From assembly GCF_003201815.1 (NCBI RefSeq), contig NZ_QJKB01000006.1:62001-126000 (forward strand): 64,000 nucleotides of DNA. The letters run 5' to 3'. Below the pieces are notes generated by a model that saw only the letters and a list, made by a program, of their open reading frames with translations, had not been told where the DNA came from and did no database searches. Each line of letters starts with the position of its first letter. Position 1 is the first letter of the stretch. The stretch comes from Undibacterium pigrum. Lineage in GTDB: Bacteria; Pseudomonadota; Gammaproteobacteria; Burkholderiales; Burkholderiaceae_D. Positions 1 to 64,000 of the stretch are shown here, in pieces. The position numbers and the translations under genes were made by a program.

Positions 1-886
1 CAAAGACTTGCACCAGGCCGCCGAGGAATTCATCCAGCTGGCCAGTATTGAAAGGACGCGTGCTCTTGAACACAAAGGCGGCGATATCGTCGGAATGGTG
101 GGCGTGATGGTGGTTGTGCACATGTGGCGCATGATCACCGTGCTCGCCATGTTCTTTATGATGATGTTCGTGTGTGCAATCTGCATCGCAGGCTTCATGT
201 TCATGATCGTGCTCATGTTCTGCTTCTTCCGCGCGCAGGAAGTCAGGGTCCAGGTCCAGCTTGGCATTCAGGTTGAAGCCTTTCAGGTCCAGCACTTCGC
301 TGATGGCGATCTTGCCAAAGTCGACCGCGCTGATCGGTGCACGCGGGTTCATGCGCGTCAGACGGGCACGCAGTGCCGCCACTGCTTCTGCATCAACCAG
401 ATCAGTTTTTGATAACAGGATCTTGTCGGCAAAGCCAACCTGGCGCTGAGCTTCCTCATGTTCATCGAGTTGCTGCATGCCATGACGGGCATCAACGACC
501 GTGACTACCGCATCAAGCATGTAATAAGTGCCGACTTCTTCATCCACAAAAAAAGTCTGTGCCACCGGGCCGGGGTTGGCCAGGCCCGTGGTTTCTATGA
601 TGACGCGGTCAAAACTGAGCTTGCCTTCATTCTTTTGCTGTATCAGCTTGCTGAGCGCGACGATCAGGTCACCGCGCACCGTGCAGCAGACACAGCCATT
701 ATTCATTTCGACGATTTGTTCATTGCTGTCCTGTACCAGGATTTCATTGTCTATGTTTTCCTGGCCAAATTCATTTTCGATGACGGCAATCTTGTGACCG
801 TGGTCTTCTTGCAAAATGCGGTTCAGCAGTGTGGTTTTGCCTGCACCTAAAAAGCCGGTGAGGATAGTGGTAGGAATTAATGCCAT
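1..886 (-). CDS. CobW/COG0523-family GTPase (metallochaperone), partial
   Basis: G3E-family GTPase, the group that delivers zinc, cobalt or iron to target proteins. The gene starts at the ATG at 886 and runs off the left edge, so the C-terminus is missing. Visible are a Walker A near the N-terminus (GFLGAGKTTLLN), the metal-binding CxCC motif in NNGCVCCTVRGDL, a switch region ETTGLANPGP and the guanine-specificity motif SKTD. A long His/Asp/Glu-rich tract (about residues 205-260, for example HEHHHKEHGEHGDHAPH) sits between the GTPase and the C-terminal CobW domain and is a likely zinc sponge. A Zur-like regulator lies just upstream on the same strand, which favours a zinc role. No Zur box was recognised. 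Confidence 0.9.
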   Translation of the reverse strand, partial: MALIPTTILTGFLGAGKTTLLNRILQEDHGHKIAVIENEFGQENIDNEILVQDSNEQIVEMNNGCVCCTVRGDLIVALSKLIQQKNEGKLSFDRVIIETTGLANPGPVAQTFFVDEEVGTYYMLDAVVTVVDARHGMQQLDEHEEAQRQVGFADKILLSKTDLVDAEAVAALRARLTRMNPRAPISAVDFGKIAISEVLDLKGFNLNAKLDLDPDFLRAEEAEHEHDHEHEACDADCTHEHHHKEHGEHGDHAPHVHNHHHAHHSDDIAAFVFKSTRPFNTGQLDEFLGGLVQVF

Positions 887-937
887 GGTTTTTCTCTAAT
901 ACTTAACAAATTTAAAAACAAGCTTATGTATGGTTTA

Positions 938-1116
938 GGAATTACGAAAAATTGTCCCAGCAAGGCTATTGCTTCAAGAAACATCCCTTGCAAGGGATGT
1001 TCGTTACGTCGGCGGACAACATGTTGTCCGAAACCCCGACTTCACCGCAGCGACGAAGACAGTACTTTAGTACGGCTAGGCGCTGCAACGCAGCTGGGGC
1101 GGTTTTTCGTAATTCC
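938..1116. repeat. MITE-like palindromic element, copy 1 (long form)
   Basis: A 179-bp element bounded by perfect 14-bp inverted repeats (938-951 GGAATTACGAAAAA and 1103-1116). Sequence next to the termini (GTCCCAGC / GCTGGGGC) extends the imperfect complementarity. The right half carries the hairpin-forming GTACTAAAGTAC (read on the other strand). The same termini and right half recur in reverse orientation at 50945-51044; this copy has about 80 extra bases between CAGCAAGG and CAGCGACGAAG. It abuts the stop codon of the Fur-family gene and has no coding capacity. Confidence 0.75.
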
Positions 1117-1613
1117 TATTTTGCGCAGTCTGCGCACCAGCCCTTTATAGTCAGCTCTATATCGTGGCTTTGAAAGCCGCGTCCCAGCGACGCTTGCAAG
1201 GTAGCCTGTAATTGCTGGCGCAAGCCTGGTGGTTGCTGGGCATCATCAAGGCAAAAGACCCGTGCGCAACGTGTGCATTTGAAATGCCCATGCTGATGCT
1301 GGGCCGGGTGTTCCTTGTTGCCAGCAGTTTCACTGCCGGTGCTATAGCGAAATACCCTGTCATCCCCAGAAATTTTATGGGCCAGCCCGGCATCGGTCAG
1401 GCAATCCAGTGCCCTGTACAAGGTCACCCTGTCCATCTCGGGCAAGGCATCCTGTACTTCGAGGTGGGACAAGGCGCGCTGGCTGGCCAGCAATTCTGAC
1501 AATACATTCAGGCGCGCACCGGTCACACGCACACCGGCGTCGGATAGTAGGCTGGACGCCGTATTGTGGTGCCTGGAGGCAGCCGGTTTGGCTCGGTTAG
1601 TCGGGGAGGTCAT
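1116..1613 (-). CDS. zur: Fur-family transcriptional regulator, probably Zur
   Basis: Metal-responsive repressor of about 165 residues. An N-terminal winged helix (GVRVTGARLNVLSELL, HLEVQDAL, VTLYRALDCL) is followed by the HQHGHFKCTRCARVFCLDD dimerisation/metal segment and a C-terminal CADC pair, giving the two CxxC structural zinc sites typical of Fur/Zur proteins. The ATG at 1613 gives the family length; an in-frame ATG at 1658 would add 15 residues. It lies behind a PhoX-family gene transcribed the other way and upstream of the CobW-type GTPase on the same strand. That pairing suggests Zur rather than Fur or PerR, but the metal is inferred from context. Confidence 0.85.
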   Translation of the reverse strand: MTSPTNRAKPAASRHHNTASSLLSDAGVRVTGARLNVLSELLASQRALSHLEVQDALPEMDRVTLYRALDCLTDAGLAHKISGDDRVFRYSTGSETAGNKEHPAQHQHGHFKCTRCARVFCLDDAQQPPGLRQQLQATLQASLGRGFQSHDIELTIKGWCADCAK

Positions 1614-1892
1614 ATAAGTCCATGTTTTTCTGGCTGACGCAAAACTGATATGCGTCATTGCTACATGTCTTCATTATGCCTCAAAATGCAATTCAGTTGC
1701 AAAAGTATTCTGATCTGCTTTTTTCGATTACCTGAAGAAAAAATGCGCCGTTTCACTTGCCTGTCATATTCGCTTCTTATACTCCTGCCCGAACTTGCCC
1801 TTACTCACTGCAAGGTTTTTTCACAAATTCAGGCGCGCAATTGGTCTCCAATTGGCTCATTTTTGTTGCAATCAACTATTGGAATTCGAATC

Positions 1893-3866
1893 ATGTCAGA
1901 TCAACCTCAACTCGGTCGCCGTCAGGCACTTAAATTTCTCGCAGGCGCACCTTTGCTGCCGCTGGGTGCCATGTCCACGGCTTCATTGCTGAGTGCATGC
2001 GGTGGCAGTTCAAGTGCAGCGACGACACCGGTAGTGCCGGTCGCAGCAAATTTTGTCGGTGCTGAATTTACTGCCATGCCTGCTCCTACGCTGGCCAATG
2101 CAGCGGCAATGGCGACCACGACCGTGGGTTCTACATTGAGCGTCAACTTCAGCGACAATAGCTCGCAAACTTATAAACTGGCTTATCAGCCTTTCTTCCT
2201 GACTGGTGACCTGGTACCAAATGGTAATGGCGGCACTATCCTGGCAGGTGGTTACTACGATATCAATAACAAGGCCATCGTCGACAAAACTGTCGCTGGC
2301 AAAGAACGTCAGTTCTTCTCTGATTCTCCTGACGGCACATCCCTGCTGTCACTGGCTAATCCTACTGTCACCGGCATCAAGGGCAAGGCGGTCTTCGCGG
2401 TAGTGCAGTTTGAATACACTACCTGGGCACAAGACGGCACGACAGACATGTATGGCAAACTGCCATCTCCTATCGCCGTCCTGACTCTGGATCAAGACCA
2501 GACTACAGGTAAGCTGAGCCTGGTGAAATACCACAATGTAGACATGTCCAAAGTCAATGGCTTGTGGATTACTTGCGGTTCCAGCCTGTCGCCATGGGGC
2601 ACGCATTTGTCCAGCGAAGAATATGAGCCAGACGCTTTCACGATTTCTTCCAACACCATGTTCAAGGCGTATAGCGCCAATCTGTATGGTGATGAAAACA
2701 AGGCCAATCCTTACCACTATGGCCATATGCCAGAAATCACGGTTAATCCTGATGGTACCGGCAGCGCCAAAAAACATTACTGCATGGGCCGTATTTCCCA
2801 TGAGCTGGTACAAGTCATGCCAGACAACCGCACTGCATTGATGGGTGATGATGCAACTAACGGCGGCTTGTTCATTTTCGTGGCTGACAAGGAAAAAGAC
2901 TTGTCTTCTGGTACTTTGTATGTCGCCAAGATAGGCGCAGGTTTCTCCATAGACCCGGCTGCTGCAGGTGCTGCACTGACCTGGATCAAACTCGGCTCTG
3001 CCACCAGCGCTGAAATCGAAAACCTGGCAAATACTCTGAAACCAGCCGACATCATGGAAGTTGCTACTGCCGATCCTAAAGATGCCAGCTTCACCAAGAT
3101 TTACTTCGGTGGCAAGATCCAATGGATCAAAGTCAAACCAGGTATGGAAAAAGCAGCAGCCTTCCTGGAAACCCATCGCTACGCAGCATTGATGGGCGGC
3201 AGCATGGCCTTGACCAAGCTGGAAGGCACGACAGTCAATGCCAAAGACAAGATTGCTTACTCTGCACTGCAAAACATGCAAAGTTCCATGGTACGTGGCA
3301 ATGCAGCCTGGAATGAAGCTTTCGGCGTTACGCTGGAAAAAGCGGTCAATGCCGGTGCAGTACTGGCGCATACCATGACCGGCGGCCAAAAAGACACAGC
3401 TGGTGCTGCCATCAATAGTGAATGGGTACCAACAGTGACTAAAACTTTGCTGGTAGGTGAAGATATCACTGCCGATGCGTTGGGTAATACGGCCAATCCA
3501 GACAAGATAGGCGCGCCTGATAACCTGAAATTCTCGGAAAAACTGCGTACCCTGTTCATTGGCGAAGACAGCAGCTATCACGTAAACAATTTTGTGTGGG
3601 CTTACAACGTCGACACCAAAAAACTGTCACGCCTGATGTCCATGCCTGCCGGTGCAGAAGCAACTGGTTTGTCCGTGGTCGATGATCTGAACGGCTGGAC
3701 TTACATCACCAGCAATTTCCAGCACGCAGGTGACTGGGGCAGCATCCATAACATCGTCAAGCCTACGCTGGACCCGCTGGTACGTGCCAACTACAAGGAC
3801 CGTTTTGCTTCTGCAGTAGGTTATATGACTGCAGATGCCAGCAGCGTCAAGCTGAGCAAAGGCTGA
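1893..3866 (+). CDS. PhoX-family (DUF839) secreted phosphatase-like protein
   Basis: 657-residue exported protein of the PhoX/DUF839 family, whose characterised members are calcium/iron-dependent alkaline phosphatases. It begins with a twin-arginine signal (LGRRQALKFLAG) followed by LSAC at residues 33-36, which could be a lipobox, so it may be exported folded by Tat and lipid-anchored. The body is a beta-propeller-type repeat protein (GLWITCGSSLSPWGTHLSSE, MGRISHELVQV, FVADKEKDLSSGTLYVAKI) as in this family. The ATG at 1893 was chosen because it places the Tat signal at the N-terminus; the reading frame is open further upstream. A lone CTGTCAT at 1761-1767 resembles a Pho half-site. Confidence 0.85.
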   Translation: MSDQPQLGRRQALKFLAGAPLLPLGAMSTASLLSACGGSSSAATTPVVPVAANFVGAEFTAMPAPTLANAAAMATTTVGSTLSVNFSDNSSQTYKLAYQPFFLTGDLVPNGNGGTILAGGYYDINNKAIVDKTVAGKERQFFSDSPDGTSLLSLANPTVTGIKGKAVFAVVQFEYTTWAQDGTTDMYGKLPSPIAVLTLDQDQTTGKLSLVKYHNVDMSKVNGLWITCGSSLSPWGTHLSSEEYEPDAFTISSNTMFKAYSANLYGDENKANPYHYGHMPEITVNPDGTGSAKKHYCMGRISHELVQVMPDNRTALMGDDATNGGLFIFVADKEKDLSSGTLYVAKIGAGFSIDPAAAGAALTWIKLGSATSAEIENLANTLKPADIMEVATADPKDASFTKIYFGGKIQWIKVKPGMEKAAAFLETHRYAALMGGSMALTKLEGTTVNAKDKIAYSALQNMQSSMVRGNAAWNEAFGVTLEKAVNAGAVLAHTMTGGQKDTAGAAINSEWVPTVTKTLLVGEDITADALGNTANPDKIGAPDNLKFSEKLRTLFIGEDSSYHVNNFVWAYNVDTKKLSRLMSMPAGAEATGLSVVDDLNGWTYITSNFQHAGDWGSIHNIVKPTLDPLVRANYKDRFASAVGYMTADASSVKLSKG

Positions 3867-3907
3867 ATTTGAGTTGTACCTGAGCTTGCTTGCAAGCCAG
3901 CAATCTG

Positions 3908-3939
3908 AAAAAGCAGCGTAGACGCTGCTTTTTCTTTTT
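3908..3939 (+). terminator. Intrinsic terminator after the PhoX-family gene
   Basis: AAAGCAGCG and CGCTGCTTT form a 9-bp stem with a short TAGA loop, followed directly by a T-rich run (TTCTTTTT). It lies 42 bases downstream of the PhoX-family stop codon. Confidence 0.8.
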
Positions 3940-4075
3940 GTAAGCAAATATTGGAATATTCTGCTGTGAAAAAAACCTGTGCTACATTAATAAGCTGTTG
4001 TAGAAATTTCTATCTTCATGTTCAGCTTATCTCTTTCGCTCATATCTTTGGTTTTTTTCGGGAGTGTAGAACATC

Positions 4076-5137
4076 ATGCGCACCAACTTCAAAACTTTGC
4101 TGTTTTCACTGGGCATCATTGCCAGTAATCTGGTTTTTGCTGCGGCTGATCCCGCTTACGAAAAAATATTCAAGACAGATGCACCAAATGCCAAGGACCA
4201 TCCCCTGACAGGGCGTTACCAGGGTTCCAGCATCTTGCTGCAGACACAAAAAGCATTTGATGAGATTTCCTTCCCGGCGGGTGCAGCGACTGAGCCTGAC
4301 TACAGTAGCAACAAGAAGTTTTCCAAAGTACAGAAAGCCGAAGGGGCCTTGACGCGTACTGTGTATCTGGCACCAAAAGGGCGTTCATCGCTGGAAGTGT
4401 TCCGCAACTTCACTGATAACCTCGCCAGCAAGGGTTTCAAACCGGTATTCCAGTGTGATAACGATAGCTGCGGCCCTTCCTTCAAGGTCCTGAAATACCA
4501 CTGGAATGACAAGCGTACCCAGGTGCAGGGTGAGGGCTATGACAATGACCGCAACCGTTTTGTCCAGGCAGTGTTTGATGGCGGCAAGGATATTCGTTAT
4601 GCCCTGTTGCAAAAAGGCGCGGGCGCTGCCATTACCTATGTGGGTGTCTATGCCGCATTGAATTCTGGCGGCAGTATGGGCGATATCACTGACAGCCTGA
4701 GCGACCGCGTATCCGTGCTGGTGGAAGTGCTGGAACCCAAAGCCATGGAGCAAAAGATCGTCACTGTCGATGCCGATGCCATCAGCAAGGAACTGGCGGC
4801 CAATGGTGCAGTCAGTTTTTACGGCCTGTATTTTGATACCGACAAAGCCGTCATCAAGCCAGAATCCAAACCCCAGCTTGATGAAATGGCGAAATACCTG
4901 AAAGCCAATACCGCCGCTGTCTACATCGTCGGCCATACCGATACCCAGGGCGTGCTTGACTACAATATGACTTTATCTGGCAAACGTGCCCAGGCCGTGG
5001 TCGATGCGCTGAAAGGCTATGGCATTACTGATGCCCGTCTGATTGCCAAAGGTGTAGGCCCGCTGGCCCCGCGTGCTTCCAATGCGGCAGATGCTGGCCG
5101 TGCCAAAAACAGGCGAGTGGAAATGGTATTGCGTTAA
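4076..5137 (+). CDS. OmpA-family envelope protein with N-terminal DUF4892-like region
   Basis: 353 residues with a Sec signal peptide (MRTNFKTLLFSLGIIASNLVF, cleavage near residue 22-24). Residues about 30-215 resemble DUF4892-type periplasmic regions (TRTVYLAPKGRSSLEVFRNF, SCGPSFKVLKYHW). Residues about 240-353 form an OmpA/MotB peptidoglycan-binding domain: FYGLYFDTDKAVIKPES, YIVGHTDTQG and the terminal NRRVEMVLR. It probably tethers to peptidoglycan; the function of the N-terminal part is unknown. A GGGAG about 11 bases upstream serves the ATG. The gene is convergent with xerC. Confidence 0.88.
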   Translation: MRTNFKTLLFSLGIIASNLVFAAADPAYEKIFKTDAPNAKDHPLTGRYQGSSILLQTQKAFDEISFPAGAATEPDYSSNKKFSKVQKAEGALTRTVYLAPKGRSSLEVFRNFTDNLASKGFKPVFQCDNDSCGPSFKVLKYHWNDKRTQVQGEGYDNDRNRFVQAVFDGGKDIRYALLQKGAGAAITYVGVYAALNSGGSMGDITDSLSDRVSVLVEVLEPKAMEQKIVTVDADAISKELAANGAVSFYGLYFDTDKAVIKPESKPQLDEMAKYLKANTAAVYIVGHTDTQGVLDYNMTLSGKRAQAVVDALKGYGITDARLIAKGVGPLAPRASNAADAGRAKNRRVEMVLR

Positions 5138-5149
5138 ATCGGCAGCGAC

Positions 5150-6070
5150 TTACTTTTTTGCACGTGGATGCGTCTGGTCATAAATCTTGGCCAGATGCTG
5201 GAAATCCAGAGAAGTATAAACCTGGGTCGCTGCGATGGAGCTATGGCCCAGCATTTCCTGTACGGCGCGCAAGTCGCCAGACGATTGCAAGACATGTGAG
5301 GCGAAAGAATGGCGCAACATATGCGGATGCACATTGGCTGGTATATCCAGGCTTTGTGCATGCGCCTTCAGGCGCAGTTGTATCAGGCGCACAGAAATGC
5401 GGGTGCCTCGCTCGCTTAAAAACAGTGGGTGCGGGTCAGCTTTCACCAGCGTAGCACGTATCGCCAGCCAGTCCTGCAAAGCCTCCAGTGCGGGTTTGCC
5501 TACGGGCACTATACGTTGCTTGTCGCCTTTGCCTGTTACGTGGACTTCACCTTCCTGCATATCAACCCAGCCTGCCGAGCTATAGCCGGGCTCATTGACC
5601 GCTACCACATCCAGGCTGGCCAGTTCAGATACCCGCAAACCACTGGAATACAAGAGTTCAAACATGGCCCGGTTGGCGCGTGCCGTCGGCTGGTCTGCGC
5701 CTTTATGGCCTACCAGACGTACTGCATCATCGGCCCCCAGTGCTTTTGGCAGGGGTTTGCCTTTCTTGGGCGCGCGCACGCCTTCGACCGGGTTGGCGGC
5801 GAGATCATGCTCTTCCAGCAGCCAGCGATAAAAGCCACGCCAGCTGGAAAGCTTGCGGGCGATGCTACGGGCATTTTGGCCGCCTGCATGCATTTGTGCT
5901 GCAAAGCGACGGATATGGTGGGTAGTCAGGCTGGTCAGTCCGGTGCTGCCTGCGAGCTTGATCAGCTCATGCAAATCCAGCAGGTAACTGTCCAGCGTGT
6001 GCTGGGACAATTGCCTTTGACTGCGCAAGACCTCCAGATAGCTGGCCAGATACTGATCTTGCGTATTCAT
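5150..6070 (-). CDS. xerC: Tyrosine recombinase XerC
   Basis: Site-specific recombinase that, with XerD, resolves chromosome dimers at dif. It has 306 residues: an N-terminal SAM-like core-binding domain (about 1-90) and a C-terminal catalytic domain with the full catalytic set, Arg145 (SSGLRVSEL), Lys181 (TGKGDKQR), His250 and Arg253 (HPHMLRHSFASH), His276 (LGHSS) and nucleophile Tyr285 (QVYTSLD). It is the last gene of the conserved dapF-DUF484-xerC order, a standard housekeeping arrangement, and is not part of a mobile element. Confidence 0.96.
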   Translation of the reverse strand: MNTQDQYLASYLEVLRSQRQLSQHTLDSYLLDLHELIKLAGSTGLTSLTTHHIRRFAAQMHAGGQNARSIARKLSSWRGFYRWLLEEHDLAANPVEGVRAPKKGKPLPKALGADDAVRLVGHKGADQPTARANRAMFELLYSSGLRVSELASLDVVAVNEPGYSSAGWVDMQEGEVHVTGKGDKQRIVPVGKPALEALQDWLAIRATLVKADPHPLFLSERGTRISVRLIQLRLKAHAQSLDIPANVHPHMLRHSFASHVLQSSGDLRAVQEMLGHSSIAATQVYTSLDFQHLAKIYDQTHPRAKK

Positions 6071-6125
6071 ACAGCCTTCAATGAATGAAACCTGACAATT
6101 GGGACGATGACTTAAAAATGCAGAC

Positions 6126-6785
6126 TTATAGATCTACCATGCAGCTCAGCGCAGCACTGCTGGTATCTGCAATCTTGCTGAGGAAATCTGTCGCCATGTC
6201 TTTGGTATAGCGGTTGGGGTCAGGTGAACCCAATACCAGCAAGCCAAAGGTAGGCCCTGTGGTGGACAGGCGCAAAGGCAGCATCGCCAGGGATTCAATA
6301 GCCTGATCAGTTTCCAGCCAGGCGGCAGCTTCAAAATCATGGTTCTTGCCGCAGTAGGGCGTGCTCAAACCCTTGGCGAACAATTGCGCATCATCACTGG
6401 TGGGGCTGGCAAACCAGGTATGGGTAAAGTCTTCAGCGACATTCCATAAGCGCAGCGTAGCATGCGGCAATTCAAAAATATCCTGCAAACCCTGGGTCAG
6501 GGCATGCGGCAAATCAACATCATTGCGTGCCAGCAAAAGAGCGCGGGTCCAGCGCTGGAATTTCTGGCTGATATCGTGGTTTTCTTCAGCAATACGCAGC
6601 AAGTCTGCCATGCGCAATTCCAGGCCACGATATTTTTCGCGCACGACTTCCATCTGCCTTTCCTGCAGAGAGATGGCACGTCCCATGACCGGGCTGGTGA
6701 GTTTGATGGAACCCAGCAATTCGGCATGTTCTTCAAAAAAATGCGGATGCTGTATCAGGTAGGTGGCGATATCGGTAGAATTCAT
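6126..6785 (-). CDS. DUF484 family protein
   Basis: 219 residues, a GAF-like cytoplasmic protein family found between dapF and xerC in many proteobacteria. It shows the family's N-terminal helix ([19 protein letters not shown]), a coiled-coil segment ([20 protein letters not shown]) and a C-terminal GAF-like core ([39 protein letters not shown]). Its start overlaps the dapF stop codon by 4 bases (ATGA), so translation is coupled. The molecular role is not established. Confidence 0.93.
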
Positions 6786-7645
6786 TGTGTTTCTGTTAAA
6801 TTAATTTCGCCTTCAAAGACGGTGACAGCGGGGCCGCTGAGGAATACTGGCTGGCCTTCGCCTGCCCAGGCGATAGAGAGTTCACCACCACGCATGCTGA
6901 CACGTACCGGGCTATCGAGCAAGCCACGGCGTATGCCAGCCACGGCAGCCGCACATGCACCCGTGCCGCAGGCCAGGGTTTCACCGGCACCGCGTTCAAA
7001 CACGCGCAGGCGTATGTGCTGGCGTGCCACGACTTCCATGAAACCGGCATTCACCCGGCGCGGGAAACGCGGGTGATGTTCTATCAGCGGGCCATCAACG
7101 GCAACCGGGAAGTCATCCACAGCAGCTACGACCTGCACGGCATGCGGGTTGCCCATGGAAACGGCAGAAATCCAGACCTGCCTGCCACTGATGTCCAGCG
7201 GCCACAAGCTGTCATTGCCCTCTGGCCTGGACTCCAGACCTTCAGCATTGAATGGCACCTGGGCTGCTTCCAGTACTGGTGCGCCCATGTTGACGGTGAT
7301 ATTGCCATCTTCTCCCATGCGCGGCTCTATGACGCCGGACATGGTTTCCACCCGTATGCTGGATTTAGTGGTCAGGCCTTTTTCGATGACAAACTGTACG
7401 AAGGCACGCGAGCCATTGCCGCATTGCTCAACTTCGCCACCGTCAGCGTTATAGATGCGGTAGCGGAAGTCAACATCCTGGCTTTCCGGACGTTCTACCA
7501 CAAGGATCTGGTCTGCACCTATGCCAAAACGGCGGTCGGCAATCAGCCGCCACTGCGCAGGAGTGAAATTGATGTGCTGGTTAATGGCGTCAATAACGAC
7601 AAAATCGTTGCCCGCACCATGCATTTTGGTGAATTTGAGTTTCAT
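6782..7645 (-). CDS. dapF: Diaminopimelate epimerase
   Basis: Converts LL- to meso-diaminopimelate for lysine and peptidoglycan synthesis in the cytoplasm. It has 287 residues with both catalytic cysteines in their signatures: Cys75 ([12 protein letters not shown]) and Cys226 ([15 protein letters not shown]). The N-terminal [13 protein letters not shown] is also diagnostic. First gene of the dapF-DUF484-xerC operon. Confidence 0.98.
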
Positions 7646-7698
7646 GCAGTGATTATATCCTCAGTCGGCACAGCCCATGTGCTTCTGGCGTTTTCCTC

Positions 7699-10029
7699 TT
7701 ACTCCAGTTGATAGACCCCGCAGCCCAGTACCAGGTTGTCATCGACTGCTTCTATATAAGAAGTTTTTGCTTCAGTCTTTTTCGAGACTGGATTGACTAT
7801 CGTGTAATTGACCCAGCCGCCGGTTTCAGGCAATTCAAACGCATCCCTGACCAGTTTGCGGCCATCCAGGCCATCTACATGGAAGAGATTGACCTTGAGT
7901 TTGGCGGCATTGCCTGCAAACGCCAGGTATTGGCCATTGCGGTCAAAGGCGAATACATACATGTCGCGGTCGGCAAAAAGCTTGTCAGCATTGGCGGTAA
8001 TGATTTGCAGGGCTGGCCTGCCTCTGGAATGGTAAACGGCTACCGCTTTCTTGACCAGGGCATGAGCTTCATCTGCCGTACCCTGCAATAATTTGAAGGC
8101 AGACGCTGCTTTGGTGAGGGCATGTGCCTTGTCTTCCAGGCTGATGGAGGCATGTTTGGCTTGTTCTGCCATTTGTGCATTGCTCTGGGTGATTTCATCC
8201 AGATGACGCAGGGCTTCCGAAATTTGTGACAGGCCATTGCTTTGTTCACTGGAGGCAACAGAAATGGCATTGATATTATTCGCCAGATCGCGGATGCCGC
8301 TGACTATGTCAGTCAGCGTCATGTTGACATTGCTGATCTGGTTAACGCCCTGGTCCACCCTTTGTACAGAATCATCAATCAAGCGCCTGATCTGGCGGGC
8401 AGAATCGGCACTGCGTTGCGCCAGGCTGCGTACTTCACTGGCTACAACGGCAAATCCGCGCCCATGTTCACCCGCGCGCGAAGCTTCCACTGCTGCATTC
8501 AGCGCCAGAATATCGGTCTGGAAAGAAATGCCGTCGATAAGGCTGACGATTTCCTGTACCTTGCGTGCGCTCTGGTGTATGCCGTTCATGGAATCGACGG
8601 CGGCGCGCATGTCGTCCCCTGTGGATTCTGTAATCAGTCGTAAATTTGCTGCCAGGTTGTCGACTGCCCGGGCGCTGTCGGCATTCTTTTTCACCGTATC
8701 GGCGAGGTCATCTACGCTGGCCGATGTTTGTTCCAGGCTGGAGGCCTGTTGCTCGGTCCTGACAGTCAGGTCACTTATGTTAGCTGCCAGGCCCTCGCCC
8801 AGTTGCGCCACCATGCTGGCATTGCTGCGCACATTGGCGACCAGTCGTGACAAATTGCCATTCATGGCTTCCAGCAAATCGCCGGTTTTCGCCAGTTCAT
8901 CCTTGCCTATGATGCGTATATGATTGGTCAGGTCGCCTGCGGCAACGGCATGGGCAGCCCGCCCGACCTGGTTCAGCGCAGAGATAAAGTCGCGATAAAA
9001 GCCCAGCGCCAGATAGCAGCTGAGTATGATGAGCAGCGCTACTCCCAGACCCAGCAGGCTTTGATACAAATCCATCTGCCTGCTGTGGTCTGTCAGCATC
9101 ACGCTCAGCTTGCCATGCATCTGGGTTTGCAATGCCAGGGTTTTTTCTATGGACAGAGTGCCCTGGGCAAAATAGGCATTGGCATCACCGTTGATGCTAT
9201 CTGCCAGCAGGTTTTTTCTGGCCAGTGCAGCAAATGCCTGCGATGCCTCGAAAGCTGCCTGCTCTGCTGTGGCCAGGTTCAAGCCTGCGCGCTGCATTGC
9301 CTCATCCAGGTCGGCCACGCTATTCATGGCAGCCTGCAGGGCATCCAGCCGTGAAACCATGCCCGCTTTTTCCGGGAATTCCATGGTCCCGGTTTTGATA
9401 TAGCTGGCGCCCAGCCCGCGTAACAGCGCCAGATGTTCTATCCAGACTGGCAGCTTGCGCATGGAGATATCCAGCAAAAGAAAATTCGCACTGTCGCTAT
9501 TCGTCAGCAAGCCCGTTTTTTCATTGAGCAGGGCAGAAAATTGCAAGCTTTGCCTGATCAGACGGCTATGCTGGGCAACATTGTCTTTCACATTGGCGGC
9601 GATCTGGCCTGTCGTGAGTTGCCTTAATTCATCCGCACTGGCTTTCCATGGTGCTTGCATGCCCAGGGCTGTGTTGTTATTGAGGAACAGATCAAGCTGG
9701 TCCAGGCTGGTTTTTAACTCAGACCTGGTTTTAAGCAGCTCATCTTCCAGATTTTGACCAGATAGTTTGAGGTTCACCTGACCACGGTGTTTTTGTGTCT
9801 GTATCACAACTTTCATGATCAGACCATTGGCCTCAACACCCAATAAGCCAGCATGCGCCTGCAAGGTTTCAGTATGGATTTGCCTCAGGGAGAGGCTGGC
9901 AAAAAACAACAGTGGCAGTAGCAAAAGGAGAAAGATGCCCAGCAATTTGCTACGCAAACTGAGTTTACTCATCAGCACTGTACAGGGGTGCATGATCTTA
10001 TCGGTCAGACTGGCTTTATTCCCGGACAT
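7699..10029 (-). CDS. Methyl-accepting chemotaxis protein with C-terminal Cache-like domain
   Basis: 776-residue chemoreceptor. TM1 lies around residues 28-48 ([20 protein letters not shown]), followed by an all-helical periplasmic sensor of about 275 residues. TM2 ([20 protein letters not shown]) and a HAMP domain come next, then the signalling hairpin with its conserved tip ([19 protein letters not shown]). About 110 residues after the hairpin (from roughly 660) resemble a single Cache_2 domain ([45 protein letters not shown]). A Cache at the cytoplasmic C-terminus is unusual, since this fold is normally periplasmic. AGGA six bases upstream supports the ATG at 10029. Confidence 0.92.
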
Positions 10030-10406
10030 ACGAATCCTTGCGTTACGGTATCACTGTCTTACTGCCTGATTTGCTGAGGGTCTGCTTCTGCTTATAGTCT
10101 ATTCTCCCAGATTATTGATATTGATACGAAAGAAATTGCATGTATAAAAAACAAATTTCTTGAGCCGGAACTGCTAGCTACCAGTACACTTTAGGTAAGT
10201 GTCAGTCATACTGTACTGGTCTTTTTGTGGGGCACTGTCCATTGGGTTGAACAATACAGCATGTTAATGTGCGCTCCATAAATACTAGATTGAAGTAGTT
10301 CGCCTTTCATAATTCAATCTACATTAAAAAGTATATGATTCACTCACAAGGTGATTCTGTTTTGTTGCGCACACCATTGCCATACGATAAAAAGCACGGA
10401 GACCCC
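10030..10406. other. Intergenic region between two divergent genes
   Basis: Separates the divergently transcribed chemoreceptor and indolepyruvate oxidoreductase genes and must hold both promoters. It is AT-rich, especially around 10100-10150 and 10270-10340. I saw no convincing -35/-10 pair, repeat, RNA gene or coding frame. The in-frame extension from 10335 is probably untranslated because a GGAG precedes the ATG at 10407. Confidence 0.6.
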
Positions 10407-13400
10407 ATGAACGCACCCCTCAAAGTTGAGCAGCAGGCGCTGATCGATAACAATATTTCCCTGGACGATAAATTTACGCTGGAGCGCGGCCGCGCCTTCA
10501 TGACCGGCACCCAGGCCCTGATACGTCTGATGATGTTGCAGCGCCAGGCCGATGAAAAAGCTGGCCTCAATACCGGCGGCTACATCAGCGGTTATCGCGG
10601 CTCACCGCTGGGTAACGTCGACCTGACTGCTGCCAAGGCAAAAAAACATCTGGCCAAGCATCACGTCAAATTTCACCCTGGCGTGAATGAAGACCTGGCA
10701 GCTACGACAGTCTGGGGTACGCAACAGGTGAATATGTTCCCTGGTGCGAAATATGATGGTGTGTTTGCCATGTGGTATGGCAAGGGCCCAGGTGTAGACC
10801 GTTGCGGTGACGTATTCAAGCATGCCAATCTGGCGGGTACCTCAAAACATGGTGGTGTACTGGTCGTGGCGGGTGATGATCATGCCGCCAAGTCGTCTAC
10901 TGCAGCGCATCAGAGTGAACATATCCTTAAAGCCTGTGGTATCCCGGTCTTGTATCCATCTACCGTGCAGGAATATCTGGACTATGGCCTGCATGGCATC
11001 GCCATGTCGCGCTATACCGGCCTGTGGGTGTCGATGAAATGTGTGACTGACATCGTCGAATCCGGCGCTGTTGTTGATATTGACCCGGACCGTGTCAAAC
11101 CAGTGATTCCTGGAGATTTTGTCTTGCCTGCCGATGGCGTGAACATCCGCACACCAGACCCGGTGCTGGCGCAAGAAATCCGCATGAATAACTATAAATG
11201 GTATGCGGCCCTCGCTTATGCGCGTGCCAACAAGCTCAATAAAATTATCTGGGACAGCCCGGTTGCCAAGATCGGTATCATCACTGCCGGTAAATCCTAC
11301 CTCGACACCCGTCAGGCGCTGGCCGACCTCGGTATTGATGAGCAAGTCGCCAAAGACATAGGCATACGCCTGTACAAGATAGGCCTGACCTGGCCGCTGG
11401 AATCTGAAGGCGTGCGTGAATTCGCCACCGGCCTGGAAGAAATCCTGGTGGTTGAAGAAAAACGCCAGATCCTTGAATACGCCTTGAAAGAAGAACTGTA
11501 CAACTGGGAAGACAAAGTCCGCCCACGCGTGGTTGGTAAGTTCGATGATAGTGGTGAATGGAGTAACCTGCATGGTTCTGGCCATGGTGAATGGTTGCTG
11601 CCCGCGACGTATGAACTAAGCCCGGCTCAGATCGCTCGCGCGATTGCTTCCCGCATCAGCCGTTACTTCGCTGGTCACCCTGTAGAGCAACGCGTCAAGG
11701 AACGCGTGGCTTATCTGGAAGCCAAGGAAGCGATGCTCAATACCGTTTCCAAGCCTGACCCTAACAAAGACCGTGTACCGCATTTCTGTTCCGGCTGCCC
11801 GCACAATACATCCACCAAAGTACCTGAGGGCAGCCGTGCCCTGGCTGGTATCGGTTGCCATTACATGGTTACCTGGATGGACCGTGAAACTTCCACCTTC
11901 ACCCACATGGGTGCAGAAGGGGTAACCTGGGTAGGCCAGGCACCATTCACGACCGAGAACCATGTGTTCTGTAATCTGGGTGATGGTACTTACTATCACT
12001 CGGGCTTGCTGGCTATCCGTGCTGCGGTATCTGGTGAAGTCAATATCACTTACAAGATATTGTTCAATGATGCTGTCGCCATGACAGGTGGCCAGGAATT
12101 CGATGGCCCGCTGGACCCTGGCATGATCTCCCGTCAGATCGCGGCTGAAGGCGTAGGCCCTATCATCGTCGTCACTGACGAGCCAGAAAAATATGGTGCA
12201 GGCTATCCCTGGGCTGCTGGCGTCACCGTGCGTCATCGTAGTGAACTTGATGCCGTGCAACGTGAACTGCGCGTGGCCAAGGGCGTCTCTGCCATGATTT
12301 ACGACCAGACCTGCGCGTCCGAAAAACGCCGCCGCAGGAAAAAATTCGACAAGGATGGAAAGCCTGGCTTCCCTGACCCTGCCAAACGTGTAGTCATCAA
12401 TGAAGCAGTCTGTGAAGGTTGTGGCGATTGCTCAGTGCAATCCAACTGCCTGTCAGTCGAGCCGCTGGAAACCGAATTCGGTCGCAAGCGCCAGATCAAC
12501 CAGTCTTCCTGCAACAAGGATTTTTCCTGTGTCACAGGTTTTTGCCCCAGCTTTGTCACCGTTGAAGGCGGCAAGCTGAAGAAACCAGCAAAAACGAAAA
12601 TTGAGCCAGGTAATGCACTCGACGTGAATGCACTGCCTTACCCAGCCCTGCCTGATACCAAAACACCTTTCGGTGTACTGGTGACCGGTGTCGGTGGTAC
12701 TGGCGTCATCACCATCGGCCAGATCATGGCCATGGCCGCGCATTTGCAAGGCAAAGCCTGTTCCGTGCTGGACATGACAGGTTTGGCGCAAAAGGGTGGC
12801 GCGGTGATGTCACACGTGCGCCTGGCTGACAAGGCTGACGACATACAGTCGACGCGCGTAGGTACAGGCATGGCTGATCTGGTCATAGGCTGTGATCTGA
12901 TCGTGACGGCAGGCAAGGATGCGCTGTCCCGCATGGGCGAAGGCCGTACCCATGCTGCCATCAATGCCAATGGTTCGCCAACGTCGACCTTCATCAAGAA
13001 TCCTAACTGGCAATTCCCGGCTGAATCAGCCGAAGGCGATATCCGCAAAGCCTGCGGTGCTGACCGTGTCGATCTGATCGACGCAGCCTCGATAGCCACC
13101 GCCTTGATGGGTGACAATATTGCGACGAATATGTTCATCCTTGGCTATTCCTGGCAAAAAGGCTGGGTACCGCTGGAAGAAGTCGCCCTGATGCGTGCGA
13201 TTGAACTCAATGGCGTATCTATCGACTTCAACAAGCAGGCATTCAACTGGGGCCGTCTGGCTGCGCATGACCTGGCAGCGGTACAGCGTCTGGTGACACC
13301 GGCACAAGTCATAGAACTGAAACGCGCACCGACGCTGGATGACACCATCAACAAGCGCGTGGCATTTTTGACGGATTACCAGGATGCCGCTTACGCCAGC

Positions 13401-13991
13401 CAGTACAGTGACTTTGTTGCCCAGGTCAAAGCCGCGGAAAGCAAACTCGTCGATGGCAACAAGCCTTTGCGTCTGACAGAAGCAGTAGCGAAATACCTGT
13501 TCAAGCTGATGGCTTACAAAGACGAATATGAAGTCGCACGCCTATACACTGACGGCAAGTTCCAAAAGAAAATTGCCGACATGTTTGAAGGCGACTACGC
13601 CATCAACTTCCACCTCGCACCGCCATTACTGGCCAAGCGTGATGACAAGGGCCACTTGATCAAGCAGCAGTTTGGCCCATGGATGATGAAAGCTTTTGGC
13701 ATACTGGCCAAGTTCAAATCCCTGCGTGGCGGCACTTTTGATATCTTTGGCTACACCGAAGAACGCAGAATGGAACGTGCCTTGCCGGTAGAGTACAAGC
13801 AGACCCTGAACAAGTTGCTGCCTTTACTGAATGCAGATAATTTGTCCAAGGCAGTAGCGATAGCCAGCATTCCTGAAGACATACGCGGTTATGGTCATGT
13901 CAAGGAAAGGCATTTCAAGGCTGCCAAGGCCAAGGAAGCGACGCTGATTGCTGAATTCAATACGGCACAGTCTGCGCAAAAAGCTGCCTGA
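10407..13991 (+). CDS. Indolepyruvate ferredoxin oxidoreductase family protein (fused alpha/beta)
   Basis: 1194-residue single-chain 2-oxoacid:ferredoxin oxidoreductase that decarboxylates aryl or branched 2-oxoacids to acyl-CoA using thiamine diphosphate and Fe-S clusters. The N-terminal pyrimidine-binding part (TGGYISGYRGSPLGNVD), the TPP-binding part (FNDAVAMTGGQEFDG), a 4Fe-4S cysteine cluster (CEGCGDCSVQSNC plus SSCNKDFSC) and the C-terminal gamma-type domain (VTGVGGTGVITIGQI) lie in order on one polypeptide, as in aerobic proteobacteria. The ATG at 10407 has GGAG at optimal spacing. The gene is monocistronic. Confidence 0.93.
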   Translation: MNAPLKVEQQALIDNNISLDDKFTLERGRAFMTGTQALIRLMMLQRQADEKAGLNTGGYISGYRGSPLGNVDLTAAKAKKHLAKHHVKFHPGVNEDLAATTVWGTQQVNMFPGAKYDGVFAMWYGKGPGVDRCGDVFKHANLAGTSKHGGVLVVAGDDHAAKSSTAAHQSEHILKACGIPVLYPSTVQEYLDYGLHGIAMSRYTGLWVSMKCVTDIVESGAVVDIDPDRVKPVIPGDFVLPADGVNIRTPDPVLAQEIRMNNYKWYAALAYARANKLNKIIWDSPVAKIGIITAGKSYLDTRQALADLGIDEQVAKDIGIRLYKIGLTWPLESEGVREFATGLEEILVVEEKRQILEYALKEELYNWEDKVRPRVVGKFDDSGEWSNLHGSGHGEWLLPATYELSPAQIARAIASRISRYFAGHPVEQRVKERVAYLEAKEAMLNTVSKPDPNKDRVPHFCSGCPHNTSTKVPEGSRALAGIGCHYMVTWMDRETSTFTHMGAEGVTWVGQAPFTTENHVFCNLGDGTYYHSGLLAIRAAVSGEVNITYKILFNDAVAMTGGQEFDGPLDPGMISRQIAAEGVGPIIVVTDEPEKYGAGYPWAAGVTVRHRSELDAVQRELRVAKGVSAMIYDQTCASEKRRRRKKFDKDGKPGFPDPAKRVVINEAVCEGCGDCSVQSNCLSVEPLETEFGRKRQINQSSCNKDFSCVTGFCPSFVTVEGGKLKKPAKTKIEPGNALDVNALPYPALPDTKTPFGVLVTGVGGTGVITIGQIMAMAAHLQGKACSVLDMTGLAQKGGAVMSHVRLADKADDIQSTRVGTGMADLVIGCDLIVTAGKDALSRMGEGRTHAAINANGSPTSTFIKNPNWQFPAESAEGDIRKACGADRVDLIDAASIATALMGDNIATNMFILGYSWQKGWVPLEEVALMRAIELNGVSIDFNKQAFNWGRLAAHDLAAVQRLVTPAQVIELKRAPTLDDTINKRVAFLTDYQDAAYASQYSDFVAQVKAAESKLVDGNKPLRLTEAVAKYLFKLMAYKDEYEVARLYTDGKFQKKIADMFEGDYAINFHLAPPLLAKRDDKGHLIKQQFGPWMMKAFGILAKFKSLRGGTFDIFGYTEERRMERALPVEYKQTLNKLLPLLNADNLSKAVAIASIPEDIRGYGHVKERHFKAAKAKEATLIAEFNTAQSAQKAA

Positions 13992-14020
13992 TATAGCTTG
14001 ATCTAAGATAGTTGTGAAAA

Positions 14021-14049
14021 AACAGGTCGCTCACGGGCGACCTGTTTTG
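14021..14049 (+). terminator. Intrinsic terminator after the indolepyruvate oxidoreductase gene
   Basis: AACAGGTCGC and GCGACCTGTT form a 10-bp stem with a short loop, followed by TT. A-rich sequence on the left side would let it also work for the convergent cyclophilin gene. Confidence 0.75.
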
Positions 14050-14113
14050 CTTGTTAGCCTGGTTTTAAAAATCGTAATAGAAAATTCTTGCTTCTACTCG
14101 CTAGTAGTCAACA

Positions 14114-14761
14114 TTATTTATCGCTAAGTCGAATCTGTTTGATCACAATTTCCTGCACGGGCATATGCTCGTATAAGTTACGTACTTCAACTGCAGTTTG
14201 AGCGATCTGATCTGCGACAGCCATACCTTCAACTACACGACCAAATACAGCATAGCCGCTGATCTCAGTGCCCGCAGGAGCTAGCTGTGGGCCCGCCAGG
14301 GTAGGCACCATGGTTTCTTTCTCATAAAGGTAATAGTCAAGAAATTGATTGTCCTTGAGGTTAATAAAGAAACCTGTGGGCACAGATACTCTATTGCCTA
14401 CTTTGGTTGTGGACATCGCTATTGTGCCGCGTTGATTTTTGAGGCCATTCTTTACTTCTGGAGCAAAAATTGGCAGAGCAAAATCTGCTTGCAGGGATAT
14501 ATTCCCTCCACTTTCAGTTGCTTTTGCCAATTCACCACCTTGTATCAAAAAATCTTTTACGGCACGATGAATGATGCTGTTTTTGTATATTCCCGCCTTT
14601 ACATATTTAATAAAAGCAGCAACCGTTTTTGGCGACTGTCTGGCATTCAATTCTATTTTGATGTTTCCTTCAGACGTTTCGATGATGGCGTAACGCGATT
14701 GGGCAACTGCACTTGTTGCTGTAAAGAGGAAAAAAGTCAGGCACAAGAATTTTTTGATCAT
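14114..14761 (-). CDS. Cyclophilin-type peptidyl-prolyl isomerase, exported
   Basis: 215 residues. The N-terminal signal peptide (MIKKFLCLTFFLFTATSAVAQ) predicts a periplasmic enzyme that isomerises Xaa-Pro bonds in exported proteins. The cyclophilin core shows IETSEGNIKIELNARQSPKTV, NSIIHRAVKDFLIQGGE and YAVFGRVVEGMAVADQI, as in PpiA/PpiB proteins. The IIHR arginine of the active site is present, but the usual F-x-x-Q and W positions are less well conserved. It lies 4 bases downstream of the following entry's gene, so the two are probably co-transcribed. Confidence 0.9.
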   Translation of the reverse strand: MIKKFLCLTFFLFTATSAVAQSRYAIIETSEGNIKIELNARQSPKTVAAFIKYVKAGIYKNSIIHRAVKDFLIQGGELAKATESGGNISLQADFALPIFAPEVKNGLKNQRGTIAMSTTKVGNRVSVPTGFFINLKDNQFLDYYLYEKETMVPTLAGPQLAPAGTEISGYAVFGRVVEGMAVADQIAQTAVEVRNLYEHMPVQEIVIKQIRLSDK

Positions 14762-14765
14762 GATT

Positions 14766-16136
14766 TCAACATCCCTGTGATTGAAATACCGAAACGCGTT
14801 TCATGATTCTCGTCCCATCATTCGTCTTTTTCCACTGACTGTACATGCCATTATTATAGTGAGGCTGCCAGCTCAGGGCGATGGACAAGATGCCGCTGCC
14901 ATCGAGGTCTCCGGCCGTCACGGACATGGGGTCTTCCTGATAAGGGTTGGTTACCAATAAGACCTGGCGTTTTCCTTTGTGGTAGAGACTGATTACCAGA
15001 CTGCGTGGGCAGCCTCCGTAGGCACCATAATATAATTGTGAAATGTAGGCAGGGCCATGGACTTGTTCGCAGAATACAGGTAGTTCTTCTACTAGCAGGC
15101 GATATTTTTCTTCATCAAAGCTGAATACCAGATCGCGTTTGATTTCTGCTTTTGCCGGTTCCAGCGAGATCTTGGGTGCTTCCTCATTGTCTGCATTGGC
15201 ATTTTCACTTACTGTGCGGTTAACTAGCAATAAATTAGAGACAGTCATGGCACCAGATTTTGCCATTTTGCGCGCCTTCTCTTGCCTAGACGCAGTGACC
15301 GTCGTTTGTGGCAGCGTATAAACCGGATAAGGCCGTGGTGAATTCAGTAATTGTGATTCCTGATAATCTGCCTCACCGACACCGGAAGAGAATCCCATAT
15401 CAGGCTTGTCACTATCAATAGTGATGCCAAGCACGGTGTATTGCCAGTTGGTGTTGCTGATAGAAAGAATGTAATCGGTTTCTCCCGTGATTAAAGTTCT
15501 CTGTATCAAAAAGTCTGGTAGTCCGTCGCCATTGAGATCGCCATACCACATGAGTTTCTGCTCACTAAAAATCATGCCAGGCGCGCGATCCAGTATGATG
15601 CTGTCAGGTTTACCGGGAACACTCATCAGTAGTTGCATGGACCCTGGCAATATTTTTGCATCGGCGCTCTTTTGATAAACTGCACGCAGTTCCAGTTTTT
15701 TTGCGTCAAGGCTGACGGCTTTTTTCCAGCCTTCTCTGATGGTTTCTTTTATTGTTGTCCCACTTTTGCAAAACGAGTTTGTCTTTTGGAATGATGTAGT
15801 GCCTAAGCCTTTAAGTATGAATAAAGCGGATTCAGGAACAACAGGTTCTATGAGAAAGTTTTTTGCATCTTGTCTGTCCCAGTTAAATGGCAACGACTTC
15901 TTGCGGAAACCCTGGAACGGGCTGCAGGATAATTTTTCACCATCCCACATTAAAACTTGCCAGGATTTGATACTGCCTTTTTCAGCACCAAAATAAGTTT
16001 TGCCATGCTCTTCTACCGTGGTATTTTCTACTTCTTGCATACCTAAAGGTATGCTTTCTATGGCTTGCGCAGATACAGTCTGGTGCAAGCTGCCAAACAA
16101 CAGGCTGAAAATCAAAATACCAGAAAAACTTGTCAT
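14766..16136 (-). CDS. Secreted protein with FG-GAP-like repeats, function unknown
   Basis: About 456 residues from the ATG at 16136, chosen because it gives a clean signal peptide (MTSFSGILIFSLLFGSLHQT, ending VSAQA) and has an AGGTAAG upstream; an ATG at 16178 would add 14 residues. Two segments look like FG-GAP/VCBS calcium loops: WYGDLNGDGLPDFLIQ in the middle and AGDLDGSGILSIALSW near the C-terminus. No catalytic motif was found. Base composition is more AT-rich than neighbouring core genes. It is paired with the cyclophilin gene, which may assist its folding (inference). Confidence 0.7.
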   Translation of the reverse strand: MTSFSGILIFSLLFGSLHQTVSAQAIESIPLGMQEVENTTVEEHGKTYFGAEKGSIKSWQVLMWDGEKLSCSPFQGFRKKSLPFNWDRQDAKNFLIEPVVPESALFILKGLGTTSFQKTNSFCKSGTTIKETIREGWKKAVSLDAKKLELRAVYQKSADAKILPGSMQLLMSVPGKPDSIILDRAPGMIFSEQKLMWYGDLNGDGLPDFLIQRTLITGETDYILSISNTNWQYTVLGITIDSDKPDMGFSSGVGEADYQESQLLNSPRPYPVYTLPQTTVTASRQEKARKMAKSGAMTVSNLLLVNRTVSENANADNEEAPKISLEPAKAEIKRDLVFSFDEEKYRLLVEELPVFCEQVHGPAYISQLYYGAYGGCPRSLVISLYHKGKRQVLLVTNPYQEDPMSVTAGDLDGSGILSIALSWQPHYNNGMYSQWKKTNDGTRIMKRVSVFQSQGC

Positions 16137-16291
16137 GCTCTTACCTGCATAAAATGAAAATTTGGACGAATCGCTCATGTGAGTGGAATACAATTATCCA
16201 TACATTCTGTGAGAAGAACCATGCGTGCAAAAATTTCTTTTTTTGAGCCTTGCCTTACAATGCTGCTTTCATCCAATTTCCTGCCACCGAT

Positions 16292-16663
16292 ATGCAAGCA
16301 CGTCCTTTCATCGCTACTGCCGCCATCCTCATGTTCACAGGCGTGGCTGCCGGTGCCTTTGGTGCACATGGCTTGAAGCAAATGCTGAGTGCCGACATGC
16401 TGGCTATCTGGCAAACGGCAGTGACTTACCAGATGGTGCATGGCCTGGGCATGCTGGCGCTGGGCATCATGTTGCAACAGCAGGATAATGCCCTGTTGCG
16501 CAAGGCTGCTTGGGCCATGCTGGCGGGGGTAATCATTTTCAGTGGCAGCCTGTATGCGCTGGCCCTGACGGGTGTGCGTATACTTGGGGCGATCACGCCC
16601 ATAGGCGGCGTGGCCTTCCTGGTGGGCTGGGCGATGCTGGCCTGGGCGGTAATCCGGCGCTAA
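16292..16663 (+). CDS. DUF423 family inner-membrane protein
   Basis: 123 residues, four predicted membrane helices, matching the small DUF423/YgdD family. Diagnostic features are the N-terminal GVAAGAFGAHGLK and the C-terminal GAITPIGGVAFLVGW. The ATG at 16292 gives the family start; the frame extends upstream without a better start. It is convergent with the retron reverse transcriptase, 7 bases away, and no link between them is implied by this layout. Confidence 0.93.
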   Translation: MQARPFIATAAILMFTGVAAGAFGAHGLKQMLSADMLAIWQTAVTYQMVHGLGMLALGIMLQQQDNALLRKAAWAMLAGVIIFSGSLYALALTGVRILGAITPIGGVAFLVGWAMLAWAVIRR

Positions 16664-16670
16664 GCCAAAG

Positions 16671-18011
16671 TCAGATCATAACTGCTGAGTCCGGCCATTT
16701 GATCTGCTCAAACAGAGCTTGCAGCTTTGCCGTGCGTGCAGGATTGATCATGCGCATATAGGCGAGCTTGCCTGCCAGATGAGCGCGAAAATTGGCATGT
16801 CCTTCGCGGTTTTGTGATGCTGGATTACTGCGCAGGCAGTTGGTCAAAATCGCTTTCAGGGTATCGTAATCAGCGCGCTTGATATTGCAGTGGCGGTTAA
16901 CGACGATACCTGTGACTTGCTGCCTGGTTGAGGCGCGCATGATGCGGGTCTTTTTGTAATTCAATACAAAACCTTCTTCCAGCACGATGGCAGCCACCTG
17001 CGGGATAACGCGTCGCAGGCTTTGGTCAAATTGCTCATCACCAGAAAATGTCAGGTCATCTGCATAGCGGCTATAACTGGCCTGCATGCTGTCTGCCAAT
17101 GCTTGCAGGCGCATATCAAGGCGGTAAGCACATAGATTGGCAAGGGCAGGGGAGGTCGGTGCACCTTGTGGCAGATGCGGACTGCGCAATAGATGTGCAG
17201 AACTGAGTGGAGCAAGGTAGCGGGTTTTTTCTTTGGCGATAACAGTAGGAGTGCGATTGCTGCATAGCCTTGCCAGCGTACCTGCCACTTTTTCTGGATA
17301 GCCCAGTTTGGCAAACAGCGCATGCAGACGTGAACCTGGAATGCTCGTAAAAAAGTCCTTCAAATCCAGCCGCACCACGACAAGTTTTCCTGTGTGTTGT
17401 GCCGCATGGCTGATACTCGAACGGCCTTGCTGAAATGCCTGTGCAGCAGCATGTGGCGGTACTTGGTTCAATATCCGTTGCAGGATTTTTCTTTGTATAT
17501 TGCGCAGGCGTGACTTGGGTATTTCCAGCAGTCGCCAGCCACCAGTAGCTTTTTCCAGCCAGCGGTAATGGTAATGTCTCAGTTGTGGTGCTGCCTGCGC
17601 ATCCTGTCGCCATTGGTCGGCAAACCATGCCAGTTCATTAACAGTCAGGTTCAGGTGTCTGGCCAGATCAGCGGAGTTATTAAATTCAGGTAAGGCCAGG
17701 GCTTGCAGCCATGCCGGTTTTTCAGGGGCTATGGCGGGCAACAGGCAATACTGTTTGATTTGCGGTTTGTCTTTGCCGCGCCAAGCATCGTAGTAGCCGT
17801 GATCATCCAGTATGATTGCAGCGATTTCATGGCGGCTGTAATGATAAAAATGCGGGCCAGCATGCAGGTAAATTTTTGGGCACAGTGACGGTATCCACGG
17901 CCATTTTTTACCCAAGACCCAGCTCATGTTTTTCATCAGGGCGATATGGCTGCATTCACCTGCCAGTAAGGCGTCGGCGATGGCTAAAGCGACCTGTTTG
18001 GGAATGTCCAT
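16671..18011 (-). CDS. Retron-type reverse transcriptase with N-terminal extension
   Basis: 446-residue RNA-directed DNA polymerase that would make msDNA from the RNA encoded just upstream (18048-18207). The RT core runs from about residue 140: IPKSRLRNIQRKIL, then RLDLKDFF at 214-221 (catalytic Asp), the PQGAPTSP box at 281-288, YADD at 316-319 and VTG at 366-368, the last being typical of retron RTs. An HAAQH at 202-206 resembles the retron NAxxH motif. Residues 1-120 form an extra domain (KKWPWIPSLCPKIYLHAG) that I do not recognise; long N-terminal extensions are known in myxobacterial retron RTs. The ATG at 18011 was chosen because the earlier TTG (18065) lies inside the a2 repeat of the RNA. 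No separate effector gene is adjacent. Confidence 0.92.
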   Translation of the reverse strand: MDIPKQVALAIADALLAGECSHIALMKNMSWVLGKKWPWIPSLCPKIYLHAGPHFYHYSRHEIAAIILDDHGYYDAWRGKDKPQIKQYCLLPAIAPEKPAWLQALALPEFNNSADLARHLNLTVNELAWFADQWRQDAQAAPQLRHYHYRWLEKATGGWRLLEIPKSRLRNIQRKILQRILNQVPPHAAAQAFQQGRSSISHAAQHTGKLVVVRLDLKDFFTSIPGSRLHALFAKLGYPEKVAGTLARLCSNRTPTVIAKEKTRYLAPLSSAHLLRSPHLPQGAPTSPALANLCAYRLDMRLQALADSMQASYSRYADDLTFSGDEQFDQSLRRVIPQVAAIVLEEGFVLNYKKTRIMRASTRQQVTGIVVNRHCNIKRADYDTLKAILTNCLRSNPASQNREGHANFRAHLAGKLAYMRMINPARTAKLQALFEQIKWPDSAVMI

Positions 18012-18047
18012 GAGTGAAGGCAGTGGCGTATGATCGTCGGCAGCGGA

Positions 18048-18207
18048 GCGGCGGAGAGCCTGCAACCAGTCTCGTCAAGTGTGAGCCAATCTGCATGAAG
18101 TGCAGGGCGGCTCACGCGATGAAATACCAGGTAAATTTATCCCGCGGGGTAACCCCGCAGAGGCACTATGGACTTGCGTCTGAGCGCCAGCTTGCAGGGT
18201 CCGCCGC
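18048..18207 (-). ncRNA. Retron msr-msd RNA
   Basis: About 160 nt, read on the minus strand. The 5' end (a1, 18207-18190, GCGGCGGACCCTGCAAGC) is complementary to the 3' end (a2, 18067-18048), pairing as GCGGCGGA and CCTGCAA separated by a small bulge. The msr part holds a strong GC hairpin at 18142-18160 (GCGGGG/CCCCGC) and a smaller GCG/CGC stem just after a1. The msd part holds a long hairpin at 18081-18115: a GTGAGCC/GGCTCAC outer stem and a CTGCA/TGCAG inner stem with a CTTCA loop. A candidate branching G lies in the AGC at the end of a1. The order a1-msr-msd-a2-RT matches known retrons. Confidence 0.85.
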
Positions 18208-18213
18208 AATGAG

Positions 18214-18242
18214 AAGATAGAGTATGCAATCGTGCCTGTCAA
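18214..18242 (-). promoter_or_regulatory. Sigma70-type promoter of the retron RNA
   Basis: Consensus TTGACA (18242-18237), a 17-base spacer, then TATCTT (18219-18214). The expected start is six to seven bases further on, at about 18207, which is exactly the first base of the a1 repeat. This agreement supports both the promoter and the RNA boundary. Confidence 0.8.
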
Positions 18243-18266
18243 TCCTCGCATTCCAAACGACAACTA

Positions 18267-18878
18267 TTACTCGCTATATTTTTCTACTGCTCTTTGATAA
18301 GCGGGTCGCGCCGCTATCATATCGACAAAGCGTGTCAGGTTAGGGAAGGCTTCACGACCCGCACCGCGCACGGCTGACTGTACGGCGAAAGACAGTTGTA
18401 TGTCCGCGCCCGTCAGGCTGTCACCGACGAAATAATCACGGCCTTCGAGTTCGCCATTCAGATAACCAAAATGGTTTGCCACTTCACCGTTGATACGTGG
18501 ATGCAAGGGGGCACCTGCTTCACCCAGGCGGCTCACATACAGCTTCAGCAGTAGTGGCAACATGGCCGAACCTTCGGCATAGTGCAGGAACTGCACATAG
18601 CGGTTGTAGTCCGACGTACCCACGGCAGGTGCGAGGTGGCCATTGCCATAAGTGCGTATCAGATAATCGATGATGGCACCAGATTCAATCAGGGTCTGGT
18701 CTTTGTCGCGCACGATTGGTGCTTTACCCAGCGGATGTATCTTTTGCAGTTCTGGTGGTGCCAGCCGTGTCTTGGGATCGCGGTCATAAGAAATGACGGT
18801 GTAATCCAGCCCCAGTTCTTCCAGCAACCAGGTGATACGGCGTGAGCGTGATTCTTTTAAATGGTGGACTTCTATCAT
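18267..18878 (-). CDS. Glutathione S-transferase family protein
   Basis: 203 residues. An N-terminal thioredoxin-like domain (MIEVHHLKESRSRRITWLLE, with the GSH-binding segment TLIESGAIIDYL) is followed by an all-helical C-terminal domain (YFVGDSLTGADIQLSFAV, the conserved N-capping/hydrophobic-staple region). Most similar in pattern to bacterial beta-type GSTs. The ATG at 18878 begins the conserved domain; the upstream open frame has no family similarity. The substrate is unknown. Confidence 0.93.
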   Translation of the reverse strand: MIEVHHLKESRSRRITWLLEELGLDYTVISYDRDPKTRLAPPELQKIHPLGKAPIVRDKDQTLIESGAIIDYLIRTYGNGHLAPAVGTSDYNRYVQFLHYAEGSAMLPLLLKLYVSRLGEAGAPLHPRINGEVANHFGYLNGELEGRDYFVGDSLTGADIQLSFAVQSAVRGAGREAFPNLTRFVDMIAARPAYQRAVEKYSE

Positions 18879-19009
18879 GGCAGCCTCGCGGTGTGGGGAA
18901 ATGAGAAAATCGGAAAAACCCATTATGCCCAGTTTTCTGCAAGTGTGCGCTGGCACTTGTTGTCTTGCTAGAGGCTCCCCTCTAGACTTTCCTTGAGCAA
19001 GTCCGGCTA

Positions 19010-19046
19010 GCGTCATATCCCTGACACAAGGCGGCCCTACTATCTT
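19010..19046 (+). promoter_or_regulatory. Putative Pho box and -10 upstream of the PhoD-like phosphatase
   Basis: GCGTCAT-ATCC-CTGACAC (19010-19027) matches the PhoB direct-repeat pattern CTGTCAT-N4-CTGTCAY at 11 of 14 positions. TATCTT follows at 19041-19046, about where a -10 is expected for a PhoB-activated promoter lacking a -35. It lies 24 bases upstream of the phosphatase start codon, which fits phosphate-starvation control. Confidence 0.5.
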
Positions 19047-19069
19047 CCATTTTCCAGGGGAGTAGCCAG

Positions 19070-20785
19070 ATGCAAAACGATCAGAAGAAAAATTCGCAAG
19101 CGCCAGCAAATATTGCCAGGCGCGGCTTTGTCATCAAGATGTCTTCCGTTGCTGCCGTCATGGCATCGGGTGGCGCACTGACAGCCTGCGGCGGTTCATC
19201 CACAGTCTTGAATGGCGAGATGGCAGCCTTTAATTATGGCGTTGCCAGTGGCGACCCTCTGGCTGACCGCATCATTCTCTGGACCCATGCCAAAATATCG
19301 ACAGATGCCAGCGTAGAGCTGACCTGGCAAATGGCGGCAGATGCCAGTTTTGCCAGCGTACTGTTTTCCGGCAAAGTCACGGCCAGTTCAGCAAGCGGTT
19401 TTACCGCCAAGGTTGATGCTACCGGTCTGGCCGCCAATACAGAGTATTACTATCGCTTCGTGGCACCGAATAACAGCGTTTCCCCTGTAGGCCGCACCCG
19501 CACACTGCCAGTTGGTAATGTTGATCAGGTCAAGCTGGCCGTGTTCTCTTGCAGTGATTATCCAGCTGGCTATTTCAATGCCTATGACAGCGCAATCTCT
19601 TCTGGCGCGCAATTCGCCCTGCATCTGGGTGACTATATTTATGAATACAAGGATGGTGTCTATCCACCGGCTGCTTCGCAAGTCGCAGGCCGTGTTTCTG
19701 CACCAGCCAGCGAGATTGTCACGGTGGCTGATTACCGTGCCCGCCATGCACTGCACAAGGCGGACCCTTACCTGAAAGCCCTGCATGCACGCATGCCCAT
19801 GATCACCATCTGGGACGATCATGAATTTGCCAACAATGCCTGGATGGATAGCGCAGAAAACCATAATCCGGCAACGCAGGGTACATGGGCCGCACGCAAG
19901 GCAGCGGCCAGCCAGGTCTACCATGAATGGATGCCGATACGTTCACCAGATACCAGCAATCTGTTGAAAATCTACCGTTCCTTTGACTTTGGCAACCTGC
20001 TGTCCCTGCACATGCTCGATACCCGCATCATTGGTCGCGAACAGGCACCAGACCGCATGCTTGATGCTCAGGGCCGCGATGTAGCTGACCCCAAGTTCCT
20101 GCCGTATGCCTTCAACAAGAACAAGCAATTGCTGGGCGCTACCCAGCAAGCCTGGCTGGATACGCAAATGACCACCTCGAAAGCGACCTGGCAGGTACTG
20201 GGCAACCAGACTGTTATGGGGCGTGTGCAATTGCCTGCGAATGTCCTGATGGCAAACCTCAGCGCAGAATCCGTGACTGCTTATCTGACTGCCAAAGCGA
20301 CCCCGGCTGCAGCACAAACCCAGGCGCAAAAGGATATGCTGGATCCGCTGAAGAATCCAAAAATTTCCTATACCTTCGATAACTGGGAAGGTTATCCAAA
20401 CGCCCGCGATACTGTCTTCAATTCAGCAGCGAAATTGAAAACAGCAGGCAAGAAATTCCTGGTCTTGTCTGGTGACAGCCATAATGCCTGGTTCAATAAA
20501 CTGACGCTCACTGATGGCACACAGGTGGGGGCAGAATTTGCTGGCATGTCGGTTACTTCCTCCGGTTTTGAAAGCGTGTTTCCACCATCCGTAGTGCCTC
20601 CCGCCACACTGGCTGGCACCATCAAGGCGCTGGTAGATGACATCACTTACATAGACACTTCTCGCCGTGGTTATATGCTGATTACTGTCACGCCTACTCA
20701 GGCCAAGGGTGAATATGTATACGTCAGTACCGTCACCAGTTCCAGCTATACCACTAGCATCGATGCATTCACTTATGCTGGTTGA
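19070..20785 (+). CDS. phoD: PhoD-like alkaline phosphatase, Tat-exported
   Basis: 571 residues. Alkaline phosphatase D family, which hydrolyses phosphodiesters/monoesters outside the cytoplasm with a metal centre. A twin-arginine signal (ARRGFVIKMSSVAAVMASGG) ends in LTACGGSS, a possible lipobox. The N-terminal PhoD domain shows YGVASGDPLADRIILWTH; the metallophosphatase core shows FSCSDYPAGYFNAY, LHLGDYIYEYKDG, ITIWDDHEFANNAW and VLSGDSHNAWF. GGGGAG upstream supports the ATG at 19070. It is preceded by a Pho-box-like site. Confidence 0.93.
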   Translation: MQNDQKKNSQAPANIARRGFVIKMSSVAAVMASGGALTACGGSSTVLNGEMAAFNYGVASGDPLADRIILWTHAKISTDASVELTWQMAADASFASVLFSGKVTASSASGFTAKVDATGLAANTEYYYRFVAPNNSVSPVGRTRTLPVGNVDQVKLAVFSCSDYPAGYFNAYDSAISSGAQFALHLGDYIYEYKDGVYPPAASQVAGRVSAPASEIVTVADYRARHALHKADPYLKALHARMPMITIWDDHEFANNAWMDSAENHNPATQGTWAARKAAASQVYHEWMPIRSPDTSNLLKIYRSFDFGNLLSLHMLDTRIIGREQAPDRMLDAQGRDVADPKFLPYAFNKNKQLLGATQQAWLDTQMTTSKATWQVLGNQTVMGRVQLPANVLMANLSAESVTAYLTAKATPAAAQTQAQKDMLDPLKNPKISYTFDNWEGYPNARDTVFNSAAKLKTAGKKFLVLSGDSHNAWFNKLTLTDGTQVGAEFAGMSVTSSGFESVFPPSVVPPATLAGTIKALVDDITYIDTSRRGYMLITVTPTQAKGEYVYVSTVTSSSYTTSIDAFTYAG

Positions 20786-20841
20786 GTAGTGTTTCAGTTC
20801 CTGGATTCACTATTCAACTTGAGAGAACGCTGATTTTCTCT

Positions 20842-20906
20842 GTAGGAGTGGCTTCAGCCACGAATGCCCGACACGGTCAGGTGTTCGCGGCCGAAGCCGC
20901 TACTAC
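20842..20906. repeat. REP/REPIN-like palindrome, copy 1 (degenerate)
   Basis: Two inverted half-elements: GTAGGAGTGGCTTCAGCC on the left and the complement of GTAGTAGCGGCTTCGGCC on the right, about 20 bases apart. It belongs to the same family as the better copy at 22505-22574, but its arms have diverged. Located between the phosphatase and the convergent GNAT gene. Confidence 0.75.
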
Positions 20907-20971
20907 GAAGTGAGGTAAACTCTCGTCAGTCTTATTTTTTCAGTGCTTATGCAAGCCCAACAGGCTTGCTA

Positions 20972-21451
20972 TTACGTAACGAGAGATTTCCTGACTTTAT
21001 ATTCCATCGCCAGTACTTCTTCATTGGAATCTGCCCCGACCTCTGTAAATCCCAGTTGCTGGTACAAGTGCAAGGCGCCAGGATTGTCACGGTAAACGCG
21101 CAGGCTGATCACTGGCAGGCCAGTCTCAGCGATGGCTTGCTGCATCAGTTGTTCACACAATTGCCTGCCATAACCCAGGCCGCGTGTCGCTGGCGAAACG
21201 ATGATACGACCCAGGTGTACTCGTTGCTCATCGCGTGGCCAGAACTGGGCATACCCGACAACATTCTGATCAGCATCAAGCAGGACCATTTCCTGTGATT
21301 GTGGCTTTGCCAGTAAAGTGGATAAGTCAGCAGGTTTAAAGGGATAAGCCAAAGCAGGCCCGGCCCAGCGCGAGCAAGCCTCTGCGCTGCTTATCCAGCT
21401 GGCGATAACAGCATAGTCGTCTTTCAGAGCGGGGCGTGAGCTTGTCGACAT
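20972..21451 (-). CDS. GNAT family N-acetyltransferase
   Basis: 159 residues. Acetyl-CoA-binding motif A is clear (LGRIIVSPATRGLGYGRQLC, with the RGLGYG pyrophosphate loop), followed by LRVYRDNPGALHLYQQLGF typical of the C-terminal half. The ATG at 21451 was preferred over an upstream TTG. The acceptor substrate is unknown. Confidence 0.9.
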   Translation of the reverse strand: MSTSSRPALKDDYAVIASWISSAEACSRWAGPALAYPFKPADLSTLLAKPQSQEMVLLDADQNVVGYAQFWPRDEQRVHLGRIIVSPATRGLGYGRQLCEQLMQQAIAETGLPVISLRVYRDNPGALHLYQQLGFTEVGADSNEEVLAMEYKVRKSLVT

Positions 21452-21639
21452 TTTTAAAAACGGCAAAAGTGTGATGTAAAAAATCCAGCTTCATGTGCAC
21501 TCATGATTTTACCGCGGCTTGAATGAAAAGCGCAGAATTGTCCGCAAAGTTGACAAGGTGGGAAAGATGAGGGGCAGCACAGCAATTCAGATATGGGGAA
21601 TGTTAATATCCTCGCTTTACTTCAATCGCCTGCCTATCC

Positions 21640-22491
21640 ATGTCAACACTGGTTGTCCTCGTTGTCCTGTTCGCTGCTTTCCTGCATGCTGCCTGGAACG
21701 CAGTCATCAAGGTAGGCAATAACAAATACTTTAATACAGTATTGGTGACTTCTGGCGCCGGTCTGGTTTGTGCTGTGCTCCTGCCATTTGTACGCCAGCC
21801 TGATGTCAGCAGTTGGGCATTCATGCTGGCTTCCGTGGCCTTGCAGGTGGTGTATTTCTATTTGCTGGCCGCAGCTTACCGGCATGGCGACATGAGCCAG
21901 GCTTATCCTCTCATGCGCGGTACAGCACCACTGCTGGTGGCACTGGTCAGTGGCAGTGTCATAGGCGAGGCCGTGCCCGTCTTGCGCTGGCTGGGCCTGG
22001 GTATGCTGGTGCTGGGCATACTTGGCTTAAGTCTGTCTGGCGATAACAAATCCAGCGAAGGAAATCAGGCATTATCAAGTCGTGGCTTTGCCTTGCTGAA
22101 TGCCTGTTTCATCGCCGGGTATACCGTCGTGGATGGCATAGGTGTGCGCAAGTCGGGCGCACCTGCTGCCTATACCATGTGGATTTTCTTGCTGACGGCG
22201 CTGGTCTTGCTGGCAATGATCATGTTCAGGGACAGACAGGCATTTTTTGCCTATATCAGAGGCAAATATGTATTGGGTATCGCTGGTGGTGCCGGTTCCG
22301 TGGCTTCGTATGGGCTGGCGCTATGGGCCATGACCCTGGCTCCGGTCGCAACCATTGCCGCCTTGCGCGAAACCTCCATCCTGTTTGCCACTGGGATTGC
22401 AGCCTGGGTCTTGCACGAAAAAATTTCTGCCAGACGACTGGCTGCCATCATGCTGGCAGTGGCTGGTGCGGTAGTGATCCGATATACGTAA
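21640..22491 (+). CDS. EamA/DMT-family inner-membrane transporter
   Basis: 283 residues with about ten hydrophobic segments arranged as two EamA repeats. The first repeat has AAFLHAAWNAVIKVGNNKYF and AAAYRHGDMSQAYPLMRGTA; the second begins near ALLNACFIAGYTVVDGIG. Members export amino acids or small metabolites. Nothing in the context identifies the substrate. Confidence 0.92.
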   Translation: MSTLVVLVVLFAAFLHAAWNAVIKVGNNKYFNTVLVTSGAGLVCAVLLPFVRQPDVSSWAFMLASVALQVVYFYLLAAAYRHGDMSQAYPLMRGTAPLLVALVSGSVIGEAVPVLRWLGLGMLVLGILGLSLSGDNKSSEGNQALSSRGFALLNACFIAGYTVVDGIGVRKSGAPAAYTMWIFLLTALVLLAMIMFRDRQAFFAYIRGKYVLGIAGGAGSVASYGLALWAMTLAPVATIAALRETSILFATGIAAWVLHEKISARRLAAIMLAVAGAVVIRYT

Positions 22492-22504
22492 AAGTATCTT
22501 GGAT

Positions 22505-22574
22505 GTAGGAGCGGCTTTAGCCGCGAACATCTCATTTCCGCATCACTCAGGTTCGCGGCTAAAGCCGCTCCTAC
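22505..22574. repeat. REP/REPIN-like palindrome, copy 2 (perfect)
   Basis: A perfect 24-bp inverted repeat with a 22-base centre (arms 22505-22528 and 22551-22574, starting GTAGGAGCGGCTTTAGCCGC). The GTAGGAGCGGCTT head is shared with REP elements common in Pseudomonas and some Betaproteobacteria. No RAYT (TnpA-REP) transposase is present in this window. It may also stabilise the 3' end of the EamA transporter mRNA. Confidence 0.85.
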
Positions 22575-22634
22575 AGGGGACAGGTGAGGTATTACAGCAG
22601 TGTGTTTGTCATAATCAATACTTCGCTTTCTTAC

Positions 22635-23198
22635 CTACTCTTTGATCGCTTCAACACTAAACGATAATGTCACTTCATCACTGACAAAGGGTACATAGCG
22701 GCCTACGCCATAATCGCTGCGCAGGATTTTGGTATTGCCGTTGGCACCGCAAGCGCGTTTCAGGTAGAGGATCATGAAGCGGCACTCGAATTGCGTGATA
22801 TCGACGACTACCTTGCGCGTGACATCCTTGATGGTCAGATCGCCCTCCACCTGTACCAGCTTGTCTTCATTGAAGACCATCTTGTTCGACTGGAAAGTGA
22901 TTTTCGGATATTTTTCTATATTGAAAAAACTGGGCGAACGCAGGATTTTGTTGAAGGTATCTGAACCAGTGTTGATGGATTCTGCCTCGATGGCAATTTG
23001 CAGGCTGCCAGTCTTGTTCTCCATGTCGAGTTCTATGCTGCCGCTATTCTTGTCGAAGCGGCCACGCTGCAGGGACAGGCCCCAGTGCTTGTATTCAAAA
23101 TTGCTGAAGGTATGTTCCTGGTCGACCAGGTATTTGTCTGCAGCGGTAGCAGTGAGGCTACAAGCAGCCAATAGCAACAACAGGCAATTCCTGAGCAT
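22635..23198 (-). CDS. YceI family periplasmic protein
   Basis: About 187 residues with a signal peptide (MLRNCLLLLLAACSLTATAA). The YceI lipocalin-like barrel shows DQEHTFSNFEYKHWGLSLQRG, NTGSDTFNKILRSPSFFNIE, YPKITFQSNKM and VEGDLTIKDVTRKV. Family members bind polyisoprenoids or amphiphiles; physiological roles are poorly defined. The ATG at 23198 places the signal peptide correctly. Confidence 0.93.
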   Translation of the reverse strand: MLRNCLLLLLAACSLTATAADKYLVDQEHTFSNFEYKHWGLSLQRGRFDKNSGSIELDMENKTGSLQIAIEAESINTGSDTFNKILRSPSFFNIEKYPKITFQSNKMVFNEDKLVQVEGDLTIKDVTRKVVVDITQFECRFMILYLKRACGANGNTKILRSDYGVGRYVPFVSDEVTLSFSVEAIKE

Positions 23199-23210
23199 GG
23201 TTGATTCCAA

Positions 23211-23250
23211 ATAAAAAGGCAGTAACAAGCATGATAAGCTGTTACTGCCT
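23211..23250 (-). terminator. Intrinsic terminator of the exported methyltransferase gene
   Basis: On the minus strand an 11-bp stem (AGGCAGTAACA / TGTTACTGCCT) with a 12-base loop is followed by TTTTTAT. It ends the transcript of the upstream methyltransferase gene and sits just before the YceI start codon. Confidence 0.85.
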
Positions 23251-23295
23251 GACTTGCCAGAAACTTGACCCTGCTAAACGCGCAGGACCAACATC

Positions 23296-24090
23296 TCAGG
23301 GCTTGACGAACTTCAGCGTCATCCTGTCGCTCTCACCTATGGCCTGGTATTTAGCCTTGTCTTTTTCCTTGTTGGTCAGGGTAGGTGGCAAGGCCCAGAC
23401 GCCATTTTCATGGTCAGCTGTATCTTTTGGGTTGGCATTGACTTCCGATTTTGCTGCCAGCTTGAAGCCTACGCTCTCGGCCAGTTTGATGACATAGCTT
23501 TCATGCACATAACCTGTGCTGGCTTTGTCGTCCTGGGTCTTGCTGGCTGGCAAGCGATGTTCTACCACGCCAAATACGCCGCCCGGTTTTAAAGTGTCAT
23601 AGGCACTCTGGAACAGGGTTTTCATGGCAGGCTCGCCATTGGCAATCCAGTTATGGATATTCCTGAAAGTCAGTACCATGTCGGCACTACCCTTGGGCGC
23701 ATAATCGAGCTTGCCTGGTGGTGCAAACACGCCCATTTCTACCTTGCCGTAGATGGCTGGTGCAGCATCCAGTTTTTGCTTGAAGCTGGCCGCACCCTTG
23801 CTGACTGCCGGGTCACCCAGGGCAGCGATCATCTTGCCATTGTCGCGCAAATACGGTGCCAGGATTTCGGTATACCAGCCGCCACCGGGTGCGAGTTCCA
23901 CCACGGTCATATTCGGTTTGATACCAAAAAAATTCAGGGTTTCATAAGGGTGGCGGGCGCTGTCGCGTACGGCATTGGCGGGGGTGCGTTGTTGTCCGGC
24001 AATGGCGGCTTTCAAGGCATCATCGGCCATGGCGGCCTGGCTGGCACCTATGCCAGCGATCAGGCTCGCGGCGAGCAGAAATTGTTTCAT
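23296..24090 (-). CDS. Exported class I SAM-dependent methyltransferase-like protein
   Basis: About 264 residues starting with a signal peptide (MKQFLLAASLIAGIGASQAAM). The mature part has a Rossmann methyltransferase fold: MTVVELAPGGGWYTEILAP (motif I), a later acidic/turn region (GSADMVLTFRNIHNW) and LKPGGVFGVVEHRL (post-motif). A methyltransferase outside the cytoplasm is unexpected, because S-adenosylmethionine is cytoplasmic. This class of signal-peptide-bearing methyltransferase-like proteins recurs in proteobacteria without assigned function. It ends with its own terminator. Confidence 0.82.
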   Translation of the reverse strand: MKQFLLAASLIAGIGASQAAMADDALKAAIAGQQRTPANAVRDSARHPYETLNFFGIKPNMTVVELAPGGGWYTEILAPYLRDNGKMIAALGDPAVSKGAASFKQKLDAAPAIYGKVEMGVFAPPGKLDYAPKGSADMVLTFRNIHNWIANGEPAMKTLFQSAYDTLKPGGVFGVVEHRLPASKTQDDKASTGYVHESYVIKLAESVGFKLAAKSEVNANPKDTADHENGVWALPPTLTNKEKDKAKYQAIGESDRMTLKFVKP

Positions 24091-24552
24091 GCAGACTCTC
24101 CTAAGGAAAAAACATATGACTGCGTGCAGTGCCAAATGTTCCACGCAGGTGGCAAGCTTCTATCGTGCAGCGCATCATATACCTTTTTTCACTCTGGTTT
24201 ATTCAGCATCGTATCTGCATCATCCATGCTTTTGCCATCATTCACCCATTCCACGATGTCGCCAGACTGACAGTCCAGGCGTTCACAGATTTTTCCAGTA
24301 TGGAAAAACGTATGTTCTTGACCTTGCTGCCTGCCGTGGCAACAGCATGGTGTTGATAGGAGATAAAGACACGATAACTTCGATGGAACTGGTGCAAAAG
24401 GTCCTTGCAGCTTACTACCGTTTTGTAAAAACACTCAAGTGATGCTTGCCTTGCAGGGATAATAGGCTCAGACTACTGCGATTCATCAACACGGTAGACG
24501 ATTACATGATCGTCTGCACATGATGGATTTCAATCAAGCTAGCAGGTATTTC
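24091..24552. other. Intergenic region containing an XRE pseudogene
   Basis: Between the exported methyltransferase and the DUF4124 gene. It contains the degraded XRE-type regulator described separately (24189-24403). The rest (24091-24188 and 24404-24552) shows no coding frame, hairpin or RNA gene I could support. Confidence 0.6.
24189..24403 (-). pseudogene. Frameshifted remnant of a small XRE/HTH regulator
   Basis: The minus strand encodes KVKNIRFSILEK in one frame and, one base shifted, ICERLDCQSGDIVEWVND in another. Joined, these match the C-terminal half of YozG-like Cro/CI regulators, including the intact gene at 46873-47106 (KAIRFDTLEKICEVLACQPGDIL). The shift falls in an A run (T run at 24290-24294 on the plus strand), consistent with loss of one base. 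Upstream, DLLHQFHR resembles the family N-terminus but is about ten residues too close, so more damage is likely. Confidence 0.65.
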
Positions 24553-24759
24553 ATGCAAAAATCATCCGTATTCATGCTGCCATTGGCAGTTTCACTAATG
24601 CTGCCCCAACTGGCATCTGCCCAAACCCCTGTCTTTCGCTGTGAAGTAGATGGCCGTGTGATCTGGTCTGACCGCCCTTGCAAGGGCAAGGGTGCCGTCG
24701 TCAAGGTCAAGCCTCTGAAGTCTGGCGTGCCCAATAATACCAACGGTAAATCCAAGTAA
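24553..24759 (+). CDS. Small exported DUF4124-like protein
   Basis: 68 residues from the ATG at 24553, which has AGG six bases upstream and starts a normal signal peptide (MQKSSVFMLPLAVSLMLPQL, ending ASAQ). The mature part has the short DUF4124-type pattern FRCEVDGRVIWSDRPC, with two cysteines likely to be disulphide-bonded. The frame is open from 24520 but without a good ribosome site. Function unknown. Confidence 0.75.
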   Translation: MQKSSVFMLPLAVSLMLPQLASAQTPVFRCEVDGRVIWSDRPCKGKGAVVKVKPLKSGVPNNTNGKSK

Positions 24760-24900
24760 GAGCAATGTGGTTTGGCCTTGCTGTTTGCCAGCCATCCGTG
24801 ATGGCTGGCAAACAAAAAGACGATTGCAGATAGTTTTTCTTTGCAGGAACTTAGCTTATTAACTATAGTCTGATGACAACAAACTATACTGGAGACTAAG

Positions 24901-25659
24901 TTGAACAAATTAATTTCTCGTCGTCATGTAATCGGTGCCATAGGCACTGTGCTGGCCCTGGCCACTCTTCCCGCCACTGCTGGCTGGTTTTCAGGCAAGG
25001 GTATTGAGGGTTCTGGAAAAATCCAGAAGCAAGACCGCAGCGTCAGTGCTTACACTGCCGTAAATCTGGCCTTGCCTGCCATGCTGGAATTGCGCCAGGG
25101 TGACAAGGAAGGTGTGCAGGTTGAGACTGACGACAATTTGCAAGTACTGGTGGAAACCGTGGTCGAGAATGGTCATCTGATGATCCGTAGCGCGGAAAAG
25201 AATACCTACCCCAAAACCAAAACCTTGAACATCATTGTCTATTGCAAAAATCTGGACAAGATTGCTGTCAGTGGCTCAGGAAAAATCTGGACAGACAAGC
25301 TGGTCGCCAAACAAGTGAAAGCCAGTATAGGTGGTTCAGGTGATATACAAGTCAAGGCCTTGCAGGCTGATAGCCTGAGTGTCGCCATAGGTGGCAGTGG
25401 CAATTTCATGGCAGCGGGCAGTGCCCCTGAGTTTGCTGGCACGATAGGTGGCAATGGTGATATACAGGTGGGCAAGCTGGAATCCAGAAATGTCAAAATC
25501 AAGATAGGCGGCTCAGGTTCTGCGCAGGTATGGGCCAAGGACAAGCTTGATGTCAGCATAGGTGGCTCCGGCGATGTTGCTTACTACGGTGATCCAAAAA
25601 TCAGTAAGTCCATAGGCGGTTCTGGCAAAGTGACGCGCAAAGGTGACGTGCCTGGCTAG
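24901..25659 (+). CDS. Head-GIN domain (DUF2807) protein
   Basis: 252 residues. It probably starts at TTG (24901), with GGAG seven bases upstream. An N-terminal export signal (RRHVIGAIGTVLALATLPATA) precedes an auto-transporter-adhesin-type head-GIN domain: a beta-helix built from repeated I/S-GGSGD-I units (about residues 135-245; IGGSGDIQVKAL, IGGNGDIQVGKL, IGGSGDVAYYG). Function unknown; such proteins are periplasmic or surface exposed. Confidence 0.88.
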   Translation: MNKLISRRHVIGAIGTVLALATLPATAGWFSGKGIEGSGKIQKQDRSVSAYTAVNLALPAMLELRQGDKEGVQVETDDNLQVLVETVVENGHLMIRSAEKNTYPKTKTLNIIVYCKNLDKIAVSGSGKIWTDKLVAKQVKASIGGSGDIQVKALQADSLSVAIGGSGNFMAAGSAPEFAGTIGGNGDIQVGKLESRNVKIKIGGSGSAQVWAKDKLDVSIGGSGDVAYYGDPKISKSIGGSGKVTRKGDVPG

Positions 25660-25709
25660 GCAATGCGGCCCGTAGTCTGTAATCTGCATCCGGATATTAT
25701 CCTTGCAGA

Positions 25710-26420
25710 TTACACGCGCGGGTCCGCAAGGCGTATCAACACCAGCAACACTGCAATGACTGGCAAGACGGCCATAAAACCCATGCCGATGTAAGCGACG
25801 GCACCGCCGACCGCACCTACTACAAAACCTGCAACTGCAGGTATGAAGCGGCGTGTGCGTTCGCGCGCAACAATGTTACCTGATGCGGCATCGACGAGAT
25901 CAATCACGATCTGCGTCACATTGCCGGTCATGACCGTGGTGGGTACCAGGCTGGACAGGCTCAGGCGGCTGGTGCCATTCTGCAAGCCCATGGCCAGCGC
26001 ACCCAGCATGCCGGTGGCGATGGCGGTATATCCGGGATTGGCATCCAGGTCAGGCCGCAGCAAAATACCTGTCATGGCAAAGGAGAACAGGAACAGGGCT
26101 TCCAGCGCCAGCAAGGTTTTTAATACCCTCGTGCTGCCACGTGCGCTCAAAAATCCGTGTGTCCATTTGGCCACCAAGACACCAGCGATGAAAGCCGGGA
26201 AAGCCAGGAACTTTAAAGTCATGCCACTGCCACCGTGTACGAAGGCAGCACCTATCAGGACAAAGTTTCCCGTGACATGGGCAGTGAATAGCCCGAACAG
26301 GGCAATGAAACCCAGGGTATCTATATATGCGGCGACCAGGGCCAGCAGTGGTGCCATCCAGGCATGAAAGACCGGTACAGGGCTGCTTGCTGGTGTTGCA
26401 GAAGAAATGTCGGTGGGCAT
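25710..26420 (-). CDS. DUF1275 (YoaK) family membrane protein
   Basis: 236 residues with six to seven hydrophobic helices. Family signatures are AAYIDTLGFIALFGLFTAHVT near the N-terminus and GLQNGTSRLSLSSLVPTTVM, TGNVTQIVIDL in the middle. Function unknown, possibly transport. Confidence 0.92.
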   Translation of the reverse strand: MPTDISSATPASSPVPVFHAWMAPLLALVAAYIDTLGFIALFGLFTAHVTGNFVLIGAAFVHGGSGMTLKFLAFPAFIAGVLVAKWTHGFLSARGSTRVLKTLLALEALFLFSFAMTGILLRPDLDANPGYTAIATGMLGALAMGLQNGTSRLSLSSLVPTTVMTGNVTQIVIDLVDAASGNIVARERTRRFIPAVAGFVVGAVGGAVAYIGMGFMAVLPVIAVLLVLIRLADPRV

Positions 26421-26453
26421 ATTGGCTGTCCGTATCCAGTGAATGTGAGTGAA

Positions 26454-26864
26454 TCAGGTAGTCAGTAAAAGCGTGAATGCCAGCAACAGGCCACCGGCCA
26501 AAGCAAGGTGTTCCAGAAATACGGTCAGTGTGCGTCGCTTATCCCGGGCATTTGCTTCTCGCCAGAAAGCATGAAACAGCAGCGTTGCCATGCAGGTGAA
26601 ACCAGCCAGGGCAAGCGCTGCCCAGCCGCCCAGATAACGCAGCATGGGTTGGTCGGGAAAGAAGGCTGCTGCCAGCAAGCACAAGCTGCCAGCAGCCTGC
26701 AAGAACACGGTGCCGCATAATAAAATCACAGGAGCAAAAGGCAGTTGTGTACGGACTTCTGTAAGTCCGTCTTGCCAGTGCAACAGTTTGTCAGCGGCAC
26801 TCCAGGCGAACACACTCGCCAGCATAGCCAGGGCCAGTGTCTGTATCGAAGAAGGCAGTGTCAT
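26454..26864 (-). CDS. DoxX/MauE-like small membrane protein
   Basis: 136 residues, four membrane helices, with the DoxX-like start ASVFAWSAADKLLHW and a second helix pair (YLGGWAALALAGFTCMATLL). The ATG at 26864 overlaps the upstream amidohydrolase stop codon by 4 bases (ATGA), indicating translational coupling. Function unknown; DoxX-like proteins often accompany hydrolase or oxidoreductase operons. Confidence 0.8.
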   Translation of the reverse strand: MTLPSSIQTLALAMLASVFAWSAADKLLHWQDGLTEVRTQLPFAPVILLCGTVFLQAAGSLCLLAAAFFPDQPMLRYLGGWAALALAGFTCMATLLFHAFWREANARDKRRTLTVFLEHLALAGGLLLAFTLLLTT

Positions 26865-28738
26865 AGCCAGCATCCACAGCCCAGTGCGCCCCAAAAACTT
26901 TTTTCATCCGATACCGGCACGGGATTGAGCCAACTGGACGTATGACCATGCCCATGAACCTGGCAGGGTTTCGCACAGCAGTTGGCATGCTGTACAGGTT
27001 TTTGCAAATGACCGGTTTTGTTTTTTTGCACCGGCGGTTCGCGCCAGTAGCCACCAAAGACATTGGTCGGTGCCCAGTCATTGGCTGCCTGTGGCATAGG
27101 TGGGGCGAGATCAGAAAATACGTCGTCACCATGCACGACCTTGCCGCCAACGACGGTCAGGTGCGACACCAGGCTGGCGATGTCCATTTCAGGAATTGCA
27201 AACAGATCGGCTGAGGGCACGATGAAGTCCGCCAGTTGTCCGGCCTTGATCTGCCCCTGTCTGCCATCTGCATTGGAAAACCAGGCACTGCCTGTAGTCC
27301 ACAGGCGCAAGGCGGTTTCCCGGTCCAGCAGATTATCTGACTGATACAGATTAGTACCACCGACGGTCCTGCCAGTGATCATCCATGCAAGGCTGACCCA
27401 GGGGTTGTAACTGGCGACACGGGTGGCATCGGTACCACCGCCGACTGGAATGCCAGCATCAAGCATGCGCCGCACCGGTGGTGAATGCGCAGCTTTCTGG
27501 CTGCCGTAACGCTCGATGAAATATTCACCCTGATAGGCCATGCGGTGCTGAATCGCGATGCCGCCACCCAATGCCCTGACACGGTCTATGTTTTGTGGAC
27601 TGATGGTTTCTGCATGATCAAAGAACCAGTGCAGATTGTTGAATGGAATATCGCGGTTTACACGCTCAAAGGTATCCAGTGCCCGGCTGATGGTTTCGTC
27701 ATAGGTCGCATGCAGGCGGAAGGGCCAGCGCTTTTCTACCAGCAGGCGTACTACGCGCTCCAGCTCATCTTCCATGCTATCGACAGGAGTTGGGCGTGGC
27801 TCGCGAAAATCTTCAAAATCAGCTGCTGAAAATACCAGCATTTCACCCGCGCCATTGTGACGGTACATCGCATCGCCAGACAGAGGTGGCAGTAAATCAC
27901 TCCAGGTCTGGAAATCTTCTACTTCCTGCTTCGGTCTCTGGGTAAACAGGTTGTAGGCGATGCGCACAGTCAGTTCGTCTGCCTTCTGCAGTTTTTCTAT
28001 GATGCGGTAGTCATCCGGGTAATTTTGAAAACCGCCACCCGCATCAATGACTGAGGTAATGCCGAGCCGGTTCAATTCGCGCATGAACAGCCGGGTAGAA
28101 ATCTCTTGCGCATCCGGATCCAGTTTGGGCCCCTTTGCCAGCGTCGCATACAGGATCATGGCATTTGGCTTGGCCAGCAGCAGCCCGGTCGGGTTGCCCT
28201 GTTTGTCGCGCTCGATTTCACCACCCGGAGGGCTCGGTGTGTCTTTGGTATAGCCGACTGCACGCAGGGCTGCGCCGTTGAGTAGCGCACGGTCATACAA
28301 GTGCAGGATAAACACAGGCGTATCAGGTGCTGCAGCATTGATTTCTGCCAGCGTTGGCAGCCTTTTTTCTGCAAACTGATGCTCGGTGAAGCCACCTACC
28401 ACACGCACCCACTGCGGGGCCGGGGTACGGGCAACTTGCTCTTTCAGCATACGCATGGCATCTGCCAGGGAAGGCACGCCATCCCAGCGCAATTCCATGG
28501 TGTAGTTCAGCCCTGCCCGTATCAGGTGGGTGTGGCTATCATGCAAACCGGGGATGGCGGCGCGGCCTTTGAGGTCAATGACTTTGGTGTTCGACCCCAT
28601 GTGGCGGTGCACTTCTGCGGCATCGCCGACGGCGATGAATTTGCCATCAGCAATCGCTACCGCATTTGCCTGAGGGTTTTGTTTGTCCAGGGTAGTGAAA
28701 CGGCCATTCAGGTACAGTGTGTCGGCGATAGCGATCAT
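26861..28738 (-). CDS. YtcJ-like amidohydrolase
   Basis: 625-residue metal-dependent amidohydrolase (TIM barrel). The metal-binding HxH is in IPGLHDSHTHLIRAG (about residue 70); further signatures are NLHWFFDHAETISPQNIDRV, GGGTDATRVASYNPW and the terminal urease-like sandwich QLADFIVPSADLFAIPE. The family acts on exocyclic C-N bonds; the substrate is unknown. After GGYWREPPVQ there is a Cys/His-rich tail of about 50 residues (HANCCAKPCQVHGHGH, LGCGCWL) that I do not recognise in the family and that overlaps the next gene; it could be a lineage-specific extension or the result of a frameshift. Confidence 0.88.
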   Translation of the reverse strand: MIAIADTLYLNGRFTTLDKQNPQANAVAIADGKFIAVGDAAEVHRHMGSNTKVIDLKGRAAIPGLHDSHTHLIRAGLNYTMELRWDGVPSLADAMRMLKEQVARTPAPQWVRVVGGFTEHQFAEKRLPTLAEINAAAPDTPVFILHLYDRALLNGAALRAVGYTKDTPSPPGGEIERDKQGNPTGLLLAKPNAMILYATLAKGPKLDPDAQEISTRLFMRELNRLGITSVIDAGGGFQNYPDDYRIIEKLQKADELTVRIAYNLFTQRPKQEVEDFQTWSDLLPPLSGDAMYRHNGAGEMLVFSAADFEDFREPRPTPVDSMEDELERVVRLLVEKRWPFRLHATYDETISRALDTFERVNRDIPFNNLHWFFDHAETISPQNIDRVRALGGGIAIQHRMAYQGEYFIERYGSQKAAHSPPVRRMLDAGIPVGGGTDATRVASYNPWVSLAWMITGRTVGGTNLYQSDNLLDRETALRLWTTGSAWFSNADGRQGQIKAGQLADFIVPSADLFAIPEMDIASLVSHLTVVGGKVVHGDDVFSDLAPPMPQAANDWAPTNVFGGYWREPPVQKNKTGHLQKPVQHANCCAKPCQVHGHGHTSSWLNPVPVSDEKSFWGALGCGCWL

Positions 28739-28797
28739 GATGTCAGTTGTGGTTAAGATTGATCATAGGTTGCATTCCGGGTACTACTCATTGTCAC

Positions 28798-29454
28798 TCA
28801 ATGTGCAACTTTGCGTGCAGCCATTTTGTGTACATGGGTTATTGCATAATCTATGCCAGAACCATAGGCGCCGCTATGTTCAACCACCACGCCTGTCGTG
28901 CCTTCGTAGGTATCTTTTTTGCCCCAGTCGCGTTGCAGTTCCAGCAGGTATTGTTGCCAGGTCATGGGCACGGCACCTGCCTGTATCATGCGTTGCAAGG
29001 CCATGTTATGGGCAGCGGCTGAAGTGCCGCCAGAGGCGTCTTCAACGAAATACACTTCATAGCCATCACGCATCGCTTCCAGCACCGGGAAGGTCAGGCA
29101 GACTTCAGTCCACAGGGCTGCAAACACCAGTTTTTTACGGCCAAATTTTTTCAGCTCGGCTTTGACTGCGTCATCATCCCAGGTATTCATCGAGGTACGT
29201 TCAAAAATCTTGTTGTCTGGCAGCTCGGCCAGCAGCTCAGGCCAGATTTCACCGGAGAAACCGGCAGTCTCTACCGAAGTCAGCACGGTCGGTACCTTGA
29301 ATACCTTGGCAGACTTGGCCAGGCCTATCACATTGTTTTTCAGCAGTTGGCGGTCTATGCCGCTGGCAACGCCGAAGGTCATTTGTGGCTGATGATCAAT
29401 CAGGATCAGGCTGTGGTTGTTGGCTGTCAGTAAATCCAGTTTTGGGTTGCTCAT
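28798..29454 (-). CDS. YcaC-like isochorismatase-family hydrolase
   Basis: 218-residue cysteine hydrolase. The catalytic Asp is in LILIDHQPQMTFGV (Asp20), the nucleophilic Cys in ALWTEVCLTFPVLEA, and the middle Lys region in KLVFAAL. It resembles YcaC-type enzymes of unresolved substrate. It is adjacent to the amidohydrolase on the same strand and divergent from a LysR gene, an arrangement commonly seen for this hydrolase. Confidence 0.92.
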   Translation of the reverse strand: MSNPKLDLLTANNHSLILIDHQPQMTFGVASGIDRQLLKNNVIGLAKSAKVFKVPTVLTSVETAGFSGEIWPELLAELPDNKIFERTSMNTWDDDAVKAELKKFGRKKLVFAALWTEVCLTFPVLEAMRDGYEVYFVEDASGGTSAAAHNMALQRMIQAGAVPMTWQQYLLELQRDWGKKDTYEGTTGVVVEHSGAYGSGIDYAITHVHKMAARKVAH

Positions 29455-29601
29455 GATAGTTACTCCGTCAGTTGGTATTCAGGGTTTTAAGGCTTTAATT
29501 TTTCAACAATTGGCGTCCAGACATGTGTACTGTAGATTGTTTCCATAATGCGCACCAGATAGTAAAATGTCTTCGTTAAGTATCCAGATTGGAAACATTG
29601 C

Positions 29602-30510
29602 ATGGACAGACTAGATGCCTTTCGCGCTTTTGCCCTTTCCTGGCAACATGGCAGCTTTGCGGCAGCCGCACGTGAAATGGATGTCACACGCTCGCAGGTC
29701 AGCAAGCTGGTGGCCTCGCTCGAAGAGACCTATAACGTCAAGCTCCTGAACCGTACCAGCCGCGCTCTGTCACTGACCAGTGCGGGTGCAGAGCTGCATG
29801 AATACGTGCGCTCCATCCTGGCTCTGTCCGACGAGGTAAGTCTGGCCCTGACTGAAAGGCGCACCCAGGCGATAGGCAAGCTGGTGGTGAATGCCCCCAT
29901 GAGCTTTGGCACCATCATGCTGGCGCCGCGCATGAGTCAGTTTTTGAAACAGCATCCGCGGGTTGAATTGCGCATGGACCTGAACGACCGCATGCTCAAT
30001 CCCATAGAAATGGGCTTTGACCTGAGCCTGCGCATCGCCCATGTGAGTGATTCCAACCTGGCAGCACGCCGCATCTGTGCCGTCAAGCGTTCGCTGTATG
30101 CCAGCCCTGCCTATCTGGAGCAGCATGGCATACCCGTAGAGCCAGCACAGCTGGCCCAGCACAGGTGCCTGAATTATGGACATAACCTGACCGGGGCGGA
30201 ATGGCTGCTCAGCGATGGCCGTAGTGAAAAACGCGTACGCGTAGGCGGTGCCCTGTGTTCGAATAATGGCGAGATGCTGGCGCAAGCCGCCGCCGATGGT
30301 CTGGGCATAGTCTTGCAGCCGGATTTCATCACCCAACAATGGGTAGCACGGGGTGAGCTGGTCCAGATACTCGGTGAGTGGCAAGAGGCTCCATTGATCA
30401 GCCTGTATGCCCTGTACGTGCCGTCCAGCAGATTGCCCATGGCGGCCAGGGCCTTCATTGATTTCCTGGTCAGGGAATTCAATGAGGAAGCGCTGGCTCC
30501 ATTCGCTTAA
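29602..30510 (+). CDS. LysR-family transcriptional regulator
   Basis: 302 residues. N-terminal winged HTH (MDRLDAFRAFALSWQHGSFA, VTRSQVSKLVASLEE) and a C-terminal periplasmic-binding-protein-like effector domain of CrgA type (GKLVVNAPMSFGTIMLAP). It is divergent from the YcaC-like hydrolase, with 147 bases between, and probably controls the hydrolase-amidohydrolase-DoxX cluster. It overlaps the convergent AraC gene by 4 bases. Confidence 0.94.
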   Translation: MDRLDAFRAFALSWQHGSFAAAAREMDVTRSQVSKLVASLEETYNVKLLNRTSRALSLTSAGAELHEYVRSILALSDEVSLALTERRTQAIGKLVVNAPMSFGTIMLAPRMSQFLKQHPRVELRMDLNDRMLNPIEMGFDLSLRIAHVSDSNLAARRICAVKRSLYASPAYLEQHGIPVEPAQLAQHRCLNYGHNLTGAEWLLSDGRSEKRVRVGGALCSNNGEMLAQAAADGLGIVLQPDFITQQWVARGELVQILGEWQEAPLISLYALYVPSSRLPMAARAFIDFLVREFNEEALAPFA

Positions 30511-31379
30511 CGCAAGGGCATGTAAATATTACTCAACAAATCTGCCGGTGCGGTATCGCGCGGGTTGTTGAGGTATTCTTCAAACGGTGGTGCATCATCT
30601 ATCTCTTCACCGGATGCTGGCAGCCAGACGCCAAAGAACCAGCGGTAGACCGGCTGCATGTCCGAATAAGGCCCCTTGTATGTCAGCACCGCATATTTAC
30701 CGCCACGCAGTTCAGTCAGTGACAAGGGGGCTTGCAAAGCCTGTTCAGGCAAGGGATGGGGTGCGCTGATGCAGGCTTTGGAGCGCAGTTTGTCTTCATC
30801 TACCGTCATTGCATCATCGTAGTAAATGCCGAACCAGCGGGTATCTTCCCTGAACAGCTGGCGTGACGCGGCGCAGCCGGTCAGGATATCGAAGGTCTTG
30901 CTGATGCTCATGTAACTGCCAGTATTGTCTATGCCCAGCAATTGCACGGGTGCTATGCTGGTAATGCTGACGGGGAAGTGCAGGTCGGCACTGAGTTCAT
31001 CTGGCATGGGGAATTGCTGATGGCTGCCTTCCTTGCGGTAACGCGCTGGTGGTTGCCCATATACCGAAGCAAAGATGCGGGTGAAAGATTGCAGATTGGG
31101 GTAGCCAGAAAATTCTGCGATCTGGTCTATCGCCATGTCGCTACGAGCCAGCAGGGTTGCTGCCCTTTGCAGACGCAGGCGCTTGACGGTTGCCACCACG
31201 CTCTCACCATGAATGGCGCGATAGATGCGGTGCCAGTGGTAGGGCGACATACAGGCAATTTCGGCCAGCTTGTTCAAATCCAGGTCTTCATCGAGATGGG
31301 CATGCAGGTAATTGGTGACGCGTGAGAGACGGCGTTCATAACTGACTTGCAGGGCTGGACTGGTGGACAATGCGGACAT
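30507..31379 (-). CDS. AraC-family regulator with GyrI-like effector domain
   Basis: 290 residues. AraC HTH domain at the N-terminus (residues about 15-115; LNKLAEIACMSPYHWHRIYR and SGYPNLQSFTRIFASVYGQP), then a GyrI-like small-molecule-binding domain (about 130-290, RGGKYAVLTYKGPYSDM). This domain order is that of Rob/SoxS-related multidrug regulators such as the Rob-like and TipA-like groups. Two further GyrI-like proteins follow upstream on the same strand. Confidence 0.93.
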   Translation of the reverse strand: MSALSTSPALQVSYERRLSRVTNYLHAHLDEDLDLNKLAEIACMSPYHWHRIYRAIHGESVVATVKRLRLQRAATLLARSDMAIDQIAEFSGYPNLQSFTRIFASVYGQPPARYRKEGSHQQFPMPDELSADLHFPVSITSIAPVQLLGIDNTGSYMSISKTFDILTGCAASRQLFREDTRWFGIYYDDAMTVDEDKLRSKACISAPHPLPEQALQAPLSLTELRGGKYAVLTYKGPYSDMQPVYRWFFGVWLPASGEEIDDAPPFEEYLNNPRDTAPADLLSNIYMPLR

Positions 31380-31408
31380 GCTGGCCTTCCTGGAATTGTT
31401 GTTGCCGC

Positions 31409-31867
31409 TTATTTTATACCGATGTAGATGGCAGCTTGTTGTGGTCCCTGATATTCTTCAAAATCAGTCAGGTAAAGGCGTTCATGTGCTGCGCCACTGG
31501 AAAAATAAGACCAGACCTTGCCCCAGCCTTCTATGATGGCAGCAGGCATTTCACCTTCGCAGTTAAATACCATGTAGCGTCCCGCAGCGATGTTGACGCT
31601 GGCGAAATCTGCCGGTGCCGAAGTCACCGCAACGCCTGCAGTCACGTCAAACAAGCCACTCGCATCGCTTTCATAATTTGAATACACACCATAGATTTTT
31701 CCATCACCGGTTTTTCCTGGCAATGTCTCTGGCAAACTCCTGGCAAAAAATTGTCCCCACAGAGGGCCTATCTTGCCCTTGGCGTTATCGGCTTCATCCG
31801 CATTGCGGGTGCGTACTTGCAGGCCGCTGATCTGGAAACTGTCTACTGTGACGATTTTTGTTTGCAT
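31409..31867 (-). CDS. GyrI-like effector-binding protein
   Basis: 152 residues, a stand-alone GyrI/AraC-effector-binding domain: SFQISGLQVRTRNADEA, KIGPLWGQFFARSLPE, IYGVYSNYESDASGLF and GRYMVFNCEGEMPA. The ATG at 31867 has AGGA seven bases upstream. It may sequester or sense the same ligand as the neighbouring AraC regulator (inference). Confidence 0.85.
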   Translation of the reverse strand: MQTKIVTVDSFQISGLQVRTRNADEADNAKGKIGPLWGQFFARSLPETLPGKTGDGKIYGVYSNYESDASGLFDVTAGVAVTSAPADFASVNIAAGRYMVFNCEGEMPAAIIEGWGKVWSYFSSGAAHERLYLTDFEEYQGPQQAAIYIGIK

Positions 31868-31899
31868 GGTTTTATCCTGTTCCAAAAGTGATGAATGAC

Positions 31900-32511
31900 T
31901 TACTTCTTCATGGGTTGACGTATGATGGTTTTCCAGTTTTCTGGCGCTGCCTTGCGTATATCGCTGAGATAAATCTCGTGATGCTTGCCTGCCAGCTTGC
32001 CATGTGCGTCGATGTACTGATGCAGGCGTTCTATGGTTGGCCCTTCATCACTGAAAGGACCTTTGTGCAGGATTTGTGCGCAATGTCCTTCATTGAAATT
32101 TTCAAAGCGTAATTGCTGCAGCGCTGGCAGGTTTTTTTTCTTGCCCGCTGCCGTGATGGCATCTGCCACCATTTCCGCAGTGATGAACTCAGGCTGCATG
32201 ATCATCATGGTCCAGCACCATTGGTTTTTACGGTCTGCTACAAAATCGGCCATATCGTCGGCCCACCACAGGCCCTCAAGCGGCATGACGGCATAGTCTA
32301 TCGCTGCACTGCTTTTCTTTATCATGAACTTCAGGGTATAGGACACCGTAAACAAGGCTTCGACGGCGGCGCTATACTCAGCAGAAGAATTTGGATCACC
32401 CTGGCCATCTATCATGAGAAAATGAAATACAGGGACATCGACCTCGGTCACAGTCGTGGCTGAAGCCTGATAAACAGATTTCAATTGTTTCTTCAAATCC
32501 AGTTTTTCCAT
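31900..32511 (-). CDS. GyrI-like small-molecule-binding protein
   Basis: 203 residues of the GyrI-like (PF06445-type) family with the N-terminal signature VPVFHFLMIDGQGDPN and the later HKGPFSDEGPTIERLHQYI and KHHEIYLSDIRKA. Same strand as the two preceding GyrI-domain genes; spacing suggests a shared transcript. Ligand unknown. Confidence 0.9.
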   Translation of the reverse strand: MEKLDLKKQLKSVYQASATTVTEVDVPVFHFLMIDGQGDPNSSAEYSAAVEALFTVSYTLKFMIKKSSAAIDYAVMPLEGLWWADDMADFVADRKNQWCWTMMIMQPEFITAEMVADAITAAGKKKNLPALQQLRFENFNEGHCAQILHKGPFSDEGPTIERLHQYIDAHGKLAGKHHEIYLSDIRKAAPENWKTIIRQPMKK

Positions 32512-32613
32512 GATGACGGTCTATTCTTCTTGTCAGAGAGGTAGCTACCTTAGCATGAAGGGATTTGACAAATCTTGCGGACTTGTAGTCGGGCTATATG
32601 AAAGGGAACCATA

Positions 32614-33156
32614 ATGGACGCCAGTTTGACGATACGTTGTGCCAAGGAAGCTGATATCGCCGCCATGCAAGCCCTGATTGCGCGCTCAGCCATACAGCTC
32701 AGCGCAAGCTTTTATACACCAGAGCAGGCGCAAGCACTGCTGACACATGTATTTGGCGTCGACACACAACTCATCCATGACCAGACTTATTTTGTCATTG
32801 AAGAACAGGGCAGGATGCAGGCCTGTGGCGGCTGGAGCAAACGCAAGACCCTGTTTGGCGGCGACCAGGCCAAGCATGGCGTGGACGGATTGCTGGATCC
32901 GGCGACAGAAGCAGCACGCATACGCGCATTCTTTGTCGAACCCTCAGCCGCACGGCGTGGCCTGGGCCGTCTTTTACTGGAACATTGCAGTACCCAGGCG
33001 CAGGCGGCAGGCTACACCGTGCTGGAGCTGGCGGCTACCATGCCGGGTGAGCCGTTGTACTTGGCCTGTGGTTTCCAGGTGTTTGAACGCTTCCAGCTTG
33101 ATTTGCCAGATGGCGTGATCGCCCCGCTTAGCCGCATGCGCAAGTTGCTAGCCTGA
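32614..33156 (+). CDS. GNAT family N-acetyltransferase
   Basis: 180 residues. The acetyl-CoA loop is in FFVEPSAARRGLGRLLLEHC, preceded by CGGWSKRKTLFGGD and followed by LELAATMPGEPLYLACGFQ. Substrate unknown. It is convergent with a small hypothetical gene that starts one base after its stop codon. Confidence 0.9.
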   Translation: MDASLTIRCAKEADIAAMQALIARSAIQLSASFYTPEQAQALLTHVFGVDTQLIHDQTYFVIEEQGRMQACGGWSKRKTLFGGDQAKHGVDGLLDPATEAARIRAFFVEPSAARRGLGRLLLEHCSTQAQAAGYTVLELAATMPGEPLYLACGFQVFERFQLDLPDGVIAPLSRMRKLLA

Positions 33157-33157
33157 T

Positions 33158-33394
33158 TTATTCATGTTCGCGTTTTAATTCTTCACGCTTGATATGCTGC
33201 CATGAGCCCAGCCGATGATGGCGTGGCATGGGCTGGGCATCTATGCGCGCATTGAGCCTGCTGACCCAGACGCACCAGCTTGCCCATAAGTTGCCAAATA
33301 AGTTGCCAAATAAGTTGTCAAAATATTTCTCAAACATGCTGACAGGCTGGTCTGGTGCGGCAGATCGGGGGCCATTTCCAGTTTTATTCTTCAT
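33158..33394 (-). CDS. Small hypothetical protein with an internal short repeat
   Basis: 78 residues from the ATG at 33394, chosen because GGGGA lies seven bases upstream; another ATG is available at 33421. Three tandem 12-base units (AAGTTGCCAAAT and near copies, 33289-33324 on the plus strand) encode a DNLFGNLFGNLW stretch. The C-terminus is basic and charged. I do not recognise a family. It is divergent from the following LysR gene. Confidence 0.5.
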   Translation of the reverse strand: MKNKTGNGPRSAAPDQPVSMFEKYFDNLFGNLFGNLWASWCVWVSRLNARIDAQPMPRHHRLGSWQHIKREELKREHE

Positions 33395-33486
33395 GTTGTT
33401 TCCCCATGCAATGCTGTTCACCGGGGCAGTATAGGTGCTAAGCTATGCACAGGGAATCGACAAATTTGCGCTTTTCATCCGCATAA

Positions 33487-34446
33487 ATGCACAGTCCATC
33501 TACATCAACTATATCCATCTCTGACGCTCCAGATGCCGCACGCCTGGACTGGGATGACTTGCGTTATCTCCTGGCTGTCGCCAGAGGCAGCTCCTTGTCC
33601 GCCGCCGCAAGGGTCTTGAAAGTCACACATTCCACAGTATTGCGCCGGGTAGAAGCCATGGAAGCAAAGCTGGCCGTGCGTTTGTTCGAGCGTTTGCGCA
33701 CTGGCTATGTCTGTACAGAAGCTGGTGAAAACCTGCGGCGCGCAGCTGAGCAATGTGAATCCCTGATTGCACAGGCAGAACGTGAAATCATCGGTGGAGA
33801 TACCCGTCTCACCGGGCATGTGCGCGTCACTACCGCCCATGTCGTTGCCATGTATTTATTACCTGCTGCCCTGGCAAAATTTCATGCCCGGCACAGTCAG
33901 ATTGAAGTCGAAGTGCGCACGGCCCGCGCAAGAGTGGACCTCGCAAGGCGTGAAGCAGATGTGGCAATCCGCATGTCTGCTGAGGTACCTGACAGTCTGG
34001 TAGGGCGGCAACTGGGGCAAATCAGGATACGTGTATATGGCTGGCATGAAGCGCCTTGCATGGCCAGGCTCAAACCGCATACTCTGTTGCCACTGGAGGC
34101 ATTGACGCAGGATTTCCCCTGGATAGGTTTTGATGGTCAGGACAGAACATATGACCGCTGGGTCGATGCGCATGTGCCTGCGCAAGTCGTGGTGGCACGG
34201 GCCGACCATTTTCCCAGTGCCACTGCACTGATCAGGACAGGTATGGGTGTCAGTATCCTGCCGGAATTTGTTGCACGCGACGTGCCGGGATTGCGTGCTT
34301 TGTCTGAGCCAATTGCAGCTTTGCAATCTCCTTTATGGATGCTGACACATGTGGATTTGCGGAATACGGCAAGAGTGCGCGCTTTCATGCAAATTGCAGG
34401 CAATGCATTGCAAGCAGCTTTGCAACAAGACTTTACTGAGGAATAG
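33487..34446 (+). CDS. LysR-family transcriptional regulator
   Basis: 319 residues. HTH in ARLDWDDLRYLLAVARGSSL and LKVTHSTVLRRVEAMEAKLA; effector-binding half from about residue 105 (TGHVRVTTAHVVAMYLLPAAL), with ATALIRTGMGVSILPEFVA near the end. The alpha/beta hydrolase gene begins two bases after its stop codon, so the two are very likely co-transcribed. Confidence 0.93.
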   Translation: MHSPSTSTISISDAPDAARLDWDDLRYLLAVARGSSLSAAARVLKVTHSTVLRRVEAMEAKLAVRLFERLRTGYVCTEAGENLRRAAEQCESLIAQAEREIIGGDTRLTGHVRVTTAHVVAMYLLPAALAKFHARHSQIEVEVRTARARVDLARREADVAIRMSAEVPDSLVGRQLGQIRIRVYGWHEAPCMARLKPHTLLPLEALTQDFPWIGFDGQDRTYDRWVDAHVPAQVVVARADHFPSATALIRTGMGVSILPEFVARDVPGLRALSEPIAALQSPLWMLTHVDLRNTARVRAFMQIAGNALQAALQQDFTEE

Positions 34447-34448
34447 TC

Positions 34449-35426
34449 ATGCAAAATACCTCATCTCCTGGTAAGCGATTTTTAAGGCGTTTTTTTCTCT
34501 TTATTGCTGGTTTGAGCCTGACCATATTATGTCTGCTGGGTATAGCCCTGGCGATATTCTGGGCGCCCGATAAACCTGTCGATGAATTGAAAGCACGCTG
34601 GGCACCGCCACCTTCGCAATTCATTACTGTCAATGGCATGTCTGTTCATGTACGTGATGAGGGCAAACAGGATGACCCTGTACCCATCATCTTAATTCAT
34701 GGCACTTCAGCCAGCCTGCATACCTGGGAAGCCTGGGTGGCAGAATTGAAAGGCCAGCACCGCGTCATCAGCATGGATATACCCGCCTTTGGCCTGACCG
34801 GCCCCAGGGCCGATGCTGATTACCGCAGCCCCACCTATGCCAGATTCATCCTCGACTTGCTGGACACCATGAAGGTAGAGCGTTGCATCATAGCCGGTAA
34901 TTCTCTCGGGGGTGAAGTGGCATGGCAGGTCGCAGTGGCAGCGCCGCAAAGGGTAGAGCGGCTGATACTGGTGGATGCCGGTGGCTATGCTTTCAAGTCC
35001 AGCTCTATACCCTTGGGTTTTCGTATCGCCCGCATGCCGCAAGTTGCCTGGATAGCAGAACATATCTTGCCGCGTCGCATGATGGAAAACAGTGTGAAAA
35101 ATGTGTATGGCAACCCTGATAAAGTCACGCCAGCCCTGGTCGACAGATATACCGCCATGACTTTGCGCGAAGGTAACCGCCATGCCCTGAGCCAGCGCTT
35201 CCAGCAAACCAGTTCTGGTGCTCACGCAGCCAGCATCAAGAACATACATGTGCCTACATTGATTATCTGGGGTGGGCAGGACAGACTGATACCACCGGAA
35301 TATGCCAGCAAATTCAATCAGGATATTGCAGGCAGCAAGCTGGTGATATTCGACAAGCTGGGCCATGTGCCGCATGAAGAAGATCCGGCAGCAACGGTGG
35401 CAGTTGTGAAAGAATTTTTGAAATGA
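34449..35426 (+). CDS. Membrane-anchored alpha/beta hydrolase
   Basis: 325 residues. An N-terminal membrane anchor (LFIAGLSLTILCLLGIALAI) precedes an alpha/beta hydrolase domain: HGTSASLHTWEAW, nucleophile elbow AGNSLGGEVAWQ, acid in WGGQDRLIPPEYA and catalytic His in LGHVPHEEDP. It sits in the same transcript as the preceding LysR gene. The substrate is unknown; esterase or lipase activity is plausible. Confidence 0.92.
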   Translation: MQNTSSPGKRFLRRFFLFIAGLSLTILCLLGIALAIFWAPDKPVDELKARWAPPPSQFITVNGMSVHVRDEGKQDDPVPIILIHGTSASLHTWEAWVAELKGQHRVISMDIPAFGLTGPRADADYRSPTYARFILDLLDTMKVERCIIAGNSLGGEVAWQVAVAAPQRVERLILVDAGGYAFKSSSIPLGFRIARMPQVAWIAEHILPRRMMENSVKNVYGNPDKVTPALVDRYTAMTLREGNRHALSQRFQQTSSGAHAASIKNIHVPTLIIWGGQDRLIPPEYASKFNQDIAGSKLVIFDKLGHVPHEEDPAATVAVVKEFLK

Positions 35427-35454
35427 ATAGAAAGATGTGGATACCTGTAAACGC

Positions 35455-35476
35455 AAAAAGCCCACCAGGGGTGGGC
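35455..35476 (-). terminator. Intrinsic terminator oriented to the minus strand
   Basis: GCCCACC/GGTGGGC stem of 7 bp with a 3-base loop; on the minus strand it is followed by TTTTT. It could also act as a hairpin end for the plus-strand alpha/beta hydrolase transcript, but without a T-run in that direction. Confidence 0.7.
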
Positions 35477-35503
35477 ATTCCATTCATTCCGGCAAACTGA
35501 CAA

Positions 35504-35532
35504 CAACCCATGCTATCTGCGTGGTGTCACTG
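35504..35532. repeat. 29-base intergenic direct repeat, copy A
   Basis: Begins CAACCCATGCTATCTGCGTG and is identical over 29 bases to 35925-35953. A diverged third copy follows closely at 35545-35565 (CCCGTGCTATCTGCGCGGTG) and a fourth, short copy lies at 35808-35820 (CCATGCTATCTGC). The common core is TGCTATCTGC. I found no other occurrence in the window. Confidence 0.8.
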
Positions 35533-35924
35533 CTTGGTGCATCACCCGTGCTATCTGCGCGGTGTAATGTGGGGGTGTTTGCCTGTTCCTGCTGGTCCGC
35601 TATAGTTCGGTCCATGACAGGAGCTACCACGAATGAGATCCTTCAACACTTCACTACACCATTTCCCGGTTCGCATATATATACACATATACATGCAAAA
35701 CCAGCCGGTGAGAATGAAGGCGCTTTGGAGTAGGCTGAGCTTACTCTGCGGTCTTGTGCACAGGATGCACTATGCATCCTTTAACGACAATACCATTTTC
35801 TCTTGATCCATGCTATCTGCAAGGTACCAAAAGCCGGTAAGTATCATTCTGCGCATCAGCATTTTGTACTGGACGAAAACACTGACAGGTGAAGGGTGTC
35901 GCCATGCGATTGACTAGTCCCCAG

Positions 35925-35953
35925 CAACCCATGCTATCTGCGTGGTGTCACTG
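35925..35953. repeat. 29-base intergenic direct repeat, copy D
   Basis: Identical to 35504-35532. This copy is enclosed by a 9-bp inverted repeat (TTGACTAGT at 35910-35918 and ACTAGTCAA at 35968-35976), which could bring the flanks together or mark insertion boundaries. Confidence 0.8.
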
Positions 35954-36037
35954 GCCGGTATTACTAAACTAGTCAAAAGCGCTGCGACTGGGCAAATTGA
36001 ATTCGCCCGGCAAGGTCCCTGAGGACCTTAAGTCTGA

Positions 36038-36250
36038 TTAAGACAGAATCTGGATGTTGCTGGCTTTGTCGCCTTTAGGACCGGCTGTGCGCTCGAAAGA
36101 CACACGCTGGTTTTCGCTCAGGCTTTTGAAGCCGCTGGACTGTATGTCCTGGAAGTGTGCGAACAAATCTGCACCACCTGCATCAGGAGCGATAAAGCCG
36201 AAGCCCTTGGCATCGTTGAACCATTTAACTATACCTGTTTGAGTACTCAT
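36038..36250 (-). CDS. Cold-shock protein (CspA family)
   Basis: 70-residue single OB-fold RNA/DNA chaperone with both nucleic-acid-binding motifs: KGFGFIAPD (RNP1) and DLFAHFQDI (RNP2-type). The ATG at 36250 is preceded by AAAGGA and begins [20 protein letters not shown] long leader upstream is probable, as usual for csp genes. It is divergent from the WGR/LRR gene. Confidence 0.96.
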
Positions 36251-36708
36251 GTTTTTTTCCTTTTGATAAAACCATAGGCGAAATTGCCCAATATGGACTT
36301 GTAAGCAAGTGATAAAACCAGTGGAGAAAAGACAGAACAGCCAGAGAGATAAAGCTATGCGGAATTGGGACCAACAAATTAAGGACTTGATGCAAGTACA
36401 GGACGGAATATACACGTTTACTTTGAAAGTGCCTAATTTTTTTTAAAAAATATTTTGAGCGACTAATCGTGCGGATTTTTGACTGGCACTTAATTACTAT
36501 GATTTTTTCAATGTCGAAAAGACCGCGCTTGCAGAGCATTGTGTCTGGCAAATTGCCCCATCCCTCATAGGAAAGTAAATAGTAAAACTGTCCGATGTAA
36601 CAATTGATTTTCTTGCTTGACAAGGCGCAGGGTGAACACGATTATCTAGTGTGAAAGACAAGATATTTTTGCAGTCTGAAATTAACCGCATACATAAGGT
36701 GGCAGGCA
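36251..36708. other. Divergent regulatory region between the cold-shock gene and the radical SAM cassette
   Basis: 458 AT-rich bases. The right part holds the cassette promoter (36617-36645). The left part is presumably the csp leader and promoter, but I could not pick a confident -35/-10 pair there. No coding frame looks real. Confidence 0.6.
36617..36645 (+). promoter_or_regulatory. Sigma70-type promoter for the STM4015-STM4011-like cassette
   Basis: Consensus TTGACA (36617-36622), a 17-base spacer, then GATTAT (36640-36645; 4 of 6 matches). It predicts a leader of about 57 bases before the ATG at 36709, which carries AGGTGG upstream. Confidence 0.6.
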
Positions 36709-37776
36709 ATGAAACATTATTTTGAATACCAGGATTCCAAGTCTTATAAATTTTGGCAGATAGAAATTGAAGCAAATACCTTGAATGTGAAGTACGGCAA
36801 GATAGGTACCGCAGGTCAGGAAAAAATCAGCAGCTTTGATACGCCAGAAAAAGCGCAAAAGGAAATGGAAAAGCTGATCAGTGAAAAAACCAAAAAGGGT
36901 TATGTAGAAAAAACCGATGCCAGCGCCAAGAAAGTAGCGCGACGTATAGGCGTCAGTTACGACGAAGCAGAAGAAGGCAAGACCCTGCTGGAAAAAGTCA
37001 CCGCTTTCCTGGACAGTAGCCAGGCAACAGAAGTTGAGTCACTGGTGATTGCTGCGTGGGAAGAAGCATATGAAGAAGGCCCGCAAGAATCCCTGAACCT
37101 GTTGATCGCCAATCCAGGCAAACTGCCCCAATTGAAAGAATTGTTTGTTGGTGACATGGATTCAGAAGAGTGTGAAATATCCTGGATCACCCAGGCCGAT
37201 TACACAAATCTGTTTGCAGCCTTCCCCGCGCTGGAACGCTTGCATATCAAGGGTTCGAAAGACCTGGTCTTGACTTCCCAGCCGCTAAAACATGAGCATC
37301 TCAAAGCATTGACCATAGAATGTGGTGGTCTGCCCAAAGAAGTCATAGAAAAAATTGCGACAGCCCATTTGCCCAGTCTCGAATATCTGCAACTGTATAT
37401 CGGTGTTGATGAATATGGCTTTGACGGTAAGCTTGATGATTTACGTCCCTTCATGCAAAAAGGCCTGTTCCCCAAACTGAAACATCTGGGCCTGGTAGAC
37501 AGTGAAATCGCCAATGAGATAGCGATTGAAATTGCGCAGGCATCTGTGCTGGAGCAACTGGAAACGCTGGACCTCTCCATGGGCACGCTCAGCGACGAGG
37601 GTGGTCGCGCCTTGCTGGACAGCAGCAAGATAGCCGGGCTTAAAAAGCTGGACTTGCATTACCATTATTTGTCGAATGACATGATCAAGGAATTCAAAAA
37701 ATTGTCTATCCTGGTGGATGTCACTGACCAGCAAGACACTGAAGATGAATGGCGTTATCCAGCAGTCACAGAATAA
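36709..37776 (+). CDS. WGR-domain and leucine-rich-repeat protein, STM4015-like
   Basis: 355 residues. Residues 1-75 are a WGR domain (YEYQDSKSYKFWQIEI-like region, NVKYGKIGTAGQ), a module found in polymerases, PARPs and some bacterial stress proteins. Residues about 100-340 match the STM4015 family: leucine-rich repeats such as LEYLQLYIGV, LKHLGLVDSEI, LETLDLSMGTLSDEG and LKKLDLHYHYLS. The chain ends DEWRYPAVTE. It is the first gene of a six-gene cassette, 6 bases upstream of the ATP-grasp gene. A substrate or scaffold role for the cassette's enzymes is possible but unproven. Confidence 0.85.
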   Translation: MKHYFEYQDSKSYKFWQIEIEANTLNVKYGKIGTAGQEKISSFDTPEKAQKEMEKLISEKTKKGYVEKTDASAKKVARRIGVSYDEAEEGKTLLEKVTAFLDSSQATEVESLVIAAWEEAYEEGPQESLNLLIANPGKLPQLKELFVGDMDSEECEISWITQADYTNLFAAFPALERLHIKGSKDLVLTSQPLKHEHLKALTIECGGLPKEVIEKIATAHLPSLEYLQLYIGVDEYGFDGKLDDLRPFMQKGLFPKLKHLGLVDSEIANEIAIEIAQASVLEQLETLDLSMGTLSDEGGRALLDSSKIAGLKKLDLHYHYLSNDMIKEFKKLSILVDVTDQQDTEDEWRYPAVTE

Positions 37777-37782
37777 AGACAG

Positions 37783-38892
37783 ATGCAAAAGAAATCCCGC
37801 TTTGTACTGATAGGTAATCCTGAAAACCGGCGTGTACATTTTTTCCAGGAAGCATTGCAGCAAGCAGGGCAGGATGCTGCCCTGGTCATCCCCTATCTGG
37901 GTATATTGAATGGTGAGTGCAAACTGCCTGATGTACTCAGGGATGGTGACACGGTAAGGATAGAGTCGCCAGGTGAAAATTTTGCAGTGGAAAAGAAAAT
38001 ACTCGCCCTTGGTGGTCTGGAAAATGCCAGCGAACTGGAAGATGAACGCGGCAGGATTTATCATCCGCGACTATGGTTCCAGGGGTTTTCCAGATTGATG
38101 GGATCAATCGCACAGCAGGCAGCCGGGCTGCACTTTTTTAATCATCCTGAAGACATCATCAGCATGTTTAACAAGCCCTTGTGCAAACAAATATTGTCAG
38201 CCCATACGCTACCCAGCCTGCCAGTATTTTCCAGCTATGATGAATTTTTCGCTTATGCAGAAGCGCAGGCGTACAGCCGCTTTTTTATCAAACTGAATTC
38301 CAGTTCTTCTGCATCGGGTATCGTCGCTTATGAATACAATAAAAGAAACGGTAAAGAGCAGGCTTACTCTACGGTAGAGATAGTGCATGGTATTGATGGT
38401 GAACGTTATTACAATTCACTGAAAATAAAAAAATATACTACACGAGACAAGATACAGAACATTCTTGATTTCTTGTTCGCACAGGGTGCCATGGTAGAAA
38501 GCTGGATACCCAAGGCCAGGCATGAAGACAGCTCTTACGATTTGCGGGTAATGGGTATCGCAGGCCAGCGCAGACATGCCATTGCCAGGCTCAGTCGTGG
38601 TCCCATGACCAACCTGCATCTGGGCAACCAGCGCTGTGCAGTGGATGAACTGGAATTGCCCTCAGCTACCTGGCAAGAAATCGATACCCTGGTAGAAAAA
38701 ACCATGCTGGCTTTTCCACGTTCCCTGTATGCGGGGCTGGATATCCTTTTGCCAAGGAATGATAAATCACCCGTGCTGCTGGAAGCTAATGCCTTTGGCG
38801 ATTTGCTGCCTAACTTGCTGCACAAAGATGAGAATACTTATCTGGCAGAAATCAATGCAGTGCTGGAAAGGCAGAGGCTGACTCATGCTTAA
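37783..38892 (+). CDS. ATP-grasp-like protein, STM4014-like
   Basis: 369 residues resembling the STM4014 family. The C-terminal two thirds look like an ATP-grasp ligase: FFIKLNSSSSASGIVAYEY (ATP-binding lysine and glycine-rich turn), VESWIPKA, DLRVMGIAGQRRHAI and the acidic/Asn metal site LLEANAFGDL. Such enzymes activate a carboxylate for amide or thioester formation. It overlaps the HAD gene by 8 bases, implying coupled translation. Confidence 0.85.
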   Translation: MQKKSRFVLIGNPENRRVHFFQEALQQAGQDAALVIPYLGILNGECKLPDVLRDGDTVRIESPGENFAVEKKILALGGLENASELEDERGRIYHPRLWFQGFSRLMGSIAQQAAGLHFFNHPEDIISMFNKPLCKQILSAHTLPSLPVFSSYDEFFAYAEAQAYSRFFIKLNSSSSASGIVAYEYNKRNGKEQAYSTVEIVHGIDGERYYNSLKIKKYTTRDKIQNILDFLFAQGAMVESWIPKARHEDSSYDLRVMGIAGQRRHAIARLSRGPMTNLHLGNQRCAVDELELPSATWQEIDTLVEKTMLAFPRSLYAGLDILLPRNDKSPVLLEANAFGDLLPNLLHKDENTYLAEINAVLERQRLTHA

Positions 38893-39550
38893 GACAAAAA
38901 AAGCCAGTCTGCTTTTTGATATCGACAATACCCTGGTAGACAGGGATGCTGCTTTTCACGCTTACGTGATGGATTTCATCAGCAGGAATCAGGCGGCATT
39001 TTTTGAAGCAGATATGTCGCAGGTGCTTGCAAAAATACTTGCACTGGACTGCCATGGCAGGAAAGACCGCAAGCTTTTTTGTCAGGAAGTATTGCAAGGT
39101 TTTCCTGGCCTTCCATATACCGCAGAAAGCTTATGGGAAGATCATATGTCATTGCCAGATTTCGTCAAGCCAGATAGCGTGATCAATGCGATGCTGGAGC
39201 GTTTATCTGCCGATTACCAGCTCATGATTATCTCAAACGGTTCAGCCAATATGCAAAGGCGAAAACTACATCAGGCTGGCCTTGCCGATTACTTTGAACA
39301 TATCTTCATTTCTGCTGAAGTGGGTTGTGCCAAACCTGATATGCAATTGTTTTCACATGCCTTGAGTTACGCTCACCATGCCAGTGTAGTCATGATAGGG
39401 GACGACTACATCAATGATATGCAGCCAGCCATGGCCATGCAATTAACAACAATTTTCATCAACCCTGGAAATGAAACCGTGGCAGTCAGACCAGATCATC
39501 AGTTATCCGGCATCCATGACCTGGAGGAGGCCCTGGCATGCATGATATGA
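38885..39550 (+). CDS. HAD-superfamily hydrolase
   Basis: 221 residues. Motif I is LFDIDNTLVDRD (Asp12 nucleophile, Asp14), motif II ISNGS, motif III lysine in VGCAKPDMQLF and motif IV VMIGDDYINDM. The cap is helical, as in YjjG/YfnB-type nucleotidases or phosphatases. It sits inside the cassette, overlapping both neighbours, so it is likely a working member rather than a passenger. Confidence 0.92.
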   Translation: MLKTKKASLLFDIDNTLVDRDAAFHAYVMDFISRNQAAFFEADMSQVLAKILALDCHGRKDRKLFCQEVLQGFPGLPYTAESLWEDHMSLPDFVKPDSVINAMLERLSADYQLMIISNGSANMQRRKLHQAGLADYFEHIFISAEVGCAKPDMQLFSHALSYAHHASVVMIGDDYINDMQPAMAMQLTTIFINPGNETVAVRPDHQLSGIHDLEEALACMI

Positions 39551-40344
39551 ACCAGATCGTTGGTAAGAGCAACGTACTCTTCATCACTCTTGATACCCTG
39601 CGCTATGACATTGCACAAGAAGAGCTTGCCGCAGGTCGCACGCCTTTTCTTGCCAGTGTATTGCCATCAGGCTGGGAAGAACGCCATGCCCCCGGTTCTT
39701 TTACTTATGCATCGCACTGCGCTTTCTTTGCCGGTTTTCTTCCTACTCCTGCCAGGCCGGGCGTACATGAACGTTTATTTTCATTGAAGTTCGCGGGCAG
39801 TGAAACCACGGGAACAAACAGTTATAGTTTTGATACGCCGGACATCGTCAGCGGCTTTGCTGGCATCGGTTACCGCACTATCTGCATAGGCGGGGTTGGT
39901 TTCTTCAAGAAGCAAAATCCCTTGTCTTGTGTTTTGCCGGATCTTTTTCAAGAAAGTTACTGGCAGCCAGAGTTTGGTGTGACCGATCCTGAGTCAACCA
40001 GGCATCAAGTTGAATTTGCCATAGAGTTGTTGCAGCAAAAACTTGATCAAAAAGTTTTTTTATTTATGAATTTATCTGCATTACACCAGCCCAATTGTCA
40101 TTACCTGCCCGGTTCAGTTGGCGATAACCTGGACAGCCATGCTGCGGCATTGCGTTATATCGACAGCCAGTTGCCGCCCTTGTTACAGGCATTCAATCAA
40201 ATGGGTGATACTTTTGTGATTATCAGTTCTGACCACGGCACAACCTACGGTGAAGACGGCTTTACAGGGCACAGGCTGGGGCATGAAAAGGTCTGGACTA
40301 TCCCCTATGCAGATTTTCATATGACACGCGGGAGTTTGGTATGA
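39538..40344 (+). CDS. Alkaline-phosphatase-superfamily hydrolase, STM4013-like
   Basis: 268 residues resembling the STM4013/SEN3800 family, related to sulfatases and phosphopentomutases. Metal ligands appear in NVLFITLDTLRYD (Asp19), SSDHGTTYGEDG (Asp/His) and HRLGHE; the nucleophile region is GSFTYASHCAFFAG. GGAGGAGG seven bases upstream supports the ATG at 39538. The stop codon overlaps the next start codon (ATGA). Confidence 0.88.
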   Translation: MHDMNQIVGKSNVLFITLDTLRYDIAQEELAAGRTPFLASVLPSGWEERHAPGSFTYASHCAFFAGFLPTPARPGVHERLFSLKFAGSETTGTNSYSFDTPDIVSGFAGIGYRTICIGGVGFFKKQNPLSCVLPDLFQESYWQPEFGVTDPESTRHQVEFAIELLQQKLDQKVFLFMNLSALHQPNCHYLPGSVGDNLDSHAAALRYIDSQLPPLLQAFNQMGDTFVIISSDHGTTYGEDGFTGHRLGHEKVWTIPYADFHMTRGSLV

Positions 40345-41681
40345 CAGAGATAGCTCATACATTTCGCCGCTATCTGGAAGAGACCAATCGCTTTCAAAGC
40401 TATCTGTATTCTTATCCGCACAAAACAGCATATAGAAATTTTGAAGAAAAGCTGGATTTAAAAGAACTCTGGGCGACAGAAAAAAAACATGCACTGTATC
40501 TCTACACGCATATTCCTTTTTGCCGCATGAAATGCTCATTCTGTAATTTGTTCACGGTATCCCATCCCAAGGAAGACCTGGTCAGTCTCTATCTGAAAAA
40601 AATCCAGCTGGAAGCTGAAGTGGTGAGAGATAGCCTCGGCGATTTCAACTTTGCCGGTTATGCCATAGGCGGTGGTACACCCAGCCATCTGGATACCAAG
40701 CAACTGGAACAGCTATTCTCGGTGTACACCAATACGCTGGGCGTAGACTTGAAAAACACACCAGGTTCCTTCGAGATTTCACCCGATACCATCAATGATG
40801 AAAAGCTGACTTTCCTGTCGCAGCATGGGGTGCAAAGACTCAGCATAGGCATACAAAGCTTCATTGAAACTGAAGCGCGTTCGGTAGGCCGGGTACAGCC
40901 AGAAACCGTGATGGAACCACTGCTCGAAAAAATAAGCAGTTACCAGTTCCCGGTATTTAATCTGGACCTGATTTATGGCATACCAGGGCAAACTGCAGAA
41001 ACCTGGCTGGCATCGCTGCAAAAAGCGGTACAGTTTCAACCAACTGAAATTTTTCTTTATCCCTTGTATGTGCGTCCCCTGACTTCGCTATTCAAGAAGC
41101 ATATCAGCATACAAAACGAAGACATACGTAGCACACTTTACCGTATAGGGCGTGACTTTTTGCAGGCCAATGGTTATGTGCAAGATTCCATGCGCCTGTT
41201 CCGCAAGCAGGTAGCTGGTTTGCGTGAGAGTTCAGAATATTCATGTCAGGAAGATGGCATGATAGGCCTGGGTACGAACGCAAGGTCTTACACGACAGAT
41301 GTACATTATTCGACAGAATACGCAGTGGCCAAGCCGAATGTGGCAGCGATCATCGATGACTATGTTGCGAAGGAACGTGCCGACTTCATGACGGCCAGTT
41401 ATGGCATACGCCTGTCTGAGGATGACAGAAAACGGCGTTACCTGATCAAGTCTTTTTTGAAATCGCAAGGCTTGGATGCTGCGCATTACCAAAGCATTTA
41501 TGGAACGGATGTGTATGCGGATTTTCCTGAATTGCAAAGCTTGCTGGAAATGAATCTGGCACAAGAAAGTGCCGGTCGCATGCAACTGCAAGGGGAAGGA
41601 ATGGCTTATTCTGATCTTATCGGTCACTGGTTTATTTCGCCAGCAGTCAAACAAAAGATGCAGGAGTATGTCACCAAATGA
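40341..41681 (+). CDS. HemN-like radical SAM protein, STM4012-like
   Basis: 446 residues. The radical SAM cluster motif is CRMKCSFC (Cys61, Cys65, Cys68), preceded by LYTHIPF as in HemN/HemW. Also seen are YAIGGGTPSHLD, HGVQRLSIGIQSF and FNLDLIYGIPGQTAETW, the SAM-binding elements of this subgroup. The family name STM4012 covers such proteins in a conserved neighbourhood with STM4011. It is not likely to be the coproporphyrinogen oxidase itself. Confidence 0.92.
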   Translation: MTEIAHTFRRYLEETNRFQSYLYSYPHKTAYRNFEEKLDLKELWATEKKHALYLYTHIPFCRMKCSFCNLFTVSHPKEDLVSLYLKKIQLEAEVVRDSLGDFNFAGYAIGGGTPSHLDTKQLEQLFSVYTNTLGVDLKNTPGSFEISPDTINDEKLTFLSQHGVQRLSIGIQSFIETEARSVGRVQPETVMEPLLEKISSYQFPVFNLDLIYGIPGQTAETWLASLQKAVQFQPTEIFLYPLYVRPLTSLFKKHISIQNEDIRSTLYRIGRDFLQANGYVQDSMRLFRKQVAGLRESSEYSCQEDGMIGLGTNARSYTTDVHYSTEYAVAKPNVAAIIDDYVAKERADFMTASYGIRLSEDDRKRRYLIKSFLKSQGLDAAHYQSIYGTDVYADFPELQSLLEMNLAQESAGRMQLQGEGMAYSDLIGHWFISPAVKQKMQEYVTK

Positions 41682-42538
41682 GCCTGAAAGTCATTTACCG
41701 CGGCCACCTGACAGATTGCAATTACAGTTGCGAATACTGCCCCTTTGCCAAAGAAAAAAACAGCCGTGAATTGCAGGCGCTGGATAAGAAAGACCTGGAC
41801 AGATTTGTGGACTGGGTAGAGCAAAACAGTAGTGCCGACCAGCCCATGGAAGTGTTTATTACACCTTACGGTGAAGCCCTGGTGCGCAAATGGTATCAGG
41901 AAGCGGTGATACGTTTGTCACATCTGCCGCATGTCAGCAAGGTGGCGGCGCAAACCAATCTGGCCTGGAATACGCAATGGCTGTCGCGCTGTAATACCCA
42001 GACCACGGCTTTGTGGACTACCTATCATCCCGACTTTGTGACGGAAGAAAAATTTGTCAGCAAATGCAATGAACTGGCTGCCTTGCAGATACGTCATAGC
42101 GTAGGTGTAGTGGGTTTGAAGCAGCATTTCCCGCAAATCACTTCTCTGCGCCAGCGCCTGCCACAGGATGTGTATATGTGGATCAATGCCTATAAGCGTG
42201 AAGTTGATTATTACTCGGAAGAAGAAATCGCTTTTCTTGAAGATATCGATTATTTGTTCAGGTTGAACCTGCCCTGGTATGAAAGCATGGGCAAAGACTG
42301 CAAGGCCGGCAGTGAGGTGGTGTCTATAGAAGGTAATGGCGACCTGTTCCGCTGCCACTTCATCAAAACCCGCAAAGGCAATATTTTTACAGACTCGCTG
42401 GCCAGCATGCTCAAGAAAGAAACTTGCAGTAAAGCGACTTGTCATTGCCATATAGGTTATATCCATCTGGATGCCATGAAATCGCATGAAGTGTATGGCA
42501 GTGGCTTGCTGGAAAGGATACCTGTGCGTTTTTCCTGA
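41678..42538 (+). CDS. Radical SAM protein, STM4011-like
   Basis: 286 residues. The CxxxCxxC motif is CNYSCEYC (Cys14, Cys18, Cys21). Cysteines near the C-terminus (KDCKAGS, FRCHF, CSKATCHCH) could bind a second Fe-S cluster, as in SPASM/twitch proteins. The start codon overlaps the STM4012-like stop. It is the last gene of the cassette; a TonB-dependent receptor begins 148 bases later. Confidence 0.92.
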   Translation: MSLKVIYRGHLTDCNYSCEYCPFAKEKNSRELQALDKKDLDRFVDWVEQNSSADQPMEVFITPYGEALVRKWYQEAVIRLSHLPHVSKVAAQTNLAWNTQWLSRCNTQTTALWTTYHPDFVTEEKFVSKCNELAALQIRHSVGVVGLKQHFPQITSLRQRLPQDVYMWINAYKREVDYYSEEEIAFLEDIDYLFRLNLPWYESMGKDCKAGSEVVSIEGNGDLFRCHFIKTRKGNIFTDSLASMLKKETCSKATCHCHIGYIHLDAMKSHEVYGSGLLERIPVRFS

Positions 42539-42686
42539 AGGCATTCAGGAGCTAGAAAGGACGCAAGTGGTTTGCCTCTTATACGATTTTTTCATGCTTT
42601 AAGCTGAAAACAATCGTTTGTCGTCTATGCACAAGGAAGTAATATCGGTTGAACTTAAAGCTCATTAGCATGGAAAGCGATACCGT

Positions 42687-45080
42687 ATGAACACAACTTC
42701 AAACTTAGCCTTAACTCTGCCAAAGCGACGAAATGCCTTACTGGTAACGGCCTTGCTGTCGGCCTTATCTACCATGTCTGCACAGGCACAGGAAATTATC
42801 CCACCACAATCAGATACCGTGATTGTGACTGGTACACGCAGCATCAAGCGTACTGTGTCTGACTCTGAAGCACCTGTCGATATCCTGACTTCCAAAGATT
42901 TGCAATCGACAGGCTCTGGTGAACTGGCAACGGTATTGAGCCGTTTGCTGCCTTCTCTGAACTTCCCGCGCCCTGCGGTGGCAGACGGCACATCTGCCAG
43001 CCGCCCGGCACAATTACGTGGACTGTCGCCTGATCAGACTCTGGTGCTGGTGAATGGCAAACGCTGGCATACCTCGGCTGTGGTGAATGTGAATGGCACG
43101 GCAGGGCGTGGTTCTTCGCCGGCTGATTTGAATACCATCCCCATCAGTTCCATCGACAAGATAGAAGTCTTGCGTGATGGTGCGGCAGCGCAATATGGTT
43201 CAGACGCGATTGCCGGTGTCATCAACATCATTCTCAAAAAAGGTGCAGAGGGTGGCGCAGTGCAAGTGGGTGGTGGCCAATACAGTAAACGTGATGGCAC
43301 ACAAGCCAGTTTGAGCGCCAACTTTGGCACGGCATTGGGTGAGAAGGGTTGGGCGCGTTTTACCGCAGAGCAGCGCAACCAGAATGAAACCAACCGCGCC
43401 GGTGCTGATTTCCGTAATCCGCTGGAACCCTTGTACGGCAGGGTTAACCAGGTACAAGGCGACCCCAAGCTGCAACAAACCAACCTGGGCGTGAATGCAT
43501 CGTTGGCACTGGCTACAGATATAGAGTTATATGGTTTTGCCAACTACAGTCGCCGCAGCACTGATGCCGCCGCAACCTGGCGCACGGCTTACTCCACAGG
43601 CACGACTTTGCGCACTCCGCTATACCCAAATGGCTTTCTGCCAAATGAAGCGGGAACGAATACGGATGTGTCCGTCGTTGGTGGTGTCAAAGGTCGTACC
43701 GACGGCTGGCGCTGGGATGCCAGTGTCAATTATGGCTCCAGCGAATTCAGCCTCGACATCAACAATACCGTCAACCTGAGTCTGGGTGCCACCAGCCCTA
43801 CGAAGTTTTATGCTGGCAAGCTGAAAAATACCCAGACCCTGGCAAATTTTGATGCAGCCCGGGAGATAGAATTTGCTGGTCTGGCAAATCCGCTGACGCT
43901 GGCGCTTGGCGCAGAATACCGCCGCGACCAATATGAAATTGGTGCGGGTGAAGCGAATTCTTATTTCGGTAGCGGCGCACAGGGTTTCTCTGGTTTCCAG
44001 CCTTCGAATGCAGGCAGCTTCAGCCGCCACAGCACGGCGATCTATGCCAACGTCGAAGCTGAACTGAACAAGCAACTGAGTGCTTCGTTGGCCTTGCGTC
44101 ATGAAAATTACAGCGATTTTGGCAGCGTCACTTCTGGCAAATTGTCTGGCCGTTTTGCATTCACTAAAGAATTTGCCTTGCGTGCTGCGGCGTCAAATGG
44201 TTTCCGCGCGCCTTCACTGGCGCAACAAAATTACACCATCTCGACCACTAATCTGATTACCATCAACGGCAGTTCACAACTGGTGGATACCGGCACTTTC
44301 GGTGTCGCCACGGCTGCTGCCAAGGCTCTTGGTGCTGTACCGCTGCAAGCAGAAAAATCACGCAATTACAGCCTTGGTGCAGTCCTGCAGCCTAGCAAGA
44401 ATGCCACTCTGAGCATCGATGCTTACCAGATCGATATTGATAATCGCATCCTGTATTCTGGCAATCTTGTTTTGCCAGCGGCTTTGCAAAGTGTGCTGGC
44501 ACAGCAGGGTGTACTGGTTGGTGCAGCGCGTTATTTCACTAATGCGCTCGATACCAAGACGCGTGGTGTTGATGTCGTTGGTTCTTACCAGATACCGCTG
44601 TCTGGCACAGACAAGCTGGGCTTTACAGTAGCCTACAATCACAATGACACGACAGTCAAAAATGTTGCTGCCAATCCAGCGATTCTGACGCAAAACAATC
44701 TCTTGCTGATAGACAGGCAAACCATTAACCGCGCAACCGAGGCGACACCAAAAGACAAATTCAGCATCGCTGCTGACTATGCCTTTGCCAACTGGAATAT
44801 CCATGGCCTGGCCACCCGCTACGGCAGTTTTGTTTCGCCACAAAACAGTGTGGCACTGGACCAGACTTACAGTGCCAATACAGTGCTGGACCTGGCTGCC
44901 AGCGTCAAGCTGGGTAAATGGACCATCAGTGCCGGTGTCGATAATCTGACAGACAAATATCCTGACCAGGTGACGTCGGCAGGCAATTTGAATTCTGGTG
45001 GGACGCTGCCATACAGTACATTCTCGCCTTACGGTTTCAATGGTCGTTACTACTATGCTAAGGCTGCCTACACTTGGTAA
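42687..45080 (+). CDS. TonB-dependent outer-membrane receptor
   Basis: 797 residues. The signal peptide (ALLVTALLSALSTMSAQAQE) is followed by a TonB-box-like DTVIVTG, the plug (LRGLSPDQTLVLVNGKRWH, EVLRDGAAAQYGSDAIAGVI) and the beta-barrel, ending FNGRYYYAKAAYTW with a terminal aromatic. The ligand is not evident; siderophores, cobalamin or plant/microbial metabolites are all possible. Its position behind the radical SAM cassette suggests, but does not prove, uptake of a related molecule. Confidence 0.94.
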   Translation: MNTTSNLALTLPKRRNALLVTALLSALSTMSAQAQEIIPPQSDTVIVTGTRSIKRTVSDSEAPVDILTSKDLQSTGSGELATVLSRLLPSLNFPRPAVADGTSASRPAQLRGLSPDQTLVLVNGKRWHTSAVVNVNGTAGRGSSPADLNTIPISSIDKIEVLRDGAAAQYGSDAIAGVINIILKKGAEGGAVQVGGGQYSKRDGTQASLSANFGTALGEKGWARFTAEQRNQNETNRAGADFRNPLEPLYGRVNQVQGDPKLQQTNLGVNASLALATDIELYGFANYSRRSTDAAATWRTAYSTGTTLRTPLYPNGFLPNEAGTNTDVSVVGGVKGRTDGWRWDASVNYGSSEFSLDINNTVNLSLGATSPTKFYAGKLKNTQTLANFDAAREIEFAGLANPLTLALGAEYRRDQYEIGAGEANSYFGSGAQGFSGFQPSNAGSFSRHSTAIYANVEAELNKQLSASLALRHENYSDFGSVTSGKLSGRFAFTKEFALRAAASNGFRAPSLAQQNYTISTTNLITINGSSQLVDTGTFGVATAAAKALGAVPLQAEKSRNYSLGAVLQPSKNATLSIDAYQIDIDNRILYSGNLVLPAALQSVLAQQGVLVGAARYFTNALDTKTRGVDVVGSYQIPLSGTDKLGFTVAYNHNDTTVKNVAANPAILTQNNLLLIDRQTINRATEATPKDKFSIAADYAFANWNIHGLATRYGSFVSPQNSVALDQTYSANTVLDLAASVKLGKWTISAGVDNLTDKYPDQVTSAGNLNSGGTLPYSTFSPYGFNGRYYYAKAAYTW

Positions 45081-45103
45081 TCGTATAAATAGCTGCCATT
45101 TTG

Positions 45104-45130
45104 AAAGGATTGCTGGTGCAATCCTTTTTT
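45104..45130 (+). terminator. Intrinsic terminator after the TonB receptor
   Basis: AAAGGATTGC and GCAATCCTTT form a 10-bp stem with a short loop, followed by a run of six T. It lies 23 bases after the stop codon. Confidence 0.85.
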
Positions 45131-45226
45131 AACATCTGCAAATTAGTAATGAAATAAGTGCATATCAATAGACGAGGCGATGGATGTTTCCGTTAAAATT
45201 TTGAAGAATCCCAACTTTATCCATTC

Positions 45227-45985
45227 ATGATGCGCCACTTTTTTTTCCGGCTATGCACTTTATGTCTATTTGCCTGTCAAATTGCTTCAGTTGACGCGGC
45301 AGAAACGCGTATCGTTAAAAGTAGCAATGTCGAAATTCCAGAAATACTTAATCAGTATCGACTGCCTGAAGAGATCAGTTTCGATGCTATGACTTCTGAT
45401 GAAGTAAAAGAAATTCAAATACAGACAAAAAAAGTTGATTGCCTGGCATGGGCGTTTTTGATTAACCAGGGAGGGCGCCTTCCCGTCATGGCAACTTTTG
45501 CGAATGGAAATGGAAGTAAGCATTTTATTGGTGCGCAAATTGGCGTGGCGAAAATCAATAATGTGTTTCGCCGCTTTGAGGGCAGGGGGAGTAGTTATGA
45601 ATACTTCAATACCAAAATCAAAGAAAAGCATGCGGCGAAATTTCAGTTTGCGGATTTTAGACCAAGAACATTCGCTGATGCCACAAAATTTCTCAGCGCT
45701 TCTATGTATAACACGGTCCCATTAAATTTGATCAGCGAAGATGTGCAAATACGCAATCGCTCGACAAGCTGTACTTTTGCCGATCGGAAATGCCGAGTAT
45801 ATGTAGGTGAATTCAAAGCGAGCTGGTTACTTGATAATTTACGTGAGCAAACAATTGAGCATCCCGCAATCAAGCTGGAGTTCGAAGATAGTTGCCCCGC
45901 AACCAGTGCTGGCATGTTTGAGAATTTCAACAGCAAACTAAGTCCACTACACGAAAAATTGTTTCGGATTAGACACGGTCTATGA
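45227..45985 (+). CDS. Exported hypothetical protein
   Basis: 252 residues with a signal peptide (FRLCTLCLFACQIASVDA). The mature part contains several cysteines (DCLAWAFL, SCTFADRKCRV, EDSCPATS) likely to be paired. No family is recognised. The gene is noticeably more AT-rich than its neighbours and sits alone between a terminator and the DUF2975 gene, which suggests recent acquisition (inference). Confidence 0.6.
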   Translation: MMRHFFFRLCTLCLFACQIASVDAAETRIVKSSNVEIPEILNQYRLPEEISFDAMTSDEVKEIQIQTKKVDCLAWAFLINQGGRLPVMATFANGNGSKHFIGAQIGVAKINNVFRRFEGRGSSYEYFNTKIKEKHAAKFQFADFRPRTFADATKFLSASMYNTVPLNLISEDVQIRNRSTSCTFADRKCRVYVGEFKASWLLDNLREQTIEHPAIKLEFEDSCPATSAGMFENFNSKLSPLHEKLFRIRHGL

Positions 45986-46277
45986 ACTGTTTGCCGCATA
46001 TGCCATGTCACATGATGGCTTCGACTTCCGTCTAATAGTGTCTTGTGTGCATTATTCTTCGCTTCATTTTCTGTGGCATTTATTGCAATGCCGATCAGCC
46101 TGCGCTCACCTATCTCAATTTCAATCTGACTTTGTATAGAGAAAAGCCTATTTTTAATGTACTTCTTCCCTGGAGTAATATTAAACGGTATATATTTATC
46201 GATAAACAGTAAAAATATATTGCTTTTCGAAATTTCTGGTTTAGAATTCATATCACTAATTCAATCAGGAGTGCCAA

Positions 46278-46865
46278 ATGCAAGTTCAAAAACATGCCAG
46301 GATTGCCAATATTCGCAAGTTGAGCAGGTATTTTCTTTTCCTGACGGTAGCTCTAATGGCCATTATTGCTATTGGTGGTATTGGCTTCCCTGTTTTCCTG
46401 ATGACGGTATCCTCCGGAGATTTAACTGTGGCCGGATACCTGGCACGAGCCGCAACACTGGACGATGGTTTTTTCTCGCAGCTGAAAGAGGGCTTGAGCT
46501 TGCAGTTAAAGGTGGTTGCGGGACTTGTCTGGCTCGCCTGGTGCACTGTGGTGTGGAGGGTGCTCGTCCATATCAATCAATTGCTTACATGCTTTCATGA
46601 TGGAGAAATTTTTAATAAGAAGGCCATCTTTCATGCAAAAAGAGCGTTCAATCTCAACTTGATACTTGTCGCTTCGGCGCTGGGCATAGATTTTCTCGCC
46701 ATCGTTTTTAGCTATGTCTACCCAAGTGCTGGTGGTACTGGTGATATAGGGCATTTTCTTGGCCGCGTATTAGATCAGATGACATGGATAGGATTCTTCT
46801 TGCTCTTGCTGTGGTCGCTGGAAATCGGTGTCGACCTTAATGAAGAAGCTGAACTGACCATCTGA
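46278..46865 (+). CDS. DUF2975 family membrane protein
   Basis: 195 residues with four membrane helices: LTVALMAIIAIGGIGFPVFL, VAGLVWLAWCTVVW, LILVASALGIDFLAIVF and QMTWIGFFLLLLWSLEIGVD. DUF2975 proteins are usually encoded directly before a small Cro/CI regulator, as here. Function unknown. Confidence 0.9.
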   Translation: MQVQKHARIANIRKLSRYFLFLTVALMAIIAIGGIGFPVFLMTVSSGDLTVAGYLARAATLDDGFFSQLKEGLSLQLKVVAGLVWLAWCTVVWRVLVHINQLLTCFHDGEIFNKKAIFHAKRAFNLNLILVASALGIDFLAIVFSYVYPSAGGTGDIGHFLGRVLDQMTWIGFFLLLLWSLEIGVDLNEEAELTI

Positions 46866-46872
46866 GGACACT

Positions 46873-47106
46873 ATGCCCATTACTGTGAATCTAGATGTTG
46901 TCCTCGCCCAGCGCAAGATGCGTTTGAATACTTTGGCTGAGCTGGTCGATATCACGCCACAAAATCTGTCCGTATTAAAGACCGGCAAGGCCAAGGCGAT
47001 ACGCTTTGATACCCTGGAAAAAATTTGCGAAGTGCTGGCATGCCAGCCGGGCGATATTCTGGCTTATACACCAGATGCGCCAGATGCACCGGCGACAGAA
47101 GCCTGA
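46873..47106 (+). CDS. XRE-family (YozG-like) helix-turn-helix regulator
   Basis: 77 residues: VVLAQRKMRLNTLAELVDIT, QNLSVLKTGKAKAIRFDTLE, CEVLACQPGDIL. Intact partner of the DUF2975 protein, 7 bases downstream, with GAGGA upstream. The degraded copy at 24189-24403 belongs to the same family. The pair is a membrane protein plus regulator and not a classic toxin-antitoxin. Confidence 0.92.
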   Translation: MPITVNLDVVLAQRKMRLNTLAELVDITPQNLSVLKTGKAKAIRFDTLEKICEVLACQPGDILAYTPDAPDAPATEA

Positions 47107-47107
47107 T

Positions 47108-48325
47108 TTATGCGGTATCAGTCTCTGGAAATATGCCTACATATCTGGCTCGCGGACGTATGAGCTGGCCAGTTTCTACCTGTTCCATGGCGTGGGCTAT
47201 CCAGCCCGCCGTGCGGCCCAGGGCAAACAGGATTTGCGCGGCACCCGGCGGCAACTGGCAGGCAATTTCTACTGCGACGAGACCATAATCTATATTCAGT
47301 TTTTGACCTGTCAGGTCTTCTGCCGCCTCAGCCACGGCAAACAATGCTGCATGTTCTTTTCTGCCCAGCATTTCCATCAGCAGGGCACCGCGTGGGTCGC
47401 CTTCCGGGTAAAGCGGATGCCCAAAGCCCGGCAACCTTGGTGAAAAATGATGGCTGGCATCGTGGCTGTTCAAACGGCTGTTGAGCGAGTTGACAATATC
47501 GTCTGGATGGCAGGCCAGTGCCTCACGCAGCATCTGGCCTACCCGCAAACTCTCGCCCCCATGTTTGGGGCCAGAGAGTGCGGCAAGCCCGGCTACCAGA
47601 ACCATGCCCATGTGTGCACCGGCAGAAGCAACACAACGCACGGTAAAGGTTGATACATTTAATTCATGGTCAGCACTGACGACCAGGGCAGCGCGCATTA
47701 AATCTGCCTGCTCTGCATTTAACTGCCATGCCTGCGCCAGCTTTTGATGGAAGGGCAGATAATCAGGTTCTGTACCCAATAGCGCCGCTGCCATGAGATG
47801 CATCCACAGCATTGCTTTCTGGTGAACATGGATATTGCCAAGCTGCTCTACGGTTGACGCCAGCAATGGCAGTATGCTGATGGCCCTGTCATAAAGAGAT
47901 AAGGCGGCGCTGGTGCATGACAGTTCCGGCCATATTGACTTCAAGGCAAGCAGGCAATCAGATGGTAAATTCTGGCCTGGAGCGCCATCCCACAATATCA
48001 ATGCAGTCTGTTCCAGGCTATGTGTTTTTGCCAGCGCGGCTACATGCTGGCCACGGTAATACAGCTTGCCATCTGCTACCTGCGTGATCCTTGATTCAAG
48101 AACCGGCACTCCCCAGTCTATTGCTGATTCTGCCGCACTACCTGCACGCTTGTTATCGCTGGTACGTGCCAGCAGGCGCAATACTTCTTCCTTCAGATAA
48201 CGTTTCGCCCTTTGTCCCTGATACTGATGCGATTGCAGCAAACCACGGCTGACATAGGAATACAGGGTAGGCAGGCTGATGCCCAGCAATTCGGCAGCTT
48301 GTCTGGCTGTGAGAGTGTTATCCAC
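47108..48325 (-). CDS. Citrate synthase-family protein with N-terminal helix-turn-helix
   Basis: 405 residues, probable GTG start at 48325. Residues 1-50 form a MerR/excisionase-type HTH (LTARQAAELLGISLPTLYSY, VSRGLLQSHQYQGQRAKRYL). Residues about 70-400 are a citrate synthase fold, with the active-site segments SAGAHMGMVLVAGLAAL, GFGHPLYPEGDPRG and GRTAGWIAHAMEQ. The HTH could make it a DNA-binding regulator that senses acyl-CoA or oxaloacetate. It is divergent from the CoA-transferase gene. Confidence 0.88.
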   Translation of the reverse strand: MDNTLTARQAAELLGISLPTLYSYVSRGLLQSHQYQGQRAKRYLKEEVLRLLARTSDNKRAGSAAESAIDWGVPVLESRITQVADGKLYYRGQHVAALAKTHSLEQTALILWDGAPGQNLPSDCLLALKSIWPELSCTSAALSLYDRAISILPLLASTVEQLGNIHVHQKAMLWMHLMAAALLGTEPDYLPFHQKLAQAWQLNAEQADLMRAALVVSADHELNVSTFTVRCVASAGAHMGMVLVAGLAALSGPKHGGESLRVGQMLREALACHPDDIVNSLNSRLNSHDASHHFSPRLPGFGHPLYPEGDPRGALLMEMLGRKEHAALFAVAEAAEDLTGQKLNIDYGLVAVEIACQLPPGAAQILFALGRTAGWIAHAMEQVETGQLIRPRARYVGIFPETDTA

Positions 48326-48444
48326 GATTTATTTATATTGATAGTCAGAATCAAGATTGACCATGCCTGCATGCAGATCCTAGACTGCCTGCATGGACGG
48401 TTTATCGCATTGTGCGCTAATTTGATTTTATTTGGGAGAGCATC

Positions 48445-49839
48445 ATGTCGGCAGCAGCATTATTGGCATCCTTGTGGGAAATGGGCCGTGGCGAACCTGA
48501 GGCTTTGCAGCAGGTAACATTCAGCGGTGATAACGCGCAATTGCCATCGACATTCCAGGTAGGTGATGTGGCCGCTGCCAGCATAGGCGTGCAAGCCCTG
48601 ATGGCTGCGCAACTATGGCGGGAGCGTGGCGGAACTACGCAAAAAATCGGGATTGACAGACGCCATGCACTGGCGATGTTCAAGAGTGACCGTTACCTCA
48701 GCATCAATGGCAGACCTGCCGATGACCCCTGGAGCAAGATAGCAGGCTATTACCAGGCAGGAGATGGCCGCTGGATACAATTGCATACCAATTTTCCGCA
48801 TCACCGCGATGGTGTGCTGGCTGTCTTGCAATGTGCAGATGAACGTACAGAAGTCGCTAAAGCCATCGCTGGCTGGAAAGCGGCTGAGCTGGAACAGGTA
48901 CTCGCCGATGCTGACATGTGCGCTTCCATGATACGCACAGAGCAGGAATGGCAGGCGCATCCACAAGCACAGGCCATTGCCGGCTTGCCCCTGTTTGAAG
49001 TAAGACGCATTGCCGATGGCCCTGTTATCCCCTGGAAGCCGGAAAATGGACAACGCCCCTTGAGTGGTGTGCGGGTACTGGATTTATCGAGGGTGATTGC
49101 CGCACCCGTAGGTGCTCGTACACTGGCGCAGCATGGTGCTGATGTACTTGCCATCAGTGCGGCGCACCTGCCGAATATCATGCCGCTGGTGATGGATACC
49201 GGGCGTGGAAAACGCTCGGCACAACTGGATTTGCGTGATGCAGCAGGGAGACAGCAATTGCATGAACTGATAAGCAGTGCCGATGTTTTCATGCAGGCGT
49301 ACCGGCCCGGTTCATTATCACAACTAGGTTATTCAGCCGAAGAATTATGTGCGTTGAACCCAGGCCTGATACATGTCAGTTTGTCTGCCTATAGTCATGT
49401 AGGCCCCTGGGCAAACCGGCGTGGTTTTGACAGCCTGGTGCAATCTGCCAGCGGAATTGCTGATGCCGAAGGGAGGGCGACCGGCGGTACAGCGCCAGGC
49501 AAGTTGCCTTTCCAGGCACTTGATCATGCAACAGGTTACTTGCTGGCTTATGCGACCATGCTGGCCCTGCAAAAACGCGCAGTTGAAGGCGGTAGCTGGC
49601 AAGTCAGGGTATCGCTGGCGCAGACAGGGCGCTGGCTGCAAGCCATGCCCAGACGTGGTTTGCATGAAGATGCGGCAGAATTACGAGAGGATGAAATCGC
49701 CAGTTTTTTGCAGACCTCAAGTTCAGGTTTTGGCGAAGTGCAGGCGATTGCTCCAGTAGAAAAAATGAGTCTGACACCCGCGCATTTTGAATTGCCTGCA
49801 CCTACACTTGGACAACATGCACCAGTCTGGCTGCCGTAA
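48445..49839 (+). CDS. CaiB/BaiF-type CoA transferase
   Basis: 464 residues. The C-terminal half has the class III CoA-transferase pattern: GVRVLDLSRVIAAPVGARTL, AQHGADVLAIS, DTGRGKRSAQLDLRD, FMQAYRPGSLSQLGYSAEEL and LIHVSLSAYSHVGPW. The first 190 residues look like a second, partial transferase-like half (FKSDRYLSINGRPADDPWSK). It moves CoA between carboxylic acids; substrate unknown. GGGAG precedes the ATG. Divergent from the HTH-citrate synthase, so the two may share control. Confidence 0.9.
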   Translation: MSAAALLASLWEMGRGEPEALQQVTFSGDNAQLPSTFQVGDVAAASIGVQALMAAQLWRERGGTTQKIGIDRRHALAMFKSDRYLSINGRPADDPWSKIAGYYQAGDGRWIQLHTNFPHHRDGVLAVLQCADERTEVAKAIAGWKAAELEQVLADADMCASMIRTEQEWQAHPQAQAIAGLPLFEVRRIADGPVIPWKPENGQRPLSGVRVLDLSRVIAAPVGARTLAQHGADVLAISAAHLPNIMPLVMDTGRGKRSAQLDLRDAAGRQQLHELISSADVFMQAYRPGSLSQLGYSAEELCALNPGLIHVSLSAYSHVGPWANRRGFDSLVQSASGIADAEGRATGGTAPGKLPFQALDHATGYLLAYATMLALQKRAVEGGSWQVRVSLAQTGRWLQAMPRRGLHEDAAELREDEIASFLQTSSSGFGEVQAIAPVEKMSLTPAHFELPAPTLGQHAPVWLP

Positions 49840-49847
49840 ACTGAAAT

Positions 49848-50585
49848 TCAAATGGCATGTTGCTGCAGCCAGCCATGCAATGTGGTGATGAGCTCCGGTG
49901 CTTTTTCCAGTGGTGACATATGGCCGCAATCTTCTATGATACGCAGTCTGGCGTTTGCTAATCCATGCGCCAGCTTTTCTGATTCTGTCAGGCTGCGCAT
50001 CTGGTCATTCTTGCTGGCGACGACAAGAGCAGGGCAGGTAATTCCAGCCAGTTCATGATGCCCATCGGCACGTATGATGGACAGTTGCTGCAAGAAGACT
50101 TGTTTGCCGAGTGCTAGTGACATGGCCTGTAAATGCGCCAGCATGACATCATCGTCCTGGCGTTCAGGATGCAGGGCGCGGCGCAGGGCTGTCATAGTCT
50201 GGCCCTTGTAGGGATAGTGTTCCAGCAGCTTGATTTGCTGACGGTTTTTGCTGTCTTCATCTGCTGTGCTGGCGCGTGCTGATGTGTTCAGTAAAACCAT
50301 GCCACTCATGGCTTTGCCTTGCTGAAGCGCCAGCCATGCCAGATGGCGCGCTACATAGCCACCCAGAGAAAAACCGATAATGATGGCCTTGTCTGGCAAT
50401 GCCGGGAGCAGGCGTGTCGCCATATCCTCTATGCTGTTTCCCTCATTCAAATCAGCGAAATGCACCTGTCCCAGTTGCTCCAGTCCCGGTAGCATGAACT
50501 TCCATAAACTGGCATCGCACATGAAGCCGGGGATGAGCAGGAACTGGCGTGCTGGCCTGGTATCAGCGAGTGTGGATTCGGGCAT
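49848..50585 (-). CDS. Alpha/beta hydrolase
   Basis: 245 residues. Oxyanion and elbow regions are LIPGFMCDASLWKF and IIGFSLGGYVARH (catalytic Ser), with Asp/His in SKNDQM and EDCGHMSPLEKAPEL. It resembles carboxylesterase- or 3-oxoadipate enol-lactonase-type hydrolases. It is convergent with the CoA-transferase gene, with 8 bases between. Confidence 0.9.
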   Translation of the reverse strand: MPESTLADTRPARQFLLIPGFMCDASLWKFMLPGLEQLGQVHFADLNEGNSIEDMATRLLPALPDKAIIIGFSLGGYVARHLAWLALQQGKAMSGMVLLNTSARASTADEDSKNRQQIKLLEHYPYKGQTMTALRRALHPERQDDDVMLAHLQAMSLALGKQVFLQQLSIIRADGHHELAGITCPALVVASKNDQMRSLTESEKLAHGLANARLRIIEDCGHMSPLEKAPELITTLHGWLQQHAI

Positions 50586-50605
50586 GCGGTTTAATGAAGG
50601 TTGAT

Positions 50606-50908
50606 TTATTTCTTTTTGATGTTTTGCAAAAGACTGTTCACTTGCTGACTCAGTGGTATGTCATGCTGACGCAATAACTGCACATGCAAGACCAGGTTTT
50701 CCAGCACCAGCTTTGCTGCGACTGCCAGCAAGGTGACTTGCCTGTCTTCATTGCTGAAGTTTTCCATGGCATCGGCCATATCGCACAGATGCTGCGCGGT
50801 GATCGCGCGCAGCTCGTCTTCTTCAAAGGGCAGGTCAGCAAAATCGATAGGGTCTTCCTGCTCCACTTCCTTCATCAGCTCTTGCAGTTGTTCTGGTGTG
50901 ATGGACAT
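50606..50908 (-). CDS. Small acidic hypothetical protein
   Basis: 100 residues from the ATG at 50908, which has GGGGAG seven bases upstream. The N-terminal half is acidic (EVEQEDPIDFADLPFEEDEL) and the rest helical (MADAMENFSNEDRQVTLLAV). No family recognised. It lies just upstream of the alpha/beta hydrolase on the same strand, and its start is about 37 bases from the MITE-like element. Confidence 0.6.
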   Translation of the reverse strand: MSITPEQLQELMKEVEQEDPIDFADLPFEEDELRAITAQHLCDMADAMENFSNEDRQVTLLAVAAKLVLENLVLHVQLLRQHDIPLSQQVNSLLQNIKKK

Positions 50909-50944
50909 GCGCAATCTCCCCGAAAATAGCGAACCGGACTTTTC

Positions 50945-51044
50945 GGACTTACGAAAAACCGTCCCAACTGCGTTGCAGCTCCTAGCCGTACTAAAGTACT
51001 GTCTTCGTCGCTGCGCCTTGCTGGGACAATTTTTGCGTAAGTCC
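50945..51044. repeat. MITE-like palindromic element, copy 2 (short form)
   Basis: A 100-bp element bounded by GGACTTACGAAAAA on the left and the complement of GGACTTACGCAAAAA on the right (imperfect, one insertion). Its reverse complement matches the element at 938-1116 from end to end, except that the first copy carries about 80 extra bases near its left end. It lies between a small hypothetical gene and the MFS gene. Confidence 0.78.
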
Positions 51045-51115
51045 TATTATTCCATTTCTCTATTCTCATTGTAGACTGCTTTTGGGGGCGCTGAATACTG
51101 CACTTTTTTCTTAAC

Positions 51116-52336
51116 TCATTTTTTGACTGAAAGCCCAAAGACGGCCAGCCCACCCAGTGCCAGCAATGCACCCAGCCAGCCGGTGGAGGTCCAGCCATAT
51201 CCTATCGTGATGACCACGCCACCCAGCCAGGCACCAAGTGCATTGGCGACATTGAATGCAGAATGATTCAAAGCGGCGGCCAGGGTCTGTGCATCACCTG
51301 CCACATCCATCAATCGTATCTGCAAGGCAGGGCCGATAGCAACCAGGGTGCCTAACAAGAATACCCAGATGATGGCTGATACTGTGTAGCTCATCACGAA
51401 AGAAACGCCACCTAAAACCACAGCATTCCACAGCAACAGGACAGCAATGGAACGCAGCAGATTTTTGTCTGCCAGCCTTGCACCCAGCATGCTGCCCACC
51501 ACCATGCCCACACCAAACAGTGACAGTATCAAAGGGATGACACCAGCAGACATGTGGGTGACTTCAGTGAGTATGGGTTTGATGTAGCTGAACACGGCAA
51601 ACATGCCACCAAATCCGACTGCGCCTATGCCCAGTGTCAGCCAGACCTGCTTGTTGGCCAGTGCGCTCAGTTCACTTCTGGGATTCGCGTTGTTTGTTGC
51701 GGGTACATCCGGTACTGCAAAATACACAGCCACGCTACTGATCACCGCCAGGGAGGCGACAAAAAAATAAGCAGCCTGCCAGCCCCATGTCTGCCCCAGC
51801 CAGGTTGCAGCAGGGACGCCAAGCAGGGTAGAACTGGTCAGGCCCAGGATGACCAGCCCGACCGCAGTGGCGCGTTTGTGGGGCGCTACCATATTGGCCG
51901 CAAGCAGCGTGGCGACACCAAAGTAGGCACCGTGCGGCAGGCCAGCGATGAAGCGCACGATATTCAGTGACAGGAAATCGCTAGTCAGTGTGCCGGCAAA
52001 ATTGCCCGCAGCGAACAGCAATATGAGCGCGATCAGCAAGGTCCTGCGCGGCCAGCTGGCTGTCAGCACGGCAAACATGGGGGCACCGATGACCACACCA
52101 AAGGCATAGGCGCTGACGACATGACCAGCCTCTGGTATGGATACAGCAAGATCTTGCGCTACTTCTGGCAGCAAGCCCATCATGGCGAATTCACCTGTGC
52201 CTATGGCAAAGGCACCAAGACCCAATGCAGTGACAGCGTATAGAAACCGGCGCTGGGTATGCTCACTCGATTTGATACTTTGCGTCGCACTTGCTGCGGC
52301 AGCCGATGCTGCGGCAGTCGATATGGTATTGGACAT
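51116..52336 (-). CDS. MFS transporter (AraJ/YdhP-like)
   Basis: 406 residues with 12 membrane helices. Early family signatures are ALGLGAFAIGTGEFAMMGLL, YAFGVVIGAPMFAVLTASW and RFIAGLPHGAYFGVATLLA. Subgroup resembles arabinose/sugar-efflux or drug-proton antiporters. The ATG at 52336 was preferred over an earlier TTG. It lies directly behind an NAD(P)-dependent oxidoreductase and close to a LysR gene, a common drug-efflux-type arrangement. Confidence 0.92.
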   Translation of the reverse strand: MSNTISTAAASAAAASATQSIKSSEHTQRRFLYAVTALGLGAFAIGTGEFAMMGLLPEVAQDLAVSIPEAGHVVSAYAFGVVIGAPMFAVLTASWPRRTLLIALILLFAAGNFAGTLTSDFLSLNIVRFIAGLPHGAYFGVATLLAANMVAPHKRATAVGLVILGLTSSTLLGVPAATWLGQTWGWQAAYFFVASLAVISSVAVYFAVPDVPATNNANPRSELSALANKQVWLTLGIGAVGFGGMFAVFSYIKPILTEVTHMSAGVIPLILSLFGVGMVVGSMLGARLADKNLLRSIAVLLLWNAVVLGGVSFVMSYTVSAIIWVFLLGTLVAIGPALQIRLMDVAGDAQTLAAALNHSAFNVANALGAWLGGVVITIGYGWTSTGWLGALLALGGLAVFGLSVKK

Positions 52337-52356
52337 GATGAACAATCAGAAGAAAA

Positions 52357-53001
52357 TTAATTGGCGACAGTGAAACGCTTCTGGATATGCCTGGGCGTTT
52401 CCAGTTCATCCACGATAGCGACAGCCAGATCCTGTACCGATATGCCCGCTGGTGCATCACCAACGCCGGGCAGCAGATTGTCTGCACCTACCCGGTACTG
52501 CCCACTACGCTCGCCAGGTGCCAGGCCTATCGGTGGCGACAGGAAGCTCCATTCCAGCGTGTCTTCTTTTTTGATGCGATTCAGGGCTTCCCTGGCTGCC
52601 AGTGCACCTTGTTTATATTCCGCCGGGAATTCAGGTACATCCACCAGTTGCACGCCAGGTGCCACGAACAAACTTCCTGCGCCACCAACCACCAGCAGAC
52701 GCTTGACGCCTGCTTGCTTGATGCCTGTAAAGATGGCTTGTGTGCCCTGCAGGAACAGGTCATGGATTTGCGCTTCACCCCAGCCAGGGTTGTAGGCGCT
52801 GACTACGGCATCTTGCCCGGCTACCGCCTGTGCGACCTGTGCCGCATCGAGCACATCTGCCTTTACCACCGTAAGACCGGTTTGCGCGGCCACTTTGGAT
52901 GGAGTGCGTGCCAGCAGGGTAACTTCATGGCCGCGGCTCAGCAGTTCTGCCAAAACGGGTGTGCCTACAAAACCGGTGCCGCCAATTAATGCGATTTTCA
53001 T
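52357..53001 (-). CDS. NmrA/SDR-like NAD(P)-binding oxidoreductase
   Basis: 214 residues. The Rossmann motif is IALIGGTGFVGTPVLAELLS; other features are VVKADVLDAAQVAQAVAGQD and SFLSPPIGLAPGERSGQY, typical of atypical SDR NAD(P)-binding proteins. The ATG at 53001 was chosen because the upstream open frame is not conserved. It ends 21 bases before the MFS gene on the same strand; a LysR gene is divergent. Confidence 0.9.
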   Translation of the reverse strand: MKIALIGGTGFVGTPVLAELLSRGHEVTLLARTPSKVAAQTGLTVVKADVLDAAQVAQAVAGQDAVVSAYNPGWGEAQIHDLFLQGTQAIFTGIKQAGVKRLLVVGGAGSLFVAPGVQLVDVPEFPAEYKQGALAAREALNRIKKEDTLEWSFLSPPIGLAPGERSGQYRVGADNLLPGVGDAPAGISVQDLAVAIVDELETPRHIQKRFTVAN

Positions 53002-53133
53002 TTGAAACTCCTTTGTGTGTATGCTTAGTTTGTGATGCATAGTTTGAATACTTAATGATTTCTTGAATAGATAGTCAAAATCACTAACACTGTGAAGCTG
53101 TGCTAACAAATCATTGATTTATCTGGAGTGGAG

Positions 53134-54015
53134 ATGGAACAGTACAAACGCATGGCCCTGTTTGCCGAAGTGGTTACCGCGGGTTCGCTGACGAGTGCTG
53201 CCCGCAAGCTGGGGATGACGCCGTCTGCAGTCAGCCAGCATTTGCGGGCGCTGGAATCAGACCTGGGCTTGTCCTTGTTGCATCGTTCGACACGCAAACT
53301 GACACTGACAGAGGCGGGTGCGCGCTATTTTGAAGGTTGTGCTGCCATGGTGGCGGCCGCCCGTTCTGCCGAGCAGGCGCTGGCCCGCCACAGGGATGAG
53401 CCTCAGGGTGAATTGCGTATCGCTGCGCCCATAGGTTTTGGCGGCATGCTGGCACGAGCCCTGATGCCTTTGCAAAAATATCCCAGCCTGAGTTTATGTC
53501 TGCTGGTGGATGATGCCGTGGTTGACCTGATTGATGAACGCATAGATATAGCACTGCGGGTAGGTAACTTGCCTGATTCCAGCCTGGTGGCACGCAAGCT
53601 GGGCAGCATGCCTGCCCAGCTATGCGCAGCGCCTGCCTATTTGAATGAGCATGGCTGGCCACAGCATCCTGATGATCTGGAACAACATGTGTGGCTGGGG
53701 GGCGCATCTACCCGTCATTTGCAGCTGTCCGGGCCAAGCAAGGCCAGCATTGATATAAAACTGCCAGTCAGGATACGGGCAACCCAGGTCACTGCCTTGC
53801 ATGCGCTATGCGTGGCAGGCTGGGGTATCAGTATCGCAGTGAGTGAAGATGACCGCCGTGCTTTGGAAAATGGCAGCCTGGTGCCTATTTTGCCTGACTG
53901 GAAATTGCCGGATCTGGTCTTGCATGCGATTACGCCGCGCCGTGATGAACAGCCAGCCAAGGTACGTCATGCCCTGGCCTTGCTGGCAGAACATGTCGCC
54001 AAATTCGTCGTGTGA
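53134..54015 (+). CDS. LysR-family transcriptional regulator
   Basis: 293 residues. The HTH is MALFAEVVTAGSLTSAARKL with MTPSAVSQHLRALESDLGLS; the effector half shows GELRIAAPIGFGGMLARALM. GGAG lies five bases upstream of the ATG at 53134. It is divergent from the oxidoreductase-MFS pair and probably regulates it. Confidence 0.93.
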   Translation: MEQYKRMALFAEVVTAGSLTSAARKLGMTPSAVSQHLRALESDLGLSLLHRSTRKLTLTEAGARYFEGCAAMVAAARSAEQALARHRDEPQGELRIAAPIGFGGMLARALMPLQKYPSLSLCLLVDDAVVDLIDERIDIALRVGNLPDSSLVARKLGSMPAQLCAAPAYLNEHGWPQHPDDLEQHVWLGGASTRHLQLSGPSKASIDIKLPVRIRATQVTALHALCVAGWGISIAVSEDDRRALENGSLVPILPDWKLPDLVLHAITPRRDEQPAKVRHALALLAEHVAKFVV

Positions 54016-54029
54016 AGGGGATACGTGAT

Positions 54030-54707
54030 TCAGCCAAATGGAAAACGCGCCAGCAATTCAAAATCTGCACCCGCCTCAGGCTCCATGAACAGCGCAATAG
54101 CGTCAATGACCAGGGCTTCAGACAGATTGAAATGCTGGATGGCGGCAGCATGTAGACTGTCTGCAATTGGCCCTGCATCCAGCCTGTCAGTCAGCGTCAT
54201 GTGGAAGCGGAATTCTTCTGCTGTATAAGGGTAGCCCCATTCCAGCAGTAATTCATTTTGCCGTGCGCTCAATGGCATTTTCTGGCGGCGTGCCAGGTCA
54301 GCCTGGCTCATGGGTGCTCGGAAATCATCGAAATGACTGACGCAGGCAAAGGCAAATGCGTTCAGCGCAGCCTGGTCGCCGGTCGGGCGCAATGCCAGGA
54401 ATTTTCCCATCCATTGCACCTCGGGTGCCTGTATCTGGATATGGTTTTGTTGCCTGCAAAATTCTTGCAAGGCCAGGCGCAAGTCAGCCTCAGTCCGGCC
54501 ATCAGCAAGCTGAAAAGGCGCTTTCAGCGTGGCATGAAAACCATAGCGCCGTGCGTCGGTGCTCAGTTCTCGCTGCAAGCTGCTATCCAGCCCGGCGATG
54601 GCGGGCTGGGGCAGCAACTGGCCGTTTGCCGCATCGCGACCCAGCCAGTGACTGCCTTGCTGCCACCATGCACCATCAGGAGCAAAATACAGGGCATACC
54701 TGGTCAT
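54030..54707 (-). CDS. DUF1045 family protein (2H phosphoesterase-like, phosphonate associated)
   Basis: 225 residues with two histidine motifs typical of 2H phosphoesterases: RYGFHATLKAPF and FRFHMTLTDRL. DUF1045 proteins are commonly encoded in phosphonate (phn) clusters, and here a phnM gene lies 1.2 kb away. The substrate is probably a cyclic or phosphoribosyl phosphodiester (inference). Immediately downstream of a periplasmic binding protein gene on the same strand. Confidence 0.88.
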   Translation of the reverse strand: MTRYALYFAPDGAWWQQGSHWLGRDAANGQLLPQPAIAGLDSSLQRELSTDARRYGFHATLKAPFQLADGRTEADLRLALQEFCRQQNHIQIQAPEVQWMGKFLALRPTGDQAALNAFAFACVSHFDDFRAPMSQADLARRQKMPLSARQNELLLEWGYPYTAEEFRFHMTLTDRLDAGPIADSLHAAAIQHFNLSEALVIDAIALFMEPEAGADFELLARFPFG

Positions 54708-54724
54708 GCAGCTTTTATCCTGGA

Positions 54725-55612
54725 TCAGTCAGCAACCTGGTCAGTAGGGAAGCGCAGCGAATCCCTTAGCAAGAAGCCCATGGACATATTCATATTGATG
54801 TTCTTCGGTGGTATCGGTTTGGTAAACCACTTTTCGTAGATGCGGTAGATTTCATTGTCATGGATGAGCCTCAGCATCTCGTTGTCGACGATTTTCTTGA
54901 AAGCCGGATCGTCCTTGCGCATCATGATGGAGTAGGGTTCTATCGACAAAGGGTCGCCAACGATGGCGAAGCTTGTCGGTGCCTTGGATTCTGCACGCAG
55001 GCTGTACAGCAATACGTCATCCATAGGGAAGGCATCTGCCTTGCCTTCTTCGACCATCTTGAAAGAATCCTGGTCGCTATTACCTTCTACCAGTTTGATG
55101 TTCAGTGAGCTGGTGTCATTCCTGTCATTCAGCAGTTTGACAGTGGTAGTACTCTTGGTGGTCACGACGGTACGGTTGCGCAATTGCGGCCAGTTCTTGA
55201 TGCCACTGTCAGCTTTGACCAGGGCGCGTACGCTGGAAAAGAAATGCGGGATGGTGAATGCCACTTTCTTGCGTCGCTCTGCATTATTGGTGGTGCTGCC
55301 GCATTCCAGGTCTATCTTGTCTTCCAGCAGGGCGCTAAAGCGGGTGGCTGAATCGACCGGGAAGAACTGTATCTTCATGGCGGGCATCTTCAGTTCTTTT
55401 TTGATGGCTTCGGCTACTTTCAGACACAGGTCGACTGAATAACCCAGCGGCTGTTTGTTTTCATCCGTATAGGAAAAAGGGGCGGTTTCACGTATGCCTA
55501 TCACCAGGGTCTGGGTCTTGCGTATCTTGCCTATGGTATCGCCCGCTTCTGCCAGCAGGGGCAGGGCCAGGCACATCACGGCAGTCATGCCACTAATTGC
55601 TTTTCGCATCAT
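54725..55612 (-). CDS. Amino-acid-type ABC transporter substrate-binding protein
   Basis: About 295 residues with a signal peptide (MMRKAISGMTAVMCLALPLL). The bacterial extracellular solute-binding family 3 fold shows VIGIRETAPFSYTDENKQPL, GYSVDLCLKVAEAI, RFSALLEDKIDLECGSTTNN and the conserved ADAFPMDDVLL. It resembles GltI (glutamate/aspartate) proteins. AGGTGG precedes the ATG at 55612. No permease or ATPase is nearby. Confidence 0.9.
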   Translation of the reverse strand: MMRKAISGMTAVMCLALPLLAEAGDTIGKIRKTQTLVIGIRETAPFSYTDENKQPLGYSVDLCLKVAEAIKKELKMPAMKIQFFPVDSATRFSALLEDKIDLECGSTTNNAERRKKVAFTIPHFFSSVRALVKADSGIKNWPQLRNRTVVTTKSTTTVKLLNDRNDTSSLNIKLVEGNSDQDSFKMVEEGKADAFPMDDVLLYSLRAESKAPTSFAIVGDPLSIEPYSIMMRKDDPAFKKIVDNEMLRLIHDNEIYRIYEKWFTKPIPPKNINMNMSMGFLLRDSLRFPTDQVAD

Positions 55613-55888
55613 ATTTTCCACCTGTAATTATGTGATTAACCTCGTGAGCTCGCGCCTGTTGCCAACCGACTCTAACAGCCATGGTACAAGACAAAGTATG
55701 AAATTCAAGCGCATCCACTAAACAAGATTTAGTAAAAAAAGTAAAATAATATTGCCTGGTCACAATAACTGAGTTAGTAAGCTGTTTTTTTGCCATGATT
55801 GCTGGTCGGCAAGTCAGTGCTTCCTTGCTTGCTGGCTCATGGGCAAATCATGCTAAGGTGACGGCATTCTTATCGCTTTTTCATCGCC

Positions 55889-57061
55889 ATGATTTTTTCA
55901 TCCGACGCCAGTCCACATTCCCCTTCTTTGTTAACAATACGCAACGCTCGCATCGTCAGTGCAGATCGCGTTTTTTCCGGCTCCATGACAGTCAGCCAGG
56001 GCAGGATCAATGCGCTGGATAGCGAAGTCTCAGGCCTGACGGGGGAAGACTGGCAGGGCGATTATCTTTTGCCAGGTCTGGTCGAAGTGCATACCGACAA
56101 CCTGGAAAAACATCTGATGCCACGACCCAAGGTTCACTGGCCGGTCATGCCAGCGATACTGGCGCATGATGCTCAGATAGCGGCAGCAGGCATTACCACA
56201 GTGCTGGATGCCATTGCCGTGGGTGATATAGACCCTGATAGTGTGCGCATGCAAACCCTGCAACCCTGTGTCACGGGTTTGCGTACTGCCCAGCAGGCTG
56301 GCTTATTGCGTGTCCAGCATTTCCTGCATATGCGCCTGGAACTGGCTGAGCCGGATTTGCTGGCGATGTTTTCACCCTTCCTGCAAGATGAAAGACTCAA
56401 GCTGGTCTCGCTGATGGACCATACGCCGGGCCAGCGCCAGTGGACAGATTTAACGCATTACCGCGTCTATGTGACAGGCAAGCGTGGCTGGAGTGAGCAA
56501 AAAGTCGACAAGATGCTGGGTCTTTTGCTGGAGCGCCAGCAACGCCATGTGGCTGAAAACCGCAATCTGGTGATACAGGCCTGCCAGCAACATGCTCACC
56601 CCATCCCGCTGGCTTCCCATGACGACACCACGGCTGAACATGTGCACGAAGGCGTGGCTGGTGGCGTCAGTATTTCAGAGTTCCCTACCAGCTTGCTGGC
56701 GGCGCAAACAGCCAGGCAGCAGGGGCTGGCTATCGTCATGGGTGCGCCTAATCGTGTACGCGGAGGCTCGCATTCTGGCAATGTCTCGGCCAGTGAGCTG
56801 GCCAGGCATGATTTGCTGGATATCCTGTCATCCGACTATGTACCCGCCAGCCTGTTACAGGCAGCTTTCATGTTGCAGGAAGATGGCTATGACTTGCCAA
56901 AGGCAATCGCCACTGTCAGCCGGGCACCGGCACACTCACTGGGATTGCATGACAGGGGGGAAATTGCCATAGGCCTGAAAGCAGATTTCATCCGGGTGCG
57001 TATGCTGGACCAGTTACCAGTTGTGATTGCTGCCTGGCGCGACGGCATACAAGTCGCCTGA
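55889..57061 (+). CDS. phnM: PhnM-like alpha-D-ribose 1-methylphosphonate 5-triphosphate diphosphatase
   Basis: 390-residue amidohydrolase-fold enzyme of the C-P lyase pathway that releases pyrophosphate from ribose-1-methylphosphonate triphosphate. Diagnostic are YLLPGLVEVHTDNLEKHL, PRPKVHWPV, SLMDHTPGQRQW, PLASHDDTTAEHV, EFPTSLLAAQTARQQG and VMGAPNRVRGGSHSGNV. None of the other C-P lyase genes (phnG-L, phnJ) is in the window, so this copy is orphaned here. Confidence 0.94.
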   Translation: MIFSSDASPHSPSLLTIRNARIVSADRVFSGSMTVSQGRINALDSEVSGLTGEDWQGDYLLPGLVEVHTDNLEKHLMPRPKVHWPVMPAILAHDAQIAAAGITTVLDAIAVGDIDPDSVRMQTLQPCVTGLRTAQQAGLLRVQHFLHMRLELAEPDLLAMFSPFLQDERLKLVSLMDHTPGQRQWTDLTHYRVYVTGKRGWSEQKVDKMLGLLLERQQRHVAENRNLVIQACQQHAHPIPLASHDDTTAEHVHEGVAGGVSISEFPTSLLAAQTARQQGLAIVMGAPNRVRGGSHSGNVSASELARHDLLDILSSDYVPASLLQAAFMLQEDGYDLPKAIATVSRAPAHSLGLHDRGEIAIGLKADFIRVRMLDQLPVVIAAWRDGIQVA

Positions 57062-57063
57062 AG

Positions 57064-57987
57064 CTATTTTTCCAGAATGGCCTGGATGGCAGTCAGTGCT
57101 TCCAGCGCACCCATGGCCAGACCCACATCCCGTGCAAAGGGAACCTGGGATTCGCGCAAGTTGATACGCAGCAACCTCCCGCCATGATCCAGCATGACAC
57201 GATGGCTAAAGTTGCGCACGCTGGGGATGGCCGTACCCGCCCCCAGTTCTATTACCAGAGGACGGCTGGCGCTACTTAACCACTGTGCCTGGCGCGCGGC
57301 CTGCTGCTGCGCTCTTTGCTCCAGCCAGTCGCTATCGCCAAACATCAGGATATTTGGCCTCGCCATGCCGCCACAATGCGGGCAGGCAGGTGCTGCATTC
57401 AAGAGCTGGCACTGTAGCTCATCAACTTCGGGAATAAATGGATCTGCCTGCCAGATGCTGTTGCGGCAGGGAAGCAGGCATTGCAGATAATGGATGGAAC
57501 CATGGCATTCATTGATGTGCGCCTCTTCCATGCCAGCCTGCTGAAAATGTCCATCGACATTGCTGGTGTAGACACTCAGACCATGGGGCTTGGCGACACC
57601 CCATTGCCTGAGTATCTCAAAACCCGCATGTGGCAGGGTTTTGCGATACAGGCCCAGCCTGTGGCCATAGAAACCCCAGGCGAGTCGCGGGTAGCGGCGA
57701 AAAGCAGCCGGATTGGCGATTTCATAAAAAGGGATGGCTTGCTGGCCCAGGGCAGGGTAAGCCTTCCAGAAACCATCACTGCCACGAAAATCAGGCAAAC
57801 CAGAGTCCACGCCCATGCCCGCTCCTGCAGCAATTACCAGGCTGTCTGCCTGGTCAACTAATTCTGCCGCCTGATGGATGAGATGAGCAGGGAACACTGA
57901 ACTTGTCCTTATGGAGGGAGGGGCTGATTCGCAGCCTAACTGTGCCATTTCTCTTAATTCCAGGCAAGGCTGCCAGGGAAATACCAA
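57064..57987 (-). CDS. Sir2-family NAD-dependent protein deacylase
   Basis: Up to 307 residues; an ATG at 57948 would remove 13. The sirtuin core shows VIAAGAGMGVDSGLPDFRGS (NAD loop), YTSNVDGHFQQAG, ECHGSIHYLQC (catalytic His) and ELGAGTAIPSVRNF. Zinc cysteines are Cys of QCLLPC and CPHC. It deacylates lysines with NAD. The C-terminus is convergent with phnM, 2 bases apart. Confidence 0.92.
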   Translation of the reverse strand: MVFPWQPCLELREMAQLGCESAPPSIRTSSVFPAHLIHQAAELVDQADSLVIAAGAGMGVDSGLPDFRGSDGFWKAYPALGQQAIPFYEIANPAAFRRYPRLAWGFYGHRLGLYRKTLPHAGFEILRQWGVAKPHGLSVYTSNVDGHFQQAGMEEAHINECHGSIHYLQCLLPCRNSIWQADPFIPEVDELQCQLLNAAPACPHCGGMARPNILMFGDSDWLEQRAQQQAARQAQWLSSASRPLVIELGAGTAIPSVRNFSHRVMLDHGGRLLRINLRESQVPFARDVGLAMGALEALTAIQAILEK

Positions 57988-58091
57988 TAAAAGTGTAACA
58001 AGAGTTTAATGAAATTGTAAATAAACGTGAAAAACGCCAGTCAGCAGCATAAACTATTGCTTGCAAACAATATTAATCTGGAGACAAATGC

Positions 58092-59318
58092 ATGCGTGCC
58101 GTTCCACAACTTCTTGCCGGGCTGTTATTGACACTGAGCCTGCCCATGTATTCACATGCCGATGAAGGCAATCAGGGCACCCAAGCTACCATACGGATAG
58201 GCATCATCGGCCCCTTCACAGGCAAATCTTCTACTGACATGGGGGAAAGCATACGCGGTGGTGCCAGGGTGTTCCTGCAGGATATCAACCAGATCGGTGG
58301 TGTCATGGGGCGGCGCATAGAGCTGGTTGAACGGGATGACCAGGCCAAGCCTGAGCTGGGTGTGGCCATGGCAAAAGAGCTGGTGGACAAGGAAAAAGTC
58401 GTGGCCGTCATTGGTATTGCCAATACAGGCGTGGCCTTGCAGGCTGCCAAGGTTTTCCAGGACAGTAAAAAACCACTCATCATCACGGCAGCCACTGGTG
58501 CGGCAGTCACCAAGCAATATATGCCACCGGCTATTCCTGACAGTTATGTTTTTCGTCTGGCGGCCAGCGATAATCTGCAGCCCTCAGTCATTCTGAGTGA
58601 TGTCATCGACAAGCGCAAACTCACGCAAATCGCCATCCTGCATGATGACAGCCCTTACGGCATGTACGGCAAGGAAAACCTGATGGCAGAAATGCAGCGC
58701 CGTAAAATCACGCCTGTGGCCCTGGAAAGCTTCAAGGTTGGTGACCAGGACATGACTGCTCAACTGAGCAAGGCCAAGCAGGGCGGGGCACAGGTAGTGG
58801 TGGTGTATTGCCTGAGTTCTGAAGGTGCCATGGTTGCCAATAGCATGAGCAAGATCAAGCTCAATGTGCCGCTGGCAGGTTCCTGGACCCTGTCGCAGCG
58901 CAGCTTTGCCGAACTGGCTGGCGGCAATGCAGAAGGCACGCGCATGCCTGTGACTTTCATAGAAAACGATGCCAGCAACCGCAGCAATGATTTCGTACTT
59001 AATTATTTCCGCATAAATAATGTTAAATCTATTCCCTCGGCTGTGGCGGCCGCGCAGACTTATGACGCCCTCAGAATCCTGACTTTGGCCCTGATGCAGG
59101 CCAATACTACGGATGGCGACAAGATCAAACTGGCGCTGGAAGACATGAAATATGACACTACCTCTACCGTCATATCGCGCTATAAAAAACCCTTCTCCAA
59201 AAACGACCATGAAGCCATCGCAAGGAATATGCTTTTCATAGGAGAAATCAGACGTGGCAAGGTTGCTTATGCGTATAAGGAAGATGCCAATAGCAGTCTG
59301 ATCGTACGTACCAAATAA
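58092..59318 (+). CDS. Branched-chain-amino-acid-type ABC substrate-binding protein
   Basis: 408 residues of the Leu/Ile/Val-binding (Peripla_BP_6) family. Signal peptide near LLAGLLLTLSLPMYSHA; the domain shows IRIGIIGPFTGKSSTDMGES, IRGGARVFLQDINQIGGVMG, VVAVIGIANTGVALQAAKVF and GKENLMAEMQRRKITPVA. GGAGAC precedes the ATG at 58092. No cognate permease is in the window. Ligand unknown. Confidence 0.92.
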   Translation: MRAVPQLLAGLLLTLSLPMYSHADEGNQGTQATIRIGIIGPFTGKSSTDMGESIRGGARVFLQDINQIGGVMGRRIELVERDDQAKPELGVAMAKELVDKEKVVAVIGIANTGVALQAAKVFQDSKKPLIITAATGAAVTKQYMPPAIPDSYVFRLAASDNLQPSVILSDVIDKRKLTQIAILHDDSPYGMYGKENLMAEMQRRKITPVALESFKVGDQDMTAQLSKAKQGGAQVVVVYCLSSEGAMVANSMSKIKLNVPLAGSWTLSQRSFAELAGGNAEGTRMPVTFIENDASNRSNDFVLNYFRINNVKSIPSAVAAAQTYDALRILTLALMQANTTDGDKIKLALEDMKYDTTSTVISRYKKPFSKNDHEAIARNMLFIGEIRRGKVAYAYKEDANSSLIVRTK

Positions 59319-59366
59319 TACTCTCTTTAAGACTCTCTTTTTTGCCCAGTCGGGCACCTCACTCAT

Positions 59367-59402
59367 TTGCCTTCAGTGCCAGATTCACTGGCCTGAGGGC
59401 AA
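59367..59402. repeat. Long imperfect hairpin downstream of the binding-protein gene
   Basis: Arms TTGCC-TTCAG-T-GCCAG and CTGGC-CTGAG-GGCAA pair over about 15 bp with one wobble and one bulge. No T-run follows on either strand, so it is probably an mRNA-stabilising or processing hairpin rather than a terminator. Confidence 0.6.
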
Positions 59403-59609
59403 CATGTCATCTAGCATTTCATCACGCTTTTGCTTGCTGCAACGCAAATAAACTTAACCAAATTTAACTTCGCTTTTGTTGGCATTCGGCTATGCTATTA
59501 ATCGTAAAGCAAGAGGTATTCTGCCTGCCCAGATTGTATTGCTACGCCTGTACATCCGTATTCTTGAACAAGAATTTGTCGGTCAAAAAAATCCATAAGA
59601 AAGGTCATT

Positions 59610-59849
59610 ATGAGCAAAGAACAGATACGCCAGGTATTGAAGGAACATGGCAAATTTTCTGCCAATATCGATAGCCTGGCTGATGATGCCGACCTGTACG
59701 AAGCTGGCATGACATCACATGCCAGCGTGAATGTCATGCTGGCCCTGGAAGATGCTTTTGACCTGGAATTCCCTGACCGCATGCTCAAACGCAGCGTGTT
59801 TGAAAGCATCAATGCCATCGATGCAGCTATACAAGAATTGACGGCATGA
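59610..59849 (+). CDS. Acyl carrier protein (stand-alone)
   Basis: 79 residues. The phosphopantetheine serine is Ser36 in EAGMTSHASVNVML; helix 1 and helix 2 of a carrier protein are clear. Immediately followed, after a single base, by the acyl-CoA dehydrogenase, with the amino acid:[carrier protein] ligase next. This carrier is the probable acceptor of the activated amino acid. First gene of the operon. Confidence 0.9.
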   Translation: MSKEQIRQVLKEHGKFSANIDSLADDADLYEAGMTSHASVNVMLALEDAFDLEFPDRMLKRSVFESINAIDAAIQELTA

Positions 59850-59850
59850 T

Positions 59851-61020
59851 ATGGATACCCCGGCCACTCCCATGATATTGGCGGCCAGGCTGGTCGCCAG
59901 AGAATTTGCCGCGCCGCATGCCAATGCAGTTGATCATGAGGCGCGCTTTCCGCTCGAAGCCGTCACGGCACTCAAGCGAGAGAAATTACTGAGTGCCTAT
60001 GTGCCTGCTGAACTTGGCGGGGCGGGCGTTGGCCTGACTGAACTGGTACAGATCGTGGAAATCCTGGCGCGTGAATGTGCTGCCACGGCGATGATCTATG
60101 CCATGCACCAGATACAGGTCATCAGCATAGTCAGGCATGCGCTGGATAATCCCTGGTATCAGAATTATTTGCGTAAGCTGGTTGCCCATCAATACCTGAT
60201 CGCCTCGGTGACATCTGAGGTTGGCGTGGGTGGTGAAATGCGTCGCAGTAATTGTGCGGTGGAAGCGGATGGCCAGCGCTTCAAACTGGTCAAGGATGCG
60301 ACCACGATTTCCTACGGAGCACAGGCCGATGATTTGCTGGTGACGGCCAGACGCAATCCCGATGCCGCGCACAGTGATCAATCATTGATACTGGTGCGCA
60401 AGGCCGATTACACGCTGGAACAAAAAGGTGGCTGGGATACCATGGGCATGCGCGGCACTTGCAGCCCACCTTTCCTGATGACAGCTGCTGGTGATGTCGC
60501 GCAGATTATTGACGTGCCCTTTGGCGATATGTCGGCACAAACCGTGGTGCCGGTATCGCATCTGTTATGGGGTGGATGCTGGATGGGTTGTGCAGCCGCT
60601 GCCGTCAACAAGGCCAGGGCTTTTGTACGTGGCCAGGCACGTGCCAATCCCGGCACCGTGCCACCGACAGCATTGCGTCTGGCTGAACTGGTCAGCATGA
60701 TGCAAAGCCTGCGTACCTCCGTGCAAGCCTGTCTGACTGAATATGAAGCCCTGTCAGTTGCCGATGATGCGGCAGTTGGCATCCTGACTTCCATGGGCTA
60801 TTCGCTGAAGATGAATAACCTCAAGATAGATGCGACCCAGGCTCTGCCGCAAATTGTTACGAAGGCCTTATCCATTTGCGGCATACTGGGCTATAAAAAT
60901 GATAGCAAGTTCAGCATGAGCCGCCATCTGCGTGATGCACATTCAGCCGCCATCATGGTGGGCAATGACCGCATATTGGCAACCAATGCCAATTTGTTGC
61001 TGGTACTTAAAGACGACTAG
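59851..61020 (+). CDS. Acyl-CoA dehydrogenase family protein
   Basis: 389 residues with the family's N-terminal helical domain (ALKREKLLSAYVPAELGGAG), middle beta domain (ASVTSEVGVGGEMRRSNC, LVKDATTISYGAQADDLLVT, WDTMGMRGTCSPPFLM) and C-terminal helical domain. It probably binds FAD and dehydrogenates an acyl or aminoacyl group held on the operon's carrier protein (inference). Translation is coupled closely to the ACP and to the ligase. Confidence 0.9.
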   Translation: MDTPATPMILAARLVAREFAAPHANAVDHEARFPLEAVTALKREKLLSAYVPAELGGAGVGLTELVQIVEILARECAATAMIYAMHQIQVISIVRHALDNPWYQNYLRKLVAHQYLIASVTSEVGVGGEMRRSNCAVEADGQRFKLVKDATTISYGAQADDLLVTARRNPDAAHSDQSLILVRKADYTLEQKGGWDTMGMRGTCSPPFLMTAAGDVAQIIDVPFGDMSAQTVVPVSHLLWGGCWMGCAAAAVNKARAFVRGQARANPGTVPPTALRLAELVSMMQSLRTSVQACLTEYEALSVADDAAVGILTSMGYSLKMNNLKIDATQALPQIVTKALSICGILGYKNDSKFSMSRHLRDAHSAAIMVGNDRILATNANLLLVLKDD

Positions 61021-61031
61021 GAAAGGCTGAC

Positions 61032-61943
61032 ATGTCTATCGATTTTTCTCCTGAAGGCCTGACCGATGATCTTGTTGCTGCCGGTCACATCATCCCCGTA
61101 GGTGTACAAGGCATTTTTGGCCGTGGCCCGGTATTTGAAGATGTGTTGCGCCGCTTCGATGATTATGTCAGCCGCGTGGCTGCCAATGATGGTGCTGTCA
61201 AAATGTCTTTCCCACCCTGCCTGGACCGCAAGGTGCTGGAGCGCAGTGAATACCTCGATTCTTTCCCACAACTGGCGGGCACCATTTTCAGTTTTACCGG
61301 CAATGAAGCCCAGCACAAGGAACTCATAGAAAACGTCCATGAAGGCCGTCCCTGGACCCATCTGCAAACCATGACGGCAGTCTGCCTGACGCCAGCCGCC
61401 TGTTATCCGGTCTACCCCAGTTTCACTGGTACTGTTCCTGCTGAGGGACGCCTGGTGGATATGCAAAACTGGGTATTCAGGAATGAACCTTCACCTGAGC
61501 CTACCCGCATGCAATCTTTTCGCGTGCGTGAATTTGTACGCGTGGGTACGCCCGACATGGTGGTGGCCTGGCGCGATATCTGGTTGCAGCGTGGTCTGGA
61601 TATTTTAAAGTCACTGGGTTTGCCTGCACACTCTGATGTTGCCTCCGACCCTTTCTTTGGTCGCGGTGGTCGCATGCTGGCCGCTAACCAGCGTGAACAG
61701 CAATTGAAGTTTGAAGTGCTGGTGCCAGTGATCTCTGAAGCCAAACCAACGGCGGTTTGTTCTTTCAATTATCACCAGGATCATTTCGGCAAGCTGTTTG
61801 AGATTTACCAGCAAAATGGCGAGCTTGCTCATACCGCCTGCCTGGGTTTTGGCCTGGAGCGCATCGTCATGGCCTTGTTCAAGACGCATGGCATGCAGCC
61901 AGAAAACTGGCCTCAGGCTACTCGCGACTTATTGTGGTCATGA
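61032..61943 (+). CDS. Amino acid:[carrier protein] ligase (class II aaRS homologue)
   Basis: 303 residues. A stand-alone seryl-tRNA-synthetase-like catalytic core lacking a tRNA-binding arm. Class II motif 2 is VFRNEPSPEPTRMQSFRVREF and motif 3 is CLGFGLERIVMALF. Cys124, Glu167 and Cys270 are spaced like the zinc ligands of characterised amino acid:[carrier protein] ligases, which load small amino acids such as glycine or alanine onto carrier proteins. The partner ACP is two genes upstream. Confidence 0.93.
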   Translation: MSIDFSPEGLTDDLVAAGHIIPVGVQGIFGRGPVFEDVLRRFDDYVSRVAANDGAVKMSFPPCLDRKVLERSEYLDSFPQLAGTIFSFTGNEAQHKELIENVHEGRPWTHLQTMTAVCLTPAACYPVYPSFTGTVPAEGRLVDMQNWVFRNEPSPEPTRMQSFRVREFVRVGTPDMVVAWRDIWLQRGLDILKSLGLPAHSDVASDPFFGRGGRMLAANQREQQLKFEVLVPVISEAKPTAVCSFNYHQDHFGKLFEIYQQNGELAHTACLGFGLERIVMALFKTHGMQPENWPQATRDLLWS

Positions 61944-61950
61944 TGTGCTC

Positions 61951-62991
61951 ATGAGCCTGCACGCTTTACATCCGATTATTGCCAGCACCTATCAGCCACA
62001 TGCCCTGCATGGTGCTGACCGTGCCTGGGCAGAAACCAATTGCTATATCGATGTCTGGATAGAAGTCCTGCATGCCCAGGGGCTGAATCCGCTGGCCTGC
62101 CTGCCCATGGTATTTGCCAATGATTTCGATGGCGACCAGTGGACTTTCTACAAGCCGCCGCATGAAGACTTGTTTGCCCTATATGGCATAGACGTGCAGG
62201 AACTCAATGTCTGGCGCGGCTTGCTCAGCAACGCCAGCGTACAGCTAGGCCGTGGCCGTCTGGTGCTGACAGAGACAGATTCCTTCTACCTGCCCGATAC
62301 GGCGGGTACAGACTACCGTACCAACCATGTCAAGACCACGATAGCCATACAGGAAATCGATATTGAACAGCAAAAACTGGGCTACTTCCATAACAGCAGC
62401 TACCATGAATTGCAGGGCGAAGATTTTGTCGAAACCTTCAGGATAGGCAAGCCGCATGATGCGACATTCATGCCACTGTTTGCCGAGTTCGTACGCCTTG
62501 ACCATGTACAGAAAAAAACAGATGCAGAACTGGCCGCCATCTCTTTGCCACTCTTGCGTAAATACCTGGCCAGACGCCCGCGCTGTAATCCTGTCAGCCA
62601 GTTTCTGCCAGTCTTCATCAACGACGTAGAGCGATTGAAAGAAGATGGCATGGCGGCCTATCACGCCTATGCCTTTGCCTGTCTGCGTCAACTTGGCGCA
62701 GGCTTTAGCCTGGGGGCACATTATCTGCGGTGGCTGCAGCAAAACCAGCAAAACCAGCAAAACCAGCAACACCCGCAACACCAGACCTTGCAGTTTGATG
62801 CGGCAGCAACAGAATTTGACAGCATTTCTGACATCACCAAGACCTTGCTGCTGAAAACCGCCAGAGCCGTCATGGGAAAAAAAGCCGTGGACCTGGCGCC
62901 TTTGCTGGAACAGATTTCCCTGCATTGGCAACAGGGCATGGATGCGCTGGATGTCAGCTTGGCTAGCCTTGTCAGCCAGGTCAGCGAGTGA
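61951..62991 (+). CDS. DUF1839 family protein
   Basis: 346 residues. N-terminal signature HGADRAWAETNCYIDVWIEV, then ANDFDGDQWTFYKPPHEDLF, LTETDSFYLPDTAGTDYRTN and VKTTIAIQEIDIEQQKLGYF. DUF1839 genes accompany amino acid:[carrier protein] ligases, but their role is unknown. A Gln/Asn-rich tract (LQQNQQNQQNQQHPQHQ, about residues 262-278) comes from tandem AACCAGCAA units. The ATG at 61951 starts 7 bases after the ligase stop; the frame is open upstream without family similarity. Confidence 0.9.
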   Translation: MSLHALHPIIASTYQPHALHGADRAWAETNCYIDVWIEVLHAQGLNPLACLPMVFANDFDGDQWTFYKPPHEDLFALYGIDVQELNVWRGLLSNASVQLGRGRLVLTETDSFYLPDTAGTDYRTNHVKTTIAIQEIDIEQQKLGYFHNSSYHELQGEDFVETFRIGKPHDATFMPLFAEFVRLDHVQKKTDAELAAISLPLLRKYLARRPRCNPVSQFLPVFINDVERLKEDGMAAYHAYAFACLRQLGAGFSLGAHYLRWLQQNQQNQQNQQHPQHQTLQFDAAATEFDSISDITKTLLLKTARAVMGKKAVDLAPLLEQISLHWQQGMDALDVSLASLVSQVSE

Positions 62992-62995
62992 TTTT

Positions 62996-64000
62996 GTGGA
63001 TATAAAAAATCAGCTTATTCCGCTCACTGCCGACTGGCAAGTCATGCAGGTGCCTGCTGGCAGCCATGCCTTGCCATCGACATTGAGCGAGGCAAAGTCT
63101 GTAATATTCCCAGCACCAGTGCCGGGCACTATCGCCAGTGCGCTACGCGCTGCCGGGCAATTCGACTATGGCAAAAACGATTTTGACGAGCTTGATGTCT
63201 GGTATTTTTGTGATCTGGATTTGCCCGGAAATGCAGCACATCTGCATTTTGAAGGTCTCGCCACGCACGCTGAAGTTTACTGGAATGAGAGCCTCATACT
63301 GCAGAGCGAGAATATGTTCATTGCCCATAAGCTGGATCTGGCAGCTCATTCCGTGAGTGGCAAGGGGCGCTTGAGCCTGCGCTTCCTGGCATTGAATACG
63401 CAACTGGCACAACGTCGTCCCCGTCCGCGCTGGAAAACCAGGCTGGTGGAACAGCAGCAATTGCGCTGGCTTCGCACCAGCTTGCTGGGGCGTATGCCGG
63501 GCTGGTCACCACCAGTTGCGCCGGTAGGGCCATACCGGCCCATCATGCTGGAATTGCAAAGCCCGGCCCGCATTATTGACCATCGCATCAGGAGCAAGCT
63601 TGAGGGCGCAGATGGCAGTCTGGAAATCGAATTGACACTGCAAAGTGTGCATGCACCGACAGCCTGCAGCATCCACATTGGTGAACAAGAATTTGTCTTG
63701 AACTGGCAAAGACTGGGGGAAGGGCAATACCGTATTCTTGGTTTGTGTCAAATGCAGCAGGTCAAAAAATGGTGGCCGCATACGCATGGCGATGCGGCAC
63801 TATATACGCTGGAATTAAGTATGGCCTACGGCGATGACAGGCAAACCATCAGGCTTGGTCATACCGGCTTTCGCCAGATAAAAGTCGATCAACGCGAGGG
63901 TGATTTCAATCTGCATGTGAATGGCATCCCCGTGTTTTGCCGTGGTGCCTGCTGGACGCCGATGGATATCATCAGTTTGCAAAATGAAGCCGCCAGTTTG
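62996..64000 (+). CDS. Glycoside hydrolase family 2, beta-mannosidase-like, partial
   Basis: 335 residues are in the window and the gene continues past its right end. GTG at 62996 is the likely start; an ATG at 62951 overlapping DUF1839 is possible. The N-terminal jelly-roll domain (PAPVPGTIASALRAAGQFDY, LHFEGLATHAEVYWNESLIL) and the immunoglobulin-like domain precede the sandwich. The segment VNGIPVFCRGACWTPMDI, just before the window end, is characteristic of beta-mannosidase-like GH2 enzymes. Catalytic glutamates would lie beyond the end. It is the last visible gene of the carrier-protein operon. Confidence 0.85.
   Translation, partial: MDIKNQLIPLTADWQVMQVPAGSHALPSTLSEAKSVIFPAPVPGTIASALRAAGQFDYGKNDFDELDVWYFCDLDLPGNAAHLHFEGLATHAEVYWNESLILQSENMFIAHKLDLAAHSVSGKGRLSLRFLALNTQLAQRRPRPRWKTRLVEQQQLRWLRTSLLGRMPGWSPPVAPVGPYRPIMLELQSPARIIDHRIRSKLEGADGSLEIELTLQSVHAPTACSIHIGEQEFVLNWQRLGEGQYRILGLCQMQQVKKWWPHTHGDAALYTLELSMAYGDDRQTIRLGHTGFRQIKVDQREGDFNLHVNGIPVFCRGACWTPMDIISLQNEAASL

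Follow-up and report, generated by a model that had tools for sequence, protein, structure and literature searches.

What does the six-gene cassette at positions 36709–42538 make or modify? The cassette lies on the + strand of the window, by which we mean the whole 64,000-nucleotide stretch of Undibacterium pigrum DNA analyzed here. A sequence-only reading had assigned five of its products to STM4011–STM4015-like families and had suggested the making or modifying of a small molecule or a peptide. This suggestion is compatible with our results but generic, and the evidence favors a narrower reading, in which the LRR protein STM4015 is probably a covalent substrate or carrier that acts through its C-terminal glutamate.

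Organization and distribution of the cassette

All six ORFs were present with exact boundaries (Table 1). The five STM proteins surpassed the curated NCBIfam cut-offs (STM4015, 275 bits; STM4014, 175 bits; STM4013, 250 bits; STM4012, 380 bits; STM4011, 200 bits), in agreement with the earlier family assignments, and the HAD-IA hydrolase reached no NCBIfam equivalog cut-off. The STM4013, STM4014, and STM4015 models are typed as ‘hypoth_equivalog’, STM4011 as ‘subfamily’, and STM4012 as ‘equivalog’; their descriptions go no further in function than hydrolase or radical SAM protein. Furthermore, we found no functional study of these families in the literature searched, which lay outside subscription papers and preprints. 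In excerpt, PMC3844500 offers an rpoN binding table, PMC2784778 a selection table, and PMC4632510 a screen table with STM4010, and the terms ‘radical SAM’ and ‘LRR’ are absent from the passages of PMC4431377, on the CDC123 ATP-grasp. The families are named without an assigned function, as the earlier reading had it. The family names were already known; the conservation of the STM4015 C-terminal glutamate is new.

Table 1. Features of the cassette, with positions in the window.
Feature	Positions	Strand	Basis
STM4015-family LRR protein with N-terminal WGR, 355 aa	36709..37776	+	NF038076, 336 bits, residues 77–355
WGR domain, residues 1–70 of STM4015	36709..36918	+	PF05406, 72.6 bits
STM4015 C-terminal tail WRYPAVTE, residues 348–355; codon 355 is the conserved Glu	37750..37773	+	conservation
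STM4014-family ATP-grasp ligase, 369 aa	37783..38892	+	NF038074, 353 bits
HAD-IA hydrolase, 221 aa	38885..39550	+	PF13419, 64.4 bits
STM4013-family hydrolase, alkaline phosphatase/sulfatase superfamily, 268 aa, likely start 39547	39538..40344	+	NF038075, 400 bits; PF00884
STM4012-family HemN-like radical SAM enzyme, 446 aa	40341..41681	+	NF006067, 555 bits
STM4011-family radical SAM enzyme with further conserved Cys, 286 aa	41678..42538	+	NF038073, 378 bits

As had been noted, the genes overlap or nearly touch. STM4015 and STM4014 are separated by 6 bases, STM4014 and the HAD gene overlap by 8 bases (38885–38892), and ATGA overlaps join STM4013 to STM4012 (40341–40344) and STM4012 to STM4011 (41678–41681). 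A third ATGA overlap (39547–39550), between the HAD gene and STM4013, exists if STM4013 starts at the in-frame ATG 39547; with a start at 39538, the overlap is 13 bases. Because the six genes leave no space for one between them, a separate precursor peptide within the operon was ruled out. The proposal of a single promoter fared less well: a candidate site, TTGACA-17-GATTAT, is present at 36617–36645, but the nine promoter-like sites of the region are no excess over the 10.2 ± 3.0 in shuffled sequences. Anti-phage defense was also set aside, with PADLOC matches only to DrmC (18.5 bits) and PDC-M51A (31.5 bits, partial profile).

The neighborhood is conserved outside the genus. The complete core cassette was found in 67 of the 92 sources examined, spanning 12 phyla (11 named from genome contigs, plus Deinococcota from plasmid records), and Salmonella is among the carriers. 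The order STM4015-4014-4013-4012-4011, in single copies with nothing moved and the HAD gene not counted, occurs in 41 of the 67 complete loci, including the window. STM4014 and STM4015 adjoin on the same strand in all 67, including those in which the two genes have been inverted or relocated together. Twelve of the 67 carry more than one STM4015, with up to four copies, and none has a second copy of an enzyme gene. A WGR domain is carried by 25 of 92 STM4015 ORFs, and in 24 of 75 loci a HAD gene immediately precedes STM4013; the window's is included in both counts, and each variant was seen in Bacteroidota, Myxococcota, and Planctomycetota. Both are therefore recurrent variants, and a genus-specific oddity is ruled out. 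The description of the two as unusual does not hold overall, but it does within the window's own GTDB family, where, among 24 other genomes, the WGR fusion and the HAD gene appear only in a same-genus genome.

Neighboring ORFs of at least 60 aa were clustered over window positions 30000–50000, eight plasmid loci (L063–L066, L068, L070, L072, and L073), and loci L074–L153. The 121 clusters recurring in at least three loci include many that reflect shared synteny (Paenibacillus, Myxococcaceae, the window's genus) or shadow ORFs. The commonest were a DUF6745 pair, near the cassette in 16 loci each. Multi-phylum clusters present in fewer loci comprised sensor kinases, an ABC ATPase, a LysR regulator, DUF1501, a short-chain dehydrogenase, and an APS kinase.

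The STM4015 C-terminus and the cassette enzymes

The AF2 model of STM4015 (pLDDT 92.2) adopts an LRR fold, with 2ra8 as the best PDB match by Foldseek (41% identity). ORF lengths range from 256 to 540 aa, and the last residue is exactly Glu in 90 of 92 ORFs. Among 53 representatives at 60% identity, Glu occupies this position in every one, giving zero entropy vs 2.75–3.43 bits for the last positions of the other five cassette proteins; the STM4012 end is partly conserved. Glu is also the last residue of STM4015 in all 24 further cassettes from the window's GTDB family, one of which is the same locus as L075. The two exceptions are STM4015 paralogues ending in D or G, and the Asp-ending one is the STM4014-adjacent copy of locus L105. 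The tail follows an RYVAV(G/S/T)E-like consensus after an acidic linker (mean of 5.0 acidic and 0.9 basic residues in the 12 positions preceding the last eight), which recalls the acidic part of the EDWGE motif of LysW. A degenerate form of this pattern gave nine matches in seven genomes, of which seven were STM4015, one in each genome, and two lay elsewhere. The terminal Glu is the sole near-strict residue of the tail, which has no fixed nucleophile, since 28 of 92 sequences lack Ser, Thr, and Lys in the last eight residues and 33 of 92 have Gly at position −2. The AF2 model renders the last 15 residues as coil at pLDDT 81–86, and a floppy free tail is therefore not shown by the model. Other proteins, too, have conserved C-terminal residues: the last residue of a neighboring ~100-aa protein is Asp in 16 of 16 cases, and that of DUF6745 is Thr in 14 of 16.

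The adjacent STM4014 resembles LysX/ArgX and RimK, ligases whose target is the C-terminal Glu of a protein. In profile searches against the PDB, LysX and RimK entries came first (1uc8, 1uc9, 3vpd, 5zct). The AF2 model (pLDDT 94.9) matched, in Foldseek order, 3vpb, the ArgX-LysW complex (E 6.9e-13; TM-score 0.57 by query length), 5k2m, LysX/ArgX with LysW-gamma-AAA, and then 7dro and 5zk6, with RimK close behind LysX/ArgX. All matches lie at about 11–15% identity, and E-values for graspetide and D-Ala ligases are ~2–4 logs weaker than the best; because the other ligases trail so closely, the substrate of STM4014 cannot be read from the fold alone.

Among the remaining enzymes, STM4011 carries CxxxCxxC in all 111 sequences and five further Cys in 110 of them, and its sole PDB profile match at E ≤ 0.1 is the peptide maturase SkfB (6efn). 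STM4012 matched HemN (1olt) and NocN (9p2u). The STM4013 profile found sulfatases as its first matches, but its invariant residues (D19, T56, H183, D232, H233, and H245 in 48 sequences) presumably resemble those of the Thr-nucleophile branch of the alkaline phosphatase/sulfatase superfamily. On this comparison, a sulfatase proper was tentatively set aside.

A proposed carrier mechanism and its alternatives

We propose, at about even odds and from conservation and modeled folds, that STM4015 serves the cassette as a covalent substrate and not as an enzyme; STM4014 would load it, and the radical SAM enzymes would modify the attached group. In the first step, which we consider somewhat likelier than even, STM4014 would use ATP to activate the C-terminal Glu and would couple it through an amide bond to a small molecule that bears an amine, in the way that LysX/ArgX treat LysW. 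STM4012 and STM4011, the latter with its additional conserved Cys, could then modify the tethered group, a step to which we give slightly less than an even chance. More speculatively, STM4013, and the HAD hydrolase where present, might take phosphate off or pass it on, either alongside this modification or ahead of it. The product would finally be released from the carrier or retained as a permanent C-terminal group, and we lean toward release. Docking would take place on the LRR (and WGR) body. More broadly, the cassette may represent, tentatively and at less than even odds, a phylum-spanning carrier biosynthesis in which the ATP-grasp-loaded Glu of the LRR protein holds a metabolite or cofactor built by radical SAM enzymes and phosphatases; the carrier sometimes bears a WGR domain and sometimes occurs in several copies.

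This carrier reading draws on the near-invariant terminal Glu with its acidic linker, on the nearest relatives of STM4014 and its constant adjacency to STM4015, on the duplication of STM4015 but not of the enzymes, on the concentration of the tail pattern in STM4015, and on the SkfB match. Counting against it are the close rival ligase folds, the lack of a GSWGR string in the window's STM4014, the paralogues ending in D or G, the non-floppy modeled tail, other proteins with conserved ends, and the lack of a releasing peptidase nearby: none appeared among 45 of the 121 neighbor clusters viewed as sequences and 10 representatives scanned with Pfam. This search covered neighbor clusters, and a peptidase gene may lie elsewhere in the genome. 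Should loading indeed occur at the terminal Glu, this residue would offer a first biochemical handle on a cassette present in 12 phyla, a large LRR scaffold would join the known carrier proteins for tethered biosynthesis, and a widespread unexplained gene set would become directly testable through one protein pair.

The same tail, fold, and adjacency data would also accommodate a permanent modification, in which the C-terminal group made by STM4014 and the radical SAM enzymes is lasting and the modified LRR(-WGR) protein is the final product, perhaps a sensor or a cofactor-bearing protein. LRR and WGR are interaction domains, several LRR paralogues can use one enzyme set, and the peptidase result suits this outcome as well. 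We nevertheless regard it as unlikely: 67 of 92 STM4015 ORFs have no WGR, the phosphatase-like STM4013 and the HAD hydrolase are hard to fit into a simple end modification, and release could fall to a housekeeping peptidase encoded elsewhere in the genome. Somewhat less probable still, the terminal Glu might serve only for recognition by STM4014 or STM4011, with STM4014 joining free small molecules. The fold matches of STM4014 extend to small-molecule ATP-grasp enzymes, such as D-Ala-D-Ala ligase and DcsG, the DUF6745 pair likewise has conserved C-termini, and the STM4015 model has no disordered tail; however, by profile and by fold STM4014 comes closest to ligases of protein C-termini (LysX, ArgX, and RimK), a docking tail does not need an exact one-residue end in 53 of 53 representatives, and the duplication of STM4015 is substrate-like. 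Graspetide-like ring closure in the STM4015 tail, in which STM4014 would link side chains through esters or amides and the tail itself would be the peptide product, is very improbable: PsnB (7drm–7drp) ranks above RimK in Foldseek, MdnC (5ig9) is present, the linker is rich in Asp/Glu, and STM4011 is similar to SkfB, but graspetides have a core peptide with conserved acceptor and donor side chains, and the last eight STM4015 residues offer no fixed nucleophile, the Glu alone being near-strict.

Comparison with known systems

Like the LysW/LysX (ArgX) system, the proposed carrier pathway pairs an ATP-grasp ligase, whose nearest profile and fold matches are of the LysX/ArgX type but at 12–15% identity and with other ligases close behind, with a partner that has an acidic tail and a conserved C-terminal Glu. 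In the passages of PMC10433800, EDWGE is the C-terminal motif of LysW and GSWGR the tail-reading motif of LysX; the window's STM4015 ends in WRYPAVTE, in keeping with the RYVAV(G/S/T)E-like consensus, and the string GSWGR is absent from the window's STM4014. Furthermore, LysW is a small Zn-binding protein, whereas STM4015 is a much larger LRR protein, and the tailoring enzymes of the cassette are radical SAM and phosphatase-like. An amino-group carrier system also has a releasing peptidase. The cassette would work like such a system but lies outside it by partner fold, by both motifs, and by the neighbor clusters examined. A full-length WGR-LRR relative of STM4015, Bacteroides fragilis Q64V53 (PDB 2ra8; phmmer E 1.4e-81), has the tail YPMITE. 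This structural-genomics entry is labeled uncharacterized, and since the solved structure runs eight residues beyond the Glu, it is silent on the terminal residue.

In the pearlins, ligation is performed by a PEARL enzyme. Passages of PMC9303977 describe amino-acid chemistry that takes place on a ribosomal carrier and involves a radical SAM step (3-thiaGlu, 3-thiahomoleucine), and the abstract of PMC9016710 places the addition at the TglA C-terminus. Radical SAM chemistry on a ribosomal carrier is what we propose for the cassette. The pearlins, however, use aminoacyl-tRNA, a PEARL enzyme, and a short peptide, in contrast to the ATP-grasp ligase and LRR protein of the cassette, and NCBIfam and Pfam found no LanB-type, tRNA-dependent PEARL ligase among the six window proteins. 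RimK, the C-terminal glutamate ligase of ribosomal protein S6, likewise applies an ATP-grasp fold to a protein C-terminus (5zct, 4iwx, and 5zk6 are among the STM4014 matches). Its partner is S6, whereas the cassette provides STM4015 and downstream radical SAM enzymes, and the adjacency of STM4014 to STM4015 in 67 of 67 loci points to an acceptor other than S6.

Cassette architecture and distribution

The six cassette genes are tightly packed, as the sequence-only reading had stated, and five of their products pass the curated NCBIfam cut-offs of STM4015, STM4014, STM4013, STM4012, and STM4011. The third gene product is a HAD-IA hydrolase that falls below every equivalog cut-off, and a WGR domain occupies the N-terminus of the first protein, STM4015. 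The single promoter proposed earlier was not confirmed by the promoter scan: a candidate site exists, yet such sites are no more frequent than in shuffled sequences, so that only the gene overlaps argue for co-transcription. No second STM4015 over the cut-off was found in the window's genome, where the one other match is weak (21.9 bits). A literature search returned no functional paper on the STM4011–STM4015 families.

Coordinates of the cassette, its surroundings, and selected comparison loci
Feature	Source	Positions	Strand	Remark
Six-gene cassette	window	36709–42538	+	one 6-base gap, overlaps of 4–13 bases
Promoter-like site	window	36617–36645		position suits the cassette
Upstream ORF	window	36038–36415	-	cold-shock-protein-like (from translation only)
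Downstream ORF	window	42687–45080	+	TonB-dependent-receptor-like (from translation only)
Cassette that looks decayed	L073, Bacteroides finegoldii plasmid record	4876–8893		STM4013 match of just 56 residues (query 3–58)
Four tandem STM4015 paralogues	L105, Pyxidicoccus	10035–15473	one strand	three end in Glu
Cluster with STM4013 relative	L067, Streptomyces albidoflavus plasmid	4842–8291		no cassette
APS-kinase-family gene	L138, Paenibacillus taiwanensis	8873–9382		immediately after STM4011
Sulfatase-like protein	L069, Agrobacterium Ti plasmid	5100–5864		25% identity to STM4013, no surrounding cassette

Counting the window's own genome, 25 of the 195 genomes in its GTDB family contain an STM4012 above the cut-off. 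In a phylum sample of 398 genomes, the window's own was the sole hit; the distribution is therefore patchy. Scanning genome contigs with an STM4011 alignment gave at least 591 stretches, at least 580 of which encode a relative; the best 80, which we used, fall in 11 named phyla, with three unassigned. Plasmid records with relatives came from Streptomyces, Nonomuraea, Deinococcus, Methylobacterium, Paenibacillus, Salmonella, and Bacteroides. Across the resulting 92 sources (the window and comparison loci L063–L153), all five core genes are present in 67, spanning the 11 named phyla and Deinococcota, so the cassette is conserved beyond the genus. Among the other 25 are short contigs, loci whose set is partly broken or out of reach, and three plasmid loci that carry only an STM4013 relative. 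The order STM4015-4014-4013-4012-4011, in single copies with nothing moved, holds in 41 of the 67 complete loci (HAD not counted). We read the 24 remaining cassettes of the family: 23 carry the complete core set of five in the usual order, and in the family genome G001, STM4011 was not found within 1.2 kb past STM4012.

Several records call for comment. In L073, STM4012 was not found, and the WGR-bearing STM4015 still has its Glu tail. The Salmonella plasmid record L068, which carries typA and glnA, the 11.85 Mb Nonomuraea 'plasmid' L070, and three phage-collection records (H27–H29) with an STM4013 gene at 42% identity all look like misfiled chromosomal DNA.

The STM4015 C-terminus as a candidate target of STM4014

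All 12 STM4015 proteins of the first alignment end in Glu, as do 90 of the 92 ORFs overall (Asp 1, Gly 1). The tail consensus is R-Y-V-A-V-(G/S/T)-E-like, with Arg in 75, Tyr in 72, and Phe in 11 of the 92 at their positions. As a control for sampling bias, 88 ORFs were clustered at 60% identity, after dropping one for overhang and three planctomycete ORFs scoring below 200 bits, which are likewise Glu-ended. Glu was terminal in 53 of 53 representatives; the last-position entropy of the five other cassette proteins was 2.75–3.43 bits (16–42 representatives), and the STM4012 end is also partly conserved (30 of 42 carry Met at -7). Neither of the non-Glu ORFs (L105 and L118) is a representative, and both loci have other Glu-ending copies; in L105, the copy adjoining STM4014 is the Asp-ending one. 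In a 48-row alignment, E355 is the sole invariant column past residue 311, and the 12 residues preceding the last eight contain a mean of 5.0 acidic residues. Searching seven genomes for the tail pattern gave nine matches, seven of them STM4015; of the others, one ends in TGA (gene status unchecked) and one continues into TGG without a stop. The tail is coil in the AF2 model with a pLDDT of 81–86, so the model alone does not demonstrate a free tail, and in 2ra8, a solved structure of an STM4015 relative that carries no functional assignment, the chain runs on beyond the Glu.

If STM4015 were the target of STM4014, adjacency of the two genes and duplication of STM4015 only would be expected. 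With adjacency defined as a gap below 400 bases, the two are neighbors on the same strand in 67 of 67 complete loci, compared with 66 for STM4012-STM4011, 63 for STM4013-STM4012, and just 33 for STM4014-STM4013, some pairs of which are broken by HAD. The STM4015-STM4014 block lies on the opposite strand in 15 loci. STM4015 is duplicated in 12 of the 67, the enzyme genes in none. The locus genetics thus appear substrate-like for STM4015.

The STM4014 profile (49 rows) matched the PDB over short stretches, with 1uc8/1uc9 (the lysine biosynthesis enzyme LysX; E 2.3e-7) first, followed by 3vpd (LysX; E 3.4e-7) and RimK entries. The top Foldseek matches of its AF2 model (pLDDT 94.9) were 3vpb (ArgX with LysW), 5k2m (LysX/ArgX with LysW-gamma-AAA), PsnB with its precursor, and 5zk6 (RimK with S6), at TM-scores of about 0.55 by query length and with D-Ala ligases within about three logs. 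K131, K170, D253, R255, R269, D320, and N336 are conserved, and E239 and E334 are near-invariant; their roles presumably fit an intact ATP-grasp site.

As described in passages of PMC10433800 and PMC9303977, LysX joins an amino group to the gamma-carboxyl of the terminal Glu of LysW, which lies within the EDWGE motif read by GSWGR of LysX. By analogy, the cassette may work like an amino-group carrier system, in which STM4014 would ligate an amine to E355 of STM4015 and the radical SAM enzymes would then act. Unlike that system, however, the cassette has no LysW fold, EDWGE, or GSWGR, and no releasing peptidase was found among the cassette neighbors inspected; for these reasons, we do not file it as an amino-group carrier system. 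The strongest rival to the carrier reading is a permanent C-terminal modification of STM4015. Graspetide chemistry is disfavored, because 28 of 92 STM4015 tails have neither Ser, Thr, nor Lys among their final eight residues.

HAD and WGR variants and neighboring genes

The WGR domain and the inserted HAD, earlier considered unusual, proved to be recurrent. We searched with a profile derived from the window's HAD, which by eye keeps the DxD, S/N, K, and DD motifs. Of the 75 loci that leave 700 bases or more for such a gene, 24 have a HAD immediately 5' of STM4013; these belong to Bacteroidota, Myxococcota, Verrucomicrobiota, Planctomycetota, Thermodesulfobacteriota, and Pseudomonadota. WGR is present on 25 of 92 STM4015 ORFs, from 21 sources. 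Among the 24 other family cassettes, both occur only in G187, a genome of the window's genus whose contig is apparently that of L075. Salmonella has a HAD of a different class (Cof-type), placed after STM4011.

In a quickly built STM4012 tree of 88 rows, with SH-aLRT as the only support measure and numerous unresolved forks, explaining the HAD distribution takes 13 changes and that of WGR takes 7; each count omits rows with the relevant stretch out of reach. The window's clade comprises four rows (support 100), and the seven of the 24 other family cassettes included form one clade (support 100) apart from it. Because its clade is separate from the rest of its own family, the window's genus probably acquired the cassette independently. 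L133, titled Comamonas sp. KCTC 72670, falls within Myxococcus, reflecting mislabeling or recent transfer.

STM4012 is HemN-like. STM4011 keeps the CxxxCxxC motif in all 111 sequences, and 110 of these also share five additional Cys; its sole PDB profile match is SkfB, across the C-terminal Cys-rich part (E 3e-4). STM4013 belongs to the alkaline phosphatase/sulfatase superfamily, with sulfatases ranking first. The sequence cluster to which the APS-kinase-family ORF belongs is found in three loci, from Bacillota and Myxococcota, and a kinase would fit the phosphatases of the same set. A DUF6745 protein adjoins the cassette in 16 loci, as does a partner of about 100 amino acids (L063, L065, L066, L070, L072, and 11 more); Asp is the last residue of all 16 partner proteins and Thr that of 14 of the 16 DUF6745 proteins, and the two may be additional partners of the system. 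The small L067 cluster also encodes a radical SAM protein, a thymidylate-kinase-like protein, and a NUDIX hydrolase, and may offer a clue to the target of STM4013-type enzymes.
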